A stretch of 64,000 bases of DNA, taken from Pseudopedobacter saltans DSM 12145. Its GTDB lineage: Bacteria > Bacteroidota > Bacteroidia > Sphingobacteriales > Sphingobacteriaceae. This document shows, in pieces, positions 1 through 64,000 of the stretch. The position numbers and the translations under genes are program-made. The notes under the pieces were generated by a model. That model was not told the DNA's origin. It made no database searches and saw nothing but the letters and a program-made list of their open reading frames with translations. The stretch lies in NCBI RefSeq assembly GCF_000190735.1, contig NC_015177.1, positions 4,402,001 to 4,466,000 of the forward strand, given 5' to 3'. How positions within the stretch are numbered: position 1 is the first letter of the stretch; each line of letters opens with the position of its first letter.

Positions 1-2
1 AG

Positions 3-1160
3 AGACAGGTAGATAGTACTTATTTGAAATATATTGATGATCACTATGAAAATTCGCCTCTGGGTTTAAAATTATTGCAATGGACAGTGCGTTATGTGGT
101 GATTAATGATCAGTCAGAGTCGCTAACTAAGCTAATTCGTCATGAAATTCCAATAGCCGAAAAAAAATATTTTCTGTTTTTCATTGCAGAAATGCTGGAA
201 AGTCGAGAAAAGAACAGGCAGCTTTTCTATTCCGATTTTAACCATAAGGAAGTTCATGCAGCTTTTCTTTCTCAACTTTTAGGTTTTGATTTTACCGATT
301 TCTATTATAAAAATACACTGAAGAGTCTTTTTAAGACAACCCAGTCGGTAGAACAGCGGTTTTTATACCAGTCACTTTTAGGCTATGTTTATTTCTTCGA
401 GTTAAAGATAGATCAGCTTAAGGCGGTGGTTGACGAATTAAATGCTTTGATTAATCACAATGATATCTTTGAAAATAAGCAAATCGAGACGTTTGAACTG
501 ATGCTTGATTATCTAAGCGGGAATACAGAAAATGCAGAACGTATTATTGATTTTGTTGCCGATAAGGCTGTTTTAGACCATGTTAAGCCGGGTTCTTTGG
601 ATACCAAAGCTGTGTTGTCTTATTTTTGTTATTGTATGGTGGCTATTTTATATGGCAGAAATGATGCCTTTGTTAAGGCTTCTGAGATTATCTACGCCAA
701 ACATCCGGCTATCTTCAAACGCAGATCAGGGTTATCGTTATATCTGCTGATTATATCTGCTTTTGTTCATCTTAATGATGATTTAAAACTGGTAGAGCGC
801 ATAGTCCGCCATATTACTTTAGTAAAGAATAGTGTAGGAGATAACTTCCATTCCTTTTTCTATCTCATGCTTTGTTTTTTAATGATACTCATGAATCTTT
901 CCAAGTCAAATATACCAAAGACGATTATTTATCTGGAGGAGGGCTTAAGTATAGCTGAACTCAAGAAGGTGCATTATTTTGAAAAGTTGTTTCTGTTGAT
1001 ATCGGTAAACATTTATAATCACGTAGGCGACTTCGAGAAGTCGGAGAAAAACTCTTATACCTTGCATTGTCTGGTTGATGATATGAAGATTTCGACCAAG
1101 AATGTGCTTAAATTTTTACGTGGAATAGGCGCAAACGCTCCCGATCTATTTTCAAAATAG
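3..1160 (+). CDS. Partial helical protein of unknown function (5' end outside window)
   Basis: The reading frame is open from base 3, so the first visible codons belong to the middle of a longer protein; the TTG at position 24 is not a convincing start. About 385 residues are visible. They are strongly alpha-helical with no signal peptide, few glycines and many Leu/Phe/Tyr/Lys pairs, resembling a solenoid of helical (TPR-like) repeats, but I see no repeat regular enough to name a family and no catalytic motif. It ends about 80 bp before a fatty-acid hydroxylase gene, with a TATATTTG promoter-like box between them, so it is probably a separate unit. Function unknown. Confidence 0.6.
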   Translation, partial: RQVDSTYLKYIDDHYENSPLGLKLLQWTVRYVVINDQSESLTKLIRHEIPIAEKKYFLFFIAEMLESREKNRQLFYSDFNHKEVHAAFLSQLLGFDFTDFYYKNTLKSLFKTTQSVEQRFLYQSLLGYVYFFELKIDQLKAVVDELNALINHNDIFENKQIETFELMLDYLSGNTENAERIIDFVADKAVLDHVKPGSLDTKAVLSYFCYCMVAILYGRNDAFVKASEIIYAKHPAIFKRRSGLSLYLLIISAFVHLNDDLKLVERIVRHITLVKNSVGDNFHSFFYLMLCFLMILMNLSKSNIPKTIIYLEEGLSIAELKKVHYFEKLFLLISVNIYNHVGDFEKSEKNSYTLHCLVDDMKISTKNVLKFLRGIGANAPDLFSK

Positions 1161-1161
1161 G

Positions 1162-1169
1162 TATATTTG
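1162..1169 (+). promoter_or_regulatory. Candidate -7 promoter box (TATATTTG) for the hydroxylase/NDH-2 pair
   Basis: TATATTTG matches the Bacteroidota -7 consensus TAnnTTTG and lies about 70 bp before the ATG at 1241, directly after the preceding stop codon. No clear -33 TTTG is visible at the expected distance, so this is a weak call. Confidence 0.35.
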
Positions 1170-1240
1170 GACATTTTAAGAAAGTTTACAACCATTTTGG
1201 TTCTCTATTGTTTAATGTTTTTTGAGAATACTCATTAGTT

Positions 1241-1870
1241 ATGCAGCCAGAACAAATTAAGAATAAGGGACAAGCCAGATTGTTTGAAAATCCATTCCTG
1301 GAAAGTCTGACAAAAACAAGACCATGGGTAATTTATGTATTGTATATTCCTGTCTGTATGTATATGTTATACTATTCCTACGGTACGTTGGGCTTTTCCA
1401 TAGGCAGAGTATTGGGAGTATTCTTTTTTGCTTTTTTCTTTTGGACTTTGTTTGAATATTTTGCACATCGGTATCTGTTCCATTATGAGCCTAAAAGTAA
1501 AATTGGACAACGTATTGTTTATATATTTCATGGTAACCATCACGAATATCCCAGGGACAAAATGAGGCTATTTATGCCCCCTGTACCTAGTATAATTTTG
1601 GCCTCGGTTATTTTTGCAATTATCTGGTTTAGTCTTGCCGGGGTAATTGGAGATCCAAATTATACATTTATGTTCTTCCCCGGTTTTATGATCGGATATT
1701 TGGCTTATGTGTCTATGCATTATGCCATTCATGCATTTGCACCGCCAAAGTACTTAAAAGCATTGTGGAGAAATCACCATTTACATCACTATAAATATCC
1801 TGAAAAAGGTTTTGGTGTGAGTTCGACTTTTTGGGACATGATTTTCCGCACTGTGCCCGAAAAAAAATAA
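1241..1870 (+). CDS. Fatty acid hydroxylase / sterol desaturase superfamily membrane protein
   Basis: This 209-residue integral membrane di-iron enzyme belongs to the fatty acid hydroxylase superfamily. All four histidine clusters are visible: HRYLFH (76-81), HGNHH (97-101), HYAIH (160-164) and HHLHH (179-183), interleaved with hydrophobic segments at about 28-45, 56-74, 115-135 and 140-160. The compact size and the HxxxxH / HxxHH layout resemble bacterial fatty acid 2-hydroxylases, which would hydroxylate acyl chains of membrane sphingolipids or other lipids; the substrate is inference. The gene ends 9 bp before an NDH-2-type dehydrogenase, suggesting cotranscription and possibly shared electron supply. 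Confidence 0.88.
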   Translation: MQPEQIKNKGQARLFENPFLESLTKTRPWVIYVLYIPVCMYMLYYSYGTLGFSIGRVLGVFFFAFFFWTLFEYFAHRYLFHYEPKSKIGQRIVYIFHGNHHEYPRDKMRLFMPPVPSIILASVIFAIIWFSLAGVIGDPNYTFMFFPGFMIGYLAYVSMHYAIHAFAPPKYLKALWRNHHLHHYKYPEKGFGVSSTFWDMIFRTVPEKK

Positions 1871-1879
1871 TATACTGAT

Positions 1880-3160
1880 ATGAGCAATAGCCCCAAAAAG
1901 ATAATTATAGTAGGTGGAGGGTTTGCGGGCATTAACCTGGTTAGGAAGCTGGCAAAGTCGAATCTGTTTGATATTACTCTGGTAGATAAGAATAATTATA
2001 ATTTCTTTCCACCTTTAATATATCAGGTAGCTACCGGTTTTTTAGAAAATTCCAATATAAGCTATCCATTCAGAAAGCTTTTCAGAGATAAAAATGTGCG
2101 TTTTAGAATGGGGGCCGTCCTTCGTGTTATTCCCGAAGATAAGACGCTTATACTGGACACCGGGAAATTATCTTATGATTATCTGGTATTCGCAACCGGA
2201 ACAGAGACCAATTATTTTGGCCTTGAAAACGTGAAGAACAATGCGATCCCCATGAAAACATTGGACGACGCATTGCTGATGCGTAACATTCTGTTGGAAA
2301 GGTTGGAAAAAGCTACCATTGCGGAAGATCAGGAAGAAAAGACTCGTTTAATGACGGTTGTAATAGCTGGTGGGGGACCTACAGGGGTAGAAATATCCGG
2401 AATGTTAGCAGAGTTGCGAAAATCTACCGTAAGAAGGGAATATCCCGAATTGGTAGGGACCAGATTTGAACTTTATCTGGTAAATGGAGGAGGGGAGCTT
2501 CTTTCTCCAATGAGCGTTAAATCACAAACTTATACACTGGAATCTCTGGAGAAATTGGGTGTTAATATATTATTGAATACCAGAGTTACGGATTTTAAGG
2601 ATTCGAAAGTTTATCTGGGTAATGGCGATACTATAGAGGCGGAGACATTGATCTGGGCTTCGGGAGTTAAAGCTATTTCTTTCGAAGGACTTCCGGCCAA
2701 CATCTATGGATCAGGTAACAGGATGATTGTCGATAGCTTCAATAAAGTAAGGGGCATGGAAGATATCTATGCATTGGGCGATACCTGTGTCGTTACAGAA
2801 GACCCGGAATATCCCGGAGGACATCCGCAATTAGCTCAAGTAGCTATTCAGCAAGGAAAAAATCTTGCGGCTAACTTTATGAGAATATTAAAACAAGAAC
2901 CTCTTCTGCCTTTTAAATATGACGATAAAGGGTCTATGGCCATTATCGGGAAAAATAAGGCCGTTGCTGATATTCCCTTCAAAAATATCCATTTTCAAGG
3001 GTTTATTGCCTGGCTAGCCTGGCTTTTTATCCACTTAATGTCTTTGCTAAACTATAGAAACAGAATGAAGACTCTATATAATTGGTCTATAGCTTATTTT
3101 ACCAAAGATAATTCCTTAAGGATGATTATCAGGCCAGGAAGGAATAGTAATAAAGGATAA
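1880..3160 (+). CDS. NDH-2-type NAD(P)H dehydrogenase (FAD-dependent pyridine nucleotide oxidoreductase)
   Basis: A 426-residue flavoprotein with an N-terminal FAD-binding dinucleotide fold (VGGGFAG, 11-17), the ATGTETNYFG segment near 105-114, a second NAD(H)-binding fold (AGGGPTGVE, 163-171), and the FAD-contacting ALGDTC region near residue 300, followed by AQVAIQQGKNLA. The C-terminal part has a hydrophobic/amphipathic stretch (FIAWLAWLFIHLMSLL) that fits peripheral membrane attachment. These are hallmarks of single-subunit type II NADH:quinone dehydrogenases, which pass electrons from NADH to menaquinone without pumping protons. It sits 9 bp downstream of the hydroxylase gene. No recognisable terminator follows before the IS element. 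Confidence 0.88.
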   Translation: MSNSPKKIIIVGGGFAGINLVRKLAKSNLFDITLVDKNNYNFFPPLIYQVATGFLENSNISYPFRKLFRDKNVRFRMGAVLRVIPEDKTLILDTGKLSYDYLVFATGTETNYFGLENVKNNAIPMKTLDDALLMRNILLERLEKATIAEDQEEKTRLMTVVIAGGGPTGVEISGMLAELRKSTVRREYPELVGTRFELYLVNGGGELLSPMSVKSQTYTLESLEKLGVNILLNTRVTDFKDSKVYLGNGDTIEAETLIWASGVKAISFEGLPANIYGSGNRMIVDSFNKVRGMEDIYALGDTCVVTEDPEYPGGHPQLAQVAIQQGKNLAANFMRILKQEPLLPFKYDDKGSMAIIGKNKAVADIPFKNIHFQGFIAWLAWLFIHLMSLLNYRNRMKTLYNWSIAYFTKDNSLRMIIRPGRNSNKG

Positions 3161-3519
3161 GCTTTATTAGAGTATTCACCTCAAATGAAGACTAATTCCA
3201 TGACATCTTAACTTTCTTTTTAGGATCAGGAGATGCTTTTTAAAAGTTATCTGTCCTTAATATGGGAAGCCTATATCTCACATTTTTAAAATAGCTAAAT
3301 AGCTTATTCTACATAGAAAGTTTTCGTACAATATGCACAGGTACACTTTATCCGGAAATACTCCTGAACTGATCCTCATTTTATCCATTTTGTGCCTAGA
3401 TGAAACCATATAAAGTCCATATTTTATATTAAAAACATGGAGTAATATTGGACTAATCATGGATAATATACGGATTCATAGAGAATCAAGTAAGGTGCTA
3501 ATTAAGAAAAATATAAGTA
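3161..3519. other. Intergenic stretch with no recognised feature
   Basis: About 360 bp of AT-rich sequence between the dehydrogenase stop codon and the left end of the IS element. Only a 60-codon minus-strand frame is open, without family character. I see no RNA gene, hairpin terminator or repeat here. Confidence 0.5.
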
Positions 3520-3553
3520 TGTCCTATACTAGATTTACTTGACAAATTTGGAC
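3520..3553. repeat. Left terminal inverted repeat of the IS3-family element
   Basis: A 34-bp arm starting TGTCC and ending TTTGGAC; it pairs with 4871-4904 with 26 matches and no gaps. Confidence 0.85.
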
Positions 3554-3634
3554 GGTAATTACTAATTTTGGTTTACAATTTATATTATTTTCCCGATATT
3601 ACTTTACACTAAATTTTATTTTCCTGATTTCACT

Positions 3635-4486
3635 TTACCATGCATTACTTGATGCATGTTTTGCTTGTGGTGTTTGAAGCTGGCAAGAGAAGTGGGGTCT
3701 GATCTGGTTATAACTGATAATTGCGTTTTCTACTGCATCTTTAGCTTTTTGGTATGAGTCAAAAGATTGGTATAGATTAAATTCTTGTTTTAAAATACCA
3801 TTCACCCGCTCTGCGATAGCATTATCATAAGGGCTTCCATTTTGCGTCATGCTAATTTGTACATTTTGGCTGATCAATAATTGGACATAATCGTCACAGC
3901 AGTATTGAATTCCCCTGTCAGAGTGATGAATAAGAGGTCTTTTGGGGTATAATCTTGATTTTAACGCCATCTGAAATGCTTTTATGCATCCTTCTGCTTT
4001 TAAGTTTCGACTTAAGTTATAACCTACAATTTTTCTTGAATAAGCATCTGTAATCAAACTAAGATAGATAAAACCTTTTTTTGTTTTTAAATAGGTAATA
4101 TCGCTCACCCATATTTCTTCTGCCATTATAGCTTTACGTCTTTGCACCAGATCCGGCCATTTCTTAAAATGATGAAAGGAATTGGTCGTTCTGGCATATA
4201 ATCTCCGGGGCTTAACCAGCAAATTATTTTCCTTTAATAAGCAGAAAAAAGCATCTCTTCCCATCGAAATCTGATGAGCAGATAGGAATTTTTGCAGCAT
4301 GGAGTGCATCTTAAGGCCGCCGATGTGGGGCAATTCACTTTTTATTTGTCGAACCTGTTCTATCACTAAAGTTCTTTGTAGTTGTTTCTGTCCCTTATTT
4401 TCAGCTAGCTGATACCAACCTTGACGACTTTTACCAAACAAAGCACAAATTGTTGTTAGGGAAATTTCATGATATATTTCTTTCAT
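3635..4486 (-). CDS. IS3-family transposase OrfB (DDE integrase domain)
   Basis: A 283-residue protein with an HTH_21-like N-terminal part (about 40-95) and an rve integrase core. The catalytic triad is visible as D129 (WVSDITYL), D190 (HHSDRGIQY) and E226 (NAIAERVNG); the 35-residue gap between the second Asp and the Glu is canonical DD(35)E. It catalyses strand cleavage and joining of the element. Its ATG lies 5 bp after the OrfA stop codon, but its frame is also open upstream into OrfA, so the main product is expected to be a frameshifted OrfAB fusion of about 404 residues. It reads away from the kinase and LacI genes and nothing in the window depends on it. Confidence 0.93.
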   Translation of the reverse strand: MKEIYHEISLTTICALFGKSRQGWYQLAENKGQKQLQRTLVIEQVRQIKSELPHIGGLKMHSMLQKFLSAHQISMGRDAFFCLLKENNLLVKPRRLYARTTNSFHHFKKWPDLVQRRKAIMAEEIWVSDITYLKTKKGFIYLSLITDAYSRKIVGYNLSRNLKAEGCIKAFQMALKSRLYPKRPLIHHSDRGIQYCCDDYVQLLISQNVQISMTQNGSPYDNAIAERVNGILKQEFNLYQSFDSYQKAKDAVENAIISYNQIRPHFSCQLQTPQAKHASSNAW

Positions 4487-4491
4487 TTGTC

Positions 4492-4848
4492 CTACTGTTT
4501 GGTACCAGGCTTTTTTACAATATCTACCCCCATTTCCCGTTCGGCATTACGAATGAGCATTTCTAATGCGGTGATCTTAAGTTTTGCCAACGCTAATTCC
4601 TCTTCAAGCTTAGCGGTGTTTGAGGGCGTTAATTCCGCAGGAGAACTTGTCTCTGGGGCTGGGTCAGGATGATGCTTATTGTACCACTTTACAAAGTAAA
4701 ATACATTGTCTGAATTTAAATTGTATTTCTTGCCAACCTGACTGGCGCTATAGTCACCCAAAATATATTCTCGGGCAACTGCAATTTTAAAACTGTCTTC
4801 GAATAAAGGAGTACGACCTTTGCTCTTTCCTTTTCTTGGTTTTTCCAT
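4492..4848 (-). CDS. IS3-family transposase OrfA (helix-turn-helix protein)
   Basis: A 118-residue basic protein with an N-terminal helix-turn-helix of the transposase_8 type (about residues 14-55) and a leucine-heptad C-terminal helix (about 78-105), the usual layout of IS3 OrfA. It recognises the element ends. Near the 3' end the codons GTA-AAA-AAG contain the heptamer A-AAA-AAG; slipping back one base gives an uninterrupted path into the OrfB frame. The natural stop (TAG) follows a few codons later, just before the OrfB ATG. Confidence 0.9.
   Translation of the reverse strand: MEKPRKGKSKGRTPLFEDSFKIAVAREYILGDYSASQVGKKYNLNSDNVFYFVKWYNKHHPDPAPETSSPAELTPSNTAKLEEELALAKLKITALEMLIRNAEREMGVDIVKKPGTKQ
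4510..4516 (-). promoter_or_regulatory. Programmed -1 frameshift site (A-AAA-AAG) joining OrfA to OrfB
   Basis: On the minus strand the zero-frame codons are gtA-AAA-AAG, the standard slippery heptamer of IS3 elements. After a -1 shift the frame continues GCC TGG TAC CAA into OrfB with no stop codon. I did not find a convincing downstream stimulatory stem-loop by eye. Confidence 0.8.
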
Positions 4849-4870
4849 TGTTCTTTAAAGTTAGGATTTT

Positions 4871-4904
4871 GTCCAAACTTGTAAAGTGGATTTAGGAACG
4901 GACA
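4871..4904. repeat. Right terminal inverted repeat of the IS3-family element
   Basis: A 34-bp arm ending GGACA, the partner of 3520-3553, followed directly by the GTA duplication. Confidence 0.85.
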
Positions 4905-5042
4905 GTAAAGTCTGGTACCAGATGTTGGATTTGGAAATCTCTGATTAGATTTACTGTTGCGGCTTGGTATGGCAGTGAGTGCCTTTTCACATTGAATAGG
5001 AACTCACTGCTTTAGATTAAAATATATTTTTAAAAACTGGAT

Positions 5043-6095
5043 TTAAATGCCAGATGTCATTATTTTTTTGAATTCAGTTTCTGCATTTAGATATTCTTTA
5101 AGCAACTTAATTTGATTAAGAGCTCTTGAAAGATTGTGTTTAGGGTATTTAGCGCCATAATAGGTATCGTTGTTCAGGTAATCGGTTAAGAACCTTAGCG
5201 CTTGCATATATATGATAAACTTACCAGAATAGATGAAAAGAGACTTTTCTTCTTTCGTAAGATTTGAGGAGAATTCACTCATATATCCATCGTAAATTGC
5301 TTTGAACATTTCTGTTCTTACCGAAACTTTGCTAATATCCTGTTCTTCTTCATTGGCAGGGGATAGATAAGTTCTCATCATATCTCCAACGTCACTAAAG
5401 AAATAACCTGGCATTACGGTATCCAGATCTATAACACATATACCTTTCCCGAATTCATCAAATAACACATTGCTAATTTTTGTATCATGATGGATTACTC
5501 GTTTGGGAATGGTATTCTCATCAACAATTTTTTCATAGGTATCTACAATATCTTTCCATTTATATAATTCGTCAATTGCAGTTTGGGTTTCAATAACTCT
5601 TTCCTGATTGCCATTGCTTACAGCGTCTTCAAATTGTTTGAAACGTAATGACAAATTGTGAAAGTCTTTAAGAGGTATACCAAGATTACTTAAATTAAAA
5701 TCTGCCAACAGATAGGAGAATTTACCAAATTGCTTTGCGGCTTCGTAAGCCTCTTCTTCGGTATTAACAGTTGTAATGGTTACCGAGCCTTCTACAAATT
5801 CCGTTAATCTATAATATTCTCCATTTTGTTTTATCAGCGTTTCTCCTTTTAGGGATGGTACAGATGAAATAAAAAGATAATCCGGATAGAATTTATTTAA
5901 GAAATGTTTGATGTTATTAATGTTGTCATCAATGATTTCAGGTTCGGTAAAGACATGATGATTTATTTTTTGGAGAATATATTTTTTCTCTCCGGAATCT
6001 ACTAACCAGGTATGGTTGATCAACCCGGAACCAAAGTTTTTAATATTACATCTGTCTTCGATGAGACCAAATTGATTTAATATATCTGCAAGCAT
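5043..6095 (-). CDS. Aminoglycoside-phosphotransferase-fold kinase, probably a sugar kinase
   Basis: A 350-residue soluble protein with the APH/choline-kinase fold. The N-terminal lobe has a glycine-containing loop (FGSGLINHTW, 21-30) and an ATP-contacting Lys (YILQKI, about 39-44). The catalytic loop is HHDTKISNVLF (202-212) with catalytic D204 and metal-binding N209; the second metal ligand lies in VIDLDT (D223/D225). Overall character resembles N-acetylhexosamine 1-kinase-like members found in Bacteroidota, so phosphorylation of a free sugar is more likely than antibiotic resistance; the substrate is not shown by sequence. A CAAACGTTTG palindrome sits about 65 bp upstream and recurs before the neighbouring LacI gene, so the repressor probably controls this kinase. 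Confidence 0.75.
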   Translation of the reverse strand: MLADILNQFGLIEDRCNIKNFGSGLINHTWLVDSGEKKYILQKINHHVFTEPEIIDDNINNIKHFLNKFYPDYLFISSVPSLKGETLIKQNGEYYRLTEFVEGSVTITTVNTEEEAYEAAKQFGKFSYLLADFNLSNLGIPLKDFHNLSLRFKQFEDAVSNGNQERVIETQTAIDELYKWKDIVDTYEKIVDENTIPKRVIHHDTKISNVLFDEFGKGICVIDLDTVMPGYFFSDVGDMMRTYLSPANEEEQDISKVSVRTEMFKAIYDGYMSEFSSNLTKEEKSLFIYSGKFIIYMQALRFLTDYLNNDTYYGAKYPKHNLSRALNQIKLLKEYLNAETEFKKIMTSGI

Positions 6096-6125
6096 ATGAG
6101 TAAACTAATAGAAATTGCTATAACT

Positions 6126-6133
6126 CAAATATA
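6126..6133 (-). promoter_or_regulatory. Candidate -7 promoter box (TATATTTG) for the kinase gene
   Basis: Read on the minus strand, TATATTTG matches TAnnTTTG and lies about 30 bp before the kinase ATG. The CAAACGTTTG palindrome is centred about 35 bp upstream of it, a position where a bound repressor would block polymerase. Confidence 0.5.
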
Positions 6134-6159
6134 CTTAGAACCTTGTTTAATTACTTACG

Positions 6160-6169
6160 CAAACGTTTG
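6160..6169. promoter_or_regulatory. Putative LacI-family operator (CAAACGTTTG) upstream of the kinase
   Basis: A perfect 10-bp palindrome with the central CG typical of LacI-family operators. The identical sequence occurs at 7530-7539 before the LacI gene. It overlaps the expected -33 region of the TATATTTG promoter at 6126-6133. Confidence 0.7.
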
Positions 6170-6213
6170 ATTGATTTGTCAAGTAACAAGTATTTAGACT
6201 GGCTGAAGGGATT

Positions 6214-6470
6214 AGTTTATTAGTCATGAGTTCATCAGTAGCTTTTCCATGGATTATCGATGATGGACAGAAGACTTCGGTCCTCCGACATCCAGCTTCC
6301 CACTTTTGAGTTTATTAATCATGAGTTCATTAGTAGCTTTTCCATGGATTATCGATGATGGACAGAAGACTTCGGTCTTCCGACATCCAGCTTCCGACTT
6401 TTTTAGTTCATTAGGCATCAGTAGATCTGCTATGGACTATGGACCATCAACTATGGACCACCGACCTTTA
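6214..6470. repeat. Tandem repeat, two near-identical 95-bp units plus a degenerate third
   Basis: Units run 6214-6308 and 6309-6404 and are nearly identical; a third, diverged unit begins at 6405 and dissolves into short TATGGAC-type repeats. Each full unit carries a GAAGAC-TTCG-GTCTTC hairpin (6-bp stem, UUCG loop). In unit 1 one base differs, which leaves a G-U pair on the minus-strand transcript. The array lies between the LacI stop codon and the kinase, so it would be transcribed as 3' sequence of the LacI message. It explains the otherwise empty 6170-6467 interval. Confidence 0.85.
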
Positions 6471-7490
6471 ACCCTTCTCTACCAACTGAGATTCTATGTA
6501 CACTTTATAATAAGCGTTGGTGTCTTCATTGCTGTTTTCCTGTTGATGGATTAGATCAAGTAAAATCTCGGCTGATTTTTCTCCTTGTCTGTAAGGGAAT
6601 TGTTCTACGGAGGCTTTAGGCCCAAAATCTATGTATTTGAATAGGGGTAAATTGGAGTAACTGACAAACTCTATGTCTTTGGAAAGATCCAATCCCTGCT
6701 TTTTAGCGTGATTAATGGCATACAATGCGATATAATCGTTAAATGTTACAATGGCAGAAGGCTTCCTTTTGTTATTCATTAAGATGTCAAAAGCTTCCTC
6801 GGCCCCTTTCTCGGTAAGGTCGCAATCAATAACTAAGGAGGGATCAAACTTAAGCCTATTTTTTGTAAATGCTTTTATATAACCTTCTTTACGTTCTTTA
6901 CTCGCATATAATGTTGTTGGACCGTTAATGAGACCTATGGTTCGATGTCCTTTCTTTAACAGGTAATTTACCGCTTCTACCGTACCGGTCTCCATGTTGC
7001 AAACCACATAGTGAATATCTTTTCTGGCGGGAATGCAATCAAAAAATACTAAAGGTATCCGGTTCTTTTTGAAAGCTTCTACATGAGAAAAATTGGATGT
7101 TGTTTTAGATAAAGAGATCAAAAGTCCATCTACCCGATGATTAAGCATTTTTTCTACGAGCTTTTTTTCTTTTTCTTCATCATCATGAGATTGAGCAAAT
7201 AAAACTGTATAATTTCTATGGTTTGCCACGTCCTCTATGGCACTGATTGCGGTGGCAAAAAAAGCTTCAGAAAGTTCGGGAACTATAACACCAATTGTGT
7301 TGGTTTTTCCTTTTTGAAAGGATATTGCTGCCAAATTAGGAACATAGCCTAATTGTTCGGCGAGTTTTTTGACTTTAATACGCGTAGATAAGCCGATAGT
7401 GGGATGGTCATGAAGCGCTCTTGAGACACTTGACGCAGAAAGATTTAGTTTTTTTGCAATTTCTTTTATAGTTATTGGCTTCTTATTCAC
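6468..7490 (-). CDS. LacI-family transcriptional repressor
   Basis: The N-terminal helix-turn-helix is clear (ITIKEIAKKLNLSASSVSRAL, with the hinge helix region KLAEQLGYVPN following), then a periplasmic-binding-protein-like sugar sensor domain (TNTIGVIVPEL, DGLLISLS, GLINGP, PSAIVTFND). I chose the GTG at 7490, which gives an N-terminus starting MNKKPITIKEIA and about 340 residues, normal for the family; a longer TTG-initiated version from 7532 would add 14 residues unlike LacI proteins and would start inside the putative operator. It probably represses itself and the downstream kinase through CAAACGTTTG. The inducer is unknown; no copy of the palindrome was found before the pectin genes. 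Confidence 0.92.
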   Translation of the reverse strand: MNKKPITIKEIAKKLNLSASSVSRALHDHPTIGLSTRIKVKKLAEQLGYVPNLAAISFQKGKTNTIGVIVPELSEAFFATAISAIEDVANHRNYTVLFAQSHDDEEKEKKLVEKMLNHRVDGLLISLSKTTSNFSHVEAFKKNRIPLVFFDCIPARKDIHYVVCNMETGTVEAVNYLLKKGHRTIGLINGPTTLYASKERKEGYIKAFTKNRLKFDPSLVIDCDLTEKGAEEAFDILMNNKRKPSAIVTFNDYIALYAINHAKKQGLDLSKDIEFVSYSNLPLFKYIDFGPKASVEQFPYRQGEKSAEILLDLIHQQENSNEDTNAYYKVYIESQLVEKG

Positions 7491-7529
7491 ATCTACTAAA
7501 TTAAATAAAATATTTGTTTTTAAGCTAAT

Positions 7530-7539
7530 CAAACGTTTG
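7530..7539. promoter_or_regulatory. Putative LacI-family operator (CAAACGTTTG) upstream of the LacI gene
   Basis: The same perfect palindrome as at 6160-6169, about 40 bp before the GTG start at 7490, which implies autoregulation. Confidence 0.7.
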
Positions 7540-7596
7540 TGTAGTGTTGATTTCTCTAAATTTATCGCTATTCTTTACCTAGCAATTGTCTCGAAG

Positions 7597-7642
7597 ACAG
7601 GATGCAACAGGATGCGTGTTTAAACTTCATGTTTTAGCTTTG
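7597..7642 (+). promoter_or_regulatory. Promoter with 10-bp-spaced CAGGATGC direct repeat (shared class, copy 1)
   Basis: ACAGGATGC occurs at 7597-7605 and again at 7607-7615. The second AGGATGC starts 26 bp before the -7 box TAGCTTTG (7635-7642), a perfect TAnnTTTG. The start codon of the esterase follows 20 bp later. The same arrangement recurs at 8999, 24595 and 35081. Confidence 0.65.
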
Positions 7643-7661
7643 TAGGAAACCAATAAACCAA

Positions 7662-8996
7662 ATGAATCAGAAAAACTTCCAACGATTTCGTTTTAAGGTG
7701 GCTTTAATCGCGGTCAGTTTTCTTTTTGCTGAAACTTCGTTTGCCCAAAGTTTTAAATTCGATTTTGGCGAGGGAAAGGCTCAGAGCGGGTTTATAAAAA
7801 TAGATAATAAGCGCCGGTACAGCGATGAAAATCTTTATGGATTTGATTTACAAACACAACCAGACTCTAAAAATACAGGTATCCAAAAAGGATTGAAAAG
7901 TGATTGCGTTTACAGTAAGTCTCCCTTTTATTTTTCGGTGAAGGTGCCCGAGGGAAATTATAAAATCAAAGCGCTTTTTGGAAGTTCTCAAGATTCGGGC
8001 CATACAACGGTTAAAGCGGAATCCCGGAGATTGATGTTGCAGGATATTAAAACTAAGCCAGGGGAATTCCGGGAAGAAGTTTTTGTAGTAAATATTAAAA
8101 ACAAAAATATTGATGGGAATAATCAGGTTGCTTTAAAACCCAGAGAATTGACTAAGCTGGACTGGGATGATAAGCTGACATTGGAGTTTGATATTAATAC
8201 TTATTTGTGTGCGCTTGAAATTGAACGGGTAGAAAACTATACGACGTTGTTTTTGGCAGGGAATTCGACTGTGGTAAATCAGGAAGAGGAGCCCTGGGCG
8301 TCGTGGGGACAGATGATTCCACGTTTTTTCGGAGATGGTATTGCGGTAGCCAACCATGCGGAATCCGGTCTTGCTTTGGGAAGTTTTCTAAGTTCTAAAA
8401 GATTAGACAAAATTTTGAGTGTGGCTAAGCCTAGCGATTATCTCTTTATTGAATTTGGTCATAATGATCAAAAGGAAAAAGGAGAAAATTCTGGGGCTTA
8501 TAAATCTTATTCAGAAAGACTAAGGCTGTTTGTTAACAAGTTTAAAGCTGTTGGCGGTATACCTGTAATTGTCACTTCGACAAGTAGAAGGTCATTTGAT
8601 GCAGAAGGCAAACTGAATCAGACACTTGGCGATTTTCCAGATGCTGCGAGACAGGTTGCCCTTGAGCTGAATGTCCCCTTAATAGACCTGAATTTGATGA
8701 CCAAAACTTTCTATGAGGCTCTGGGCGTAGAGCGGTCAAAGTTAGCTTTGGTACACTATCCGGCACATACCTTTCCAAATCAGGAGCAGGCTCTGGCTGA
8801 TAATACGCACTTTAATACCTACGGTGCGTTTGAGATTAGTAAAATGGTTCTTAGAGGAATTATTGAAAATAAATTAGCCATAAAAAACAATATTAAAGAT
8901 TTTGAGGGATATCATCCAGGTAAACCGGATGATCCGTCTAAATGGTTTTGGCCTTTAAGTCCAATTAACAGTATTTTAAAACCAGATGGTAGCTAA
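7662..8996 (+). CDS. Rhamnogalacturonan acetylesterase-like SGNH/GDSL hydrolase with N-terminal beta-sandwich domain
   Basis: A 444-residue secreted protein: signal peptide to about residue 29 (ending FAQS), an N-terminal galactose-binding/malectin-like domain (about 30-190) beginning FKFDFG, then an SGNH esterase domain. The SGNH blocks are visible: FLAGNSTV (nucleophile S202), the Gly of block II near 236-240, GHND (266-269) and DNTHFN with the Asp/His pair D380 and H383. The domain order matches CE12-type rhamnogalacturonan acetylesterases, which remove O-acetyl groups from galacturonic acid so that lyases and hydrolases can act. It has its own promoter of the CAGGATGC class and lies just before the fasciclin/SusCD operon. 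Confidence 0.82.
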   Translation: MNQKNFQRFRFKVALIAVSFLFAETSFAQSFKFDFGEGKAQSGFIKIDNKRRYSDENLYGFDLQTQPDSKNTGIQKGLKSDCVYSKSPFYFSVKVPEGNYKIKALFGSSQDSGHTTVKAESRRLMLQDIKTKPGEFREEVFVVNIKNKNIDGNNQVALKPRELTKLDWDDKLTLEFDINTYLCALEIERVENYTTLFLAGNSTVVNQEEEPWASWGQMIPRFFGDGIAVANHAESGLALGSFLSSKRLDKILSVAKPSDYLFIEFGHNDQKEKGENSGAYKSYSERLRLFVNKFKAVGGIPVIVTSTSRRSFDAEGKLNQTLGDFPDAARQVALELNVPLIDLNLMTKTFYEALGVERSKLALVHYPAHTFPNQEQALADNTHFNTYGAFEISKMVLRGIIENKLAIKNNIKDFEGYHPGKPDDPSKWFWPLSPINSILKPDGS

Positions 8997-8998
8997 AG

Positions 8999-9044
8999 CA
9001 GGATGGTGCAGGTTGCCGAAAGAAAAAGCTATGTTTAAATTTAG
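8999..9044 (+). promoter_or_regulatory. Promoter with CAGGA-type direct repeat (shared class, copy 2)
   Basis: GCAGGATGG is followed 10 bp later by GCAGGTTGC. AGGTTGC starts at 9011, exactly 26 bp before the -7-like box TAAATTTA (9037-9044). AGGTTGCCG at 9011 and TATAAACCTA at 9048 are 37 bp apart, the same as at 24607/24644. It drives the 9225-24526 operon after a leader of about 170 nt. Confidence 0.6.
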
Positions 9045-9224
9045 TATATAAACCTAAATACGGTGAACCACTTATTGAAATTATAAACCAAATAAACAAT
9101 TATGATATTCTGTCTAAAACTCAACAGTTGTTAAAATATTGGCTTGATCCATAATAGTCAAATATACACTTGATTATAAATGTTCTAACGACATTTATTT
9201 AAAAAAATTGTAAACCAGAAATAT

Positions 9225-11438
9225 ATGTTAAGAGTATTAAAAAACGTAGTCCTATCTTCTATTTGTTTTTGCTTTTTCTTGACTTCTTGTGTGAAAAAGG
9301 AGTTTGAAGATTTTTACAAGCGCCCGGATAATTTAGCTGACCCAATATATCAGCAACTTGTGTCGCGGGGTAATTTTACCAGTTTATTAAAATGTATTGA
9401 TAAAGCTGGTTACAAGGAAACTTTGAGTAGTGGAGGGTATTGGACCTTCTTTGCTGCTGATGACGATGCTTTTTCGAAGTATCTAAATAGCATCGGAAAA
9501 AGTAATGCAGATGATATCGATGCTGAACTCGCCAGGAAAATTGTAACCTATAATCTGGTTTACAATGCCTATCGCGAAGATGAGCTGATTAAATATCAGG
9601 CACCCGGTCAGACAACATCAATTAAGCCAGAATATGCTTTTAAACGTAAAACTGCATATTATGATTTTGTTTATACAACAAAAATAAAAGATACACTAAC
9701 AAAGGTTATAAACACAAATCGAAATGGAGGGCTTTACGTAGCTTCGGATAACAATAATAAGTATATCCCTTATTTCTCAATAAAGTCTCTGCAAGGCATT
9801 CAGCTAAGCGCATCCGACTATAAGCAACTTTTTCCTAACGCAGATTATAAAGATTTTAATGTAGTTGATGCCAAGGTTAAAGAAAGAAATATAGTGGCTG
9901 AGAATGGTATAATACATGTTATAGATAAGGTGATTTTACCATTGGATAATATTGATTCATATATTGCATCTAAAGCAGAGTATAGCGAATTTAAAAAGTT
10001 GTTGGATTTAGCTGCTACTTATTCCTACAACGACGAAATAACTAAAAGGTACCAGGCGCTTTCGAATTCAATAGATAAGGTATATCTTAAACAATACAAT
10101 CCAAGTCTTGCCTTTGCGCCAAATAATGAGAATTTTCTTAATTCCGGTACAGATGCCCAAATTAATGGTTACAGCATTTTTGTACCAACGAATGCTGAGT
10201 TATTAGCTTATACAAAAGATGTATTAAAATATTATAAAACGTTTGAGGAGGCCCCACGTTCAATACTGTATGATTTCTTAAACGCTCATATGTGGCGTAC
10301 ACAGGTATGGTTGAGTAAGATAAATAATGAAGGAAATGCTTCTGGTGAGACTGCAAATTTCAGTCCATCAGCTATTATAGATAAGAAGGTTTTAAGTAAT
10401 GGTTTTTTCTATGGTATAAATACTGTACAAAGGGCAAATGCTTTTCATACGGTTTATAGTTTTGCTTATCTAGATCCTAAATATAAGTTAATGAAGTTTG
10501 CATTAGACGGAGGATTAAAGCCCTTAATAACAATTCCTGCCGCTAAGTATACTATGTTTATGATGTCTGATACTGAAATCAGAGCAGCTGGTTACGACTA
10601 TTATGATGATAAGTCAAACTGGGGATATCTGAAACCTGGTACAACGGGAACAGTAGATGTTTCAGACGGAGCTAAAGCAAGGATAAATCGTATTCTGGAA
10701 ACATCTGTTGTCCCTACTCCAAATGGCGAGTTAAATGATCTTTCAGGCAAAGGAATTGTAGAAGCCTATAATGGGGAATACATAAAATATGATGCAGGTA
10801 AAGTTTATGCAAGCGGCAATGTAGAAACTAATACACCTGTGACAATAGATAGTTCAGGAGCGGCAATAAACGGGAAGGTATATTATACAAAAAACTTACT
10901 TACTTTCACGGAAACACCTGTTCCGGTCACTATAGCGAAACTTGCTACGAATTATCCTTCTGATTTCGGACATTTTTGGAATTATTTGAAAAACGCATCA
11001 ATTTTTGGTGAAGCGGATAATAGTATTCTACAGGTTGCGCTCGGATCATTTTATACATTTTTAATCCCAAATAATGCTGCGATAGAAAAAGCGGTTAAGG
11101 ACGGGGTTTTGCCAGGTAACACCACAACAGGAGTTCCTAATTTTACATCTGCTGACCCTCGGGATGTTGAAAAAGTTACCAACTTTATTTATTACCACAT
11201 ACTTGATAAGAATACAGTTGCAAGCGATGGGCACAAGAGTGGCGGGTATGCAACTTTGTTAAAAAATGCTAATGGTAACGTGTTGTTTTTGAATGTAGTA
11301 AGTCCATCGAAAAACAATCTCTCTTTTAATGACGCCTATGGCAACAATGTGACTATAAACATAAATAGAAGCAACAATTTGGCTTATCGTACGATAATTC
11401 ACTCGCTTAACTCTTATTTGAAATTTAATGTCCAATAA
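9225..11438 (+). CDS. Fasciclin (FAS1) domain surface lipoprotein, 737 residues
   Basis: The N-terminus is a lipoprotein signal ending LTSC with the lipidated Cys22. FAS1 signatures recur: FTSLLKCIDKAGYKETL / WTFFAADDDAF early, closing with NGIIHVIDKVILP (about 227-239), so the first domain spans about 41-239. Further FAS1-like segments start near 315 (YSIFVPTNAELLAY) and near 590 (FGHFWNYLKNASIF ... YTFLIPNNAAI), the last running to the C-terminus. FAS1 domains are adhesive folds; in a polysaccharide locus a surface glycan-binding role is the plausible inference, since no enzyme motif is present. It opens an operon of seven genes with 16-24 bp gaps and precedes its SusC partner by 21 bp. Confidence 0.85.
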   Translation: MLRVLKNVVLSSICFCFFLTSCVKKEFEDFYKRPDNLADPIYQQLVSRGNFTSLLKCIDKAGYKETLSSGGYWTFFAADDDAFSKYLNSIGKSNADDIDAELARKIVTYNLVYNAYREDELIKYQAPGQTTSIKPEYAFKRKTAYYDFVYTTKIKDTLTKVINTNRNGGLYVASDNNNKYIPYFSIKSLQGIQLSASDYKQLFPNADYKDFNVVDAKVKERNIVAENGIIHVIDKVILPLDNIDSYIASKAEYSEFKKLLDLAATYSYNDEITKRYQALSNSIDKVYLKQYNPSLAFAPNNENFLNSGTDAQINGYSIFVPTNAELLAYTKDVLKYYKTFEEAPRSILYDFLNAHMWRTQVWLSKINNEGNASGETANFSPSAIIDKKVLSNGFFYGINTVQRANAFHTVYSFAYLDPKYKLMKFALDGGLKPLITIPAAKYTMFMMSDTEIRAAGYDYYDDKSNWGYLKPGTTGTVDVSDGAKARINRILETSVVPTPNGELNDLSGKGIVEAYNGEYIKYDAGKVYASGNVETNTPVTIDSSGAAINGKVYYTKNLLTFTETPVPVTIAKLATNYPSDFGHFWNYLKNASIFGEADNSILQVALGSFYTFLIPNNAAIEKAVKDGVLPGNTTTGVPNFTSADPRDVEKVTNFIYYHILDKNTVASDGHKSGGYATLLKNANGNVLFLNVVSPSKNNLSFNDAYGNNVTININRSNNLAYRTIIHSLNSYLKFNVQ

Positions 11439-11459
11439 CCCCCAAAGATAAAAACGTAT

Positions 11460-14400
11460 ATGAAAAGAATTGTATTACTATTATTAAGCTACTGTATTTG
11501 TATGGTATACGGATTTGCGCAAGAAAAAGTGATTGTAAGGGGGAAGGTTTTAGATGCTAAAGATCGTTTACCTGTTATTGGAGCTTCGGTATTTGAGACC
11601 GACAAAGACGGGCGTACTATTGCAGGAACACAAACCGATATAGACGGAAATTATGCTTTAAGAATGTCGAATTCAAAAAACAAAATTTCGGTGTCTTATC
11701 TAGGCTATAAAAACTTTAGCGAGCAGTTAAATGGTAGAACTGTTGTAAATGTTGTGTTGCATTCAAACGAGTCCTTATTAAAAGAAGTTGTTGTAACAGC
11801 TGGAAGAACCGTAAATAATGGTACTGGTTTAAATATAGAAAAAAGAAACTCTACTACAGCCACCGTTACTATACAGGGTAAAGAATTGCAGGAATTAGCT
11901 TCGCAATCTATTGATCAGGCTTTACAAGGACGTATGTCCGGAGTTGATATAGGCACTACTTCCGGTGATCCAGGGGCAGGGATGTCGATTAGGATTCGTG
12001 GTACATCATCTATCAACGGATCTTCCAATCCGTTAATTGTATTGGATGGTTTACCGTTTGACACAGAAATTCCATCAGACTTTAATTTTGGAACAGCAGA
12101 TGAAAACGGTTATGCACAGCTTCTGAATATAGCACCTACCGATATACAAGATATTACGGTTCTTAAGGATGCTGCTTCGACTGCAGTTTGGGGGGCCAGA
12201 GCTGCAAATGGGGTATTAATTATTAATACCAAACGTGGAATTATAGGTAAGCCTCAGTTGACTTATAATTTCAAGGGTTACGTATCAACGCAACCGAAAA
12301 GTATTCCTTTATTAAATGGCAATCAATACGCTACGCTGATACCTGAAGAAGTTTCGAACGCAGATGGTAATCCTCTGAATATACAAAATAATAAGGAGTT
12401 TTCCTTTGATCCGTTTGACCCCTATTGGTATCATAATTATAGTAATAATACGGATTGGATTAATGCCATTACGCAAACTGGTTTATCCCAGGATCATAAC
12501 TTGTCTATGACCGGTGGTGGTGAAAAAGCGAAATACTATGCCTCATTAGGATATACCGGAGTAAGAGGGACAACTGTGGGTACAGATTTAAAGCGGATTA
12601 CTACCAAAATTAATCTGGATTACAATGTGTCTTCCAGAATAAGATTCAGGACTGATATAACTTTTACTCATTTAGACAATAGTCAAAATTTTCCTGGCGA
12701 AATTAGAGGGGTAGCATACAATAAAATGCCAAATATGTCAATATATGAGTTTGATTTATATGGTAATAAATCACCAAATTATTTATCTCCGGCTTATAAT
12801 ATTCAGGGGTCTTTTGGATATGATGGAGGAAAAGACAAAGCTACAGGTACGTATAATCCGGTTGCAATGGCACTTGAAGCTATAAATAAGCAGGTGGGGA
12901 ATAGAATTTTACCGCACTTTTTTGTTCAATATGATATTTTACCATCTTTACTAACGTCTACATTTGATGTACAATTTGATATAAATAACAATAAACAAAA
13001 TACATTTTTACCACAAATAGCAACCGGTAGGTATAATAACGAAACTGTAGTAAACAGAGCAGGGGATATAGACGGAGATGTATTTGGAGTAACTACAAAA
13101 TTGAATTTTGTTTATAAACCTAACTTAAATCAAGAAATTCACACGTTACAAGCATTACTCTCCTTACAAACAAGCGATTCAAGGTCTTTGTCTTATAAAG
13201 CGAATATGTCGAATACTGCATCGTCTCTTTTGCAAGACCCGGCAGATCCTTCGAGAACGATTAACTCGGAATTGGCCTTGGAAGCTACACATTCACAAAA
13301 TCGCAGTGTAGGTGCATTGTTACAAGGTCAATATAGTCTGTTAGATAAATACATCGTTAATGCTGCATTACGTCTTGATGGAAATTCAAGATTTGGACCG
13401 GATAACAGGTATGGACTATTTCCATCGTTGTCTTTTAGATGGCGTGTTTCTGGGGAAGAATTTCTTAAACAGGCAAATTTTATAGAGGATTTAAGTTTGA
13501 GAGCCAGTTATGGTCAAAGTGGTGGCGTACCGAATAAAAATTACCTTTATTTTAACCAATACACGCCATTTGATTACAGCTATATGGGGCAATCGGGAGT
13601 TTTTCCTTCGAATATGGAACTATCTAACCTTAAATGGCAGACAGTTACTGGAATTAATTTCGGTTTTAATCTCTGGTTATTTAAAAATCGTTTGCTTTTA
13701 GATGCTGAAGTATACAGGAACCGGACAACAGATATGTTTTTTGACAAGTTAGCCTTACCAACTTATACAGGTTTCGATAAATATTCAGCAAATATCGGAA
13801 CTATGGATAATCAGGGTTGGGAGGTTATGTTAAATACAATTCCTTATAAGAAAGGGAAGGTACAAGTGGGTTTCGATTTTAATATAGCCCGAAATGTAAA
13901 TATAATAAGAGAAGTATCTGAATATTTTCCACGTGATAATGGAATAAAGATTAACCAAAATGGAAAATACCGTTCTTATCTCCTTGAAGGAAACCCATTT
14001 GGATCTTTTTACGGATTTAAATATTTAGGGGTGTACAGTACTGAAGACGAGACGATTGCCAGAGACGCAAATGGGAATAAAATTACAGGGCCAAATGGAC
14101 AACAAATTCATATGAGATTTGGTTACCCGTCAATAGATTATGTTTTTCAGGCTGGTGATGCAAAATATGAAGATATTAATCATGACGGAAATATAGATGA
14201 AAAGGATATTGTGTATTTGGGAAATGGAATACCTAAAATAACTGGCGGTTTTGGACCCAGCTTAACTTATAAAGGGTTGACCATACGTACTTTCTTTAAT
14301 TACCGTCTTGGATACCAGGTTATTAATGCCGCAACTATGAATACTACCAATATGTATTCTTATGACAACCAGAGCACTGCAGTGTTGAGAAGATGGCGTA

Positions 14401-14732
14401 ATCCGGGTGATGTAACGGATATCCCGAGGGCTCTTTTTAAGAAAGGATATAATTGGTTGGGATCTGATAGGTATGTGGAAGAAGGTTCTTTTGTAAGATT
14501 CAAATCTGTGACAGTAAGGTATAACCTGGCACACAATGTTTTAAACAAAATGAAGGTTAGAAGCGCCAGTGTATACGTAACAGGTGAAAACTTAGTAACG
14601 TGGACAAAGTACCGTGGCCAGGATCCGGATATATCTACCCGTGGTGATAATGATCCGTTTAAAATTAATGTCGATAATTCGTTAACACCACCAAGCAGAA
14701 ATATCCTTTTTGGTTTAACTGTAGGATTTTAA
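11460..14732 (+). CDS. SusC-like TonB-dependent outer-membrane transporter (first pair)
   Basis: 1090 residues: signal peptide to about residue 20 (GFAQ), a carboxypeptidase-regulatory-like beta-sandwich (about 23-105), a TonB-box-like segment LKEVVVTAG (107-115), a plug domain with the SusC signature VLDGLPFD and ITVLKDAASTAVWGARAANGVLIINTK, then the beta-barrel to a terminal Phe (GLTVGF). It imports oligosaccharides across the outer membrane with energy from TonB, with the SusD protein encoded 16 bp downstream acting as its lid. Length is normal for the family. It lies between two fasciclin lipoprotein genes in the same operon, which is the unusual point. Confidence 0.95.
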   Translation: MKRIVLLLLSYCICMVYGFAQEKVIVRGKVLDAKDRLPVIGASVFETDKDGRTIAGTQTDIDGNYALRMSNSKNKISVSYLGYKNFSEQLNGRTVVNVVLHSNESLLKEVVVTAGRTVNNGTGLNIEKRNSTTATVTIQGKELQELASQSIDQALQGRMSGVDIGTTSGDPGAGMSIRIRGTSSINGSSNPLIVLDGLPFDTEIPSDFNFGTADENGYAQLLNIAPTDIQDITVLKDAASTAVWGARAANGVLIINTKRGIIGKPQLTYNFKGYVSTQPKSIPLLNGNQYATLIPEEVSNADGNPLNIQNNKEFSFDPFDPYWYHNYSNNTDWINAITQTGLSQDHNLSMTGGGEKAKYYASLGYTGVRGTTVGTDLKRITTKINLDYNVSSRIRFRTDITFTHLDNSQNFPGEIRGVAYNKMPNMSIYEFDLYGNKSPNYLSPAYNIQGSFGYDGGKDKATGTYNPVAMALEAINKQVGNRILPHFFVQYDILPSLLTSTFDVQFDINNNKQNTFLPQIATGRYNNETVVNRAGDIDGDVFGVTTKLNFVYKPNLNQEIHTLQALLSLQTSDSRSLSYKANMSNTASSLLQDPADPSRTINSELALEATHSQNRSVGALLQGQYSLLDKYIVNAALRLDGNSRFGPDNRYGLFPSLSFRWRVSGEEFLKQANFIEDLSLRASYGQSGGVPNKNYLYFNQYTPFDYSYMGQSGVFPSNMELSNLKWQTVTGINFGFNLWLFKNRLLLDAEVYRNRTTDMFFDKLALPTYTGFDKYSANIGTMDNQGWEVMLNTIPYKKGKVQVGFDFNIARNVNIIREVSEYFPRDNGIKINQNGKYRSYLLEGNPFGSFYGFKYLGVYSTEDETIARDANGNKITGPNGQQIHMRFGYPSIDYVFQAGDAKYEDINHDGNIDEKDIVYLGNGIPKITGGFGPSLTYKGLTIRTFFNYRLGYQVINAATMNTTNMYSYDNQSTAVLRRWRNPGDVTDIPRALFKKGYNWLGSDRYVEEGSFVRFKSVTVRYNLAHNVLNKMKVRSASVYVTGENLVTWTKYRGQDPDISTRGDNDPFKINVDNSLTPPSRNILFGLTVGF

Positions 14733-14748
14733 AAAACATTCAGCAGAT

Positions 14749-16248
14749 ATGAAAGCAAGAGAAATTAAATATACCCTTATTATTTTATTGATGTTATTTA
14801 CATCAACATCATGTAATAAATGGTTGGATCTTAAACCAGAAGACGGAATCATCAGGCAGAATTACTGGAAAACAAAAGAACAGTTGAATGCTGCAGTGAT
14901 AGGGTGTTATTCATCTTTATTAAACTACGATCTCATTTACCAGCTTTTCAGATGGGGGGAGATGCGTGGAGATATGTTATCATTAACTCCTGTATCATCC
15001 ATCGATGATTTGAATATTACAGAAGGTAATATTCTACCGTCCAATTCTATCACAGTGTGGGCGCCCGTTTATCAGACTATCAACTACTGCAATACTGTTA
15101 TAGAGTTTGGCCCACTTGTAGTGGATTCTGATAAAACATTGTCTGAATTACAATTGAATGCGTATTTGGCAGAGGCACATGCTATTAGAGGATTGATGTA
15201 CTTCTATTTATTGAAAGCTTTTGGTGAAGTGCCGTTACAACTTAAGGCTTCCTCCAGCGATAATACTCTAGAACAATTAGCTAAAAGTTCAAAAGAGGAA
15301 GTTTATAAATTAATAATCGAGGACTTTAAGTTTGCGGAGACACACGCTGTATTGACCTACGGAGATAAAAATAATGATAGAGGTCGTATAACTAAATATA
15401 CGAGTTATGCGATGCTTGCAGATGCTTATTTGTGGAATGATAACTATCAGGACTGTATCACCTACTGTGACAAAATAATTAATTCGGGGCAGTTTGCTTT
15501 ATTTCAGGCACCAGACCAGCAAACTTTTTTCAATACTGTTTATAGAAATAGATTAGGTTATTCTCAGGAAAGTGTTTTCGAGTTACACTTCGATAGTCAG
15601 AGACAAAACCCAGCCTATACTTTTTTTGCGGCTTCAACGAGACCTTATCTTATGGGGGCCAAAGTTTCTGACTATTTCGGTTTGGATGAGTTAAACCCAT
15701 TGAACAAAGATTATCGGGGAGATGGTGCATCATATAAAAGTGATGACCAATCGATAGCTAAAGCTGCAGGTATTTATAGCGGTACTGACTTTAAACTGGT
15801 AGATAACACAAATTCTACTGCAAATTGGTTTATCTATCGTTACTCAGACATATTACTGTTTAAGGCAGAAGCATTAACGTGGACCAATAAGGGGCAGGAG
15901 GCTTTAGACCTTATACATGCAGTGCGTTCTAGAGCAAATGCCATAGAAGCAACTGAAGAGGCCCCTGCTGAAAACGACCCTGAGGCTATATCTGCATATA
16001 TTTTAAGAGAGCGATCCAGAGAGTTTGCCTTTGAAGGAAAAAGATGGTTTGATATGTTGCGTATAGCAAAAAGAAATAACTATAGGCAATTGGATCTGAT
16101 GCTTGAAATTATAGCGGAATCGGCTCCGGCAGATCGCCAGCAGTCTATTTTGAATAAATATAAAGATGTACGGAGTCATTATTTTCCAATTAGCCAGTAC
16201 GAATTACAGGCTGATAAGAATTTGGTTCAAAATCCATTTTATCAATAA
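14749..16248 (+). CDS. SusD/RagB-like surface glycan-binding lipoprotein (first pair)
   Basis: 499 residues, lipoprotein signal with lipobox TSTSC (Cys22) followed by NKWLDLKPEDG, the usual SusD mature start. SusD features: helical TPR-like N-terminal half (AEAHAIRGLMYFYLLKAFGEVPL, near 130-160) and the C-terminal ILRERSREFAFEGKRWFDMLRIAKR motif (about 420-450). It binds glycan at the cell surface and closes over the SusC barrel encoded immediately upstream. It is 21 bp from the next fasciclin gene. Confidence 0.95.
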   Translation: MKAREIKYTLIILLMLFTSTSCNKWLDLKPEDGIIRQNYWKTKEQLNAAVIGCYSSLLNYDLIYQLFRWGEMRGDMLSLTPVSSIDDLNITEGNILPSNSITVWAPVYQTINYCNTVIEFGPLVVDSDKTLSELQLNAYLAEAHAIRGLMYFYLLKAFGEVPLQLKASSSDNTLEQLAKSSKEEVYKLIIEDFKFAETHAVLTYGDKNNDRGRITKYTSYAMLADAYLWNDNYQDCITYCDKIINSGQFALFQAPDQQTFFNTVYRNRLGYSQESVFELHFDSQRQNPAYTFFAASTRPYLMGAKVSDYFGLDELNPLNKDYRGDGASYKSDDQSIAKAAGIYSGTDFKLVDNTNSTANWFIYRYSDILLFKAEALTWTNKGQEALDLIHAVRSRANAIEATEEAPAENDPEAISAYILRERSREFAFEGKRWFDMLRIAKRNNYRQLDLMLEIIAESAPADRQQSILNKYKDVRSHYFPISQYELQADKNLVQNPFYQ

Positions 16249-16269
16249 AGAAATTAAAAATTCAAGCAT

Positions 16270-17958
16270 ATGAAAAGAGATTTCAAAACATGGTGCTTGC
16301 TTATCATCGTAATGATAATAAGCATTTTAGGTTGCGAAAAGCAATCTTTAGTTTACACTACAGATAATAGTGTAAATATTACTGGATATTTAGATAGTGA
16401 TCCGGGAAATTTTTCTGAGTTCCGAAAAATTTTGGAATTAACCGGTACGGCAGGATATCTCAATGCCTGGGGAGCTTATACGCTTTTCTTGCCGAATAAT
16501 AGTGCTGTGGAAGCTTATCTGAAAGATGTGGGTAAAACTTCTGTTGAACAGGTGGATATTGAGACATGGAAAAACCTGGTTAAGTTTCATCTTATAGAGG
16601 ACACTCTGTCGACAAGTAACTTTAAAGACGGTAAATTGCCTAATTTAACCATGTATGGCCAGTATCTGATTACAGGTGCACAAAATTTAAACGGGGTGAC
16701 AAAGATAACCGTTAATCGCCAGGCGAATTTGGTAAAGGGGAATGTTATTGCCGGTAACGGAGTAATACACGTAATAGATCGTATGTTAATTCCTGCTAAA
16801 TTATCATTAGCAAAAATGATTGAAGCGGATCCCAAATATTCTATTTTTACTCAAGCACTAAAAGAAACCAGTCTATATGATTCTTTGAATATACTTCCGG
16901 TAAACAATAAGAATCGCTGGTTTACAGTTATAGCGGAAACAGACTCAACTTTGCAAGCCGCAGGTTTTCCAAACTATGCCGCATTAAAGGCCAGACTATC
17001 GAAAACTGGTAATCCAAAAAGCCCGGCAGATAGCCTTCGTAAATTTGTGGAATTCCATATTTTACCAGAAATAAAGTATCTATCAGATATCGTGTCAGCT
17101 CCTTCTCACGCAACTGTAGCTCCGGCCGAAGTGATAACTTCTAAACTGTCTGGCACCAAAGTGCTCATTAATGATGATGATTTTAATGGTAAACATGAAA
17201 CTGGTATCACTTTGAAAAGAGATGGTAGTGATATCTCTGCCACCAACGGTGTTTTGCATACTGCTGCGCCTTATACAGCCGCCGGAGTAACCAGTTCGGG
17301 GCATTTAGCTATAAAAGTACGCGTACCGCTTAGAATAGATTGGGATGTGGCGGATTTCCCTGAGTTAAGGGCTTTACCAGCATATTTTAGACGGGCGAAA
17401 ACAACTTTTGCTGGTCCGGTTAATTTAAGTACAATATTCACAGTAGGTGGAGCAAGAAATACAGCTTTATACTATGAATACAGTGCCTCGGAAAAAGCGG
17501 TATATGGCGATTATTTGAATTTACCATTAGGTGCGCCAAACCGCGTCGAATCGTTTACTTTAACCACTCCTTTATTGGTAAGAGGAAAGTATAAAGTGTG
17601 GATTTGTTATAAATATTACAAAAAATCCTCGAGCAATAAAGCCAATGTTAATCAGGTGTCTATAGATGGAGTGCCAATGCAACGGACTTTTGATTCCATG
17701 GCAAAAAGACCTTCAGGGTCAGAAGCTGAGCTGGAAGCACAGGGCTGGAAGCAATATCTTAATAACCAGACCGACAATAACTACAATAGCCGGTTATTGG
17801 GAATTATTGATCTGCCATCTACAAAGACCTATAAGTTTGAGATTAAGTGGGTAAGCGGTTCATCCAGTGATACCTATATAGATTTAGTGCAGTTTATTCC
17901 TGTAGATCAAAATCAAATACACCCAATGATAAATCAAGACGGAACCCGGGAATATTAA
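16270..17958 (+). CDS. Fasciclin-domain lipoprotein with C-terminal beta-sandwich, 562 residues
   Basis: Lipoprotein signal with lipobox ILGC (Cys22). A first FAS1 domain spans about 35-175 (FRKILELTGTAGYLNAW, YTLFLPNNSAV, NGVIHVIDRMLIP) and a second about 178-338 (DPKYSIFTQALKETSLY ... NGVLHTAAPYT). From about 345 to the end is a different, beta-rich region containing GKYKVWICYKYY, VSIDGVPM and FEIKWVSGSSSDTYIDLVQFIPV, which looks like a jelly-roll carbohydrate-binding-type domain; that reading is inference. No enzyme motif is visible. It is probably an accessory glycan-binding surface protein of the adjacent SusCD complexes, with the next fasciclin gene 16 bp away. Confidence 0.82.
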   Translation: MKRDFKTWCLLIIVMIISILGCEKQSLVYTTDNSVNITGYLDSDPGNFSEFRKILELTGTAGYLNAWGAYTLFLPNNSAVEAYLKDVGKTSVEQVDIETWKNLVKFHLIEDTLSTSNFKDGKLPNLTMYGQYLITGAQNLNGVTKITVNRQANLVKGNVIAGNGVIHVIDRMLIPAKLSLAKMIEADPKYSIFTQALKETSLYDSLNILPVNNKNRWFTVIAETDSTLQAAGFPNYAALKARLSKTGNPKSPADSLRKFVEFHILPEIKYLSDIVSAPSHATVAPAEVITSKLSGTKVLINDDDFNGKHETGITLKRDGSDISATNGVLHTAAPYTAAGVTSSGHLAIKVRVPLRIDWDVADFPELRALPAYFRRAKTTFAGPVNLSTIFTVGGARNTALYYEYSASEKAVYGDYLNLPLGAPNRVESFTLTTPLLVRGKYKVWICYKYYKKSSSNKANVNQVSIDGVPMQRTFDSMAKRPSGSEAELEAQGWKQYLNNQTDNNYNSRLLGIIDLPSTKTYKFEIKWVSGSSSDTYIDLVQFIPVDQNQIHPMINQDGTREY

Positions 17959-17974
17959 TTAAAAAAGACTAAGG

Positions 17975-19471
17975 ATGATTAAGACTTTCAAGTATTCATA
18001 TATACTATTTTGTAGCCTGGTATTGTTTATCAGCTCATGTACCAAGTGGGACGATCACAATGCGGCAATAGAAGCGTCACTCGATAAAAATTTGCTGGAT
18101 CAAATCAGGGATAATCCAGATTTAAGTAAATTTAATGAGTATTTATCCCAAACAGGATACGATGAGGTACTAGCTTCTTCGAAAACGCTTACTGTTTGGG
18201 CACCTGATAATGCAGCATTGGCTGCTTTGGATCCTGCTATTGTTAATAACAAAGAGCAACTGAAGTTACTCATTGGAAATCATATTTCTTTTCTATCTTA
18301 TTTTTCTACAGATCCTAACCCGCAATTACGGGTTAGGACTCTAAGTCAAAAAAATATTGTCTTTACATCATCCAAATATGAAGAAGCAAATGTAAAAAAA
18401 GCCAATTCCTACGGGAGCAATGGGGTTTTGCATGTGATAGATAAAGCGATTGTTCCTAAAATGAATATCTGGGAGTACTTGAATAGTTCTTCGGATGCCA
18501 CTTTGCAAAAGGCAGAGCTAAACTCACTTAACTATACAAAAAGAGATACCAGTAAGTCCGAAGTAATAGGCTATGACCAGGCTACCGGGAAACCAATTTT
18601 TAAAGAGGGAGTAGGTTTGATAAGTCGTAATCTATATTTAGAGAAAGATAATATCGCAAGTGAGGATTCGGTATATACCTATATTTTATTGACTGACAAT
18701 GCTTATACTACCGAAGTAAATAAATTAAAACCATATTTTAAGACAGCCGACGCACATTTAACGGATAGTGTTACTCATTATAATGTTATTAAAAGTTTAG
18801 CGATCAGTGGAAAATACCATCCTAATAATCTGCCTGTAAAGCTTTATTCTGCAAAAGACAGTGTAATTTATACTTTAGATAAGAGCGCCATTGTTAAAAC
18901 TTATGAGGCAAGTAATGGGATTGTTTATGTAATGAATAAGCTGGATTATGATATGGTAAGCAAATTAAGGCCTGTGAGAATTGAAGGCGAAGGGGCTTAT
19001 ACTTTACAATCATCTAAAACAGTCCAAATAAGAACACGTAGAAATTCCCTGGATATAAACGATCCACTTTACAGAAGCTTTTTTAAAGATTTGTTAATCG
19101 AAAATCATGGAGTATCAGGTTTTTGGGTCAAGTATCAATCGGTACTGAAATCAGTTAAATATAAAGTCTATGTCCGGGCCGTAAGGGATTTTAATCTCAT
19201 TCCTCCGGCTGGAAGTTCTGAGATAACACAGTTCCGGATGCGAATAGCGTTTGGTGCCAATACAGCAACTGATATTCCTTACTATGAAAATGTAGGAGTG
19301 ATTAAAAATGGTGACGGGACTTATTCACCTAATTACAACAAAGTTTACGTAGGAGAATATACTGTTGCAGAATATGGGAGAAAGGACATCTTTCTGGTTG
19401 CGAATAATGTTACAACCAATGGCTTAAATACGCTATTGCTTGATTATATAGAATTAGTACCCGTTCCTTAA
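17975..19471 (+). CDS. Fasciclin-domain lipoprotein with C-terminal beta-sandwich, 498 residues
   Basis: Lipoprotein signal with lipobox FISSC (Cys22). Two FAS1 segments: about 38-160 (LSKFNEYLSQTGYDEVL, LTVWAPDNAAL, NGVLHVIDKAIVP) and about 165-325 (VYTYILLTDNAY ... NGIVYVMNKLDYD). The C-terminal 170 residues start RIEGEGAYTL and end LDYIELVPVP, the style of CBM6/CBM35-like jelly rolls; the assignment is tentative. It has the same overall plan as the gene just upstream, but the two are clearly diverged, so they are not a recent duplication. It sits 21 bp before the second SusC gene. Confidence 0.82.
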   Translation: MIKTFKYSYILFCSLVLFISSCTKWDDHNAAIEASLDKNLLDQIRDNPDLSKFNEYLSQTGYDEVLASSKTLTVWAPDNAALAALDPAIVNNKEQLKLLIGNHISFLSYFSTDPNPQLRVRTLSQKNIVFTSSKYEEANVKKANSYGSNGVLHVIDKAIVPKMNIWEYLNSSSDATLQKAELNSLNYTKRDTSKSEVIGYDQATGKPIFKEGVGLISRNLYLEKDNIASEDSVYTYILLTDNAYTTEVNKLKPYFKTADAHLTDSVTHYNVIKSLAISGKYHPNNLPVKLYSAKDSVIYTLDKSAIVKTYEASNGIVYVMNKLDYDMVSKLRPVRIEGEGAYTLQSSKTVQIRTRRNSLDINDPLYRSFFKDLLIENHGVSGFWVKYQSVLKSVKYKVYVRAVRDFNLIPPAGSSEITQFRMRIAFGANTATDIPYYENVGVIKNGDGTYSPNYNKVYVGEYTVAEYGRKDIFLVANNVTTNGLNTLLLDYIELVPVP

Positions 19472-19492
19472 CAGATAATAAAATATTAATTT

Positions 19493-22400
19493 ATGCAAAT
19501 ATTTACGAAAGCGTTCAGGTACGTTTTACCTGGTATATTTTTAACCTGGGCTTCGCAGCAATTAAGTGCACAGGTGGTAGATACCGCTAATGTTTCTATT
19601 TCAAGTGCTGATTCAGTTGCATTATTTAATAAAAAGGTAAGTAATCTGAGTAAATTCAACGTTAAGGGGCATATAAAAGATGCTGCTACCGGTAAGGCAC
19701 TTGAAGGGATAAGTGTTAGTTTGCCAGGTTTTTCTGCCACTATAACTAATGATAAAGGATATTTTTTCCTGCCGGTTAGCGGCTATGATGCCACTATCAT
19801 TATACAGAATATTGGATTCTCACCAAAGGAAATAGCGTTGAAAGGACGAAAAGAAATTGAGATATCGTTGTTAGATGAAGAATTTAACTCAGTTTTCGAT
19901 TTAGTTACAATGCCCATGAAAAAGGTGACAAAGAGCAACGTCCCGTATGCAATAGGTTCGATTAATGCCAATGATGTATGGCAAAGGGGAATGGCTTCTC
20001 CGGATAGCTATCTGCAAGGGAAAATATCCGGGGTGAATGCCATACGCAGATCGGGAACTCCGGGAATGGGAGCAAATGTGCTTATTCGTGGATTTAACTC
20101 TATGAATGCCAGTAATCAGCCACTTTATATTGTGGACGGTGTGATTTATGACAATTCAGAATTTGGAATATCTTTAACCAGTGGACATAGTTATAATCCA
20201 TTACAGGATATCGATATTAAGGATATTGATAACATTACTGTGTTAAAAGATGCTTCTGCTGCCATTTATGGTACAAGAGGAGCGAATGGGGTTATTCTTA
20301 TCAACACACTTAGGGCTAAAGAACAAGCCACAAAAATTGATTTTGCTGCTTATGGAGGATTTAACCAGCAGCCTAAAAACACTCCTGTGATGGACGCTGG
20401 AAAATATAAAATATATCTGGCGGATGTTTTAAAGACAACGCGTTTGACGCAAAGTCAAATTGAATCTCTCCCTTTCTTTAATGATAGTAAAGAAAATAAC
20501 CCCGATTATTATAGATATCATTATGATACAAATTGGCAGGATCAGGTCATGCGGAATAGTTACAATCAAAATTACTATTTGAAAGTAACCGGAGGGGACA
20601 ACATCGCCACTTATGGACTGTCATTGGGATATTTGAAAAACGAAGGGGTAATAAGAGGAACTGATTTAACACGTTATCAGACAAGATTTAATGCTGACCT
20701 AAATCTTTCTCAAAGAGTAAAAGCGTTTGCTAATTTATCTTTTACTTCAAACAATCAAAATCTGAAAGATGTTGGAATTTCAAGAAATACAAACCCTCTT
20801 TATCTGGCGCAAATTAAAGCACCATTCCTGTCCACACAGGTAGTTGATAATAATGGTGAAGTTTCTCCAAACTTGGCAGAAGTAGATATATTTAACAGAA
20901 GTAATCCTGTTTCTTTAATAAACAACGCTCAAAATATAGATAATAATTATAGATTTCTGGGTTCTTTTGGCCTTAATTATATGGTTAGGAAAAATCTGAA
21001 TCTACAATCTATTGTTGGTGTTACTTTCGATAAAGTAAGAGAAAAGATTTTTATTCCGAGCAAGGGCGTGGTGAGTGACACATTAAGTAAAGCAGTAGCA
21101 TATAATCGATCAGGCAGTTATGTTTCCAGACTTTATTCACTATATAACGATACCAGATTAAACTACTCGAAGTCATTTGATCAGAGAAATGAGCTTAGCG
21201 CCAATATTGGTTTCAGATATAATATCAATAAAAGCGAAACAGACTATGGGTTGGGATATAATTCTGCAACTGATGAATTTGTAAGTATAACCAGTGGTCA
21301 GGCAGCGTTAAGAAAAGTCGGAGGTATGAATGGAGACTGGAATTGGTTAAATGTTTATGGTAATGTAGATTATAGTTATGCGAAAAAATATATAGCTTCT
21401 TTGAATGTCGCAATGGACGGCTCATCCCGTTTTGGAAAACAAGCAGACGGATTTAAACTTAATGGTAATCAATATGCTGTTTTACCGTCAATAGGCTTGG
21501 CGTGGCTAATATCTTCTGAGGATTTTATGGCTAATTTGACGGCGATAGATATTCTTAAGTTGAGGGGGAGTTATGGATTAACCGGGAATTATGATATAGG
21601 TAATTACAGTGCCCAAAAGGTTTATATATCTCAGAGTTTCCTTGGGGTGCAGGGATTAGTTAGTGGAAATATAGGGAATCCCTATTTAAAATGGGAAACG
21701 GTTACCAAATCAGATTTAGGGCTGGAAGCATCATTAATTAATGAGCGATTAGGTTTTTCGATAGACATTTTTAAGAATAAAGCAGATAATCTGATTGTTT
21801 ATGAGCCGGTAGAATCTTCAACAGGTTTTAAATATGCTGTTACTAACAATGGAGCAATGGAAAATACCGGATTTGATTTCACAGTTAACAGTAGAATAGT
21901 TAATAAGGATATAAAGTGGGATCTGTCTGTCAATATATCAAAGTATAAAAATAAAGTAACAAAAATACCTAATGGATCTATGACTCATGAGTTTGCTGGT
22001 GCGACTTACTTAACAAAGGTAGGCGAAGCGGCAAATTTATTTTATGGATATAGAACAAACGGAGTATATGCTACTTCCAACGACGCTACATCGGCTGGTC
22101 TATCTTATAGAAATTCGTTCGGTGATTTAATCGCTTTTGGAGCTGGGGATGTGAAGTTTATAGATAAAAACAAAGACGGAGTTATTGACGATGCTGATAG
22201 AGAAGTTATAGGGAATCCAAATCCTGACTTTGTTGGCGGAATAGGAAGTATCTTAACTTATAAAAACTGGTCGGTAGATGCGCTCTTTACATTCAGTAAA
22301 GGCAATGATATTTACAATTTTGCCCGCCGGGAGTTAGAGTCTATGAATAATTATAACAATCAAACTCTTGCAGTAATAAACCGTTGGAGAACAGAGGGGC

Positions 22401-22711
22401 AACAAACGGATATGCCAAAAGCTAGTTATGGAGACCCAGCTGGAAATGCCAGATTTTCTGACAGATGGATAGAGGATGGGTCTTATTTCAGATTGAAAAC
22501 AGCTTCTATCAGTTATAATTTGACATTTAAAAATAGCGCTATAAAATATACAAGAGTTTATCTGACGGGAAATAACATATTTACTCTTAGCAGGTATTTG
22601 GGTGCTGATCCCGAATTTAGTGCAGGTAATGGATTATTTAATCAAGGTGTGGACATAAATATGGAACCGCAGTTTCGTTCTGTTCAATTAGGAATAAGAG
22701 TGGGATTATAG
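19493..22711 (+). CDS. SusC-like TonB-dependent transporter (second pair), TonB box not recognisable
   Basis: 1072 residues: signal peptide to about 26 (LSAQ), an extra 30-residue Ser/Asp-rich linker, carboxypeptidase-regulatory-like domain (about 56-128), plug with LYIVDGVIYD and ITVLKDASAAIYGTRGANGVILINT, then the barrel. Between the regulatory domain and the plug, where the other three SusC proteins here have EVVV(T/I)-type TonB boxes, this one reads VFDLVTMPMKKVTKS (about 134-148) and lacks the motif. Transport with the SusD protein 24 bp downstream is expected; whether it couples normally to TonB is an open question. Confidence 0.93.
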   Translation: MQIFTKAFRYVLPGIFLTWASQQLSAQVVDTANVSISSADSVALFNKKVSNLSKFNVKGHIKDAATGKALEGISVSLPGFSATITNDKGYFFLPVSGYDATIIIQNIGFSPKEIALKGRKEIEISLLDEEFNSVFDLVTMPMKKVTKSNVPYAIGSINANDVWQRGMASPDSYLQGKISGVNAIRRSGTPGMGANVLIRGFNSMNASNQPLYIVDGVIYDNSEFGISLTSGHSYNPLQDIDIKDIDNITVLKDASAAIYGTRGANGVILINTLRAKEQATKIDFAAYGGFNQQPKNTPVMDAGKYKIYLADVLKTTRLTQSQIESLPFFNDSKENNPDYYRYHYDTNWQDQVMRNSYNQNYYLKVTGGDNIATYGLSLGYLKNEGVIRGTDLTRYQTRFNADLNLSQRVKAFANLSFTSNNQNLKDVGISRNTNPLYLAQIKAPFLSTQVVDNNGEVSPNLAEVDIFNRSNPVSLINNAQNIDNNYRFLGSFGLNYMVRKNLNLQSIVGVTFDKVREKIFIPSKGVVSDTLSKAVAYNRSGSYVSRLYSLYNDTRLNYSKSFDQRNELSANIGFRYNINKSETDYGLGYNSATDEFVSITSGQAALRKVGGMNGDWNWLNVYGNVDYSYAKKYIASLNVAMDGSSRFGKQADGFKLNGNQYAVLPSIGLAWLISSEDFMANLTAIDILKLRGSYGLTGNYDIGNYSAQKVYISQSFLGVQGLVSGNIGNPYLKWETVTKSDLGLEASLINERLGFSIDIFKNKADNLIVYEPVESSTGFKYAVTNNGAMENTGFDFTVNSRIVNKDIKWDLSVNISKYKNKVTKIPNGSMTHEFAGATYLTKVGEAANLFYGYRTNGVYATSNDATSAGLSYRNSFGDLIAFGAGDVKFIDKNKDGVIDDADREVIGNPNPDFVGGIGSILTYKNWSVDALFTFSKGNDIYNFARRELESMNNYNNQTLAVINRWRTEGQQTDMPKASYGDPAGNARFSDRWIEDGSYFRLKTASISYNLTFKNSAIKYTRVYLTGNNIFTLSRYLGADPEFSAGNGLFNQGVDINMEPQFRSVQLGIRVGL

Positions 22712-22735
22712 TTCATTTTAGCTTAAAATAACGAT

Positions 22736-24526
22736 ATGAAAATTAAAGTAATAACTGGTTTAAAATATATTGTGTTGACGGTGCTTTGTATGTCTGTGCT
22801 GTCTTGCAAAAGAATTTTTGATTTTGAGCCTCAGAACGCTTTATCTGCCGGACAGGCATACAGAAATGTTTATGACGCTGATGCCGCAGTATTAGGGATC
22901 TATGGTAAATTTTTGAGTTTAGCAGAGCGATACGTTGTATTGAATGAATTGCGTGGAGATCTGATGGATGTTACTACAAATGCCAATATGTATTTGCGTC
23001 AGATTAACACACATACGGAAACACCGGATAATCCTTATGTGAATCCTCTTCCTTTTTATGAGGTTATCATGAACTGTAATAATGTATTGCATAACCTTCA
23101 AATAATGCGTCAGGAAAATAGGCTTACTGTGGACGAGTATCAACAGCGTTATTCGGACATAGGAGCGATTCGTTGTTGGTTGTATTTGCAGTTGGGGATT
23201 CATTGGGGAGAAGTTCCATATGTTACTGAACCTATAGAAAATGTTGATGATCTTAAAGATCAGTCTAAGTTTGCGCGTATTCCTTTTGATCAGCTATTGG
23301 ATAAGTTAGTCGCTTTTGGTGAAAGTCTACCATATAAAGATCAATACCCGGCTGGATCGTCCCTTCAGACAACCTATGATAGTTACAATATGAATAAGAT
23401 CTATATCTTTAAGAAAACTATCCTTGGGGATATTAATCTTTGGAAAGGGAATTGGGCTAAAGCTGCGGGATACTATAATAATGTAATGAATGCGGCAGAT
23501 GTATTGTTTCCGTCCAGAGACAACGATCAATTTTTTGAAACATATAGAATAGGGTATTCAACATCTATTAATGGATCGAAATGGTCAACAATATTTCAAG
23601 AGCCATTTAATGAACGTTATTCGAATTACGAAAATATTTGGGTAATGCCTTTCGATAAGAATTTTGCCCCAAAAAATCCTTTTATCGATATGTTTTCAGT
23701 TAGTGGTAGTTACTTGTTTAAGCCATCTTTTAAAGCCATACAAAATTGGGAAAATGAAGAAAGTAATACCAATACGAGGGTAGGTGATACGTTTCGAAAG
23801 GATGGTTCATATAGAGAAACAATTGGAGGTAAAAATGAAATTGTAAAATATTTAGGTAAATATTCAAGTGGCTCGCCTTTTGAAACTACAGGTAAATGGA
23901 TCCTTTATAGAGCCGGAATTTTGCATTTAAGAATGGCTGAAGCAGCAAACAGAGATAATAGAAGCAGTTTAGCTTACGGACTGGTTAACAATGGTATTCG
24001 ACCGGCTTTTGATGACCCAACAGATTTAAGAGCGGCAAGTAGTAAAAGATCAAGAAACGTAACTTATATTCAACAGTCTGCTGAAGTAGGGTCTCCTTAT
24101 TATCTTGATGCAAGAGAAGGTGATAATCCTGTTTGGAGAGGTCCTCTTACAAGAAATGTTGGTATTCGGGCTCGTGTAAGTTTAAACAATATTGTTATAG
24201 ATTCTGCCAAATATTTTGACTTGAATACTCCGGTTGTTATTACAAAGACAAATGATGTAATTACTAATATCAAGTATAAACCTATTACTAACCAGGCAGG
24301 ATTAACATTATTTACAGAAAATATGATTATTAAAGAAGCAGGAGAAGAGTGTGCTTTTGAAGGTTATCGTTGGGGAGATCTGTTACGTATAGCATTAAGA
24401 AGAAATGATACTAATTATTTAGCATCCCGAGTTGCTGCCAAATTTCCAGTGGGTAGTGCTGAGTATAATCAGGTGATGAGTCGGTTGTCCGACAGAGCTA
24501 ATTGGTACTTGCCATTTAAATGGTAA
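22736..24526 (+). CDS. SusD/RagB-like surface lipoprotein (second pair), 596 residues
   Basis: Lipoprotein signal with lipobox VLSC (Cys24), then KRIFDFEPQNALSAGQAYRN. N-terminal helices (IGAIRCWLYLQLGIHWGEVPY near 140-160) and the C-terminal EECAFEGYRWGDLLRIALR motif mark it as SusD-like. It is about 100 residues longer than the first SusD, with additional sequence in the middle. It is the last gene of the operon that starts at 9225; a 13-bp-stem terminator follows 25 bp after the stop codon. Confidence 0.93.
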   Translation: MKIKVITGLKYIVLTVLCMSVLSCKRIFDFEPQNALSAGQAYRNVYDADAAVLGIYGKFLSLAERYVVLNELRGDLMDVTTNANMYLRQINTHTETPDNPYVNPLPFYEVIMNCNNVLHNLQIMRQENRLTVDEYQQRYSDIGAIRCWLYLQLGIHWGEVPYVTEPIENVDDLKDQSKFARIPFDQLLDKLVAFGESLPYKDQYPAGSSLQTTYDSYNMNKIYIFKKTILGDINLWKGNWAKAAGYYNNVMNAADVLFPSRDNDQFFETYRIGYSTSINGSKWSTIFQEPFNERYSNYENIWVMPFDKNFAPKNPFIDMFSVSGSYLFKPSFKAIQNWENEESNTNTRVGDTFRKDGSYRETIGGKNEIVKYLGKYSSGSPFETTGKWILYRAGILHLRMAEAANRDNRSSLAYGLVNNGIRPAFDDPTDLRAASSKRSRNVTYIQQSAEVGSPYYLDAREGDNPVWRGPLTRNVGIRARVSLNNIVIDSAKYFDLNTPVVITKTNDVITNIKYKPITNQAGLTLFTENMIIKEAGEECAFEGYRWGDLLRIALRRNDTNYLASRVAAKFPVGSAEYNQVMSRLSDRANWYLPFKW

Positions 24527-24550
24527 ATAACTAATAATAAAAATATATAA

Positions 24551-24591
24551 ACAACAGCCTTCCCGAGCTCTCTGGAAGGCTGTTGTATTTT
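24551..24591 (+). terminator. Rho-independent terminator ending the fasciclin/SusCD operon
   Basis: A perfect 13-bp stem (24551-24563 ACAACAGCCTTCC paired with 24574-24586), a 10-nt loop, and a short T-rich tail (ATTTT). It separates the 15-kb operon from the next SusCD unit. Confidence 0.85.
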
Positions 24592-24594
24592 AGA

Positions 24595-24640
24595 CCAGTA
24601 CACCACAGGTTGCCGTTGCAATTTCCGAATAGTAAGTTAG
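24595..24640 (+). promoter_or_regulatory. Promoter with CAGG-type repeat (shared class, copy 3)
   Basis: ACAGGTTGC ends in AGGTTGCCG (24607-24615), 26 bp before the -7-like box TAAGTTAG (24633-24640), then TATAAACCTA at 24644. Element order and spacing equal those at 8999-9057. The upstream half repeat (CCAGTACAC) is degenerate. It precedes the SusC gene at 24769. Confidence 0.55.
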
Positions 24641-24768
24641 ACTTATAAACCTAAAGCAGTAAATACCTATTTAAACATAATTGATTTTGATATGGAAAGA
24701 AAACCTTCTTGATTTAGATTTATCTATAGCGGCTTAGTAAATGGTGTCAATTAATTAAACCAAATCTT

Positions 24769-27700
24769 ATGAAAAACAAACAGAAACGAAGCAAAATTAA
24801 AATTGGTTATAATCTAATTTTGGCTCTGGGTATTGTTTTAATGCTATGTAAAAGCTTAAGCGCCCAGCAATCAATAAGTGGACAAGTTATCGATAAATCA
24901 AATATCAGTATCCCGGGCGTTTCAGTAGCTGTGAAAGGAACTACCAAGGGAGTGATGACAAACGCCGATGGAAGATTTTCCATTGCAGCTAAAATAGGGG
25001 AAATATTGGTGTTCAGTTCAATAGGGTTTGAAACCCAGGAGATTCCGATAAAAAGTCTGAATTCTTTAACTGTTACTTTAGAAACTAAAAGTCAGGATTT
25101 AGAACAGGTAGTTGTTATTGGTTATGGAACACAGAAGAAAGCGAACGTAACTTCCGCTATGACCACGTTTAATGCAGAGGGCGTTGATGAAAGACCGGTT
25201 GCGAGAGTTGATCAGGCTTTGGTTGGGCAGATGGCTGGGGTAACAATTAAACAGACAACAGGAGTCCCAGGGAAAGCATTTAGTGTTCAAATTCGGGGCG
25301 TTGGCTCAATAACAGCGGGAAGTGAACCCTTGTATGTCATAGATGGTTTCCCATTAACGCCTACTAAACCAAATGAATCTGGGAATTATGCTGGAGGGAA
25401 TCCCTTGGATAATATAAATCCCAATGATATTGAATCAATTCAAGTATTAAAAGATGCAGCATCTGCGGCAATTTATGGGTCCAGAGCTGCGAATGGAGTT
25501 GTGTTGATTACGACTAAAAGAGGGCAAGCGGGAAAACCGAAAATAACTTTTAATACTTATGCAGGAATGAGTCAGGCTAACCGAAAGTTAGATATGTTGA
25601 ATGCAGAAGAATGGATTGACAGAGCAACTGAAATGATTAATGCACAATGGGTAGCTTCTGCACCTGGTAGGAATGCAAATCAGACCAATGTGGAAAGAAG
25701 AACTATTTTGGGGTTGGCACAAGGAACTTATAATACATCCTATATGTATGATGATCGTTGGTTTCAGGAAGGTCACCCAGGATTGTATTTTATAGATTGG
25801 CAAGATGAGGCCTTTAGAAAAGGTTTAGTGCAAAATTATCAGGTAACATCTAGTGGGGCTACCGATTTTGTGAATTATTATGTGTCAGGTAATTATTCCA
25901 ATCAAGAAGGTATGATCATTGGAATGGATTATAAGGCTTATTCTGCAAGAGCAAATGTAGAAGTATCACCAAATAAGAAACTAAAATTTGGACTCAATCT
26001 GGCACCAACTTACTCCATTGGAAATGATCCTGGAATCGAAGGGAAAGACAATATCATTCATCAGATAGCATCCATGAGCCCAGTTCAACAAGATGAAGCT
26101 GTGAATGTAAATACTTTTGGTTTTATCCAATATCCCTGGAGCACATCAACAAATAGCCCATTAGCCAAACTTAAATATCAAATTGGGCAAACCAAGAAAT
26201 TCAGGACATTAGGTACCTTGTTTGGTCAGTATAAAATTTTAGACAACTTAACTTTACGAAGCACACTAAACCTGGATAATACAGATAATAGAGACAAGCG
26301 TTTTGTACCTTACACTATAACTGGAACTTTGGCAAATAGAACTGCAAGTCCAAATCAGGGGACTTCGGGAGCCAATAATAGTTACAGAAGGCAAACATTT
26401 GTTAATGAGAATACTTTAACTTATAGTAAGGTATTTAGTAATGTGCATGACCTTTCAATATTGTTGGGGCAGGCGTATAATACAGATAAGCTGGAAACAA
26501 CATCATTATCTTCAACAGGAGGTTTTACCAATAGCTCGATAACAACTTTAAATGCTGCCGTAGCAACCGTTGGTAGTTCTACAGAAACTAAGAACGTAAT
26601 GCTTTCCTATTTCTCAAGGGTACAATATGGCTATAAGAATAAATATCTTTTGTCTGCAAGTATCAGAAGAGACGGCTCTTCTCGATTTGGAGCTAATACA
26701 AAATGGGGGTGGTTTCCTTCACTTTCTGCAGGGTGGAGAGTAGTAGAAGAGAACTTTATGAAAAGTTCCAATACAATTAGTGATTTAAAATTAAGAGCTA
26801 GTTATGGAGAATCAGGGAACTATAATATAGGAGATTATAGTAGTATAGCTTTATTAGGAGGTTATAATTACACTTTCAATAATGCACTGGCAACAGGACA
26901 GGCTCCTGGTAATATAGTTAATCCGGATCTGACTTGGGAGAAATCTAAGACTTATGATTTTGGCCTCGATTTTGGAATCCTGAATAACCGATTGACAGGT
27001 TCCTTTGATATATATAAAAGAGTAAGTAGCGATTTACTTTTAAACGTTCCCTCTTTGCAGATTACTGGATTTTCAAGCTATCTTGACAATGCAGGAGAGG
27101 TAGTGAGTAAAGGTTGGGAATTGGAATTAACTTCCAGAAATATTGTCAGGAAAGATTTTCAATGGAATACATCATTCAATTTAGCTCACAATACAAATAA
27201 AGTAACAGCACTTTCAGGTGGGCAAACGCAGATTTTTATACCGTCTTCATTTGATATTTCACATAGTGTCTTACGAATTGGAGAACCATTGTATAGTATC
27301 TTCGTCGTAAGACAGGACGGGATCTTAACTCAACAAGATATTGATAAAGGAGCAGCTTTGTACGGAAGTCAGAAAGTAGGAGACCCTAAATATGTAGACG
27401 CATATCCCGATGGGGTAATTGACGAAAAAGACAGAGTAATCGTAGGGCATCCAAATCCAGATTATACCTGGGGAATAACCAATACATTTAAGTATAAAGG
27501 TTTTGATTTAAGTATACTTATCCAGGGACAAAATGGAGGCTCGATTTATTCCTTATTGGGAAGGGCTTTAGGGAGAACCGGACAGGGAGCATCTGATAAT
27601 GCGCTAGGATTCTATAGAGACCGCTGGCGTTCTGAGTCAAATCCGGGAGCTGGTATCGTCGGTAAAGCCTACAGCACTTTTGGACGTATTAAAAATACAG

Positions 27701-27972
27701 ACTGGTTATACTCATCTGATTATTGGCGAGTTAGAAATATTACTTTGGGATATAATTTCGATAAGTTTTTAAAAAATCAAAAGATTATACAGGGAGCCAG
27801 AATCTACGTGACAGCCGAAAATTATTTTGGACATGATAAGTATAAGGGAGGGTTTAACCCCGAGGCGACGAACACAAATCTCAGCGGAAGTACTGTATTC
27901 CCCGAAGCTGGTGATTATGGAGGATTACCTCTTGCTAAGTCGTTAATATTTGGTCTAAACTTCACATTTTAA
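24769..27972 (+). CDS. SusC-like TonB-dependent transporter (third pair)
   Basis: 1067 residues with a rather long signal region (first Lys-rich 15 residues, hydrophobic core 15-30, cleavage after LSAQ about 33), a carboxypeptidase-regulatory-like domain (about 35-105), a clear TonB box LEQVVVIGYGTQKK (111-124), plug with PLYVIDGFPL and IQVLKDAASAAIYGSRAANGVVLITTKRG, and the barrel ending GLNFTF. It imports oligomers with the SusD encoded 10 bp downstream. Downstream genes in the same run are a beta-propeller hydrolase and an oligogalacturonate lyase, which suggests its cargo is an unsaturated or substituted galacturonide. Confidence 0.95.
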   Translation: MKNKQKRSKIKIGYNLILALGIVLMLCKSLSAQQSISGQVIDKSNISIPGVSVAVKGTTKGVMTNADGRFSIAAKIGEILVFSSIGFETQEIPIKSLNSLTVTLETKSQDLEQVVVIGYGTQKKANVTSAMTTFNAEGVDERPVARVDQALVGQMAGVTIKQTTGVPGKAFSVQIRGVGSITAGSEPLYVIDGFPLTPTKPNESGNYAGGNPLDNINPNDIESIQVLKDAASAAIYGSRAANGVVLITTKRGQAGKPKITFNTYAGMSQANRKLDMLNAEEWIDRATEMINAQWVASAPGRNANQTNVERRTILGLAQGTYNTSYMYDDRWFQEGHPGLYFIDWQDEAFRKGLVQNYQVTSSGATDFVNYYVSGNYSNQEGMIIGMDYKAYSARANVEVSPNKKLKFGLNLAPTYSIGNDPGIEGKDNIIHQIASMSPVQQDEAVNVNTFGFIQYPWSTSTNSPLAKLKYQIGQTKKFRTLGTLFGQYKILDNLTLRSTLNLDNTDNRDKRFVPYTITGTLANRTASPNQGTSGANNSYRRQTFVNENTLTYSKVFSNVHDLSILLGQAYNTDKLETTSLSSTGGFTNSSITTLNAAVATVGSSTETKNVMLSYFSRVQYGYKNKYLLSASIRRDGSSRFGANTKWGWFPSLSAGWRVVEENFMKSSNTISDLKLRASYGESGNYNIGDYSSIALLGGYNYTFNNALATGQAPGNIVNPDLTWEKSKTYDFGLDFGILNNRLTGSFDIYKRVSSDLLLNVPSLQITGFSSYLDNAGEVVSKGWELELTSRNIVRKDFQWNTSFNLAHNTNKVTALSGGQTQIFIPSSFDISHSVLRIGEPLYSIFVVRQDGILTQQDIDKGAALYGSQKVGDPKYVDAYPDGVIDEKDRVIVGHPNPDYTWGITNTFKYKGFDLSILIQGQNGGSIYSLLGRALGRTGQGASDNALGFYRDRWRSESNPGAGIVGKAYSTFGRIKNTDWLYSSDYWRVRNITLGYNFDKFLKNQKIIQGARIYVTAENYFGHDKYKGGFNPEATNTNLSGSTVFPEAGDYGGLPLAKSLIFGLNFTF

Positions 27973-27982
27973 CTCGCGGAAC

Positions 27983-29491
27983 ATGAAAAAGTTAGTATAT
28001 ATTTTTCTTGCTACAGGTGTTGTTCTATTTTCATCCTGTGAAAAGGATCTGGATCAATTGCCCATATCAAATGCTTCAACCGAAACATTTTATAAAACTA
28101 ATAATGATTTCATACAAGGAATAAATGCAGTTTATAATTCTCTGAGAGGTTATCCGGATCGACAATTAAATCTTTCAGAAACAAGATCTGACAACTTATA
28201 TGCAGTTTCTGATGGCGGAGTTAGGGATTGGGAAGGAATAAACAGTTTCCATAAGGGAATTTCTTCTAATCCTTATGTTATAGAAGCATGGGAAGCAAAT
28301 TTAACTGGTATATATCGAGCGAATATATTATTAGAGCAGCTATCAAAAAATGGAAATTTAATCAGTGATGAAAATCTCAAAAAGCGCTTAGAAGCTGAAG
28401 CGAGATTCTTAAGAGCTTTTTTCTATTTTGATTTAGTAAGATTTTTTGGAAAAGTGCCCTTAGTGGATAAAGTGGTATTGGCTAACGAGGCTTTAACCAT
28501 TCCGAGGAGTCCTGTATCGGATGTTTATAACCTTATCATTGCTGATTTGGAGTTTGCAGGTAACAATTTACCTTCGCCTGAAGTCTATGCTGCTGCTGAT
28601 AAAGGTAGGGTAACTAAATTTGCGGCTAAAACATTATTAGCTTTAGTTTATATGACCAGATCGGGGCCTACTTATGATATTGAAGGACCCGGGTTAAATT
28701 CTAATGAGTGGAGTAAGGCTTCTGGCTTGTTAACCGAAGTAATTTTAAGTGGAAAATATTCCTTTAGCGCTAGTTATCAAAATATATTTTCATACACAAA
28801 TGAAAATAATGCAGAAGTAGTATTCGATGTACAATATATTAGCGGGTTTAGTCCCGTTATGGGGGCAACCTTTCCATGGGTTTTAGTCCCTGATACCTGG
28901 TTCCAGTCCAATGGAAAGGCAACTCAGGGAGGATTGACTATCAGACCTGTTTCTAATAATATGCTTGCTTCATATGAAAATGGAGATAATAGAAAAGCAT
29001 TTTCTATTCAGACCGGATATATATACAATAATGTAGTTGAAACACAATCTTTCTTTAAAAAATATGTTGATTTAACTAAAGTGCCTTCCAATAGACTTGA
29101 TTGGCCTATTAACTTTATAGTATTCAGATATACAGATGTATTGTTGTTGAAGGCAGAATGTGTTCTGCATGGAGCGCCAGGCTCACAGACAACAGATGTT
29201 GACGATGTCGTAAATCAGGTAAGACAAAGAGCTGGCTTAACAAGTCCGGTTAGCAATGTGACATTATCTCGATTAATGGAAGAAAGAAGAAAGGAGTTTG
29301 CTGCGGAAGGTTCGCGTTGGCATGATTTGGTTAGAAGTGGTTTGGTAACGTCAATAATTCCAGCGTGGATAGCACTTGACGATATTAAAGGACAGATTCA
29401 ACCATTTGTAAAAGGTTATGCCGTATATCCTGTTCCACAGGATCAGATGGATATAAAACCAGGATTATATTCTCAAAATTCAGATTATTAA
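27983..29491 (+). CDS. SusD/RagB-like surface lipoprotein (third pair), 502 residues
   Basis: Lipoprotein signal with lipobox FSSC (Cys19) followed by EKDLDQLPISNASTETFY. Family features include LEAEARFLRAFFYFDLVRFFGKVPL (near 135-160) and the C-terminal MEERRKEFAAEGSRWHDLVRSGLV segment. It pairs with the SusC gene 10 bp upstream, and its stop codon lies 2 bp before the GTG start of the next gene, showing tight coupling with the beta-propeller hydrolase. Confidence 0.95.
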   Translation: MKKLVYIFLATGVVLFSSCEKDLDQLPISNASTETFYKTNNDFIQGINAVYNSLRGYPDRQLNLSETRSDNLYAVSDGGVRDWEGINSFHKGISSNPYVIEAWEANLTGIYRANILLEQLSKNGNLISDENLKKRLEAEARFLRAFFYFDLVRFFGKVPLVDKVVLANEALTIPRSPVSDVYNLIIADLEFAGNNLPSPEVYAAADKGRVTKFAAKTLLALVYMTRSGPTYDIEGPGLNSNEWSKASGLLTEVILSGKYSFSASYQNIFSYTNENNAEVVFDVQYISGFSPVMGATFPWVLVPDTWFQSNGKATQGGLTIRPVSNNMLASYENGDNRKAFSIQTGYIYNNVVETQSFFKKYVDLTKVPSNRLDWPINFIVFRYTDVLLLKAECVLHGAPGSQTTDVDDVVNQVRQRAGLTSPVSNVTLSRLMEERRKEFAAEGSRWHDLVRSGLVTSIIPAWIALDDIKGQIQPFVKGYAVYPVPQDQMDIKPGLYSQNSDY

Positions 29492-29493
29492 CA

Positions 29494-30543
29494 GTGAATC
29501 GTAAACAATTTATTAAAGACTTGAGTCTTATATCAGCAGGAGTCTGTTTGGCAAGAACAGACTCCTTTGCATTGCCCTTTTCTAAATTCGGGAAAAGATT
29601 GAAACCACTTGGTAGAATCCTGGAATTAGAAGGTTATTATGTTTGGTGTAATAGTCCGATCTATGATAAAGAAGGCAAAGTTCATGTGTTTTTCTCCCGA
29701 TGGAATTCAAAAAAAGGAATGGGAGGTTGGATTAACGGCTGCGAAATCGCTCATGCAGTGGCAGACCATCCAGAGGGACCCTATGAAGTTATAGGGACCG
29801 TTTTAGCACCAAGACAGGGATACTGGGATGCAACAACTTGCCATAACCCCGCTATACATTATGTAGACAATAAATATTGCCTGTTTTATATGGGCAATAG
29901 TAATGGCAAAACAAATACTAAACGTATTGGATTGGCTGTTTCAGATTCTTTATATGGGCCATGGGAACGGACAGACGAACCTATTCTTTTGCCCGGCAAT
30001 GAAGGTGCATGGGATGATCATTGTACCACAAACCCTGCCTTTGTGAAGTATCACGACAAATATTATTTGTTTTATAAATCATGGAATAATAAGGAATATG
30101 AAAATCAGACGGGTGCGATAAGAGCCAACCGGAAATATGGTTTAGCAATAGCGGATGATTTATTGGGACCCTATATCAAGTCTCAGCATAATCCGGTTAT
30201 TGATTTCTCTAAATACGGTAATAACGCTCAAATGGAAGACGCATTTGTATGGTTAGAAGATAACGGATTTAATATGATTGCTCGTGATATGGGCTATTTT
30301 AATCATGAAAATGGTTTGTTATTGCATTCCCGAAATGGAATAAAATGGTCAAAACCTAAAATTGCCTATTTGGAAACCAAAGCGTATTTCCAACAGGAAG
30401 AAGCTCCAAAGCATTTGAAGAAATATGGCCGTTTCGAAAGGCCTCAGCTGCTGTTGAAGGATGGAAAGCCTGCATATTTATTTACAACAACACAAGGTGG
30501 GAAATATCAGACCTCATCGCCTTTTATATTTAAAATAACCTAA
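29494..30543 (+). CDS. Five-bladed beta-propeller glycoside hydrolase, GH43/GH117-like
   Basis: A 349-residue exported protein starting at a GTG 2 bp after the SusD stop. The N-terminus (MNRKQFIKDLSLISAGVC) resembles a Tat-like or short signal peptide. The rest has repeated blade motifs of the GH43 clan: SPIYDKEGKVHVFFSRW, CHNPAIHYVDNKYCLFYMG, TTNPAFVKYHDKYYLFYKSW, GLAIADDLLGPY, MEDAFVWLEDNGFNMIARD. Acidic residues at blade starts could be catalytic but I cannot assign them. The fold is confident; the exact family and the sugar removed are not. Context between a SusD and a PL22 lyase suggests it trims a pectic side group. Alternatives are GH117-type exo-hydrolases. Confidence 0.65.
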   Translation: MNRKQFIKDLSLISAGVCLARTDSFALPFSKFGKRLKPLGRILELEGYYVWCNSPIYDKEGKVHVFFSRWNSKKGMGGWINGCEIAHAVADHPEGPYEVIGTVLAPRQGYWDATTCHNPAIHYVDNKYCLFYMGNSNGKTNTKRIGLAVSDSLYGPWERTDEPILLPGNEGAWDDHCTTNPAFVKYHDKYYLFYKSWNNKEYENQTGAIRANRKYGLAIADDLLGPYIKSQHNPVIDFSKYGNNAQMEDAFVWLEDNGFNMIARDMGYFNHENGLLLHSRNGIKWSKPKIAYLETKAYFQQEEAPKHLKKYGRFERPQLLLKDGKPAYLFTTTQGGKYQTSSPFIFKIT

Positions 30544-30549
30544 ATAATC

Positions 30550-31785
30550 ATGATAGAAAAAAGAATTAGTTCCATGTTACTTTTTGCCATTGTGGCAGCG
30601 AGTAATTTAATGGCGCAGCCAGTTTTAGAAACCGGTGGAAAAAAAATGCCGAATGAATGGATAGATAAGGAAACAGGACATAAAGTCATAAAACTGATTA
30701 GAAAAGAGGGCAATTTCGCCAGTTTCTACTTTCATAATAATCCTTTCATTCCGGGAAAGAATGGCGAAGGTGATAGGATGGTTTTTTATGGAAATGACCA
30801 GTATAAAGGAGACGGGAATGGCAATTTTTTGTACACAGTAAATCTTAAGGATTTTTCAGTGAAACAATTAACTTTTGGTAAACAACGTAAAACGGGGGAA
30901 ATACTGGCTGTCAAGCAGCATAAGATCTATTTTCAATCCAGAGATACTATATACGCTGTTAATGCAGATACGCAAAAAACAGAAGTGGTATATGTTTTTC
31001 CGGAAGATTTTAAAGGTAATATTACCACTATCAATGCAGATGAAACTTTATTAGCGGGAGCTAAATCGACCGAAGAGGAAAAGGAGATTTATAAAAATAA
31101 CCCTGAAAAGAAAGATTACTTTAACAAAATTTATGAGGCTAAATTGCCTCGGACACTTTTTACAATTGATATAAAAAACAAGCAACTAAACAAAATCTTT
31201 ACCGATAGTGCTTGGTTAAATCATATTCAGTTTTCGCCTTCCAATCCTAAATTGTTAATGTTTTGCCATGAAGGGCCATGGCATAAAGTAGATAGAATCT
31301 GGACAATTGATATTGATACAAAAAATGTTCAGCTAATCCATAAAAGAACAATGAATATGGAAATTGCAGGGCATGAATGGTTTGACAAAAGAGGAAATAT
31401 TATTTGGTTCGATTTACAGATGCCACGTGGAGAAAAGTTTTTTGTCGCAGGTGTAGATTTACAGACCAAGAAAGAAAAGCGGTATGAGCTCGATCGAAAT
31501 GAATGGAGTGTACATTACACTTCTTCTAATGATGCAAAATTGTTTGCCGGAGACGGAGGGGATGAGAATGCCGTAGCTAAAGCCCCAAACGGGAAGTGGA
31601 TTTATTTATTTAAACCGGAAGGAGATCGGTTTGTATCCGAAAAATTGGTGGATATGAAACATCACAAATATAAATTTGAACCTAATGTGCATTTCTCTCC
31701 AGATCAGAAATGGGTTATATTCAGAGCTAATTTCGAGGGCTCGGAGCAGATTTATGCTGTAGAAATACAAAAGCATAAAAAGTAA
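30550..31785 (+). CDS. Oligogalacturonate lyase, polysaccharide lyase family 22
   Basis: A 411-residue protein with a signal peptide (to about residue 23, LMAQ), so it acts in the periplasm, unlike the cytoplasmic enterobacterial enzyme. It is a seven-bladed beta-propeller with PL22 hallmarks: the start MPNEWIDKETGHKVIKL, HNNPFIPG with the early His, HIQFSPSNPKLLMFCHEGPWHKVDRIW and the metal-binding His segment AGHEWFD. It cleaves digalacturonate and unsaturated digalacturonate by beta-elimination to give 4,5-unsaturated ketouronate. Length and motif order are normal. It is the last gene of its unit, 6 bp after the propeller hydrolase, and is followed by a strong bidirectional terminator. Confidence 0.85.
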   Translation: MIEKRISSMLLFAIVAASNLMAQPVLETGGKKMPNEWIDKETGHKVIKLIRKEGNFASFYFHNNPFIPGKNGEGDRMVFYGNDQYKGDGNGNFLYTVNLKDFSVKQLTFGKQRKTGEILAVKQHKIYFQSRDTIYAVNADTQKTEVVYVFPEDFKGNITTINADETLLAGAKSTEEEKEIYKNNPEKKDYFNKIYEAKLPRTLFTIDIKNKQLNKIFTDSAWLNHIQFSPSNPKLLMFCHEGPWHKVDRIWTIDIDTKNVQLIHKRTMNMEIAGHEWFDKRGNIIWFDLQMPRGEKFFVAGVDLQTKKEKRYELDRNEWSVHYTSSNDAKLFAGDGGDENAVAKAPNGKWIYLFKPEGDRFVSEKLVDMKHHKYKFEPNVHFSPDQKWVIFRANFEGSEQIYAVEIQKHKK

Positions 31786-31802
31786 GTGCGACCTTATGCA
31801 AA

Positions 31803-31847
31803 AATCCCCAAACGTTAAGATTAATCTTAGCGTTTGGGGATTAATTT
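31803..31847. terminator. Bidirectional rho-independent terminator between converging genes
   Basis: A long stem: AATCCCCAAACG (31803-31814) pairs with 31831-31842, extended inward by six more pairs around a TTAA loop, with A- and T-rich flanks on both sides. It lies between the PL22 gene (plus strand) and the outer-membrane protein gene (minus strand), so it can serve both. Confidence 0.85.
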
Positions 31848-31862
31848 ATGTAACGTAATAAT

Positions 31863-34682
31863 TTACCTTCCCATATAACTTCCATCGCCTCTTCTTTGGA
31901 AGCTTTGTCCTGAAGAATTTCTTCCACCAGTCCATTTTTGTGGAGTCCAGGTGAGGCTTAAAATAAAATATCTACTCAAAGCATTGGATTTGGTGTCGAT
32001 AACCGAACCGTCAGGATTATTCTGTCTGTTAATAAAGTTGTTTTGATTTAACAAATCATAAGCTCTTAAACTGATTGCGCCTTCTCTCCGCTTGAAAAAC
32101 TCTTTGGTTAAAGAAGCGTTAATGATAAAAGGATTGGTGGTGATATTGGCATCAATACCTTTTACCAAATTTTTGCTCAAATCATAATTCAGGTACAGGG
32201 TCTTGATAAAATAGATCTTGCTACTTAGGCTAAAAGCCCAGTTTTGAATTTTATTATTCAGATTTTGGTTTAATGAAAAATCTCCTTGCGTGTATTTGTA
32301 TCTAATATTCGGGTTAACTTCCAGCCAATCATTAGGATCAATCTGTAAGTTTAACCTTTGGTTGAAGTTCCAGTTTTTACTGATATTTTCCCGATTGTTA
32401 TTCATAGATAATGTTCGGTTAAAGCCCGTAGATCCATTATAACTTACGTTATATTTGTTCCCACCAAAACGTTTTGATATACCGTAGTTTCCATTATAGC
32501 TGTAATTTCCACTTGCATTAACAAAGCGTGTTTCCTTTTTTCTGGCACCATAGTTATCTGGAATATCAATCGAATTTCTTACTACCTGATTTTCATTAAA
32601 AGTCGCATTTAATCCAGCGTAGTAGTTTAATTTTGTTTGAGAAATATAGTTGTTGAAGTTAGCTTGTATACTATGTCTGAAAGCAGCTTTAAGATCAGGG
32701 TTACCAATTATGGTATTCTGTGGATTACTTATGTCTGGTACGTCCTGAATTTGATCAAAAGTTGGTTCTGTAGGGTTTCCGGTATAATTAATGGAAAATC
32801 TTTTTTGTCTGGTCCATCTATATTCAAATCTAGCTATAGGTATGATATTGAAGCTGGTGCGATGTGTTGAATTCCCTCTCGATTCGGAATATCCGCTTAA
32901 AACACCGGGAACAGCAGATAGTCCTAAAGAAAAATTCGCTTTTGTTTGTTGTGAATATCTGTAATTTAATGAGATTCTGGATTCTGTAAAAGAATAATTG
33001 AAAATTTTACTTACAGAATCTATGGTGTTGGAATTTCCCTGTTGGTCTATTTGGTCAGTAGTCTGACTATTATCATAGCCACGATGATTCATTTGTCCAT
33101 TAAATTCTATTCTCGACTTTTGACTAATCGGATGACTGAAAGTCAAGCTTCCTCTATAATTTTCTGATAAGTTCCTATTTGCAACCAACCTATGATAAAG
33201 AGAGTCTTTGACTTCAGCAGAGGTAATATTATCATAATATAAGATGTTGTTGATAGCATCTCTTTCCGAAGTATTTTCGGAATTATTGGCACTCATTTGA
33301 ATAGAAGCAGTGGTACCTTTTTTATTGAATCTATGACCATAGTTTAATGTAAGACCATAGTTAGGTGTACTTCCCTCACTGTTACTTCTGGTTTTTCGAT
33401 CTTGCTTATACGCTCCCGTTTGAAATAAAGTGGAAACATTTTCGGTGGATGTTTTTCTTAAGTTTAAAGTAGGGCTAATAACCAGCCAATTAGCGCTGTC
33501 AATCTCGTATTCCAACTTGGCAGCAATGGAATGCCCGTAGGATTTATTTTGATTATCACTATTTCTATTACCATAGAGAGTTTGAATATTATCATTTATG
33601 TCTTTAACGGTTTCTCTGGAACTAGACTCACTATGACTATTCGAATTAGTTCCGTTATAATTATAGCTACTTTCTAATTTAATTTTTGTGGTAAGGTCAT
33701 CATTATAATTGAGTCCAAACCGGCCTGCCTGTCTGGTTCCCGCCGCTCCGGAACCGCCACCTCCCTGATTTCCTTCTCGTTGCAATCCACCTCCTTGTCC
33801 TCTATTTCCACCTCCTTGCTGAAAGCCTCCACCTCCGGAGTCTCCACTGTCAGAACTGGCTATACCGGTCACCGTATTATTAAACGAAGAGCGAATTCCA
33901 ATTTGTTGGTTTCCGTTAAAGCGATTTCCGTTCGCTGTAAGTTGGTATCTATCGTTACTACCCGCACCGGCTTCAAATCGTCCCCGGTTTCCGACTCTTT
34001 TATTACTTTTGGTAACAATATTCAGTACACGCCGAGGATCGCCGTCTTTTACTCCGGTTCTGCGAGCCTCATCTCCATAATCATCTACAATTTGTATTTT
34101 GTCAACAATATCAGAAGGCAGATCTTTTAAGGCTGCTGCAACATCTCCTCCAAAATAGTCCTTACCATTAATTCTTGCTTTGGTTACCGCCTCTCCCTGA
34201 ACAGTTAATGCGCCATCTTTGTCGACCTCCATACCTTCCATTTTCTTTACGAGATCTTCAACGGTAGCATTTTCTTTCATATTATATGCATCAGCTCTAA
34301 ACTCGATGGTATCTGTTTTATAAGTAATGGTTGGAGTACCGTCTACGACAACGACATCTAGCATGTTTGTTTGTGTCTTTAACGTGATATTATTTAAGTT
34401 GATAGCAGATTGTTTCTCATCAAATTTGTAAACTCTTGAAACAGTCTGGTAACCTAAGCTATTGATTTGTATATTGAAGTTTGATGATTTAATATTTCGA
34501 AATGTAAAAACACCGTCTGCATTGGTGCTGGTAGCAGTGGTATCTGTCGGCGACGTTAATTTAATAAGTGCTCCGATGATGGTCTGCTTCGTACTGTCAA
34601 TAACAGTCCCGGTTATAGTTCTTTGAGAGAAAGCTTTAAACGTGAGGCTTGCAAAAACAAAAAAAAGTATAAATTTTTTCAA
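31863..34682 (-). CDS. Outer-membrane beta-barrel family protein (TonB-receptor-like, not SusC)
   Basis: 939 residues: signal peptide to about residue 20 (FSQ), carboxypeptidase-regulatory-like domain (21-102), a plug-like region (about 105-225, with VEDLVKKMEGMEVDKDGALTV and INGKDYFGGD), then an OMP beta-barrel. It lacks the SusC signatures (VLKDAS..IYG.RGANG) and has no SusD partner. A glycine-rich low-complexity stretch covers about 278-313, and the C-terminus is a short Arg/Gly/Ser tail rather than a terminal Phe. Members of this group are common in Bacteroidota with unknown cargo. It is the only opposite-strand gene inside the pectin locus, and nothing in the sequence ties it to pectin. 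Confidence 0.85.
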   Translation of the reverse strand: MKKFILFFVFASLTFKAFSQRTITGTVIDSTKQTIIGALIKLTSPTDTTATSTNADGVFTFRNIKSSNFNIQINSLGYQTVSRVYKFDEKQSAINLNNITLKTQTNMLDVVVVDGTPTITYKTDTIEFRADAYNMKENATVEDLVKKMEGMEVDKDGALTVQGEAVTKARINGKDYFGGDVAAALKDLPSDIVDKIQIVDDYGDEARRTGVKDGDPRRVLNIVTKSNKRVGNRGRFEAGAGSNDRYQLTANGNRFNGNQQIGIRSSFNNTVTGIASSDSGDSGGGGFQQGGGNRGQGGGLQREGNQGGGGSGAAGTRQAGRFGLNYNDDLTTKIKLESSYNYNGTNSNSHSESSSRETVKDINDNIQTLYGNRNSDNQNKSYGHSIAAKLEYEIDSANWLVISPTLNLRKTSTENVSTLFQTGAYKQDRKTRSNSEGSTPNYGLTLNYGHRFNKKGTTASIQMSANNSENTSERDAINNILYYDNITSAEVKDSLYHRLVANRNLSENYRGSLTFSHPISQKSRIEFNGQMNHRGYDNSQTTDQIDQQGNSNTIDSVSKIFNYSFTESRISLNYRYSQQTKANFSLGLSAVPGVLSGYSESRGNSTHRTSFNIIPIARFEYRWTRQKRFSINYTGNPTEPTFDQIQDVPDISNPQNTIIGNPDLKAAFRHSIQANFNNYISQTKLNYYAGLNATFNENQVVRNSIDIPDNYGARKKETRFVNASGNYSYNGNYGISKRFGGNKYNVSYNGSTGFNRTLSMNNNRENISKNWNFNQRLNLQIDPNDWLEVNPNIRYKYTQGDFSLNQNLNNKIQNWAFSLSSKIYFIKTLYLNYDLSKNLVKGIDANITTNPFIINASLTKEFFKRREGAISLRAYDLLNQNNFINRQNNPDGSVIDTKSNALSRYFILSLTWTPQKWTGGRNSSGQSFQRRGDGSYMGR

Positions 34683-35080
34683 AACTTGAATGATTTAGGA
34701 ATTATTGGGTCTGACACGGCAAAACCAAAAAGGTTTAATTTGATCTGTTTTAATTATTTAAAAATGTCTTTTTATATCAATGACTTCTGCAGGTACCACA
34801 GGATATACCTTAGAGCTCTTAATTGCTTATTTTAGTCTTGACTCAATGGTGATACCGGGACCATAAACCTGATATTGATTAATGGAGAAATTAACAGTCG
34901 ATAATTGATACTTTGATGATGCGGTAAAACAGATGAAGCAATTTTACAATCGGAAATTGTTGGGTTTTAATGCTGTATTTCCAAATAATCCTCCCGACAG
35001 ACCAATTCGTTATCTCTTTGTTAAAACAGCATATTAATATTGTGAAGTTGAGGTGTGAAATAGTTGTTGAATATTAATCT
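34683..35080. other. Intergenic stretch between divergent genes, no clear feature
   Basis: This region separates the minus-strand barrel protein from the GH2 operon and must hold the promoter of the former, but I see no perfect TAnnTTTG box on the minus strand. No RNA gene or strong hairpin is evident. A TAAACCT, a heptamer seen in other leaders here, occurs at 34864. Confidence 0.4.
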
Positions 35081-35126
35081 ACAGGACACTACATGATGCC
35101 TTACCTAAAGGAATGAATTATATTTA
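35081..35126 (+). promoter_or_regulatory. Promoter with CAGGA-type direct repeat (shared class, copy 4)
   Basis: ACAGGACAC is followed 10 bp later by ACATGATGC. ATGATGCC starts at 35093, 26 bp before the -7-like box TATATTTA (35119-35126). The layout is that of 7597-7642. The GH2 start codon is 25 bp further on. Confidence 0.55.
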
Positions 35127-35150
35127 GACCAGTAAACCTATATAACAATC

Positions 35151-38018
35151 ATGTTAAACAAGTTCCTTAAGCTAAGCGCTGTTTTTTTGTGTGTAATAAT
35201 AACTCAAAGCAGTTATACGCAATCTGTAAAAAAAGAAATCCAGTATTTATCCGGAAAAGATAATGAAAATACAGTTGAGTGGGATTTTTGGGTTACCGGT
35301 GGCCGAAAAGCTGGGAAATGGTTTAAAATTCCGGTTCCTTCACATTGGGAACAACACGGGTTTGGAACATACAACTACGGAAGAGATTACGTAACCTACG
35401 GGAAAAATTTTCGGTTCGCGGATGAGAAAGGTCTTTATAAGCATCGGTTTACTGTACCCGGCGAATGGAAAAATAAAAAAGTAAATCTGGTCTTTGAAGG
35501 TTCGATGACCGATACTGAGGTGAAAATAAACAGACAATTGGTAGGGCCGATTCATCAAGGTTCGTTTTATAGGTTTAAATATGATATAAGTGATAAACTA
35601 AAATTTGGCCAGGAGAATAAGATCGAGATAACAGTCAGTAAAATGTCTGCAGACAATTCTGTAAATAACGCAGAAAGATTAGCCGATTACTGGATTTTTG
35701 GTGGCATTTTCAGACCTGTTTATCTGGAAGCTGTACCCAAAGAAAATATTTCATGGACAGCGATAGACGCAAAAGCCGATGGCACTTTTAAAATGAATGT
35801 TTATATGGAAGGCATTCATGATATTACCGATGCCGTTGCGGAAATTGTCAATGATAAAGGGCAGGTTATTCAAAGTATAAAAGGAAAGGTTAAAGCTCAG
35901 GATACGCTTATCCAGTTACAAGGCAACGTAAAATCACCGAAGTTATGGTCGGCAGAATACCCTAATTTATATACCGTGAGAACCAGCCTGAAAAAAAATC
36001 AGGAAGTAATTTATCAGACTCAGGAAAAATTTGGCTTCAGAACCGTAGAAGTTAGGCAAGGAGATGGCATTTATGTTAATGGTGCTAAAATTAAATTTAA
36101 AGGTGTCAACAGGCATGTTTGGTGGCCTAAGACAGGAAGAGCCGTTAATGCAAGAATTGATTTAGAAGATGTAAAACTGATAAAAGGAATGAATATGAAT
36201 GCGGTAAGATGTTCGCACTATCCGCCGGATAAAACATTCCTTCAATATTGCGATTCTTTGGGCTTGTACGTTTTAGATGAATTGGCGGGTTGGCAAAAGG
36301 CATATAATACCAAAGTTGGGAAAATCCTTGTAAGAGAAATGGTTCAAAGAGATGCCAATCATCCGTCAATTATACTTTGGAGCAATGGTAATGAAGGCGG
36401 ACACAATTTTGATCTATTGCCTGAATATCCGAAATACGACCTGTCTAACCGTACTGTTATACATGCACACCATAGGCCGGGAAATGCAATTAATGGTATA
36501 GATTGTAACCATTACGAAGACTATTATAGCACCCAGAATATTTTAAAAGGTCCAAATATTTATCTAACGACAGAATTTCTGCATGCCCAGGATGATGGCG
36601 GAGCAGCAGCTGGATTAGAAGATATTTGGGAATTACATTGGAATGCAAAATTGGGTGCCGGAGGTTTTATATGGGCTTTGGTAGATGAAGGAATAGAACG
36701 TACGGATTTCAATAACAGATTGGATGTAAATGGTGTAAATGCACCTGATGGAATAGTTGGCCCTTATAGAGAAAAAGAAGGAAGTTATTTTGCAATCAAA
36801 GAGATATTTTCCCCTGTAAAAATGCTCACAAAAACTATCGATGCTTCTTTTAAAGGTGAGCTTCAAATAGAAAATCGATATCATTTTACCAACCTGAAAG
36901 ATTGTAGATTTACGTGGCAATTGATAAACTTTAACAAGCCAAATGCAAATGAATCGGGATACACAATTTCTGAACAAGGTAATATGAGTTCTCCTGATAT
37001 CAAACCTTTAGCAAAGGGAAGTCTTAAGCTGAATTTACCGGTTAACTGGAAAAATAACGATGCGCTGGCAGTTATTGCTGTAGGTCCTTCGGGCGTGGGA
37101 ATTTACCGATGGACTTTTAGAGTGAAGTCACATCAGGAAATAGTGAATGAAATCCTACCTATAAAAACTAAAACAAAAGTAACCGCAACAGAAACTGATA
37201 GCTTGGTCACCTTAAAAGGAAATGGGATAAGTGTGACTTTTAATAAAAAAACAGGCATGCTTGCCGATCTTGCAAATGATTATAGTGCGAAATTATCATT
37301 TAGAGATGGGCCGGTATTGGTACGTGGAAAAGCAAATTTTACCGGCTTAAAAGTATATGAACAAGGCGATAATTACGTTGTAGAAAGTTCATATAGCGGA
37401 AATATGAGTTCGGTGAAATGGACGATGACACCTGAAGGATGGTTGAAAATGGATTATGCCTATAATTTGAACGGGGATTATCCATTTACAGGTATTTCCT
37501 TCAATTATCCGGAGAACTATGTTCTGGGAGCAAAATGGCTGGGGAACGGCCCATATCGTGTTTGGAAGAACCGTCCACAGGGAGTAACCTTAAATACCTG
37601 GGAGAATATGTACAATAATACACAAACAGGTTCTTTCCCTTGGATATATCCGGAATTTAAAGGGTATTTCTCAGATATTTCATGGATCGAGTTCAATACT
37701 GTACAAGGCAAATTTTTAGTGGCAACGCCAGAAAAAGGAATGTATTTGCGTTTGTTTGACTTTTATGGAATATCAGGTCCTAAATTTTACCCTGAACTGC
37801 CAACGGGAAACCTTTCTTTCCTGGATAATATTCCTCCAATAGGAACCAAATTGGCCATGGGAATTAACAACAGGGCACAGGTTAATGGGCCTATGGGGGA
37901 ACCTAATCCTATCAATGGGGAAGTGAAAAGAACTTTGTATTTCTATTTTGGGATTCCTAAATCAGAAAAAGAGAATACCCAGTTTATGATGCCTAAAGAG
38001 AATATTTTAACAGATTAA
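35151..38018 (+). CDS. Glycoside hydrolase family 2 enzyme (beta-galactosidase / beta-uronidase type)
   Basis: 955 residues with a signal peptide to about 24 (SYTQ), so probably periplasmic. Domain order is GH2 sugar-binding jelly roll (about 40-195, PVPSHWEQHGFGTYNYG, FEGSMTDTEVKINRQLVG), immunoglobulin-like domain (about 200-300) and TIM barrel (from about 305, KFKGVNRHVWWPKTGR). The acid/base Glu is E415 in WSNGNEGG and the nucleophile is E475 in TTEFLHA. A further beta-rich domain follows to the end. GH2 enzymes of pectin loci remove beta-linked galactose, galacturonic or glucuronic acid from rhamnogalacturonan fragments; which one cannot be read from sequence. First gene of a unit with two GH28 genes. 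Confidence 0.88.
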   Translation: MLNKFLKLSAVFLCVIITQSSYTQSVKKEIQYLSGKDNENTVEWDFWVTGGRKAGKWFKIPVPSHWEQHGFGTYNYGRDYVTYGKNFRFADEKGLYKHRFTVPGEWKNKKVNLVFEGSMTDTEVKINRQLVGPIHQGSFYRFKYDISDKLKFGQENKIEITVSKMSADNSVNNAERLADYWIFGGIFRPVYLEAVPKENISWTAIDAKADGTFKMNVYMEGIHDITDAVAEIVNDKGQVIQSIKGKVKAQDTLIQLQGNVKSPKLWSAEYPNLYTVRTSLKKNQEVIYQTQEKFGFRTVEVRQGDGIYVNGAKIKFKGVNRHVWWPKTGRAVNARIDLEDVKLIKGMNMNAVRCSHYPPDKTFLQYCDSLGLYVLDELAGWQKAYNTKVGKILVREMVQRDANHPSIILWSNGNEGGHNFDLLPEYPKYDLSNRTVIHAHHRPGNAINGIDCNHYEDYYSTQNILKGPNIYLTTEFLHAQDDGGAAAGLEDIWELHWNAKLGAGGFIWALVDEGIERTDFNNRLDVNGVNAPDGIVGPYREKEGSYFAIKEIFSPVKMLTKTIDASFKGELQIENRYHFTNLKDCRFTWQLINFNKPNANESGYTISEQGNMSSPDIKPLAKGSLKLNLPVNWKNNDALAVIAVGPSGVGIYRWTFRVKSHQEIVNEILPIKTKTKVTATETDSLVTLKGNGISVTFNKKTGMLADLANDYSAKLSFRDGPVLVRGKANFTGLKVYEQGDNYVVESSYSGNMSSVKWTMTPEGWLKMDYAYNLNGDYPFTGISFNYPENYVLGAKWLGNGPYRVWKNRPQGVTLNTWENMYNNTQTGSFPWIYPEFKGYFSDISWIEFNTVQGKFLVATPEKGMYLRLFDFYGISGPKFYPELPTGNLSFLDNIPPIGTKLAMGINNRAQVNGPMGEPNPINGEVKRTLYFYFGIPKSEKENTQFMMPKENILTD

Positions 38019-38034
38019 TTCGTATTGGAAGGTG

Positions 38035-39465
38035 ATGAAGAAGACGTTGATATTTAAACTTTTTTTATGTTTATCCTTAGTTATAAACTATGCATTTGCA
38101 CAATCTAATGAAATCAAATTTGATTGGATCGACAAAGTGGGTGCAAAAAAAGCACCAGAAGGTAAGGGAATGTTTAATGTAGCAAAATATGGTGCAAAGG
38201 GAGACGGTAAAACGTTAAATACAAATACTATTCAGAAAGCGATTGATGATTGCGCAAAAAAAGGAGGAGGGATTGTCGTTTTTAATCCTGGAGAGTATTT
38301 GACTGGATCTGTTTTTGTAAAAAAAGGCGTAAATCTAAGAATCGATAAAGGTGTCACTATTTTAGGAAGTCAGGATATTAAAGACTATAAAGTGATTGAT
38401 ACCAGAGTGGCGGGGATAGAAATGGAATGGCCCGCAGCTTTGATTAATGTGCTGGATCAGGAAGATGCGATGATTAGCGGAAAGGGATTAATCAATGCGC
38501 AAGGGAAGGTTTTTTGGGACTACTATTGGAACCTAAGAAAGGAATATGAACCCAAAGGTTTGCGTTGGATTATTGACTATGACGCCAGAAGACCAAGGAC
38601 AATTCTGGTATCCAATTCGAAGAACGTAACCATCAAAGATTTGAATATTCAACAGGCAGGATTCTGGACAGTACAGGTGGTATATTCGTCTTATGTAACC
38701 GTAGATGGTTTAACAATTAATAATAATGTTGGAGGGCATGGCCCAAGTACAGACGGAGTAGATATCGATTCATCTTCGTGGATTTTGGTACAAAATACAG
38801 ATATAGATTGTAATGATGATAATTTTTGTATTAAGGCAGGAAGGGATGCAGACGGACTGAGGGTGAATAGACCTTGTGAATATGTTGTGATAAGAGATTG
38901 TGTGGCCAGAAAAGGAGGTGGATTACTTACATTAGGTAGTGAAACCTCGGGAGGTATCAGAAATATTTATGCGTCCAATATTAAGGGCATGGCAACCAGT
39001 AATTGTTTAAATATTAAATCTGCAGTAACCAGAGGAGGTTTTGTAGAAAATGTTTTACTGGAAAATGTGACGATGGATAGCGTGGGTACGGTTTTACAAG
39101 TTAACATGAACTGGAATCCTGCATATAGTTATTCGGAGCTGCCGAAGGGATATGACTATAATTCCATTCCTAAACATTGGAAGGCCTTGTTGCAAAAGGT
39201 TGAACCTAAAGAAAAAGGAATTCCCATTTTTAAAAATATTTACATGAATAACATCCACATAAAAGGTGCAAAACGAGCTATTAATGTGGTTGGACTTCCT
39301 CAATCTAAAGTAGAAAATGTCAATCTCAAAAATGTATCCATAGAAGCAGATGCAGCCGGGCAGATCAGGTATAGTACAAACTGGAAATTGCAGAATTTCA
39401 ATTTGAAAACCAGAAACAATTCTAAAGTTAAAATAGAAGATTCCGAAGGAATAGAATTACCATAA
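38035..39465 (+). CDS. GH28 family enzyme with atypical active site (477-residue class)
   Basis: I start it at the ATG at 38035 rather than the GTG one codon earlier. Signal peptide to about residue 22 (AFAQ), then a right-handed parallel beta-helix beginning FNVAKYGAKGDGKTLNT, the standard GH28 opening. The catalytic Asp motifs are present as STDGVDID and CNDDNFCIKAG. The usual GHG is replaced by KGGGLLTLGSE, and the RIK motif by LNIKS, so a conserved His and Arg of polygalacturonases are missing. This fits GH28 members acting on rhamnogalacturonan or as exo-enzymes more than classical polygalacturonases. It is 16 bp after GH2 and 19 bp before another GH28. Confidence 0.85.
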   Translation: MKKTLIFKLFLCLSLVINYAFAQSNEIKFDWIDKVGAKKAPEGKGMFNVAKYGAKGDGKTLNTNTIQKAIDDCAKKGGGIVVFNPGEYLTGSVFVKKGVNLRIDKGVTILGSQDIKDYKVIDTRVAGIEMEWPAALINVLDQEDAMISGKGLINAQGKVFWDYYWNLRKEYEPKGLRWIIDYDARRPRTILVSNSKNVTIKDLNIQQAGFWTVQVVYSSYVTVDGLTINNNVGGHGPSTDGVDIDSSSWILVQNTDIDCNDDNFCIKAGRDADGLRVNRPCEYVVIRDCVARKGGGLLTLGSETSGGIRNIYASNIKGMATSNCLNIKSAVTRGGFVENVLLENVTMDSVGTVLQVNMNWNPAYSYSELPKGYDYNSIPKHWKALLQKVEPKEKGIPIFKNIYMNNIHIKGAKRAINVVGLPQSKVENVNLKNVSIEADAAGQIRYSTNWKLQNFNLKTRNNSKVKIEDSEGIELP

Positions 39466-39484
39466 ATTTATTTAAAGCATAGAT

Positions 39485-40807
39485 ATGAAAATTATAAGAC
39501 TGATCATTTTATTGTTCTTGATATCCGTAAACAGTGTACTGGCCAAAGAAACTTTTCCTGATGGAACAGCTATTCCGGACTGGTTTAAAAAGGAAATTCC
39601 AACAGATATCAATAAACTGGGAACACATTATAAACTTACAGATTTTGGTGTACTAAACGATAGCACAATCGTACAAACAGAAATAATACAATCCGTTATT
39701 GATAAGGCTTTTAACGCTGGGGGCGGAGTCGTAATTGTACCAAAAGGTGTATTTTTAAGCGGTTCATTGTTCTTTAAACCAAAGACGCATTTATATCTTG
39801 AAGAAGGAGCTGTTCTAAAAGGAAGCGATGATATCAACAATTTCCGTTTGTTAACTACGAGAATGGAAGGGCAAACCGTTAAATATTTTGCTGCTTTAGT
39901 GAACGCAGATCAGGTTGACGGTTTTACTATTTCTGGTAAAGGAACATTAAACGGAAATGGATTAAGGTATTGGAAATCATTTTGGTTGAGAAGGCAGTTT
40001 AATCCGCAATGTACCAATATGGACGAAATGCGCCCAAGAGTACTTTATGTTTCCAATAGTAACAATGTGCAGATCTCTGGAATTACGCTGAAAAACTCAC
40101 CGTTCTGGACATCACACTTCTATAAATGCGAATATGTAAGATTAGTAGATCTGCATATTTTAGCTCCTGAACATCCGGTAAAAGCGCCAAGTTCAGACGC
40201 CATAGATTTGGACGCATGCAAAAACGTCCATATTAAAAACTGCTACTTGTCTGTAAATGACGATGCGATAGCATTAAAAGGAGGGAAAGGGCCATCCGCA
40301 GATAAAGACCCGAATAACGGGTCGAATTCAAATATAATAATCGAAGATAATAGCTTTGGTTTTTGCCATAGCGCACTCACATGCGGGAGCGAATCAATCC
40401 ATAGCTATAATATCATTTTCAGAAGGAATAAAGTAGATGGGGCTAAAAGACTTTTACAATTAAAAATGCGCCCGGATACGCCGCAGTTATACGAAAATAT
40501 TCTTGTTGAAGATATAACGGGTAATGTAACGAGTATGGTTTTTATCAAACCATGGACACAGTTTTTTGATTTAAAAGGAGAAAAAGATATCAAAATGTCT
40601 TATGCGAAGAATGTCACATTAAAGAATATTGATTTGGATTGTGATATAGCTTTCGATATTCAGAAGTCTAATCAATATATTTTGTCAGACTTTACCTTCG
40701 AAAATCTTAATATCCGTGAAAAAAAGAGATCCGCAGTGAATGTGGAACTTGTCAATAATTTCAAACTAAAAAATGTGAAAGTGAATGGTGTAAAATTGGA
40801 TAAATAA
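39485..40807 (+). CDS. GH28 family enzyme, second atypical member
   Basis: 440 residues, signal peptide to about 20 (SVLA), beta-helix starting YKLTDFGVLNDSTIVQT. Asp motifs are SSDAIDLDAC and VNDDAIALKGG; the GHG position reads FCHSALTCGSES, which keeps a His but not the flanking glycines, and the RIK position is LLQLKMRPD. The insert KGPSADKDPNNGSNS after the Asp pair is characteristic of a GH28 subgroup often seen in Bacteroidota rhamnogalacturonan loci, so a rhamnogalacturonan-directed hydrolase (for example rhamnogalacturonidase) is a reasonable inference. It lies between another GH28 and the hybrid regulator gene. Confidence 0.85.
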   Translation: MKIIRLIILLFLISVNSVLAKETFPDGTAIPDWFKKEIPTDINKLGTHYKLTDFGVLNDSTIVQTEIIQSVIDKAFNAGGGVVIVPKGVFLSGSLFFKPKTHLYLEEGAVLKGSDDINNFRLLTTRMEGQTVKYFAALVNADQVDGFTISGKGTLNGNGLRYWKSFWLRRQFNPQCTNMDEMRPRVLYVSNSNNVQISGITLKNSPFWTSHFYKCEYVRLVDLHILAPEHPVKAPSSDAIDLDACKNVHIKNCYLSVNDDAIALKGGKGPSADKDPNNGSNSNIIIEDNSFGFCHSALTCGSESIHSYNIIFRRNKVDGAKRLLQLKMRPDTPQLYENILVEDITGNVTSMVFIKPWTQFFDLKGEKDIKMSYAKNVTLKNIDLDCDIAFDIQKSNQYILSDFTFENLNIREKKRSAVNVELVNNFKLKNVKVNGVKLDK

Positions 40808-40809
40808 AA

Positions 40810-40839
40810 TTTGCATTGCTTAGCTTTTCTATATTCTTG
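40810..40839 (+). promoter_or_regulatory. Candidate promoter of the hybrid regulator gene
   Basis: TTTG at 40810-40813 and TATTCTTG (one mismatch to TAnnTTTG) at 40832-40839, 18 bp apart, lie in the 57-bp gap before the regulator ATG. Neither of the two direct-repeat operator types is present, which fits a basal promoter. Confidence 0.4.
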
Positions 40840-40864
40840 ACATTATAAACCTAGATCAGTGAGG

Positions 40865-43800
40865 ATGAAAAAAATGAAATCATATTGTATTGCAATAATT
40901 GTATTGCTTGTATGTGTTTCTCAGGTTAAAGGTACATTGCTGGAACCTAAGTTCCGGCATTATTCAACGGAACACGGTTTATCACATGATGGAGTATTAT
41001 GTATCAAGGAAGATTCGGAGGGCTTTATTTGGTTAGGTACCTGGGATGGTATTAACAGATATGATGGAAATAATTTTAAAACTTATAAAGCCAGACCGGG
41101 AGACAATTCGTTTTTAAAGAACAATAAAATCCGTGATATTATTGAAGATAAGATTGGCTATTTATGGGTAAAAACTTATGACAGGAAAGTTTACCGGTTC
41201 GACAAAGCTCGCGAGGAGTTTTTGCCAGTTATAAAATCCAATAAAGGAGAAAGTCTGGAGCATATTTTTATTGATAAAGTCATCCCTGTTTCTAACGGAG
41301 ATGTCTGGTTGACAACGGAAGATAACGGGGTGTTATGTGTCTTGGACAAAGGGAATGGAGACATAGATGTTGTAAATTATAATTCAGAAAAGAGTTTTTT
41401 TGGAAACAGTAATGTCAATTTTATATATGAGGATCAACAGCATAGAGTTTGGTTCGGCACAAAAAACGGATTGATATGCCTGGTAAAAAATGGAAAAAAA
41501 TATGTTTCTTATCTCGCTCCCAAAACAAGGTCTTACGGAAGTAATTTGAATTTTACCAAAGTGTCCTCCAATTCCAATGGTAAACTATTCTTTTCTACTT
41601 CGAATGGATTTTTGGTAGAGTATAATCCTGAATTCAAAGCTTTCTATGCTAAAAAGGTTGTAGATGCGGATATATTGGATATACTGGTTTCAAAAACAGG
41701 AAATGTTTACTTAACAGCTAGGAAACAAGGGTTAATTATTTACAATCATATAAAATCCAGTTTCCGATATGAACATGATGGGGGGAATACATATTATTGG
41801 ATATATGAAGACAGAACAGGCAATATTTGGCTGGAACCAGAAAAAGCGGGAGTAGTTCTATATAAACCATCTACTCAATCATTTTACCCGTTTGTCCATA
41901 ACAAAGAGGATAATTTACCCTACGTCGCGAAAAGCAGGCAAGGCAATGATAAAAGCTTTAATGTTTTCGAAGATGCTAATAATTTGTTATGGGTTTGTCT
42001 GAAAGGTGGAGGCTTTGGCTATTATGACAAAAATGCGAATAAGCTAAACTATTTCTACAATAACCCGGAAGAGAAAAATAAACTTTTTACCAATAACATC
42101 GTAACGGCTTATTCAGACAAGAGAGGTGTGTTGTGGTTTTGTACAAGAAACGGAGGAATAAATAAAGTAGTTTTTTCACCAAATAACTTCGAATACAAAC
42201 AGCTGACCAAGAACCCATCGAATAAGTTTGAGAATGAAGTCAGGGCCTTATTCCAGGATTCGGATGATAAAATATGGATAACGAACAAACTAGGCGGGTT
42301 ATCGGTTTATAAAGGTGAGAAAATAGAAGTAGTGGATGAAAATCAAAATCTGGGTAGCATATATTGTATAACGGAAGACAGAAACAAGAATATCTGGATA
42401 GGAACAAAAGGTCAGGGCTTGTTGAAATTACAGCCCAAAAATGAAAGCAGAACAAAATATAAGGTCTCTAGATATACAAATGAACCTGGTGATTTAACCA
42501 GTCTAAGTAATAACCAGATTTATAGTGTTGTCGAGGATCAGACCGGACAATTGTGGATAGGAACTTTTGGAGGTGGCATAAATTTGCTTATTGAAGAAAG
42601 AGGCCGGGTTAAGTTTAAAAACATCAATAACTCTTTTAAGAATTATCCAAAACACACATTTAATGTTATCCGGCATATTATACAGGGACCGGACAAAAAT
42701 ATCTGGTTAGCAACCACCGATGGGATTTTGCGTTTTAATCCTAATGAAAATCCTGATTATTCAAAGTTTAGGCCAACGGTTAAAATTCCCGGAGATAAGA
42801 ATAGTCTTGGAAACAACGATGTTCAATACCTGTATCAATCAAGTGACAACGAAGTTTGGGCAGGTACTTTTGGAGGTGGTTTAAATAGGGTGATTAATGA
42901 TCCTAAGACTTTAAATGATGAATTAAAATTTAAAGTATATACCAAGGAACAAGGTTTGCCTAATGATATTATTTTAAGTCTCGTTGAAGATAATAACAAA
43001 AACTTATGGATTGCCACAGAAAATGGTGTATCCAGACTAGATATAAAAAATGAACTTTTTAGAAATTACGATACTTATGATGGATTGCCAAGGACGGGTT
43101 TATCGGAAGCGGCATGTTTTAGATCAAATAAGGGCGAAATTTACTTTGGATGCACAAACGGTTATATCTCATTTTATCCTGATAAGATAGTAAATGAGCA
43201 ATTCCCGGCTAATATTGCTTTTACAGGTATCCAATTGTATAATAAAGATATCGATATCAAAGAGCCTTCATCTCCCTTGAAATCATCTATTAACTATGCA
43301 GATAATATTATATTGAATTATAATCAGGATGTTTTAACATTTGAATATTCAGTTCTTGATTACCGGGTGCCAAATAACGTTTCATATGCTTATATTTTAG
43401 AGGGATATGATAAGAATTGGCATTTTGTAAAAAATCAAAGAAAAGCGACATATACAAAAATCCCTCCCGGAAGCTACACCTTCAGAGTAAAAACAGTTAA
43501 CAATTATTATTTCGAAAACTCACCTGAAAAGAGTATATCCATCAAAGTAAACAACCCCTGGTGGTTAAGTGGCTGGGCATTGCTGTGTTATATATTTTTG
43601 TCAATAATTTTTCTGGAAATCGCTAGGAGGATCGTTTTTACAATGATCAGGTTAAAGAATAAAGTTGTAGTAGAAGAGCGAATGACTGAATTAAAAATGC
43701 AGTTTTTTACCAATATTTCTCATGAATTGAGGACTCCCTTAACGCTTATAGTAAATCCGCTTCTTAAGTTAAAAAAAACAGAAAGTCTGTCAGACAAAGG

Positions 43801-45262
43801 TATTAAGTACCTAGAAGTAGCCAATAAAAATGCAGACCGAATGATCAGGTTTGTCAATCAGTTACTTGATTTTCGGAAAATCCAGACGCAGAATTTAAAG
43901 CTTAGAATAGAAAAAGTAGAATTAATAGGATTTATGTCAGGATTGCTTGGGCATTTTGTGGATATTCTGGAAGAAAAGGAAATAGCTTTAAAATTAAGTT
44001 CATCGGCTGAAGAGATTTTTGTATGGTGTGACAGAGACAAAATGGACATTGTCTTTTTCAATATTATTTCTAATGCTATAAAGTTCACTCCTAAAGGCAA
44101 AAAGATCTTTGTGAAATTGGAAAAAAGAGAGGGAAAGGTGTCCGTTCAAATTATTGATGAAGGAATAGGAATAAATATGGATAAAATTGAAGATATCTTT
44201 AAACTTTACTATGCCGGAGATAATCAACAGGATAAGGCGTTTAAAGGGACTGGTATAGGGCTCGCAATTTCTAAAGAGATTGTTAGCCTTCATAGGGGAG
44301 TTATAAAAGCAAGTAAGAACACAGACCAGGGCATGACTTTTACTATCGAGCTTTTAGAGGGGAATTTACATTTTGATACTAATGACCTATTGGATGAAAA
44401 TAAATGGTCCAAGCCAGATGCAAAGCAAATAATTTATGACAGATCTTCATTAAAAGTAGAGGAAACTGATAAAGAACAAAGCAAAGACCAGCTGCCGAAA
44501 TTGCTTCTGGTAGAGGATAATATGGAGTTACGATCCTTTATGGTTGATCAATTTAAAGACACATATAATATAGGTGAGGCAGAAAATGGTAAAGAGGGAT
44601 ATTTAAAAGCGATTGAATTAGTTCCGGATGCAATTATATCCGACGTTATGATGCCGGAAATGGACGGTATACAAATGCTTGAGAAAATAAAAAATGACGT
44701 AGTAACCAGTCATATCCCGATAATCTTATTAACGGCCAAATCAACTATCGAAGATCAAATAAAGGGGTTGTCTTACGGAGCCGATTTCTATGTTACTAAG
44801 CCTTTCCACGCAGATTATATTAAATATTTATTGGAGAATCTTTTAAAAAGCCGCCAACAGGTGGTCGCTAATATTTTAGATAAACCTACGGTTTTAAAAT
44901 TAGAGCCAAGTGAAGTAGTCATAACTTCTAAAGATGAAGCCTTTTTAAGAAATGTTATTCAGGTGGTGGAAGAGAAAATGTCTGATCAGGAATTTAATAT
45001 AGAAACGGTAGCAAATTCTATGGCTATGGGAAGAACTACTTTCTATAAAAAACTGAAGAGTTTAACCAATATGACCCCTGTAGAATTTGTTAGAGATATT
45101 AGATTGAAAAGAGGCAGACAATTATTAGCTACCGGAGAATTGACAGTCAGTGAAATTGCTTACCAAATAGGATTTAACAGCTCCGGATATTTTAGTACAT
45201 GCTTTAAGGAAAAGTATAATATATCTCCATCCGATTATTTAAAAAATGAACACACCGGTTAG
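40865..45262 (+). CDS. Hybrid two-component system sensor/regulator (HTCS)
   Basis: About 1465 residues from the ATG at 40865 (a GTG two codons earlier is possible). In order: signal anchor; a periplasmic sensor of roughly fourteen two-component-propeller repeats (GFIWLGTWDGINRYDG, LWIGTFGGGINLL, NLWIATENGVSRLD); a Y_Y_Y domain (about 840-900); one transmembrane helix (about 903-928); histidine kinase with phospho-acceptor His in ISHELRTP (residue about 953) and ATPase domain with NAIKFTP; receiver domain with Asp in ISDVMMPEMDG (about 1260); C-terminal AraC-type DNA-binding domain ending EKYNISPSDYL. It senses a periplasmic glycan fragment and activates the locus. The 21-bp-spaced direct repeats at 45306, 45558 and 58925 are its likely targets. 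Confidence 0.95.
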   Translation: MKKMKSYCIAIIVLLVCVSQVKGTLLEPKFRHYSTEHGLSHDGVLCIKEDSEGFIWLGTWDGINRYDGNNFKTYKARPGDNSFLKNNKIRDIIEDKIGYLWVKTYDRKVYRFDKAREEFLPVIKSNKGESLEHIFIDKVIPVSNGDVWLTTEDNGVLCVLDKGNGDIDVVNYNSEKSFFGNSNVNFIYEDQQHRVWFGTKNGLICLVKNGKKYVSYLAPKTRSYGSNLNFTKVSSNSNGKLFFSTSNGFLVEYNPEFKAFYAKKVVDADILDILVSKTGNVYLTARKQGLIIYNHIKSSFRYEHDGGNTYYWIYEDRTGNIWLEPEKAGVVLYKPSTQSFYPFVHNKEDNLPYVAKSRQGNDKSFNVFEDANNLLWVCLKGGGFGYYDKNANKLNYFYNNPEEKNKLFTNNIVTAYSDKRGVLWFCTRNGGINKVVFSPNNFEYKQLTKNPSNKFENEVRALFQDSDDKIWITNKLGGLSVYKGEKIEVVDENQNLGSIYCITEDRNKNIWIGTKGQGLLKLQPKNESRTKYKVSRYTNEPGDLTSLSNNQIYSVVEDQTGQLWIGTFGGGINLLIEERGRVKFKNINNSFKNYPKHTFNVIRHIIQGPDKNIWLATTDGILRFNPNENPDYSKFRPTVKIPGDKNSLGNNDVQYLYQSSDNEVWAGTFGGGLNRVINDPKTLNDELKFKVYTKEQGLPNDIILSLVEDNNKNLWIATENGVSRLDIKNELFRNYDTYDGLPRTGLSEAACFRSNKGEIYFGCTNGYISFYPDKIVNEQFPANIAFTGIQLYNKDIDIKEPSSPLKSSINYADNIILNYNQDVLTFEYSVLDYRVPNNVSYAYILEGYDKNWHFVKNQRKATYTKIPPGSYTFRVKTVNNYYFENSPEKSISIKVNNPWWLSGWALLCYIFLSIIFLEIARRIVFTMIRLKNKVVVEERMTELKMQFFTNISHELRTPLTLIVNPLLKLKKTESLSDKGIKYLEVANKNADRMIRFVNQLLDFRKIQTQNLKLRIEKVELIGFMSGLLGHFVDILEEKEIALKLSSSAEEIFVWCDRDKMDIVFFNIISNAIKFTPKGKKIFVKLEKREGKVSVQIIDEGIGINMDKIEDIFKLYYAGDNQQDKAFKGTGIGLAISKEIVSLHRGVIKASKNTDQGMTFTIELLEGNLHFDTNDLLDENKWSKPDAKQIIYDRSSLKVEETDKEQSKDQLPKLLLVEDNMELRSFMVDQFKDTYNIGEAENGKEGYLKAIELVPDAIISDVMMPEMDGIQMLEKIKNDVVTSHIPIILLTAKSTIEDQIKGLSYGADFYVTKPFHADYIKYLLENLLKSRQQVVANILDKPTVLKLEPSEVVITSKDEAFLRNVIQVVEEKMSDQEFNIETVANSMAMGRTTFYKKLKSLTNMTPVEFVRDIRLKRGRQLLATGELTVSEIAYQIGFNSSGYFSTCFKEKYNISPSDYLKNEHTG

Positions 45263-45305
45263 TATTTTCAATATCATTAAATATATTTTATCTAAATAGA
45301 ACAGT

Positions 45306-45369
45306 GTCTAAAATTGAAATAATTGTGTTAATTTTTAAAACAGAATCTTAGTTACTTATATTAAGTTTG
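45306..45369 (+). promoter_or_regulatory. HTCS-type operator and promoter, site A (drives leader RNA)
   Basis: GTCTAAAATTGAAA at 45306 and GTTAATTTTTAAAA at 45327 form a direct repeat of 21-bp period; the second copy starts 35 bp before the -7 box TAAGTTTG (45362-45369). Sites B and C repeat both distances exactly. It lies in the gap after the HTCS gene and precedes a short two-hairpin RNA. Confidence 0.7.
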
Positions 45370-45375
45370 ATGTAT

Positions 45376-45457
45376 TATATAGTCAACATCCCTGTTGAAT
45401 GTAAATTAATTGGTTTTTAAGTGAGTCAGATACGTCTTTGTACTGACTCATTTTTTT
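45376..45457 (+). ncRNA. Candidate small RNA or attenuated leader, about 80 nt, copy 1
   Basis: Starting about 7 nt after the -7 box, the transcript would hold a 6-bp hairpin with a TCCC loop (TCAACA 45383-45388 with TGTTGA 45393-45398), a linker containing AATTGGTTTTT, and a second hairpin (TGAGTCAG 45422-45429 with CTGACTCA 45443-45450) followed by seven Ts. The same two hairpins and linker occur at 58995-59066. The T-run makes this copy look like a self-terminating small RNA, or a conditional attenuator ahead of the SusC gene. Confidence 0.6.
45421..45457 (+). terminator. Rho-independent terminator of the candidate small RNA
   Basis: An 8-bp stem TGAGTCAG/CTGACTCA, extended by an inner TAC/GTA helix, is followed by T7 (45451-45457). 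It would end transcription from site A and any read-through from the HTCS gene before the SusC promoter at 45614. Confidence 0.75.
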
Positions 45458-45557
45458 ACTATGAGACTGGCTTTTAATAATAATGGCTTTTAGTATTTAT
45501 TACTTTCCAGAAAAAACAGTCTTCATACACATCTACGATATATTATTAAGCCATGTT

Positions 45558-45621
45558 GTCAATTTTTAAAGGTTTTTCGTCAATTTTTAGAAGCAAAAGA
45601 ATCACTACAGCTATAAGTTTG
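45558..45621 (+). promoter_or_regulatory. HTCS-type operator and promoter, site B (drives SusC at 45794)
   Basis: GTCAATTTTTA occurs at 45558-45568 and 45579-45589, an exact 11-bp direct repeat of 21-bp period. The second copy starts 35 bp before the perfect -7 box TAAGTTTG (45614-45621). Its right end reaches the -33 region, the position of an activator touching polymerase. The SusC start codon is about 170 nt downstream. Confidence 0.75.
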
Positions 45622-45793
45622 TGTAACCAAGTTAAAGCTTGGAACCTATTAAAAAAGATAATAGTTAAATAATACCTGGCAAAGCGAGTATGAAAAGATG
45701 ATAGAAAATTAAAGCAAAAAATAACAGTATTAAGTTAACCATTATAACAAAGCCGTACCATAAGGTATTTTATTATAGTAACCTAAATTAATT

Positions 45794-48700
45794 ATGAAAG
45801 AAGAACTAAAAAAAATCTCATTGAGATTGCCTCTGTTTTTGTTATTTCTTTGTTGGTGTACGCAGTCATTATTTGCGCAAAATACAAGAAAAATAACTGG
45901 AACTGTTGTAGAAGCTAATGGAGAACCGCTTATTGGAGTTTCCGTTAAAGTAACAGGAGAAAAGCAAGGTGTTATGACAGATGTTCAAGGTCATTTTTCT
46001 CTAAATGTAAAGCCAGATGCTATTATAGAGATTAGTTATATAGGGTATGAACCGCAAAAAATTAATACTGCGGATAAGACTTCCTTTAACATTGTAATGA
46101 AAGAAAATACGGACTTGCTGAATGAAGTTGTAGTTATAGGCTACGGAGTAGCAAGGAAGAAAGATCTAACGGGCTCTAGCGCTTCTATCAAAGGCTCGGA
46201 TATTGCAAATATACCCGTAACAACCGCCGCTCAGGCCATTACAGGTAAAATAGCCGGGGTAAATGTTGTAACGCAAAGTGGCGCACCTGGTGCAGATATT
46301 AATATTCTGGTACGCGGGGGGACGTCCATTACACAAAGTACAAAGCCACTTTATATAGTAGATGGCTTTCAGATGGACGATGCGCTTCGCAATATTGATA
46401 TTAATGATATCGAATCTATCGATGTAATGAAAGATGCATCTGCAACAGCGATTTACGGAGCCAGAGGTGCAAATGGTATCATTTTAATCACGACAAAATC
46501 AGGCAAAGCAGGAAAGACTACTGTTAACTACAACACTTATTACAGTTTCGAAAAACTGGGTAAAAAATTAGATATGTTAGGAGTAGAAGACTATGTGAAA
46601 TATCAGTATGAGTATCAGATATTAAGAGGGCAGGAGAACAACTTTGCCTCCTATTTTGGAGGTAACGTAACTGATCCAAACTTTTTTACAGGAGCTTACG
46701 CTCGTATTGCGCAAGATTACGGAAATCGAGAGGGAATAGATTGGCAGGGTTTGATGTTCGGAAGTACAGCAATCATGCAAAACCATAATGTTTCTGTATC
46801 CGGTGGGACAGAAAGAACAAAAGTTTTAGTGAATTATAATTTTACCGGGCAAGACGGTGTTTTAGCTAAAACAGGATATCAGAAAAACAGCCTTCGTTTA
46901 AAGATTAATCATGAATTGTACAAGGGAGTTCGATTTGATGCCAATGTAGGATTAAACAGCAGTAACATAGAGGGCGGAGGTTCTTTAGGTGGACGACTAA
47001 AAATGGCGCTATTGCAACCGCCAACAGGAGGAGTAAGATTTACAAACGAACAAATGATTGGATCGGATATTCGCGATCAAATGTTGGTATATGATAGCCA
47101 ATACGATATCTCTAATCCTATCATTACTAACGATGCAATTAATCAAACAAGATATACCAGACAGCCTACAGTGAATGCTGCTTTGGAAATAGACATTCCA
47201 TGGGTGAAAGATTTAACATTCCGTACCGCAGGTAGTTATTTCTGGCAACAGGTTCGTAGTGATTACTTCGATGACGGACGCACGTCCGCGGCTAAAGAAA
47301 AGCAAGGACCTTATGGAAGCAGAAATAATAATGAGAAATTGACAAAACAGATTGCCAATACTTTAACATACAAAAAGACTCTGGCAAACGCGCATAATTT
47401 TAATGTTATGCTAGGCCAGGAGACTTGGTATACAGAAAGTATGAAATTGGATAATGACTATCTTAAATTTCCGCAGGATAATTTCGGGTTAAATAATACC
47501 TCGATGGCAGGGCAGCAAATAACGGAGTCCGGTCAGGGGAAAGAAGGGATCGTTTCAGTTTTTGGTCGCTTAATGTACAACTACAGAGATAAATATTTAC
47601 TTACGGCAACTGTACGCGGCGATGGATCGTCTAAGTTTGCTCAGGGGAATCAATGGGGTACATTATCTTCTGCATCGGCTGGATGGCGCGTTTCAGAAGA
47701 AGATTTTATGAAAGATCTTACTTTTATTAATAGCTTAAAAGTACGTGGAGGTTACGGTATTACAGGGAATAGTAATATTGACGACAACATGTATGTTACA
47801 CAGTATCAGGGGGGCAGATATTGGGTTGGGCAGTCAGAAATACCCGCTTTGGTACCTCAAGGTACGTTAGGGAATCCAAATTTAGTTTGGGAAAGAACTC
47901 AATCTACTAACCTGGGACTGGATTTGTCTTTATTCAAAAGCCGTTTCAATTTAACATTTGACGTATACAATAATCTTTCTGATAACTTACTGATTAAAAA
48001 CGGAATTGCGAAATCTTCGGGATATAATGATCAGTTTCAGAATATAGCATCTATCCAAAATAGAGGTTTAGAGTTTATAATTAATACTGTGAATGTAAAA
48101 GCAGGTAGTTTCGTATGGAGGACAGATTTAAATATGTCTTTTAATAAATCTAAGGTGAAAAAACTATACGGAGACGTGGGTAAATATATGATCACCAGTG
48201 TAGATAGCCGTATGGAATTTATAGTTCGTGAAGGGGAGTCTCTCGGCCAATTTTATGGGTTTAAATATGGGGGGCTTTACACAACCGATGATTTTAACCA
48301 AAATCCGGATGGATCGTATTCTCTTAAAGCAGGTGTACCTCGTAAAGGTGGCTTGAATGCAACTCAGGTTGCAGGGATAAAACCCGGAGATATCAAATTT
48401 ATCCCTGTTACAGGGCAAACAGACAGTAATGGAAATCCTATTTGGAGTGAGCAGGACAGAACTGTATTGGGAAGTGCTGAGCCTAAATTCTTTGGCGGTT
48501 TAAATAATACGTTTGCTTATAAAGGTTTTGATCTAAGCGTATTCATGAACTTTAGTTATGGAAACGAGGTATTTAATATGAATACACAACGCTTCGTTGG
48601 ACCTTATTATCCAAATCAGAATGCCACTGCGATTATGACAAACCGTTTCACCCTAATTGATCCGGTTACCGGAAAAGAAACAAAAGACTTAAATCGTTTA

Positions 48701-49048
48701 GCAGCACTTAATCCTAATCAATTTAGCAGCGACGCTATCTGGAGTCTTAATTCTACTAATAAAGAACCTGCGGCTGTAGAAAAGACGGATTATAATCTGG
48801 AAGATGGTTCTTTTCTCCGTATTAATAACATCACGTTAGGTTATACATTACCGACACAGCTAACGAAGAAAGTACATATCAATAATTTAAGAGTGTTCTG
48901 TACGGCAAACAACGTCCATACTTTTACAAAGTATAGTGGTTATGATCCCGAAGTATCGGCTTCTGATAGAATATTGACCAGAGGTATTGATAACTCGGCA
49001 TATCCTAGAACACGCAGTTTTGTAGCAGGATTAAACCTAACATTTTAA
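45794..49048 (+). CDS. SusC-like TonB-dependent transporter (fourth pair)
   Basis: 1084 residues: signal peptide to about 29 (LFAQ), carboxypeptidase-regulatory-like domain (about 32-104), TonB box NEVVVIGYGVARKK (110-123), plug with PLYIVDGFQMDD and IDVMKDASATAIYGARGANGIILITTKSG, and a barrel ending GLNLTF. It is directly downstream of operator site B, so it is the SusC most clearly wired to the HTCS. The following genes encode a PL1 lyase, GH105 and a canonical GH28, which points to homogalacturonan oligomers as its cargo. Its SusD partner starts 21 bp after the stop codon. Confidence 0.95.
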   Translation: MKEELKKISLRLPLFLLFLCWCTQSLFAQNTRKITGTVVEANGEPLIGVSVKVTGEKQGVMTDVQGHFSLNVKPDAIIEISYIGYEPQKINTADKTSFNIVMKENTDLLNEVVVIGYGVARKKDLTGSSASIKGSDIANIPVTTAAQAITGKIAGVNVVTQSGAPGADINILVRGGTSITQSTKPLYIVDGFQMDDALRNIDINDIESIDVMKDASATAIYGARGANGIILITTKSGKAGKTTVNYNTYYSFEKLGKKLDMLGVEDYVKYQYEYQILRGQENNFASYFGGNVTDPNFFTGAYARIAQDYGNREGIDWQGLMFGSTAIMQNHNVSVSGGTERTKVLVNYNFTGQDGVLAKTGYQKNSLRLKINHELYKGVRFDANVGLNSSNIEGGGSLGGRLKMALLQPPTGGVRFTNEQMIGSDIRDQMLVYDSQYDISNPIITNDAINQTRYTRQPTVNAALEIDIPWVKDLTFRTAGSYFWQQVRSDYFDDGRTSAAKEKQGPYGSRNNNEKLTKQIANTLTYKKTLANAHNFNVMLGQETWYTESMKLDNDYLKFPQDNFGLNNTSMAGQQITESGQGKEGIVSVFGRLMYNYRDKYLLTATVRGDGSSKFAQGNQWGTLSSASAGWRVSEEDFMKDLTFINSLKVRGGYGITGNSNIDDNMYVTQYQGGRYWVGQSEIPALVPQGTLGNPNLVWERTQSTNLGLDLSLFKSRFNLTFDVYNNLSDNLLIKNGIAKSSGYNDQFQNIASIQNRGLEFIINTVNVKAGSFVWRTDLNMSFNKSKVKKLYGDVGKYMITSVDSRMEFIVREGESLGQFYGFKYGGLYTTDDFNQNPDGSYSLKAGVPRKGGLNATQVAGIKPGDIKFIPVTGQTDSNGNPIWSEQDRTVLGSAEPKFFGGLNNTFAYKGFDLSVFMNFSYGNEVFNMNTQRFVGPYYPNQNATAIMTNRFTLIDPVTGKETKDLNRLAALNPNQFSSDAIWSLNSTNKEPAAVEKTDYNLEDGSFLRINNITLGYTLPTQLTKKVHINNLRVFCTANNVHTFTKYSGYDPEVSASDRILTRGIDNSAYPRTRSFVAGLNLTF

Positions 49049-49069
49049 TTAACTCTAAGAATTGAAAAC

Positions 49070-50896
49070 ATGAAAAAGATCATCAATATACTTTCATTTT
49101 GTGGCGTTCTATTATTTTTTAGCTCTTGTCAAAAATGGTTAGATATGCCATCCGAATCGAAGTTTGACACTAATACCACTTTTGAAAATGCCAGTAAAGC
49201 TGAAATGGCTGTATTGGGAGCGTATAGTGCTGCTATAAATCAGGAAATGTATTACCAGCTTCTGTCGGGAACAGACGAGTGTATGGCCACAGAAAATAAT
49301 AATAGTAAAGAGATTTTCGCTCGTTATGCCTACGATGCTACCAATACGGTTAACAGTACATATACTGCGATGTATTCAGCTGCAGAAAGGGCAAACAGCT
49401 GTATAAAAGGAATTTCAGCACTGATGTCTAAAAGTTCCGAAGCTGATAAAAAATCTATTGAAAGACTTTTGGGAGAAGCTTACGCCATTCGCGCCTACGC
49501 CTACTTTAATATCGTACGTTTTTGGGGCGATGTTCCTTTTTCGACAATTCCAACAATGGATGCTACCACTTTTACCTTACCTCGTACAGACAGAGATGTG
49601 ATATATGATCAATGTGTATCAGATCTTCAAAAAGCAACCGAGTTAATTCCATGGAAAAAAGAAGCAGGTATACCATCAGAACGCATATCCAAGCAAGCGG
49701 CCTACGGTTTATTGGCTCGCGTGTCGCTTCATGCAGCAGGATATTCATTACGTTGGAATTTGGATACTTATGATCCGGGATCTGTGAAATTAAGCAAAAG
49801 AGCAGATGCAGCGCGTGTTAGAGATCTGTATACAATAGCAAAAGATGCATGCAATGCAGTGATAGGAAGAAAAGAGAACAGCTTGCTGGCTAATTATGAT
49901 AAACTATGGAGAGACCTGATGACGAAAAACTATAATGATGAGTCTATCTGGGAGTTTGGGATGTACGGACCAAATCATCCGGATGTGCGCCTGGCTTATA
50001 CTTCCGGTATTTCTACACCTACAGGCTGTATTTATAGCAAATCAGCTCCACAGATTGCCGCTATGCCGACACTTTATTTTGACTATGAGGATGGAGATCA
50101 ACGCCGCGATGTAACGTTGTGTAATTATGAAATACTAAATGCAGCAGGAACAGCTTCTATGAATGCTTATCCAGGCAGAACAATAGGGAAATATCGTGTT
50201 ACCTGGAAAAAGGACCGCGGTTCAAGTGATTCAAGAAGAGATGTAAATGCACCTATATTACGTTATGCTGATATTTTATTGATGTATGCAGAGGCAGAGA
50301 GTGAGTTGAATGGTGTGACAACTAGTGCAAAAGAAGCATTCGAGAAAGTAAGGTTAAGAGCATTTAAAAATGACGCAAGCAAAATAGGTATAACGCCAAC
50401 GGATCCAAAAGATTTCTTAAATGCAATTATTAAAGAACGCAAATTAGAACTGGCTTTTGAAGGGGTCAGAAGAACAGACCTTGTTCGTTGGGGTGTACAG
50501 TACGAGACCTTAATGACTGAAAAGAGCAAGCTGTTGGATATGGCTAATCATACAGGGAAATATGTAAATATACCAAGGTTTGCGGCTTACAAGCGCTTTA
50601 ATATGACAACTTTCGAAGAACCAACTATAGGATTATCAGCATATAAAACATATTTGACCGAGCCGGATCAAGTAGAAAAAGGTTTACTTCAAACCGGAGG
50701 TTATACGTTGGTAAATCTGTACGGAACTAATGGTGGCGCAATGTTTAATAATAACGAATTGAAGGCTGATGCCGTATGGGTAACCCGTTTCTTTGATGGT
50801 TTAACAAAAAATAAAACGGAATTATTGCCGCTAAGCAATACCATGATGAATGAAAACCCCGAATTAAGAAATCAACAACATCCGTTATATAGATAG
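49070..50896 (+). CDS. SusD/RagB-like surface lipoprotein (fourth pair), 608 residues
   Basis: Lipoprotein signal with lipobox FSSC (Cys20), then QKWLDMPSESKFDTNTTF. SusD landmarks are LLGEAYAIRAYAYFNIVRFWGDVPF (near 130-155), YADILLMYAEAESELNG and the C-terminal IIKERKLELAFEGVRRTDLVRWGV. It captures pectic oligomers at the surface for the SusC encoded upstream. It is followed after 7 bp by a PL1 lyase gene, so lyase and importer are cotranslated neighbours. Confidence 0.95.
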   Translation: MKKIINILSFCGVLLFFSSCQKWLDMPSESKFDTNTTFENASKAEMAVLGAYSAAINQEMYYQLLSGTDECMATENNNSKEIFARYAYDATNTVNSTYTAMYSAAERANSCIKGISALMSKSSEADKKSIERLLGEAYAIRAYAYFNIVRFWGDVPFSTIPTMDATTFTLPRTDRDVIYDQCVSDLQKATELIPWKKEAGIPSERISKQAAYGLLARVSLHAAGYSLRWNLDTYDPGSVKLSKRADAARVRDLYTIAKDACNAVIGRKENSLLANYDKLWRDLMTKNYNDESIWEFGMYGPNHPDVRLAYTSGISTPTGCIYSKSAPQIAAMPTLYFDYEDGDQRRDVTLCNYEILNAAGTASMNAYPGRTIGKYRVTWKKDRGSSDSRRDVNAPILRYADILLMYAEAESELNGVTTSAKEAFEKVRLRAFKNDASKIGITPTDPKDFLNAIIKERKLELAFEGVRRTDLVRWGVQYETLMTEKSKLLDMANHTGKYVNIPRFAAYKRFNMTTFEEPTIGLSAYKTYLTEPDQVEKGLLQTGGYTLVNLYGTNGGAMFNNNELKADAVWVTRFFDGLTKNKTELLPLSNTMMNENPELRNQQHPLYR

Positions 50897-50903
50897 TACC
50901 AGA

Positions 50904-52250
50904 ATGAAAATATTTCAGAAAGCAGTTAAGGTTAAAATATTACTCATATGCTGTTTGTTGGCTTGCTATTTTAGTCCTGCGGTAGCACAGGTTCTTGCTT
51001 TTCCAACTGCTGAAGGATACGGTAAATTCACTGCTGGAGGCCGTGGTGGCAAAGTTTACACTGTAACCAATCTTAATGATTCCGGAGAAGGGAGCCTTAG
51101 GCAAGCGATTGAACAAAAGGGAGCCAGGATTGTCGTATTTGCCGTAGATGGTACTATTGATTTAAAATCTAAGCTAATTATTAGTAATGACAGTATAACT
51201 ATTGCCGGGCAAAGTGCGCCTGGTGATGGTATATGTTTAAAAGGTTACCCACTATTTGTTAAAGCAAACAATGTAATTATACGCTATATCCGCTCTAGAA
51301 TGGGTGATCTGCATGCTGTAGAAGATGACGCTATTGGAGCACTTCGGGTTAGAGATCTTATCATCGATCATTGCTCGGCATCCTGGTCTGTAGATGAATG
51401 CATGTCTGTGTATAACTCGACGAATGTAACGGTGCAGTGGTGTATAATTAGTCATAGCTTATCCAAATCTGCACATTCTAAAGGGGCACATGGTTTTGGG
51501 GGGATATGGGGAGGTTGCGGAGCGACATTCCACCATAATTTAATAGCTCATAACAGTAGCCGTAATCCCCGCTTTGCTTCTGATGGTTGTAATCCGGTAG
51601 ATTTTAGAAATAATGTCGTATACAATTGGGGATATAAATCTGCTTATGGCGGTGGTCGTGGAAACAAAGTGAACTTTGTAGCTAATTATTACAAACCCGG
51701 ACCTGCTACTTCAGAAGATAAGAAAGCATGGCTTTTAGACCCGGCTGAAGATGGAACTGGAGCCTATTACCTGATGGATAACATTATGGAAGGAAGTGAA
51801 GAAGTCACAACAGATAATTGGAAAGGTATAGGCAAAGAAAAGAGAGAAAAAGCGAATGAACCTTTTCCGTCCATTCCTATTCATCAGGAATCTGCTTTAT
51901 CGGCTTATCATAATGTGTTAGAAAAGGCAGGGGCTAGTTTTCGTAGGGACAGCTATGACAAGAGAGTTGTTGAAGAGGTACGTACTGGAACAGCAAAAGG
52001 AGGAGAAACCTATGGTGGCGGAAATAAAGGGATTATTGATTCGCAAAATGCTGTTGGAGGATGGCCCGAGTTAAAGAGAGGGATTTATCTAAAAGATAGC
52101 GATGGAGATGGAATACCTGATGCCTGGGAAATTAAGCATGGACTTAATCCAAAATCTGCTAAAGACGGCTCAGCATATAACTTAAGTAAAGACTATACGA
52201 ATGTAGAAGTGTATCTGAATTCGTTTGTTGATCATCTTAAGGACAAATAA
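50904..52250 (+). CDS. Pectate/pectin lyase, polysaccharide lyase family 1
   Basis: 448 residues with signal peptide to about 29 (AVAQ). The mature protein starts LAFPTAEGYGKFTAGGRGG and continues VYTVTNLNDSGEGSLRQAIE, the usual opening of the PL1 parallel beta-helix group of Bacteroidota. Downstream hallmarks are TIAGQSAPGDGI, LIIDHCSASWSVDE (calcium-site Asp/Glu region) and SSRNPRFASDG with the putative catalytic Arg. The C-terminus has a DSDGDGIPDAWEIKHGLNP calcium-loop motif and NVEVYLNS. It cuts polygalacturonate or pectin by beta-elimination. No type IX sorting domain is present, unlike the PL1 at 59117, so this one is probably periplasmic or otherwise exported. Confidence 0.9.
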   Translation: MKIFQKAVKVKILLICCLLACYFSPAVAQVLAFPTAEGYGKFTAGGRGGKVYTVTNLNDSGEGSLRQAIEQKGARIVVFAVDGTIDLKSKLIISNDSITIAGQSAPGDGICLKGYPLFVKANNVIIRYIRSRMGDLHAVEDDAIGALRVRDLIIDHCSASWSVDECMSVYNSTNVTVQWCIISHSLSKSAHSKGAHGFGGIWGGCGATFHHNLIAHNSSRNPRFASDGCNPVDFRNNVVYNWGYKSAYGGGRGNKVNFVANYYKPGPATSEDKKAWLLDPAEDGTGAYYLMDNIMEGSEEVTTDNWKGIGKEKREKANEPFPSIPIHQESALSAYHNVLEKAGASFRRDSYDKRVVEEVRTGTAKGGETYGGGNKGIIDSQNAVGGWPELKRGIYLKDSDGDGIPDAWEIKHGLNPKSAKDGSAYNLSKDYTNVEVYLNSFVDHLKDK

Positions 52251-52337
52251 TGTTTAGAAGAAAGATGGGCGCCTTTTGAGAGCGTTTCTCTTTATAAATA
52301 GTAGATATAATTTAAAAAAATTCGAATAGTAAATAAT

Positions 52338-54467
52338 ATGAGAAAAAGTTTTTTGATTGCTCTGCCAGTACTTCTGTTTCTTGCTTGTGGGACAAAAAAG
52401 GTTGATAAAATAGATCGCAATAGCCTGGTGGAAAGAAACAATCCACATGTTACAACATTGGACAGCTTAGCATCGCTTTCTGTAGGAAACGGAAATTTTG
52501 CTTTTACCGTAGATGCGACAGGTTTGCAAACTTTTCCAGAAGCGTATGCTAATGGAATACCGCTTGGCACTCAGTCGCAATGGGGCTGGCATAGTTTTTC
52601 AAATCCAAATCATTACAAATTTGAAGAAACGTTGAAAGAGTATGATTTTAGAGGAAGAAAGGAATTATACTCTGTACAATTTAACGAGCCGGGCAGACAT
52701 AAAGAAGCTGCCGATTGGTATCGTGTTAATCCGCACCGTTTGCATTTAGGAAATATTGGTTTTGAGATTATAAATGAAAATGGCGCACTTGTACCAGCTA
52801 ATGATATACAATCAATAGATCAAACGCTTGACCTTTGGCAAGGTATTATTAAAAGCAAATTTCAGGTTAATTCAAGCCCGGTTGCTGTTGAAACTTCATG
52901 TGATCCGAAATCAGATCAAATAGGTGTTAGAGTAAACAGTCCTTTGATGACAACAGGTCAACTGAAAATAAACTTTAGATTTTCATATCCTACAGGAAAT
53001 CATTCCGATGATGCTTGTGATAGAACTGTGCCTGATAAGCATAAAACAACTATTTTATCTCAAGATACCCATTCGGTAATATTCAAGAGAGAACTGGACT
53101 CTACGGTATATTATGTAACTGTGAAATGGGAGGGTAAAGCAACGGTAACAGAAAAAGAGGCTCATTATTTTACACTTAATCCGGAAGAAGAGAATCTGGC
53201 CTTTACCTGCGAGTTCACAAAAGAAAAACCATTGGAACAAGCTCAATCTGTAGCACAAACCTTTGATGCATCTTCTACGTATTGGCAAAATTTTTGGGAA
53301 CGTGGCGGAGCAGTTGATTTTTCGAAGGCAACCGATAGCAGAGCTAAAGAGTTGGAAAGAAGAGTCGTTCTTTCACAATATTTAATGGCTATTCAATCAG
53401 CAGGTATGTATCCGCCACAGGAGACAGGTTTGACATATAATAGTTGGTTTGGTAAATTCCATTTGGAAATGCATTGGTGGCATGCTGTGCATTTTGCTTT
53501 ATGGAATCGCATTGATTTATTAGAGCGTAGCATGGATTGGTATACACAAGCTTATCCAATAGCTAAATCAATTGCAAAACGACAGGGGTATGATGGCGCA
53601 AGATGGATGAAAATGACAGATCCTTCCGGAGTAGAATCCCCTTCAAAAGTAGGGTCTTTTTTGATCTGGCAACAGCCGCATTTTATTTATATGGCCGAGT
53701 TGATTTATAGAAATAACCCATCTGATGAAGTTATTAAAAAATATGGTTTTCTGGTAGAAGAAACAGCGAAATTTATGGCTTCTTTTGCTGATTACGACCA
53801 ATTGGAAGGACGTTATGTTCTCAAAGGAATCATCGCAGCACAGGAAACTTTAAGAGCTTCAGAAACAATAAACCCGCCTTTTGAAATTTCTTATTGGCAT
53901 TATGCAATGGGAGTTGCGCAAAAATGGAGAGAAAGGGCCGGACAAAAACGTAATCTGGAATGGGATGAACTGATAGATAAATTATCTCCTTTAGCGTCAA
54001 AAGATGGTTTGTACCTGGCTTCTGAAAATGCTGTAGATACTTATATTGATATCCGTTATACCTCGGATCACCCTGCTGTTCTCGGGGCATTAGGAATCTT
54101 ACCGGAGAACAAACTGGTAAGAAAAGATTACATGACAAATACATTGAATTGGGTTCTTGATCATTGGAACTGGGGTAAAACCTGGGGTTGGGACTATCCA
54201 ATGACAGCGATGTGCGCCGCTAGATTAAATGAACCTGCTAAAGCGGTTGATGCTTTACTGATGGATAAGCGAACCAATACTTATTTGGTGAATGGACATA
54301 ATTATCAGGATTCCAGACTGAGAGTTTATTTGCCGGGTAACGGTGGTTTATTAACTGCTGTAGCTATGATGTGTGCTGGTTGGGATGGTAATAAAATAGA
54401 AACGCCGGGTTTCCCTAAAGATGGAACATGGGATGTCAGGTGGGACGGATTAAAACCAATGCCTTAA
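52338..54467 (+). CDS. (alpha/alpha)6-barrel glycoside-hydrolase-like lipoprotein, family not identified
   Basis: 709 residues with lipobox FLAC (Cys17). The N-terminal half is beta-rich (about 30-300), starting with SLSVGNGNFAFTVDATGLQTF, the style of the super-sandwich domain of GH65/GH95-like enzymes. The C-terminal half is helical with conserved aromatic and acidic patches such as TYNSWFGKFHLEMHWWHAVHFALWNR (about 373-398; the Glu in HLEMHWW is a candidate catalytic or binding residue) and DHWNWGKTWGWDYPMTAMCAA. It resembles six-hairpin glycosidases, but I cannot assign a family or substrate. In the middle of a homogalacturonan operon it is likely a surface or periplasmic exo-enzyme. Confidence 0.65.
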   Translation: MRKSFLIALPVLLFLACGTKKVDKIDRNSLVERNNPHVTTLDSLASLSVGNGNFAFTVDATGLQTFPEAYANGIPLGTQSQWGWHSFSNPNHYKFEETLKEYDFRGRKELYSVQFNEPGRHKEAADWYRVNPHRLHLGNIGFEIINENGALVPANDIQSIDQTLDLWQGIIKSKFQVNSSPVAVETSCDPKSDQIGVRVNSPLMTTGQLKINFRFSYPTGNHSDDACDRTVPDKHKTTILSQDTHSVIFKRELDSTVYYVTVKWEGKATVTEKEAHYFTLNPEEENLAFTCEFTKEKPLEQAQSVAQTFDASSTYWQNFWERGGAVDFSKATDSRAKELERRVVLSQYLMAIQSAGMYPPQETGLTYNSWFGKFHLEMHWWHAVHFALWNRIDLLERSMDWYTQAYPIAKSIAKRQGYDGARWMKMTDPSGVESPSKVGSFLIWQQPHFIYMAELIYRNNPSDEVIKKYGFLVEETAKFMASFADYDQLEGRYVLKGIIAAQETLRASETINPPFEISYWHYAMGVAQKWRERAGQKRNLEWDELIDKLSPLASKDGLYLASENAVDTYIDIRYTSDHPAVLGALGILPENKLVRKDYMTNTLNWVLDHWNWGKTWGWDYPMTAMCAARLNEPAKAVDALLMDKRTNTYLVNGHNYQDSRLRVYLPGNGGLLTAVAMMCAGWDGNKIETPGFPKDGTWDVRWDGLKPMP

Positions 54468-54473
54468 CGAAAT

Positions 54474-54619
54474 AATGAAGCTGTTTAAAAAGGTTCTCGA
54501 ATACTAAAAAACGCGTCATTGCGAGGAAGTATGACGAAGCAATCTGCGTTTTTGGTATCATTAGATTGCTTCGTTACCTCGCAATGACGATGATGTTTGG
54601 CTTTTTAGACAGCTTCATT
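54474..54619. repeat. 146-bp nested inverted-repeat element (MITE/REP-like)
   Basis: Outer arms of 19 bp (54474-54492 and 54601-54619, one mismatch that still pairs as G-U) enclose inner arms at 54514-54545 and 54563-54589 that share CGTCATTGCGAGG and ACGAAGCAATCT; the left inner arm has 5 extra bases. The whole would fold into one long hairpin. Repeats with a CGTCATTGCGAGG core are known from many genomes as intergenic elements. It fills the 180-bp gap between the lipoprotein and GH105 genes inside the operon. Confidence 0.8.
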
Positions 54620-54647
54620 CATATTAGCTAGAACCGAAATTAAGCCG

Positions 54648-55805
54648 ATGATGAAAAAGATATTCTTATTAGTTGTTTCCTTATTAAATATACAGATTGC
54701 ATTTGCACAGAAAGTTGGGATGTTATTTGCCGATTCGGAGATGAAGCGATTTCCTGAAGCCTGGCAGTTAGATCATGGAAAGCGACTATATTTTGGTTAT
54801 TCACAGGGAGTTGGTTGTATGGCCATGTTACAGGTTTGGAAAGAGACTAAAAACCAAAAATACTTTGATTATGTTGAAAAGTGGGCTGATACAATAATCA
54901 ATAACAATGGAGAAATCCATTTATACAAAGTAGAAACTTATAATGTAGATTATATTAATCCTGGGAAGATATTATTTGACCTTTATAAAGAAACTGGCAA
55001 AGAAAAATATAAACTCGCGATGGATTTATTGGTAAATCAACTTAAAAATCATCCGAGAACATTAGAAGGTGTTTTTTGGCATAAACTGATATATCCTCAC
55101 CAGATCTGGCTTGACGGGTTATACATGGCCGACCCTTTTCTGGCGCAATATGCCTTCACCTTTAGTCAGCCCGAATGGATAGACGATGTAATTAATCAGT
55201 TTTTGGTAACAGCTAAAAGAACTTATGATTTTAAAACCGGGCTTTATTACCATGCTTACGACGAAAGTCGCCAACAATTATGGGCCAATAAAATAACTGG
55301 TCACTCTCCAAACTTTTGGGGAAGAAGTATTGGTTGGTGGTATATGGCCTTGGTTGATGTGCTTGATTTTATTCCAAAAAATCATCCAAGAAGAGCAGAT
55401 CTAATCAAAATTGTACAAGATTTAGCAGATACTTTACCAAAATATCAGGATAAAAACGGATTGTGGTATCAGGTTCTGGATAAACCAGAATATCCGGGAA
55501 ATTATCATGAAGCTTCTGTCTCTTCTATGTTTATGTATGGGTATGCTAAAGCTGTTAAAAAGGGATATTTAGATAAAAAGTATTTGGCAATAGCGGAAAA
55601 AGCCTGTCAGGGCATTATGAAAGATCTGATTGTGAAAAATCCTGACGGTACACTTACGTTGACAAAATGTTGCGCCGTTGCCGGATTGGGCGGGCATCCT
55701 TACCGCGACGGAAGTATAGCTTATTATGTTAATGAACGTGTTAGGGATAATGACTCTAAAGCGACAGGCCCATTTATTATGGGATGTTTATATCTTGGAA
55801 AATGA
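54648..55805 (+). CDS. Unsaturated rhamnogalacturonyl/galacturonyl hydrolase, GH105
   Basis: 385 residues, signal peptide to about 21 (AFAQ). An (alpha/alpha)6 barrel with GH105 motifs: RFPEAWQLDHGKRLYFGYSQG, HQIWLDGLYMADPF with the presumed general acid D156 (equivalent to the YteR active-site Asp), YYHAYDE with H202, NFWGRSIGWWYMALVDVLDF and GLWYQVLD. It removes the 4,5-unsaturated uronic acid left at the non-reducing end of lyase products, by hydration. It therefore acts directly downstream of the PL1 lyases in the pathway. A second GTA-less ATG follows the first immediately (MMKK), so the start may be either. Confidence 0.9.
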   Translation: MMKKIFLLVVSLLNIQIAFAQKVGMLFADSEMKRFPEAWQLDHGKRLYFGYSQGVGCMAMLQVWKETKNQKYFDYVEKWADTIINNNGEIHLYKVETYNVDYINPGKILFDLYKETGKEKYKLAMDLLVNQLKNHPRTLEGVFWHKLIYPHQIWLDGLYMADPFLAQYAFTFSQPEWIDDVINQFLVTAKRTYDFKTGLYYHAYDESRQQLWANKITGHSPNFWGRSIGWWYMALVDVLDFIPKNHPRRADLIKIVQDLADTLPKYQDKNGLWYQVLDKPEYPGNYHEASVSSMFMYGYAKAVKKGYLDKKYLAIAEKACQGIMKDLIVKNPDGTLTLTKCCAVAGLGGHPYRDGSIAYYVNERVRDNDSKATGPFIMGCLYLGK

Positions 55806-55855
55806 TAAGCCCACACTTTTATACCATAAATAATAATCCTTTAAAACTTGATTAC

Positions 55856-57520
55856 ATGAAGAAGATATTATTGTTAGCATTAACGTTTTTTATCGCTGGC
55901 GGAATATATGCGAAAGATCGCTATGACTATCTGTATGACAATTTACCGTTTAGTATGCCGAAGCTGGCAATTCCAAATTTTCCGGATAATAAGGTGAAAA
56001 TAACTGATTTCGGAGGAATAGGCGATGGGATCTATTTAAATACACAGGCGTTTAGTAAGGCCATTGATGCACTTTCTGCAAAAGGAGGTGGAATGCTGAC
56101 AGTACCTGCAGGAATATGGCTAACTGGTCCTATCCAGTTTAAAAGTAATATCAACCTACATTTAGAAGACAGAGCGATTATCTTGTTTTCGCCTGATAAA
56201 AACCTGTATCCTATCGTAGAAACGTCTTTCGAAGGATTGGATACCAGGCGTTGCCAATCTCCTATTTGGGGTAAAAATCTAACAAATATTGCTATTACAG
56301 GAAGTGGAGCAATTGATGGTAACGGACAATTTTGGAGACCTTTGAAAAAGCAGAAAGTAACAGAAAGTTTTTGGAAAAAGACGGTATCAGGTGGTGGTGT
56401 ATTTAAGCGCAGTGATTATTGGATGCCCTCTGCACAATATTTACATGGCGACACCATTAGCGATATGAACGTTCCAAGGCATTTTAAAACTGATGAAGAA
56501 TGGCAGTCGGTACGCGATTTTTTACGTCCTGTTATGGTAAGTTTCAGAGAATGTAAAAATGTGTATCTCCAGGGAGTGATTTTTCAGAACTCCCCCGCAT
56601 GGAATATTCATCCATTAATGTGTGAAAATGTTATTATAGACGGAATTCAGGTACGCAATCCGTCTTATGCACAAAACGGTGATGGTCTGGATCTGGAATC
56701 CTGCAAGAATGTAATTGTGGTGAATAGTTCTTTTGATGTTGGAGACGATGGAATTTGCTTAAAATCCGGAAAAAATGAGGATGGCAGGAAAAGAGGGATG
56801 CCATGTGAAAATGTGATTGTAGATAATTGTACCGTTTTCAAAGGGCATGGAGGCTTTGTGGTAGGGAGTGAAATGTCCGGCGGGGTTAGAAATATCTCTG
56901 TAACAAATTGCCAGTTCTTAGGAACTGACGTTGGTTTGCGTTTTAAAAGCAACAGAGGGAGAGGGGGCGTGGTAGAAAATATTTTTATATCTAATATCAG
57001 TATGATTGATATTGCGACCGAACCACTGCATTTCAATTTATACTATGGAGGGAAATCTGCGGTAGAAGAATTGGAAGATGGGACGAAGATTGTACGTCAG
57101 GAAAAACTCCCTCCTGTAGATGAAACCACTCCAACATTTAAAAATATAACTATAAAAAATGTTTACTGTAGCGAAGCAAATAAGGCTATGTATTTTTATG
57201 GATTACCAGAGCATAATATTAAAAACCTTCAGATAGAAAACTTTGTAGTTCACTCCAATCAGGGAGCAGATATACAGGAATCAGAGAATATATCTTTGAA
57301 AGATATTACCATTTATGCTAAAAAAGGAGCAGCCATAAATTTTGGAAACGTTAAAAATGTAACTCTGGATAATTTAAAAACTGACACTAACTTGAATACG
57401 ATAATTTCAATATCAGGGAATAAGACAGACAAAATATTAATAAACACATTTTACAAGCTCGAACAGATAAAAATTTCCAAAGAAATTTCCGCTAGTAAGG
57501 TTAAAATCCAGAAAAAATAG
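55856..57520 (+). CDS. GH28 polygalacturonase with complete canonical active site
   Basis: I place the start at 55856; an upstream ATG at 55784 would add 24 residues overlapping the GH105 gene and mask the signal peptide (MKKILLLALTFFIAGGIYA). The beta-helix starts VKITDFGGIGDGIYLNT. From the 55856 start, all four GH28 motifs are intact: NGDGLD (D276, D279), GDDG (D297, D298), GHG (H331) and RFK (362-364). An insertion at about 165-215 carries KRSDYWMPSAQYLHGD. The protein of 554 residues is at the long end for the family and resembles periplasmic exo-polygalacturonases that remove galacturonic acid from saturated oligomers. It is embedded between two GH105 genes. Confidence 0.9.
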   Translation: MKKILLLALTFFIAGGIYAKDRYDYLYDNLPFSMPKLAIPNFPDNKVKITDFGGIGDGIYLNTQAFSKAIDALSAKGGGMLTVPAGIWLTGPIQFKSNINLHLEDRAIILFSPDKNLYPIVETSFEGLDTRRCQSPIWGKNLTNIAITGSGAIDGNGQFWRPLKKQKVTESFWKKTVSGGGVFKRSDYWMPSAQYLHGDTISDMNVPRHFKTDEEWQSVRDFLRPVMVSFRECKNVYLQGVIFQNSPAWNIHPLMCENVIIDGIQVRNPSYAQNGDGLDLESCKNVIVVNSSFDVGDDGICLKSGKNEDGRKRGMPCENVIVDNCTVFKGHGGFVVGSEMSGGVRNISVTNCQFLGTDVGLRFKSNRGRGGVVENIFISNISMIDIATEPLHFNLYYGGKSAVEELEDGTKIVRQEKLPPVDETTPTFKNITIKNVYCSEANKAMYFYGLPEHNIKNLQIENFVVHSNQGADIQESENISLKDITIYAKKGAAINFGNVKNVTLDNLKTDTNLNTIISISGNKTDKILINTFYKLEQIKISKEISASKVKIQKK

Positions 57521-57563
57521 AAAGTACTTCGTTAAATTAAAAGTTATAACTAACCAAAAAATA

Positions 57564-58856
57564 ATGAAAAAAGTATTCTTGTTAATGATTGTTTCTACTC
57601 TGGTTAGCAGAGAACTATTTGCTCAGGCAACGCTTAAGGTGGATGAACTGGCAACTACAATTGCTAATCGTATTATTTCAGAAACACCACATACTTTCAT
57701 AAATAAACAGACAAAACAAACTTACACAAGTCTGAAAAATGTTCCGTTTACAATGGATATGAAAGTAAGTAGTAAATACAATGATTGGCATTACACAAAC
57801 GGTGTATTGCAAATTGCGATGTTAGAATTAAGCGAGCTATTAAAAGATGAGAAATATGCGGCGTATGTAGATGAAAATATGCAATTCGTTTTTCAAAAAG
57901 ACAATCTTGATTATTTCAAAAGGCAATTTAATGAGGCATATAAGCAAAGTGGTTGGCGGGGCGTTCGCAATTTATCGTGGCACATGATATCCAGAAATAA
58001 ACGTCTGGATGATAATGGACCTATGGGGGCTAGCTTAATCGATTTGTATATGAAAAAGCCCAATAAGTCATATTTAGAATATATCAATACAACCGAACAG
58101 CATTTGATGGTAGCCGAGCCAAGATTGAAAGACGGAACCATTGCCCGTATCTGGCCTCATGAAAATACCATATGGGCAGATGATCTTTTTATGGCACTTT
58201 CCTTTTTATCGCGTATGGGTAAAATGACCGGAAATATGAAGTACTTTGACGATGCCGCAAATCAGATACTCAACTATCACAAATATTTATGGCATCCCGG
58301 CAAGGAAATATACTATCATTGTTTTCATACAGATGTTAAAGAACATGGTGTTGCACATTGGTCCCGGGCAAATGGGTGGATGCTTATGGCAAAAGCCGAT
58401 TTATTAACTGTACTTCCTAAAGACCATCCTAAAAGAGTGGCATTAATAGAAAACTACAATGCCCAGATAAAAGGAATTCTTCAATATCAGGGAAAAAGCG
58501 GATTGTGGTATCAGGTATTAGATAAAACAGATTCGTATGAAGAGATTACCGGAACAGCCATGTTCGTTTTTGGTATCGCAAGAGGTGTAAGAGAAGGCTG
58601 GATCAATAAAGATTATATCTATGCCGCAGAACAAGGGTTGAAAGGTATGAATACAAAAATGACTGACAAGGGGGATATTACCAGCATATGTGTCGGGACA
58701 GGAATTATGCCTTCATTAACATTCTATTACAATCGTCCTACTCAGGAAAACGATCCTATGGGCGAAGGTCCGGTATTGCGGGCATTGGTAGAAATGGCTA
58801 AGGCCAAAAGATACACGGAAATCTCTGCCGATGACCAGTACGATAAAATTAAATAG
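57564..58856 (+). CDS. GH105-like unsaturated uronyl hydrolase, second member
   Basis: 430 residues, signal peptide to about 20 (LFAQ). Motifs correspond to those of the GH105 at 54648: WHYTNGVLQIAMLELSELL, WPHENTIWADDLFMALSFLSRMG with presumed general acid D206, YYHCFHTD, HWSRANGWMLMAKADLL and GLWYQVLDKTDSYEE. The sequence is diverged and has a longer N-terminal segment, so the two enzymes probably prefer different unsaturated ends (galacturonan versus rhamnogalacturonan). That division of labour is inference. It is the last gene before operator site C. Confidence 0.87.
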   Translation: MKKVFLLMIVSTLVSRELFAQATLKVDELATTIANRIISETPHTFINKQTKQTYTSLKNVPFTMDMKVSSKYNDWHYTNGVLQIAMLELSELLKDEKYAAYVDENMQFVFQKDNLDYFKRQFNEAYKQSGWRGVRNLSWHMISRNKRLDDNGPMGASLIDLYMKKPNKSYLEYINTTEQHLMVAEPRLKDGTIARIWPHENTIWADDLFMALSFLSRMGKMTGNMKYFDDAANQILNYHKYLWHPGKEIYYHCFHTDVKEHGVAHWSRANGWMLMAKADLLTVLPKDHPKRVALIENYNAQIKGILQYQGKSGLWYQVLDKTDSYEEITGTAMFVFGIARGVREGWINKDYIYAAEQGLKGMNTKMTDKGDITSICVGTGIMPSLTFYYNRPTQENDPMGEGPVLRALVEMAKAKRYTEISADDQYDKIK

Positions 58857-58924
58857 AATTAATAATATCTGTTTTCCTTGTTAATTATTTATAAAAGTTG
58901 ATTGATTATCAAAAACTTATTGAT

Positions 58925-58988
58925 ACCAAAAATTGGAATGAATTCACCAAATTTTGGAAGCCATTTCTATAAGTTAAAATTAAGTTTG
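58925..58988 (+). promoter_or_regulatory. HTCS-type operator and promoter, site C (drives the secreted PL1 gene)
   Basis: ACCAAAAATTGGAA at 58925 and ACCAAATTTTGGAA at 58946 form a 14-bp direct repeat (12 matches) of 21-bp period; each copy is also nearly palindromic. The second copy starts 35 bp before TAAGTTTG (58981-58988). Geometry is identical to sites A and B. Confidence 0.75.
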
Positions 58989-58994
58989 ATATAT

Positions 58995-59066
58995 CTTTTA
59001 TAAATCAACAGCCCTGTTGAATATGAGTAAATTGGTTTTTGTGAGTCAGTATTATTTCTGGCTCAC
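58995..59066 (+). ncRNA. Conserved two-hairpin leader RNA, copy 2 (5' UTR of the secreted PL1 gene)
   Basis: Hairpin 1 is TCAACA (59005-59010) with TGTTGA (59015-59020) around a GCCC loop; hairpin 2 is GTGAGTCAG (59041-59049) with CTGGCTCAC (59058-59066). Between them is AAATTGGTTTTT, as in copy 1. One base of hairpin 2 differs from copy 1 but keeps a G-U pair, and the loops differ in sequence, which supports a conserved structure. No T-run follows; the start codon of the lyase is 50 nt downstream. Confidence 0.6.
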
Positions 59067-59116
59067 ACTTCTCACGAATATTCTAAGGGTTTTATAAATC
59101 TATTCAATAAAAAAAC

Positions 59117-62100
59117 ATGTCAAAAAAACTACATTTAATTTATGTCGTGATGTTAGTTACGTTTGTAATATTACATCTATCTGCAAGCAAAGTAAATGCT
59201 CAGACCTTGGCTTTTTCGGGAGCTGAAGGATTTGGTAGATTTACCACAGGAGCGAGAGGGGCACAAAATCCAGAGGTTTATATTGTAACAAATTTAAACG
59301 ATAGTGGCCCCGGTTCTTTTAGAGATGCCTGTAGTAAACAAGGAAGATTTATTGTTTTCGCTATTAGTGGAATAATTAAACTAAGTGCCGATTTAGCGAT
59401 ACCTAAGAATACAACTATCGCCGGACAGACAGCGCCGGGCGAAGGTATAGTCCTTTACGGAAGAAAAGTCTCTTTTTCCGGTTCAGATAATACCATAGCC
59501 CGTTATATCAGGATTAGATTGTCATCAGGAAACGGTAATAGTAAAAGTGCCGATGCATCTGGAATAGCTAATGGTAAGGATATGATATTAGATCACCTTT
59601 CTGTAACCTGGGGTATGGATGAAGTGTTTTCTATAAACTGGGATAGTAAAGGCAACAATCCCGATAATATTACGATCCAAAATTCAATTATTGGCCAGGG
59701 TCTGCACAGACATAACCATTCGGCAGGAGGATTGATGCAGCCTTCGGAAGGTGGAAAAATAAGTCTGATCAGAAATCTTTATTCGAGCAATAAAACAAGA
59801 AATCCGAAAGTAAAAGGAATAAATGAGTTTGTGAACAATGTAGTTTATAACTGGGGAAATTATGGCAATACTTATGGACACTCAGAGTCGGGAGAAGCTT
59901 ATATCATGGGGGGAGACTCAGCTGGTGAATCATTTGTAAATATTATTAATAATTATTTTATCAGTGGACCAAGTACTAGAGATAACTGGGCAACACCATT
60001 TAATAGGGGAAATTCGAACTTTAACCTTTATGGATCCGGTAACTATTTTGATAATAATAAGGATGGTGTGCTGAATGGGATAGATCTTCCTTATGATATC
60101 ATCAGTTATCCTACGGGTGATGAATCTAGTTTAAAAGCAGTTCCTTATGATTATCCTATGAAAAATCCTACAATGACAGCAGAACAGGCATATTATTGGA
60201 TTTGTGATCATGTTGGGGCTTCCTATCCAAGAAGAGATCAGGTTGATAAGTTGATGATTAGTGATCTGCGCAGTGTAGGTACATCAGGTATCTACGTTTA
60301 TACAGAATCAGATTTGCCTTTGGCTAATGGAGGTGTTGGAAATGTATTTAGTGCTCCAGCTCCATTAGATTCCGACGAAGATGGTATACCTGATATCTGG
60401 GAGGACGCAAATGGGTTAAATAAGAATGATAAGACAGATGCTGTAAAATATAGTTTATCCAATCCCGAATATCTGAATATAGAAGTTTACATTAATTCAT
60501 TGATGGATACACCTCCATCCCCATTTATAATACCACCATCAAACATTCTTTTAAGTTCTGTTTCTGTAGAAACGCCAAGTCCACAAAGTACCATTACCAT
60601 AAAGTGGACTGATAATTCAAACGACGAGGATGGCTTTGTGATAGAACGTTCTTTGGATGGTGTCAGTTATTCCGTTTTAGATAATGTACCTGCAAATACA
60701 ATAACTTATCAGGACAATAATGGACTACCAAATGTAAAATATTGGTACCGGATTAAAGCTGTCAATACAAATGCAGAGTCAGCTTATGGCGCAGCAGTAA
60801 GTATTCTGACCGCGCCAATCCCGACAGCTCCGGTTAAAACAAGTTCTCCAACTCCGAAAAATGCCTATAAATATGTTGAATTATTAAGTCACATTAATAC
60901 TGGAAATCTTCAGTTAAGCTGGATAGGGAGCGCAAATACAACAACTTATAAGATTTTTATTGGTGAATCTGCTGATAACTTAGCGTTTATTTCAAACTCA
61001 ACAACAATTAATTATACAATTTCCGCATCTTCCTTAGTTAAAGGAAAGACCTACTATTGGCGAGTTGATGCAGAGAATAGCAAAGGAGTCGCCACAGGAG
61101 ATATATGGAGTTTTCGTGTGATGCCAGACATTCCAAATGGTCTGGTAGGCTACTGGTCTTTTGATGATATTTTAAATAATGGTAATCAGATAACAGACTC
61201 CAGTCCTTATGAAAATCACGGAACATTAGCTCTTGAAGAAAGCGCAAATATAAAAACGGAAGGAAAAGTTGGTAGTGCGATTAATTTTGCAACAGCTACT
61301 ACCAATATGGATGTAATCAATATTCCAAATAACGATCAGTTATATCTCAGTAATCGCTCATTTTCCATTAGTTTCTGGATGAAAGCCCCTGCGGCAGCGT
61401 TGCCTAATAGTGTTAGTGAATATTTACTTTGTAAAGGTTCTATGACTAAAAGTAACGTCACCGGAGCTACAGGAAATAGATATAACCTTGAGTTTAAAAG
61501 CAAACAATTAAGGTTTGCTATAGATAATGATGAAAGGAATAAAGATGAGCTTGGTGTTGATGGCTATCTTTTTTATACAAACGAATGGGTACATGTGGTT
61601 CTAATTAGGGATTTTGAAAATAGGAAACTAAAAGTTTATGCAAACGGAGTGAAACAAGGAGAGAAAGCCATAACTAGCGCTATAGATAATATTGGTGAAG
61701 AAAGTGCTTTAATATTGGGGAATATTGGTGAATTAGAACTGTTAAATAATGAAAAAGGGGTAGTTAAAGCCATCGCGCCAGCTCCTTATAAGGGCCTTTT
61801 GGATGAATTTAAAATTTATAATTACGTACTTACAGATGCTCAAATTCAGGCAGATTACAATGTAGATCCTTTACCTATTCAAGCATCTTCTCCTAAACCT
61901 GTAAATCAGGGAGAAGTTGCGTTAATGGATAGAGCAGAGTTGAGCTGGGACGGGGGATTCAAAACGACTAGTTTTAAACTATATGCTGGAACTTCGGCGA
62001 GTAATTTAACGTTTGTAACAGAATTACCAGTAATTACAAAAAGTTATGAGTTAACCAACTTAAATGGAAATACACAATATTTTTGGAGAGTCGATGCGGT

Positions 62101-63376
62101 AAACGACGAAGGTACTAAAACAGGCCAGGTTTGGGAATTTAAAACTGCAGCTTTTCCACAGGGAATAGTAGCCGATTGGCATTTGGATGCAACCAATGGT
62201 ATAGATATAATTGACAACAGCATTTATCAGAATAACGGAACCATCAGCAATGTAAATTCATATGCCTGGGAAAGTGGAAAACTAAATAATAGTTTAAATC
62301 TGCAAGATGTTGCAGCAAACTCTGCGATAGTAGTTCCGCATAATGAAAGTCTTAAGTTTGATAAGAATTCCTTTAGTGTCTCTTTGTGGGTGAAAGCATC
62401 AACTCCTGCATCAACTTCGTCTTATATTTTACATAAAGGAACATTTGCTAAAAATGCAGCTATCGGCACAACTGGTAAATGGTACGGTGTAGAATTAAAA
62501 GGTGATCAGATTTATTTTTCGGTAGACGATGATATTAATAAAAGCACTGCTACTGCTTCGAGTACTTCGATATTGAATGATACCTGGGTAAATTTAGTTT
62601 TTGTAAGGAATGTTGCAGACAAAACCCTGAAGATTTATAAGGATGGTGTTCAGATTGCTTTGGCTCCCGAAAATAGTAGCAGTATAGCCAATGGTATTGG
62701 CGGTATCGAATCACTTTATATAGCCAACTGTTACGACTTAAACGCACCATTTAAAGGTGCATTAGATGAGGTTAAGTTTTTCAATTACGCGTTGAGTCAA
62801 ACAGAAATAACAAACTTATCTCAGGGAACTTTACCGGTAAAACTAGTTGATTTTACAGCTAAAATTGAAAATAGCTTGGTTAAACTCCGGTGGAGTACTG
62901 TTTCAGAAGAGAATAATGATAAATTTATAGTAGAAAAATCAAGTAATGGATATGACTTTTCTTTCCTGAAAGAATTGAAGGGAAAAGGTGTTTCGAACCA
63001 AACTACTTCCTATACCGCTTTTGATAACGCGCCATCTAGCGGAACAAATTACTATAAACTAGTTCAGTATGATAAAGATGGTCAATCACAAATTGTTGGA
63101 TTAAGTTCTGTTAGTTACAATTTAATCACTTCGGAAACTATAAGAATTTATCCAAATCCGGTTAAACAGGAAATTAACGTAGCTATTTCGAAAAATGTTA
63201 GTCAGGCAGTAATAAGTCTGATTTCACTGGACGGAAAAACCGTATATGAAAGATTACTTACTCCCGAGGATGGTATTTTTAAAGTTAATCTTTTACAAAA
63301 GCCAAAGTCAGGGGTTTATGTTTTGAAAGTAGCTTGTAGGTACGATACCTATTCTTCAAAATTAGTTGTTGATTAA
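59117..63376 (+). CDS. Large secreted PL1 pectate lyase with FN3, LamG-like and type IX sorting domains
   Basis: 1419 residues. Signal peptide to about 29 (VNAQ). The PL1 beta-helix spans about 30-420 (LAFSGAEGFGRFTTGARG, TIAGQTAPGEGI, LDHLSVTWGMDE, KTRNPKVKG). A calcium-loop motif DSDEDGIPDIWEDANGLN follows. Then come a fibronectin-III-like domain (about 483-565), a second (about 575-675), a LamG/concanavalin-like domain (about 680-905), another FN3-like domain (about 915-1010), another LamG-like domain (about 1015-1230), a beta domain (about 1235-1335) and a type A type IX secretion signal (1342-1419, IYPNPV ... GVYVLKV). It is exported to the surface or medium and probably makes the first cuts in pectin. 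It has its own HTCS-type promoter. Confidence 0.92.
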   Translation: MSKKLHLIYVVMLVTFVILHLSASKVNAQTLAFSGAEGFGRFTTGARGAQNPEVYIVTNLNDSGPGSFRDACSKQGRFIVFAISGIIKLSADLAIPKNTTIAGQTAPGEGIVLYGRKVSFSGSDNTIARYIRIRLSSGNGNSKSADASGIANGKDMILDHLSVTWGMDEVFSINWDSKGNNPDNITIQNSIIGQGLHRHNHSAGGLMQPSEGGKISLIRNLYSSNKTRNPKVKGINEFVNNVVYNWGNYGNTYGHSESGEAYIMGGDSAGESFVNIINNYFISGPSTRDNWATPFNRGNSNFNLYGSGNYFDNNKDGVLNGIDLPYDIISYPTGDESSLKAVPYDYPMKNPTMTAEQAYYWICDHVGASYPRRDQVDKLMISDLRSVGTSGIYVYTESDLPLANGGVGNVFSAPAPLDSDEDGIPDIWEDANGLNKNDKTDAVKYSLSNPEYLNIEVYINSLMDTPPSPFIIPPSNILLSSVSVETPSPQSTITIKWTDNSNDEDGFVIERSLDGVSYSVLDNVPANTITYQDNNGLPNVKYWYRIKAVNTNAESAYGAAVSILTAPIPTAPVKTSSPTPKNAYKYVELLSHINTGNLQLSWIGSANTTTYKIFIGESADNLAFISNSTTINYTISASSLVKGKTYYWRVDAENSKGVATGDIWSFRVMPDIPNGLVGYWSFDDILNNGNQITDSSPYENHGTLALEESANIKTEGKVGSAINFATATTNMDVINIPNNDQLYLSNRSFSISFWMKAPAAALPNSVSEYLLCKGSMTKSNVTGATGNRYNLEFKSKQLRFAIDNDERNKDELGVDGYLFYTNEWVHVVLIRDFENRKLKVYANGVKQGEKAITSAIDNIGEESALILGNIGELELLNNEKGVVKAIAPAPYKGLLDEFKIYNYVLTDAQIQADYNVDPLPIQASSPKPVNQGEVALMDRAELSWDGGFKTTSFKLYAGTSASNLTFVTELPVITKSYELTNLNGNTQYFWRVDAVNDEGTKTGQVWEFKTAAFPQGIVADWHLDATNGIDIIDNSIYQNNGTISNVNSYAWESGKLNNSLNLQDVAANSAIVVPHNESLKFDKNSFSVSLWVKASTPASTSSYILHKGTFAKNAAIGTTGKWYGVELKGDQIYFSVDDDINKSTATASSTSILNDTWVNLVFVRNVADKTLKIYKDGVQIALAPENSSSIANGIGGIESLYIANCYDLNAPFKGALDEVKFFNYALSQTEITNLSQGTLPVKLVDFTAKIENSLVKLRWSTVSEENNDKFIVEKSSNGYDFSFLKELKGKGVSNQTTSYTAFDNAPSSGTNYYKLVQYDKDGQSQIVGLSSVSYNLITSETIRIYPNPVKQEINVAISKNVSQAVISLISLDGKTVYERLLTPEDGIFKVNLLQKPKSGVYVLKVACRYDTYSSKLVVD

Positions 63377-63517
63377 TCTGAAAAGGGTTGTAGTTTAAGG
63401 GCAATGCCCTGAAAATTGGTCCTTTTAATTAAATTTAGATATTTCGAAGAGGGTAAATAGACGTTAAAATTGAAAAGTAATAGTTTACAATATTTAAAGA
63501 CATACAACAAAGAGATT

Positions 63518-64000
63518 ATGAAGATACTTAAGATAAAAAACAGAGAAATACCACTTTTATGTTTATTAACAATCTTGTTCAATTTGACAGTAGCAACCGC
63601 ACAGACGAAATCAAGAAATTATGATTTAGAGCGACCTTTAAGATACTTTCCGGAAAATGATGCTTTCGTAATAAAGAACGGAACAAGAAAGTTTAATAGG
63701 GCACTTTATGGTACCAACACGGGCTATCGTACCGAAGCGGGAGATTTGCCAGAGTTTGCACTTTATATGCCAGGTATGGGAGGGAACTTGCGTTTTGCTT
63801 TGATTAAGGGAACAAATAGTGTCTGGATTACCGAATTGAAAAATATCAAAGCGATTTACCGACCGGGATCAATGCTTTATGAAATTACCGATGAATCTTA
63901 TTTAGGTACTGGAAAATTGAATATTACCATTTTGTCTAGTGCAGAAAAAGACGGTTTTATTGTAAAAACAGAATTCGATAAGGTTACCGATAAATCACTG
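63518..64000 (+). CDS. Start of a DUF4450-like secreted protein (3' end outside window)
   Basis: An ATG at 63518 opens a frame with no stop for 161 codons to the window edge. A signal peptide ends near residue 29 (VATAQ), followed by YDLERPLRYFPENDAFVIKNGTRKFNRALYGTNTGYRTEAGDLPEF, with MPGMGGNLRFALI a little later. I recognise this style from DUF4450 proteins of Bacteroidota pectin loci; these are large proteins with a C-terminal helical barrel, but only the N-terminal beta-rich part is visible here. It lies 141 bp after the type IX-secreted lyase and probably continues the locus. The family name is from memory. Confidence 0.6.
   Translation, partial: MKILKIKNREIPLLCLLTILFNLTVATAQTKSRNYDLERPLRYFPENDAFVIKNGTRKFNRALYGTNTGYRTEAGDLPEFALYMPGMGGNLRFALIKGTNSVWITELKNIKAIYRPGSMLYEITDESYLGTGKLNITILSSAEKDGFIVKTEFDKVTDKSL

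What the first reader, a model, noticed from the sequence alone, without database searches (positions are those of the whole stretch)
45306..58988. Three identical-geometry operators: 21-bp direct repeats 35 bp upstream of TAAGTTTG
Sites at 45306/45327, 45558/45579 and 58925/58946 each consist of two copies of a loose RYYWAWWWTTRRAA element with a start-to-start distance of exactly 21 bp. In all three the second copy begins exactly 35 bp before an identical TAAGTTTG -7 box (45362, 45614, 58981). Seen directly; the agreement in two independent distances is hard to explain by chance in AT-rich DNA. AraC-family activators bind direct repeats two helical turns apart next to the -35/-33 region, and the window encodes an intact AraC-type HTCS at 40865-45262, so these are its probable targets (inference).
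Basis: partly seen in the sequence, partly recalled or inferred. Interest (0 to 1): 0.78.

Follow-up and report, generated by a model that had tools for sequence, protein, structure and literature searches.

The report
Pectin-sensor operators upstream of PUL promoters
Three matching DNA sites in a soil bacterium are very probably the landing pads by which its pectin-sensing regulator switches on pectin-degrading genes; the layout is an already described kind, seen here with unusual clarity.

Summary
It is not chance. No such pair appears in 60 shuffles of the window, and a model built only from relatives' sites ranks the window sites 1st, 2nd and 4th in the 4.6-Mb genome, which by exact size is Pedobacter (Pseudopedobacter) saltans.

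Across Sphingobacteriaceae the same pair, spaced 21/35-36, lies before susC, pectate-lyase and GH28 genes. It tracks the HTCS: 13 of 13 genomes with the SusD ortholog and this HTCS have it, 0 of 20 without this HTCS do. A scan given no motif finds repeats almost only at 21 bp. A sister HTCS group with another second recognition helix has the same geometry but elements ending ACC.

The layout was predicted for Bacteroides HTCSs in 2013 (direct repeats, average 21 bp). Added here: the locked distance to the -7 box, Sphingobacteriaceae, the helix/element correlation, and signs that site 1 is a promoter stranded when its lyase gene moved.

The parts
40859..45262 (+). HTCS: Reg_prop/Y_Y_Y periplasmic sensor, HisKA, HATPase, REC (SHIP motif at residue 1284, counted from the GTG), AraC-type HTH_18 at residues 1385-1462.
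45306..45369 (+). Site 1: elements 45306-45319 and 45327-45340, -7 box 45362-45369; the weakest site, probably a stranded promoter
45376..45459 (+). Leader after site 1 (start inferred): 5' hairpin, then hairpin plus U-run like an intrinsic terminator; about 84 nt; homologous to the leader after site 3. The consensus terminator scan (loop 3-8) did not list it.
45558..45621 (+). Site 2: elements 45558-45571 and 45579-45592, -7 box 45614-45621; likely promoter of the susC operon; best match in the genome to the relatives' model
45794..50896 (+). susC (45794-49048) and susD (49070-50896), the first genes of the predicted target operon
50904..58856 (+). Rest of the predicted operon: pectate lyase relative (50904), unknown (52338), GH88 (54648), GH28 (55784), GH88 (57564). 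A 180-bp gap at 54468-54647 may divide it.
58925..58988 (+). Site 3: elements 58925-58938 and 58946-58959, -7 box 58981-58988; likely promoter of the pectate-lyase-like gene
58995..59070 (+). Leader after site 3 (start inferred), two hairpins when folded to 59075, no U-run; would run on into the gene at 59117
59117..63376 (+). T9SS-tailed protein with laminin-G domains; its residues 8-464 are 35% identical to the pectate-lyase-like ORF at 50904

Best explanation
The three sites are operators of the HTCS encoded at 40859-45262. In the inferred mechanism, pectin oligosaccharide in the periplasm activates the sensor kinase; the receiver domain is phosphorylated and frees the AraC-type DNA-binding domain. 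The two DNA-binding domains of the HTCS dimer then sit head to tail on the same face of the DNA, one per 14-bp element, two helical turns (21 bp) apart. The downstream element ends 21-22 bp before the TANNTTTG -7 box, where a -33 element would lie, so the HTCS probably recruits RNA polymerase by contact (class II activation) at promoters with no consistent -33 box. Site 2 drives the susC/D-pectate lyase-GH88-GH28 operon; site 3 drives the secreted pectate-lyase-like gene. Site 1 is probably the old promoter of that lyase gene, left behind when the gene moved. Shown: sites, geometry, conservation, co-occurrence with the HTCS, position before a -7-like box. Inferred: binding, ligand, activation, transcript starts, site 1's history.
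For: (1) Geometry conserved: window plus 38 loci gave 23 hits over 1000 gap/distance cells, 16 at 21/35 and 4 at 21/36, counting the three window sites and one duplicate (L159/L160). (2) Twenty loci chosen by HTCS only: 10 hits, 6 at 21/35, 3 at 21/36, 1 at 20/35; the nine lie in 8 of 20 loci. (3) Repeat scan given no element, upstream of genes in 32 loci: 34 boxes at gap 21, 3 at gap 20, 1 at gap 29, none at the other 15 gaps. (4) Model R1, made from 35 relatives' sites without the window, ranks the window sites 1, 2 and 4 genome-wide (150 of 8125 first-look candidates were scored); rank 3 is inside a susC-like ORF. (5) Sites follow the HTCS: 13/13 against 0/20 genomes. (6) HTCSs with K/R in the second helix have 21-bp repeats with a different 3' end. 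(7) First recognisable gene downstream: susC at 14, pectate-lyase type at 15, GH28 at 3 of 45 sites. (8) Published HTCS motifs have this structure. (9) Bacteroides -7 consensus TAnnTTTG; -33 motif not identified in F. johnsoniae (PMC7366714); TTTG in the spacer in only 6 of 45 sites.
Against: No binding, footprint or start-site data. L218 (same genus, same helix type) shows no site in 20 kb. By the strict rule only 8 of 20 HTCS-chosen loci have a site, by the relaxed rule 14 of 20. Niastella (L079, HTCS 40%) and Prevotella (L080) have none. Site 1 is weak (16.8 bits, E 0.03 genome-wide). At 12 of 45 sites no gene like those of the window PUL follows within 2.6 kb, and at one more susC only at 1.98 kb. 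The rest of the PUL in the window (24769-40807) has no site. Genomes are related, so 13/0/0/20 is not 33 independent trials.
Confidence: 0.9

Rival explanations
1. The pairs are operators of another regulator of the pectin genes (a stand-alone AraC protein, or one of the other HTCSs), not of this HTCS.
For: No binding data; related AraC-type domains could read similar AT-rich direct repeats; the genome has at least nine other Reg_prop HTCSs. In 13 of the 45 sites' loci the neighbour genes differ from this PUL.
Against: Sites are absent beside the nine other HTCSs fetched. Presence tracks this HTCS clade 13/13 versus 0/20, and in 18 of 30 HTCS-centred loci a site has this HTCS as the recognisable gene just upstream. 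The element differs in the sister HTCS group.
Confidence: 0.06
2. Site 1 is a working promoter for an HTCS-induced small RNA of about 84 nt (or an attenuated leader), not a relic.
For: Strong hairpin plus U-run; fold z -5.7 against shuffles. The leader shares 82% identity over 73 columns with the 5' UTR after site 3, so an RNA titrating a leader-binding factor is conceivable. Bacteroides has PUL-linked antisense RNAs such as DonS (PMC7366714, passages).
Against: The leader was found in no other of 301 family genomes. In nine relatives the place after the HTCS holds site plus pectate-lyase gene, so a stranded promoter explains both site and shared leader. The hairpin may simply end HTCS transcripts. 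The terminator scan did not list it.
Confidence: 0.2
3. Chance similarity in AT-rich intergenic DNA.
For: The element is loose and AT-rich; the consensus was fitted to the sites; one unfiltered self-similarity scan did not single out gap 21.
Against: Shuffles, whole-genome ranking, HTCS-chosen loci and the scans given no element on upstream regions.
Confidence: 0.01

Closest known systems
Predicted HTCS operators of Bacteroides (Ravcheev et al. 2013, PMC3878776; abstract and passages seen)
   Same: AraC-type HTCS of a PUL; direct repeat of two conserved sites, average 21 bp between tandem sites; upstream of susC/susD operons; includes rhamnogalacturonan HTCSs
   Different: Different family and element; here the distance to the -7 box is fixed (35-36 bp), which the passages I saw do not state; one HTCS clade was followed through many genomes
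BT4124 and BT4663 HTCS response-regulator fragments (PMC11253607, abstract and passages)
   Same: Same domain order; S/CHIP motif present here; binding to susCD promoter DNA shown there by EMSA
   Different: No experiment for the P. saltans HTCS
Solved HTCS chain 12aw_A (PDB)
   Same: Closest DNA-binding domain by sequence (E 4e-31, residues 8-122 of the 127 searched)
   Different: Has DPKYF in the second recognition helix, the K type, not SSGYF
Class II AraC-family activators (SoxS, Rns and the toxin-coregulated-pilus regulator are domain relatives by sequence; class II behaviour recalled)
   Same: Two-HTH DNA-binding domain, site next to the -35/-33 region
   Different: Fused to a membrane sensor kinase; promoter is the Bacteroidota -7 type

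Membership tests
HTCS operator (Bacteroidota PUL) | Adjacent HTCS with periplasmic sensor, kinase, REC and AraC-type HTH in one chain | tested here: met
HTCS operator (Bacteroidota PUL) | Direct repeat, about 21 bp between copies | tested here: met
   published structure
HTCS operator (Bacteroidota PUL) | Lies upstream of susC/D or other PUL genes | tested here: met
   sites 2 and 3; relatives: 32 of 45 sites. Site 1 has no gene of its own.
HTCS operator (Bacteroidota PUL) | Conserved upstream of orthologous genes together with the HTCS | tested here: met
   13/13 genomes with versus 0/20 without the HTCS
HTCS operator (Bacteroidota PUL) | Bound by the HTCS DNA-binding domain | not testable with these tools
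   needs EMSA or footprint
Class II activator promoter | Activator site overlaps or abuts the -35/-33 region, no good -33 box | tested here: inconclusive
   position fits; TTTG in the spacer in 6 of 45 sites; start sites not mapped
SusR operator | Tandem sites with centres 67 or 77 bp apart | tested here: not met
   spacing here is 21 bp; SusR spacing from PMC3878776

The most novel reading that the evidence does not exclude
A readable recognition code for HTCSs: the second helix-turn-helix reads the promoter-side end of each repeat, and the residues just before the invariant Tyr-Phe (S-S-G here, A/P-K/R in the sister group) set AAA versus ACC there, while the first helix-turn-helix, largely conserved in both, reads the shared TCAATTTT half, all on a rigid 21/35 promoter frame. 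If general, HTCS operators could be predicted from protein sequence and matched to PULs across Bacteroidota.
Probability: 0.3. Interest if true: 0.6.

Novelty: new member of a known kind. Interest (0 to 1): 0.42.

Why it matters
HTCSs control many glycan-use loci of Bacteroidota, but in the papers I saw their operators are mostly predictions for Bacteroides. Here one HTCS clade can be followed through dozens of loci with its operator, promoter distance and target genes, giving a family-wide regulon prediction, a grammar (21 bp, then 35-36 bp to the -7 box) usable for scanning other PULs, and a testable link between one DNA-binding helix and one end of the operator.

Tried and rejected
Chance: rejected. 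SusR-type operator: rejected by spacing. Rfam: no family reached its gathering score in the window. Sigma-70 scan: no more promoter-like sites than in shuffles (50 against 49.5), uninformative for Bacteroidota; its terminator scan did not list the site 1 hairpin. First self-similarity scan, without an upstream-region filter and counting overlapping windows: not in favour of 21 (gap 16: 27, gap 21: 22, gap 20: 18, mainly a TTAG tandem repeat, gap 24: 16); repeated on upstream regions with a complexity filter. Extra targets in trans: the only outsider ranked above a window site (4233643, 20.3 bits) is inside a susC-like ORF, so none is claimed. Weak partial model matches (11-13 bits) occur in three loci without the HTCS, L140, L144 and L150. 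Leader as a conserved riboregulator: not found in 17 other genomes of the genus (E 0.001) or the 300 other family genomes (E 0.0001). Niastella (L079): no strict site; a looser AACC repeat 21 bp apart was seen with a pattern chosen afterwards and not counted. L226, an R-type HTCS, has a site by the relaxed consensus ending ACA, not ACC. The helix/element correlation is one change on the HTCS tree, so it is one evolutionary event, not many. In one search the helix was misread for L223 and HTCS3631 (first YF taken); the true helices fall in the same classes. One search also shows no strict site for L239-L241; the susC operators of those genomes are in L158, L156 and L159.
Full report
WHAT WAS CHECKED. 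The window is bases 4402001-4466000 of a 4,635,236-bp single-contig genome. That is exactly the published size of the Pedobacter saltans 113T chromosome, whose G+C is 36.6% (PMC3236043, passages); the window's G+C is 36.5%. The name Pseudopedobacter saltans is recalled.

SURROUNDINGS. The region is a pectin PUL: GH2, GH28, GH28, HTCS, then susC, susD, a pectate-lyase relative (PDB 9buj, E 5e-69), an ORF with no family match, GH88, GH28, GH88, then a protein with laminin-G domains and a T9SS tail whose residues 8-464 are 35% identical to the 50904 ORF. The HTCS has sensor, kinase, receiver and AraC-type domains and the SHIP sequence that PMC11253607 ties to a receiver/DNA-binding-domain clamp that suppresses DNA binding without phosphorylation (abstract and passages).

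CHANCE AND RANK. Sixty dinucleotide shuffles gave no pair at 21/33-37. A 64-nt sequence model built from 35 sites of relatives, none from the window, ranked site 2 first (42.1 bits), site 3 second (30.3) and site 1 fourth (16.8 bits, E 0.03) in the whole genome; 150 of 8125 first-look candidates were scored, and the third (20.3 bits) is inside a susC-like ORF. The neighbourhoods of the nine other Reg_prop HTCSs found (40 kb each) and two further 20-kb stretches have no such pair.

RELATIVES. SusD relatives were sought in 301 family genomes. The 36 best loci, in 33 genomes, were fetched (two of them, L141 and L150, are cut short by the contig or the request), with Niastella (L079) and Prevotella (L080). 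In the window plus these 38 loci, 23 pairs were found over all gaps 15-39 and distances 20-59: 16 at 21/35, 4 at 21/36, 2 at 28/28, 1 at 24/56 (L159 and L160 carry the same site; L079 and L080 have none). Twenty further loci picked only because they encode a relative of the HTCS gave 10 pairs, 6 at 21/35, 3 at 21/36, 1 at 20/35; the nine lie in 8 of 20 loci. With looser limits the 20 loci gave 15 hits at 21/34-36 against 17 in all 375 other cells together, and 13 SusD loci with the HTCS gave 21 against 30. The final set is 45 distinct sites, 38 at 35 bp and 7 at 36 bp, consensus GTCAATTTTTRAAA-n7-GTCAATTTTTRAAA-n21/22-TANNTTTG; the downstream copy is the better conserved.

LINK TO THE HTCS. 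Of the 33 family genomes with the SusD relative, 13 encode this HTCS (42% identity or more, over 1200 bits), and all 13 have a pair in the 20 kb around susD. Of the other 20, three have a 34-36% HTCS relative and 17 none at E 1e-250; none of the 20 has a pair. Fisher p is 1.7e-9 if genomes were independent, which they are not: seven of the 13 are of one genus, and the six of these in the HTCS tree form one clade. Second susD copies with no HTCS in their 20 kb in G047 and G063 (L154, L152) have no pair.

TEST GIVEN NO ELEMENT. Comparing 14-mers on any gap from 14 to 31 bp, the second copy starting 33-38 bp before TANNTTTG upstream of genes: in 32 loci of the HTCS clade 34 boxes have a repeat at gap 21, 3 at gap 20, 1 at gap 29, none at the other 15 gaps. 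In 9 loci of a sister HTCS group it was 6 at 21, 1 at 20 (the same box as one of the six), 1 at 26. In 20 loci without the HTCS it was 2 at 21, 1 at 14, 1 at 28. In the own-genome regions, distances 33-37, gap 21 had 4 clusters at 3 places (sites 2 and 3 and one other locus at 396182), gaps 22 and 23 one each, the rest none. A cruder first version, without the upstream filter, did not single out 21.

HELIX AND ELEMENT. In the sister group the second recognition helix reads GF.[N/S/D][A/P][K/R]YF instead of GF.S[S/L/A][G/A/P/S]YF, while the first helix is largely conserved. Its sites found without a motif end ACC: upstream copy 5 of 6 against 0 of 36, downstream copy 6 of 6 against 6 of 36. Only 5 of the 9 sister-group loci contribute these six sites; L226 (R) has a relaxed-rule site ending ACA. 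The groups differ by one change on the HTCS tree, so which residue matters is not established.

SITE 1. Nine relatives (L131, L157, L161, L232, L233, L235-L238) have HTCS, site, then a gene like the pectate-lyase part of the 59117 gene. In the window the place after the HTCS has site 1 and no gene, only a leader ending in a hairpin and U-run at about 45459 (not listed by the scan). The lyase-type gene sits at 59117 behind site 3, whose leader is 82% identical (60 of 73 columns) to that after site 1. The simplest history is relocation of the lyase gene with a copy of its promoter. A short RNA made from site 1 is not excluded.

WHAT IS KNOWN. Ravcheev et al. 2013 predicted motifs for 16 of 36 B. 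thetaiotaomicron HTCSs, all direct repeats, average distance 21 bp, read as two monomers on one face two turns apart (PMC3878776, abstract and passages). The kind is therefore known. A find in that paper with terms such as 'transcription start' and 'promoter element' gave no fixed distance to the promoter; its supplements were not seen. My searches for HTCS operators in Sphingobacteria or Pedobacter, or with promoter terms, listed no such work by title or abstract; the library lacks most subscription journals, so this is weak evidence of absence.

VERDICT. Real, well explained, a new member of a known kind, with clean comparative support. I found no wet-lab evidence for this HTCS.

Noticed in passing
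own genome 396182-396249 (L181), upstream of the gene at 396339: A different 21-bp direct repeat (AAAATGGTATAATAG / AAAATGCTATAAAAA), the second copy beginning about 36 bp before TATGTTTG; a second, weaker one near 394157 before the gene at 394265. Possibly operators of another PUL regulator with the same geometry.
   Followed up: partly
54468-54647: 180-bp gap inside the putative operon with a long palindrome (GTCATTGCGAGG...GAAGCAATC and its complement), like a REP-type repeat.
   Followed up: no
45376-45459 and 58995-59070: Two homologous leaders with two hairpins each; one ends in a U-run, the other runs on into a gene; found in no other of 301 family genomes.
   Followed up: yes
24769-40807: A second susC/susD pair (24769, 27983) and the GH2-GH28-GH28-HTCS gene run carry no site of this kind, so their control is unexplained.
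   Followed up: no
G179, G191, G218: These genomes encode relatives of this HTCS of both helix types (L214/L225, L219/L224, L161/L223), so two element types could be compared within one cell.
   Followed up: partly
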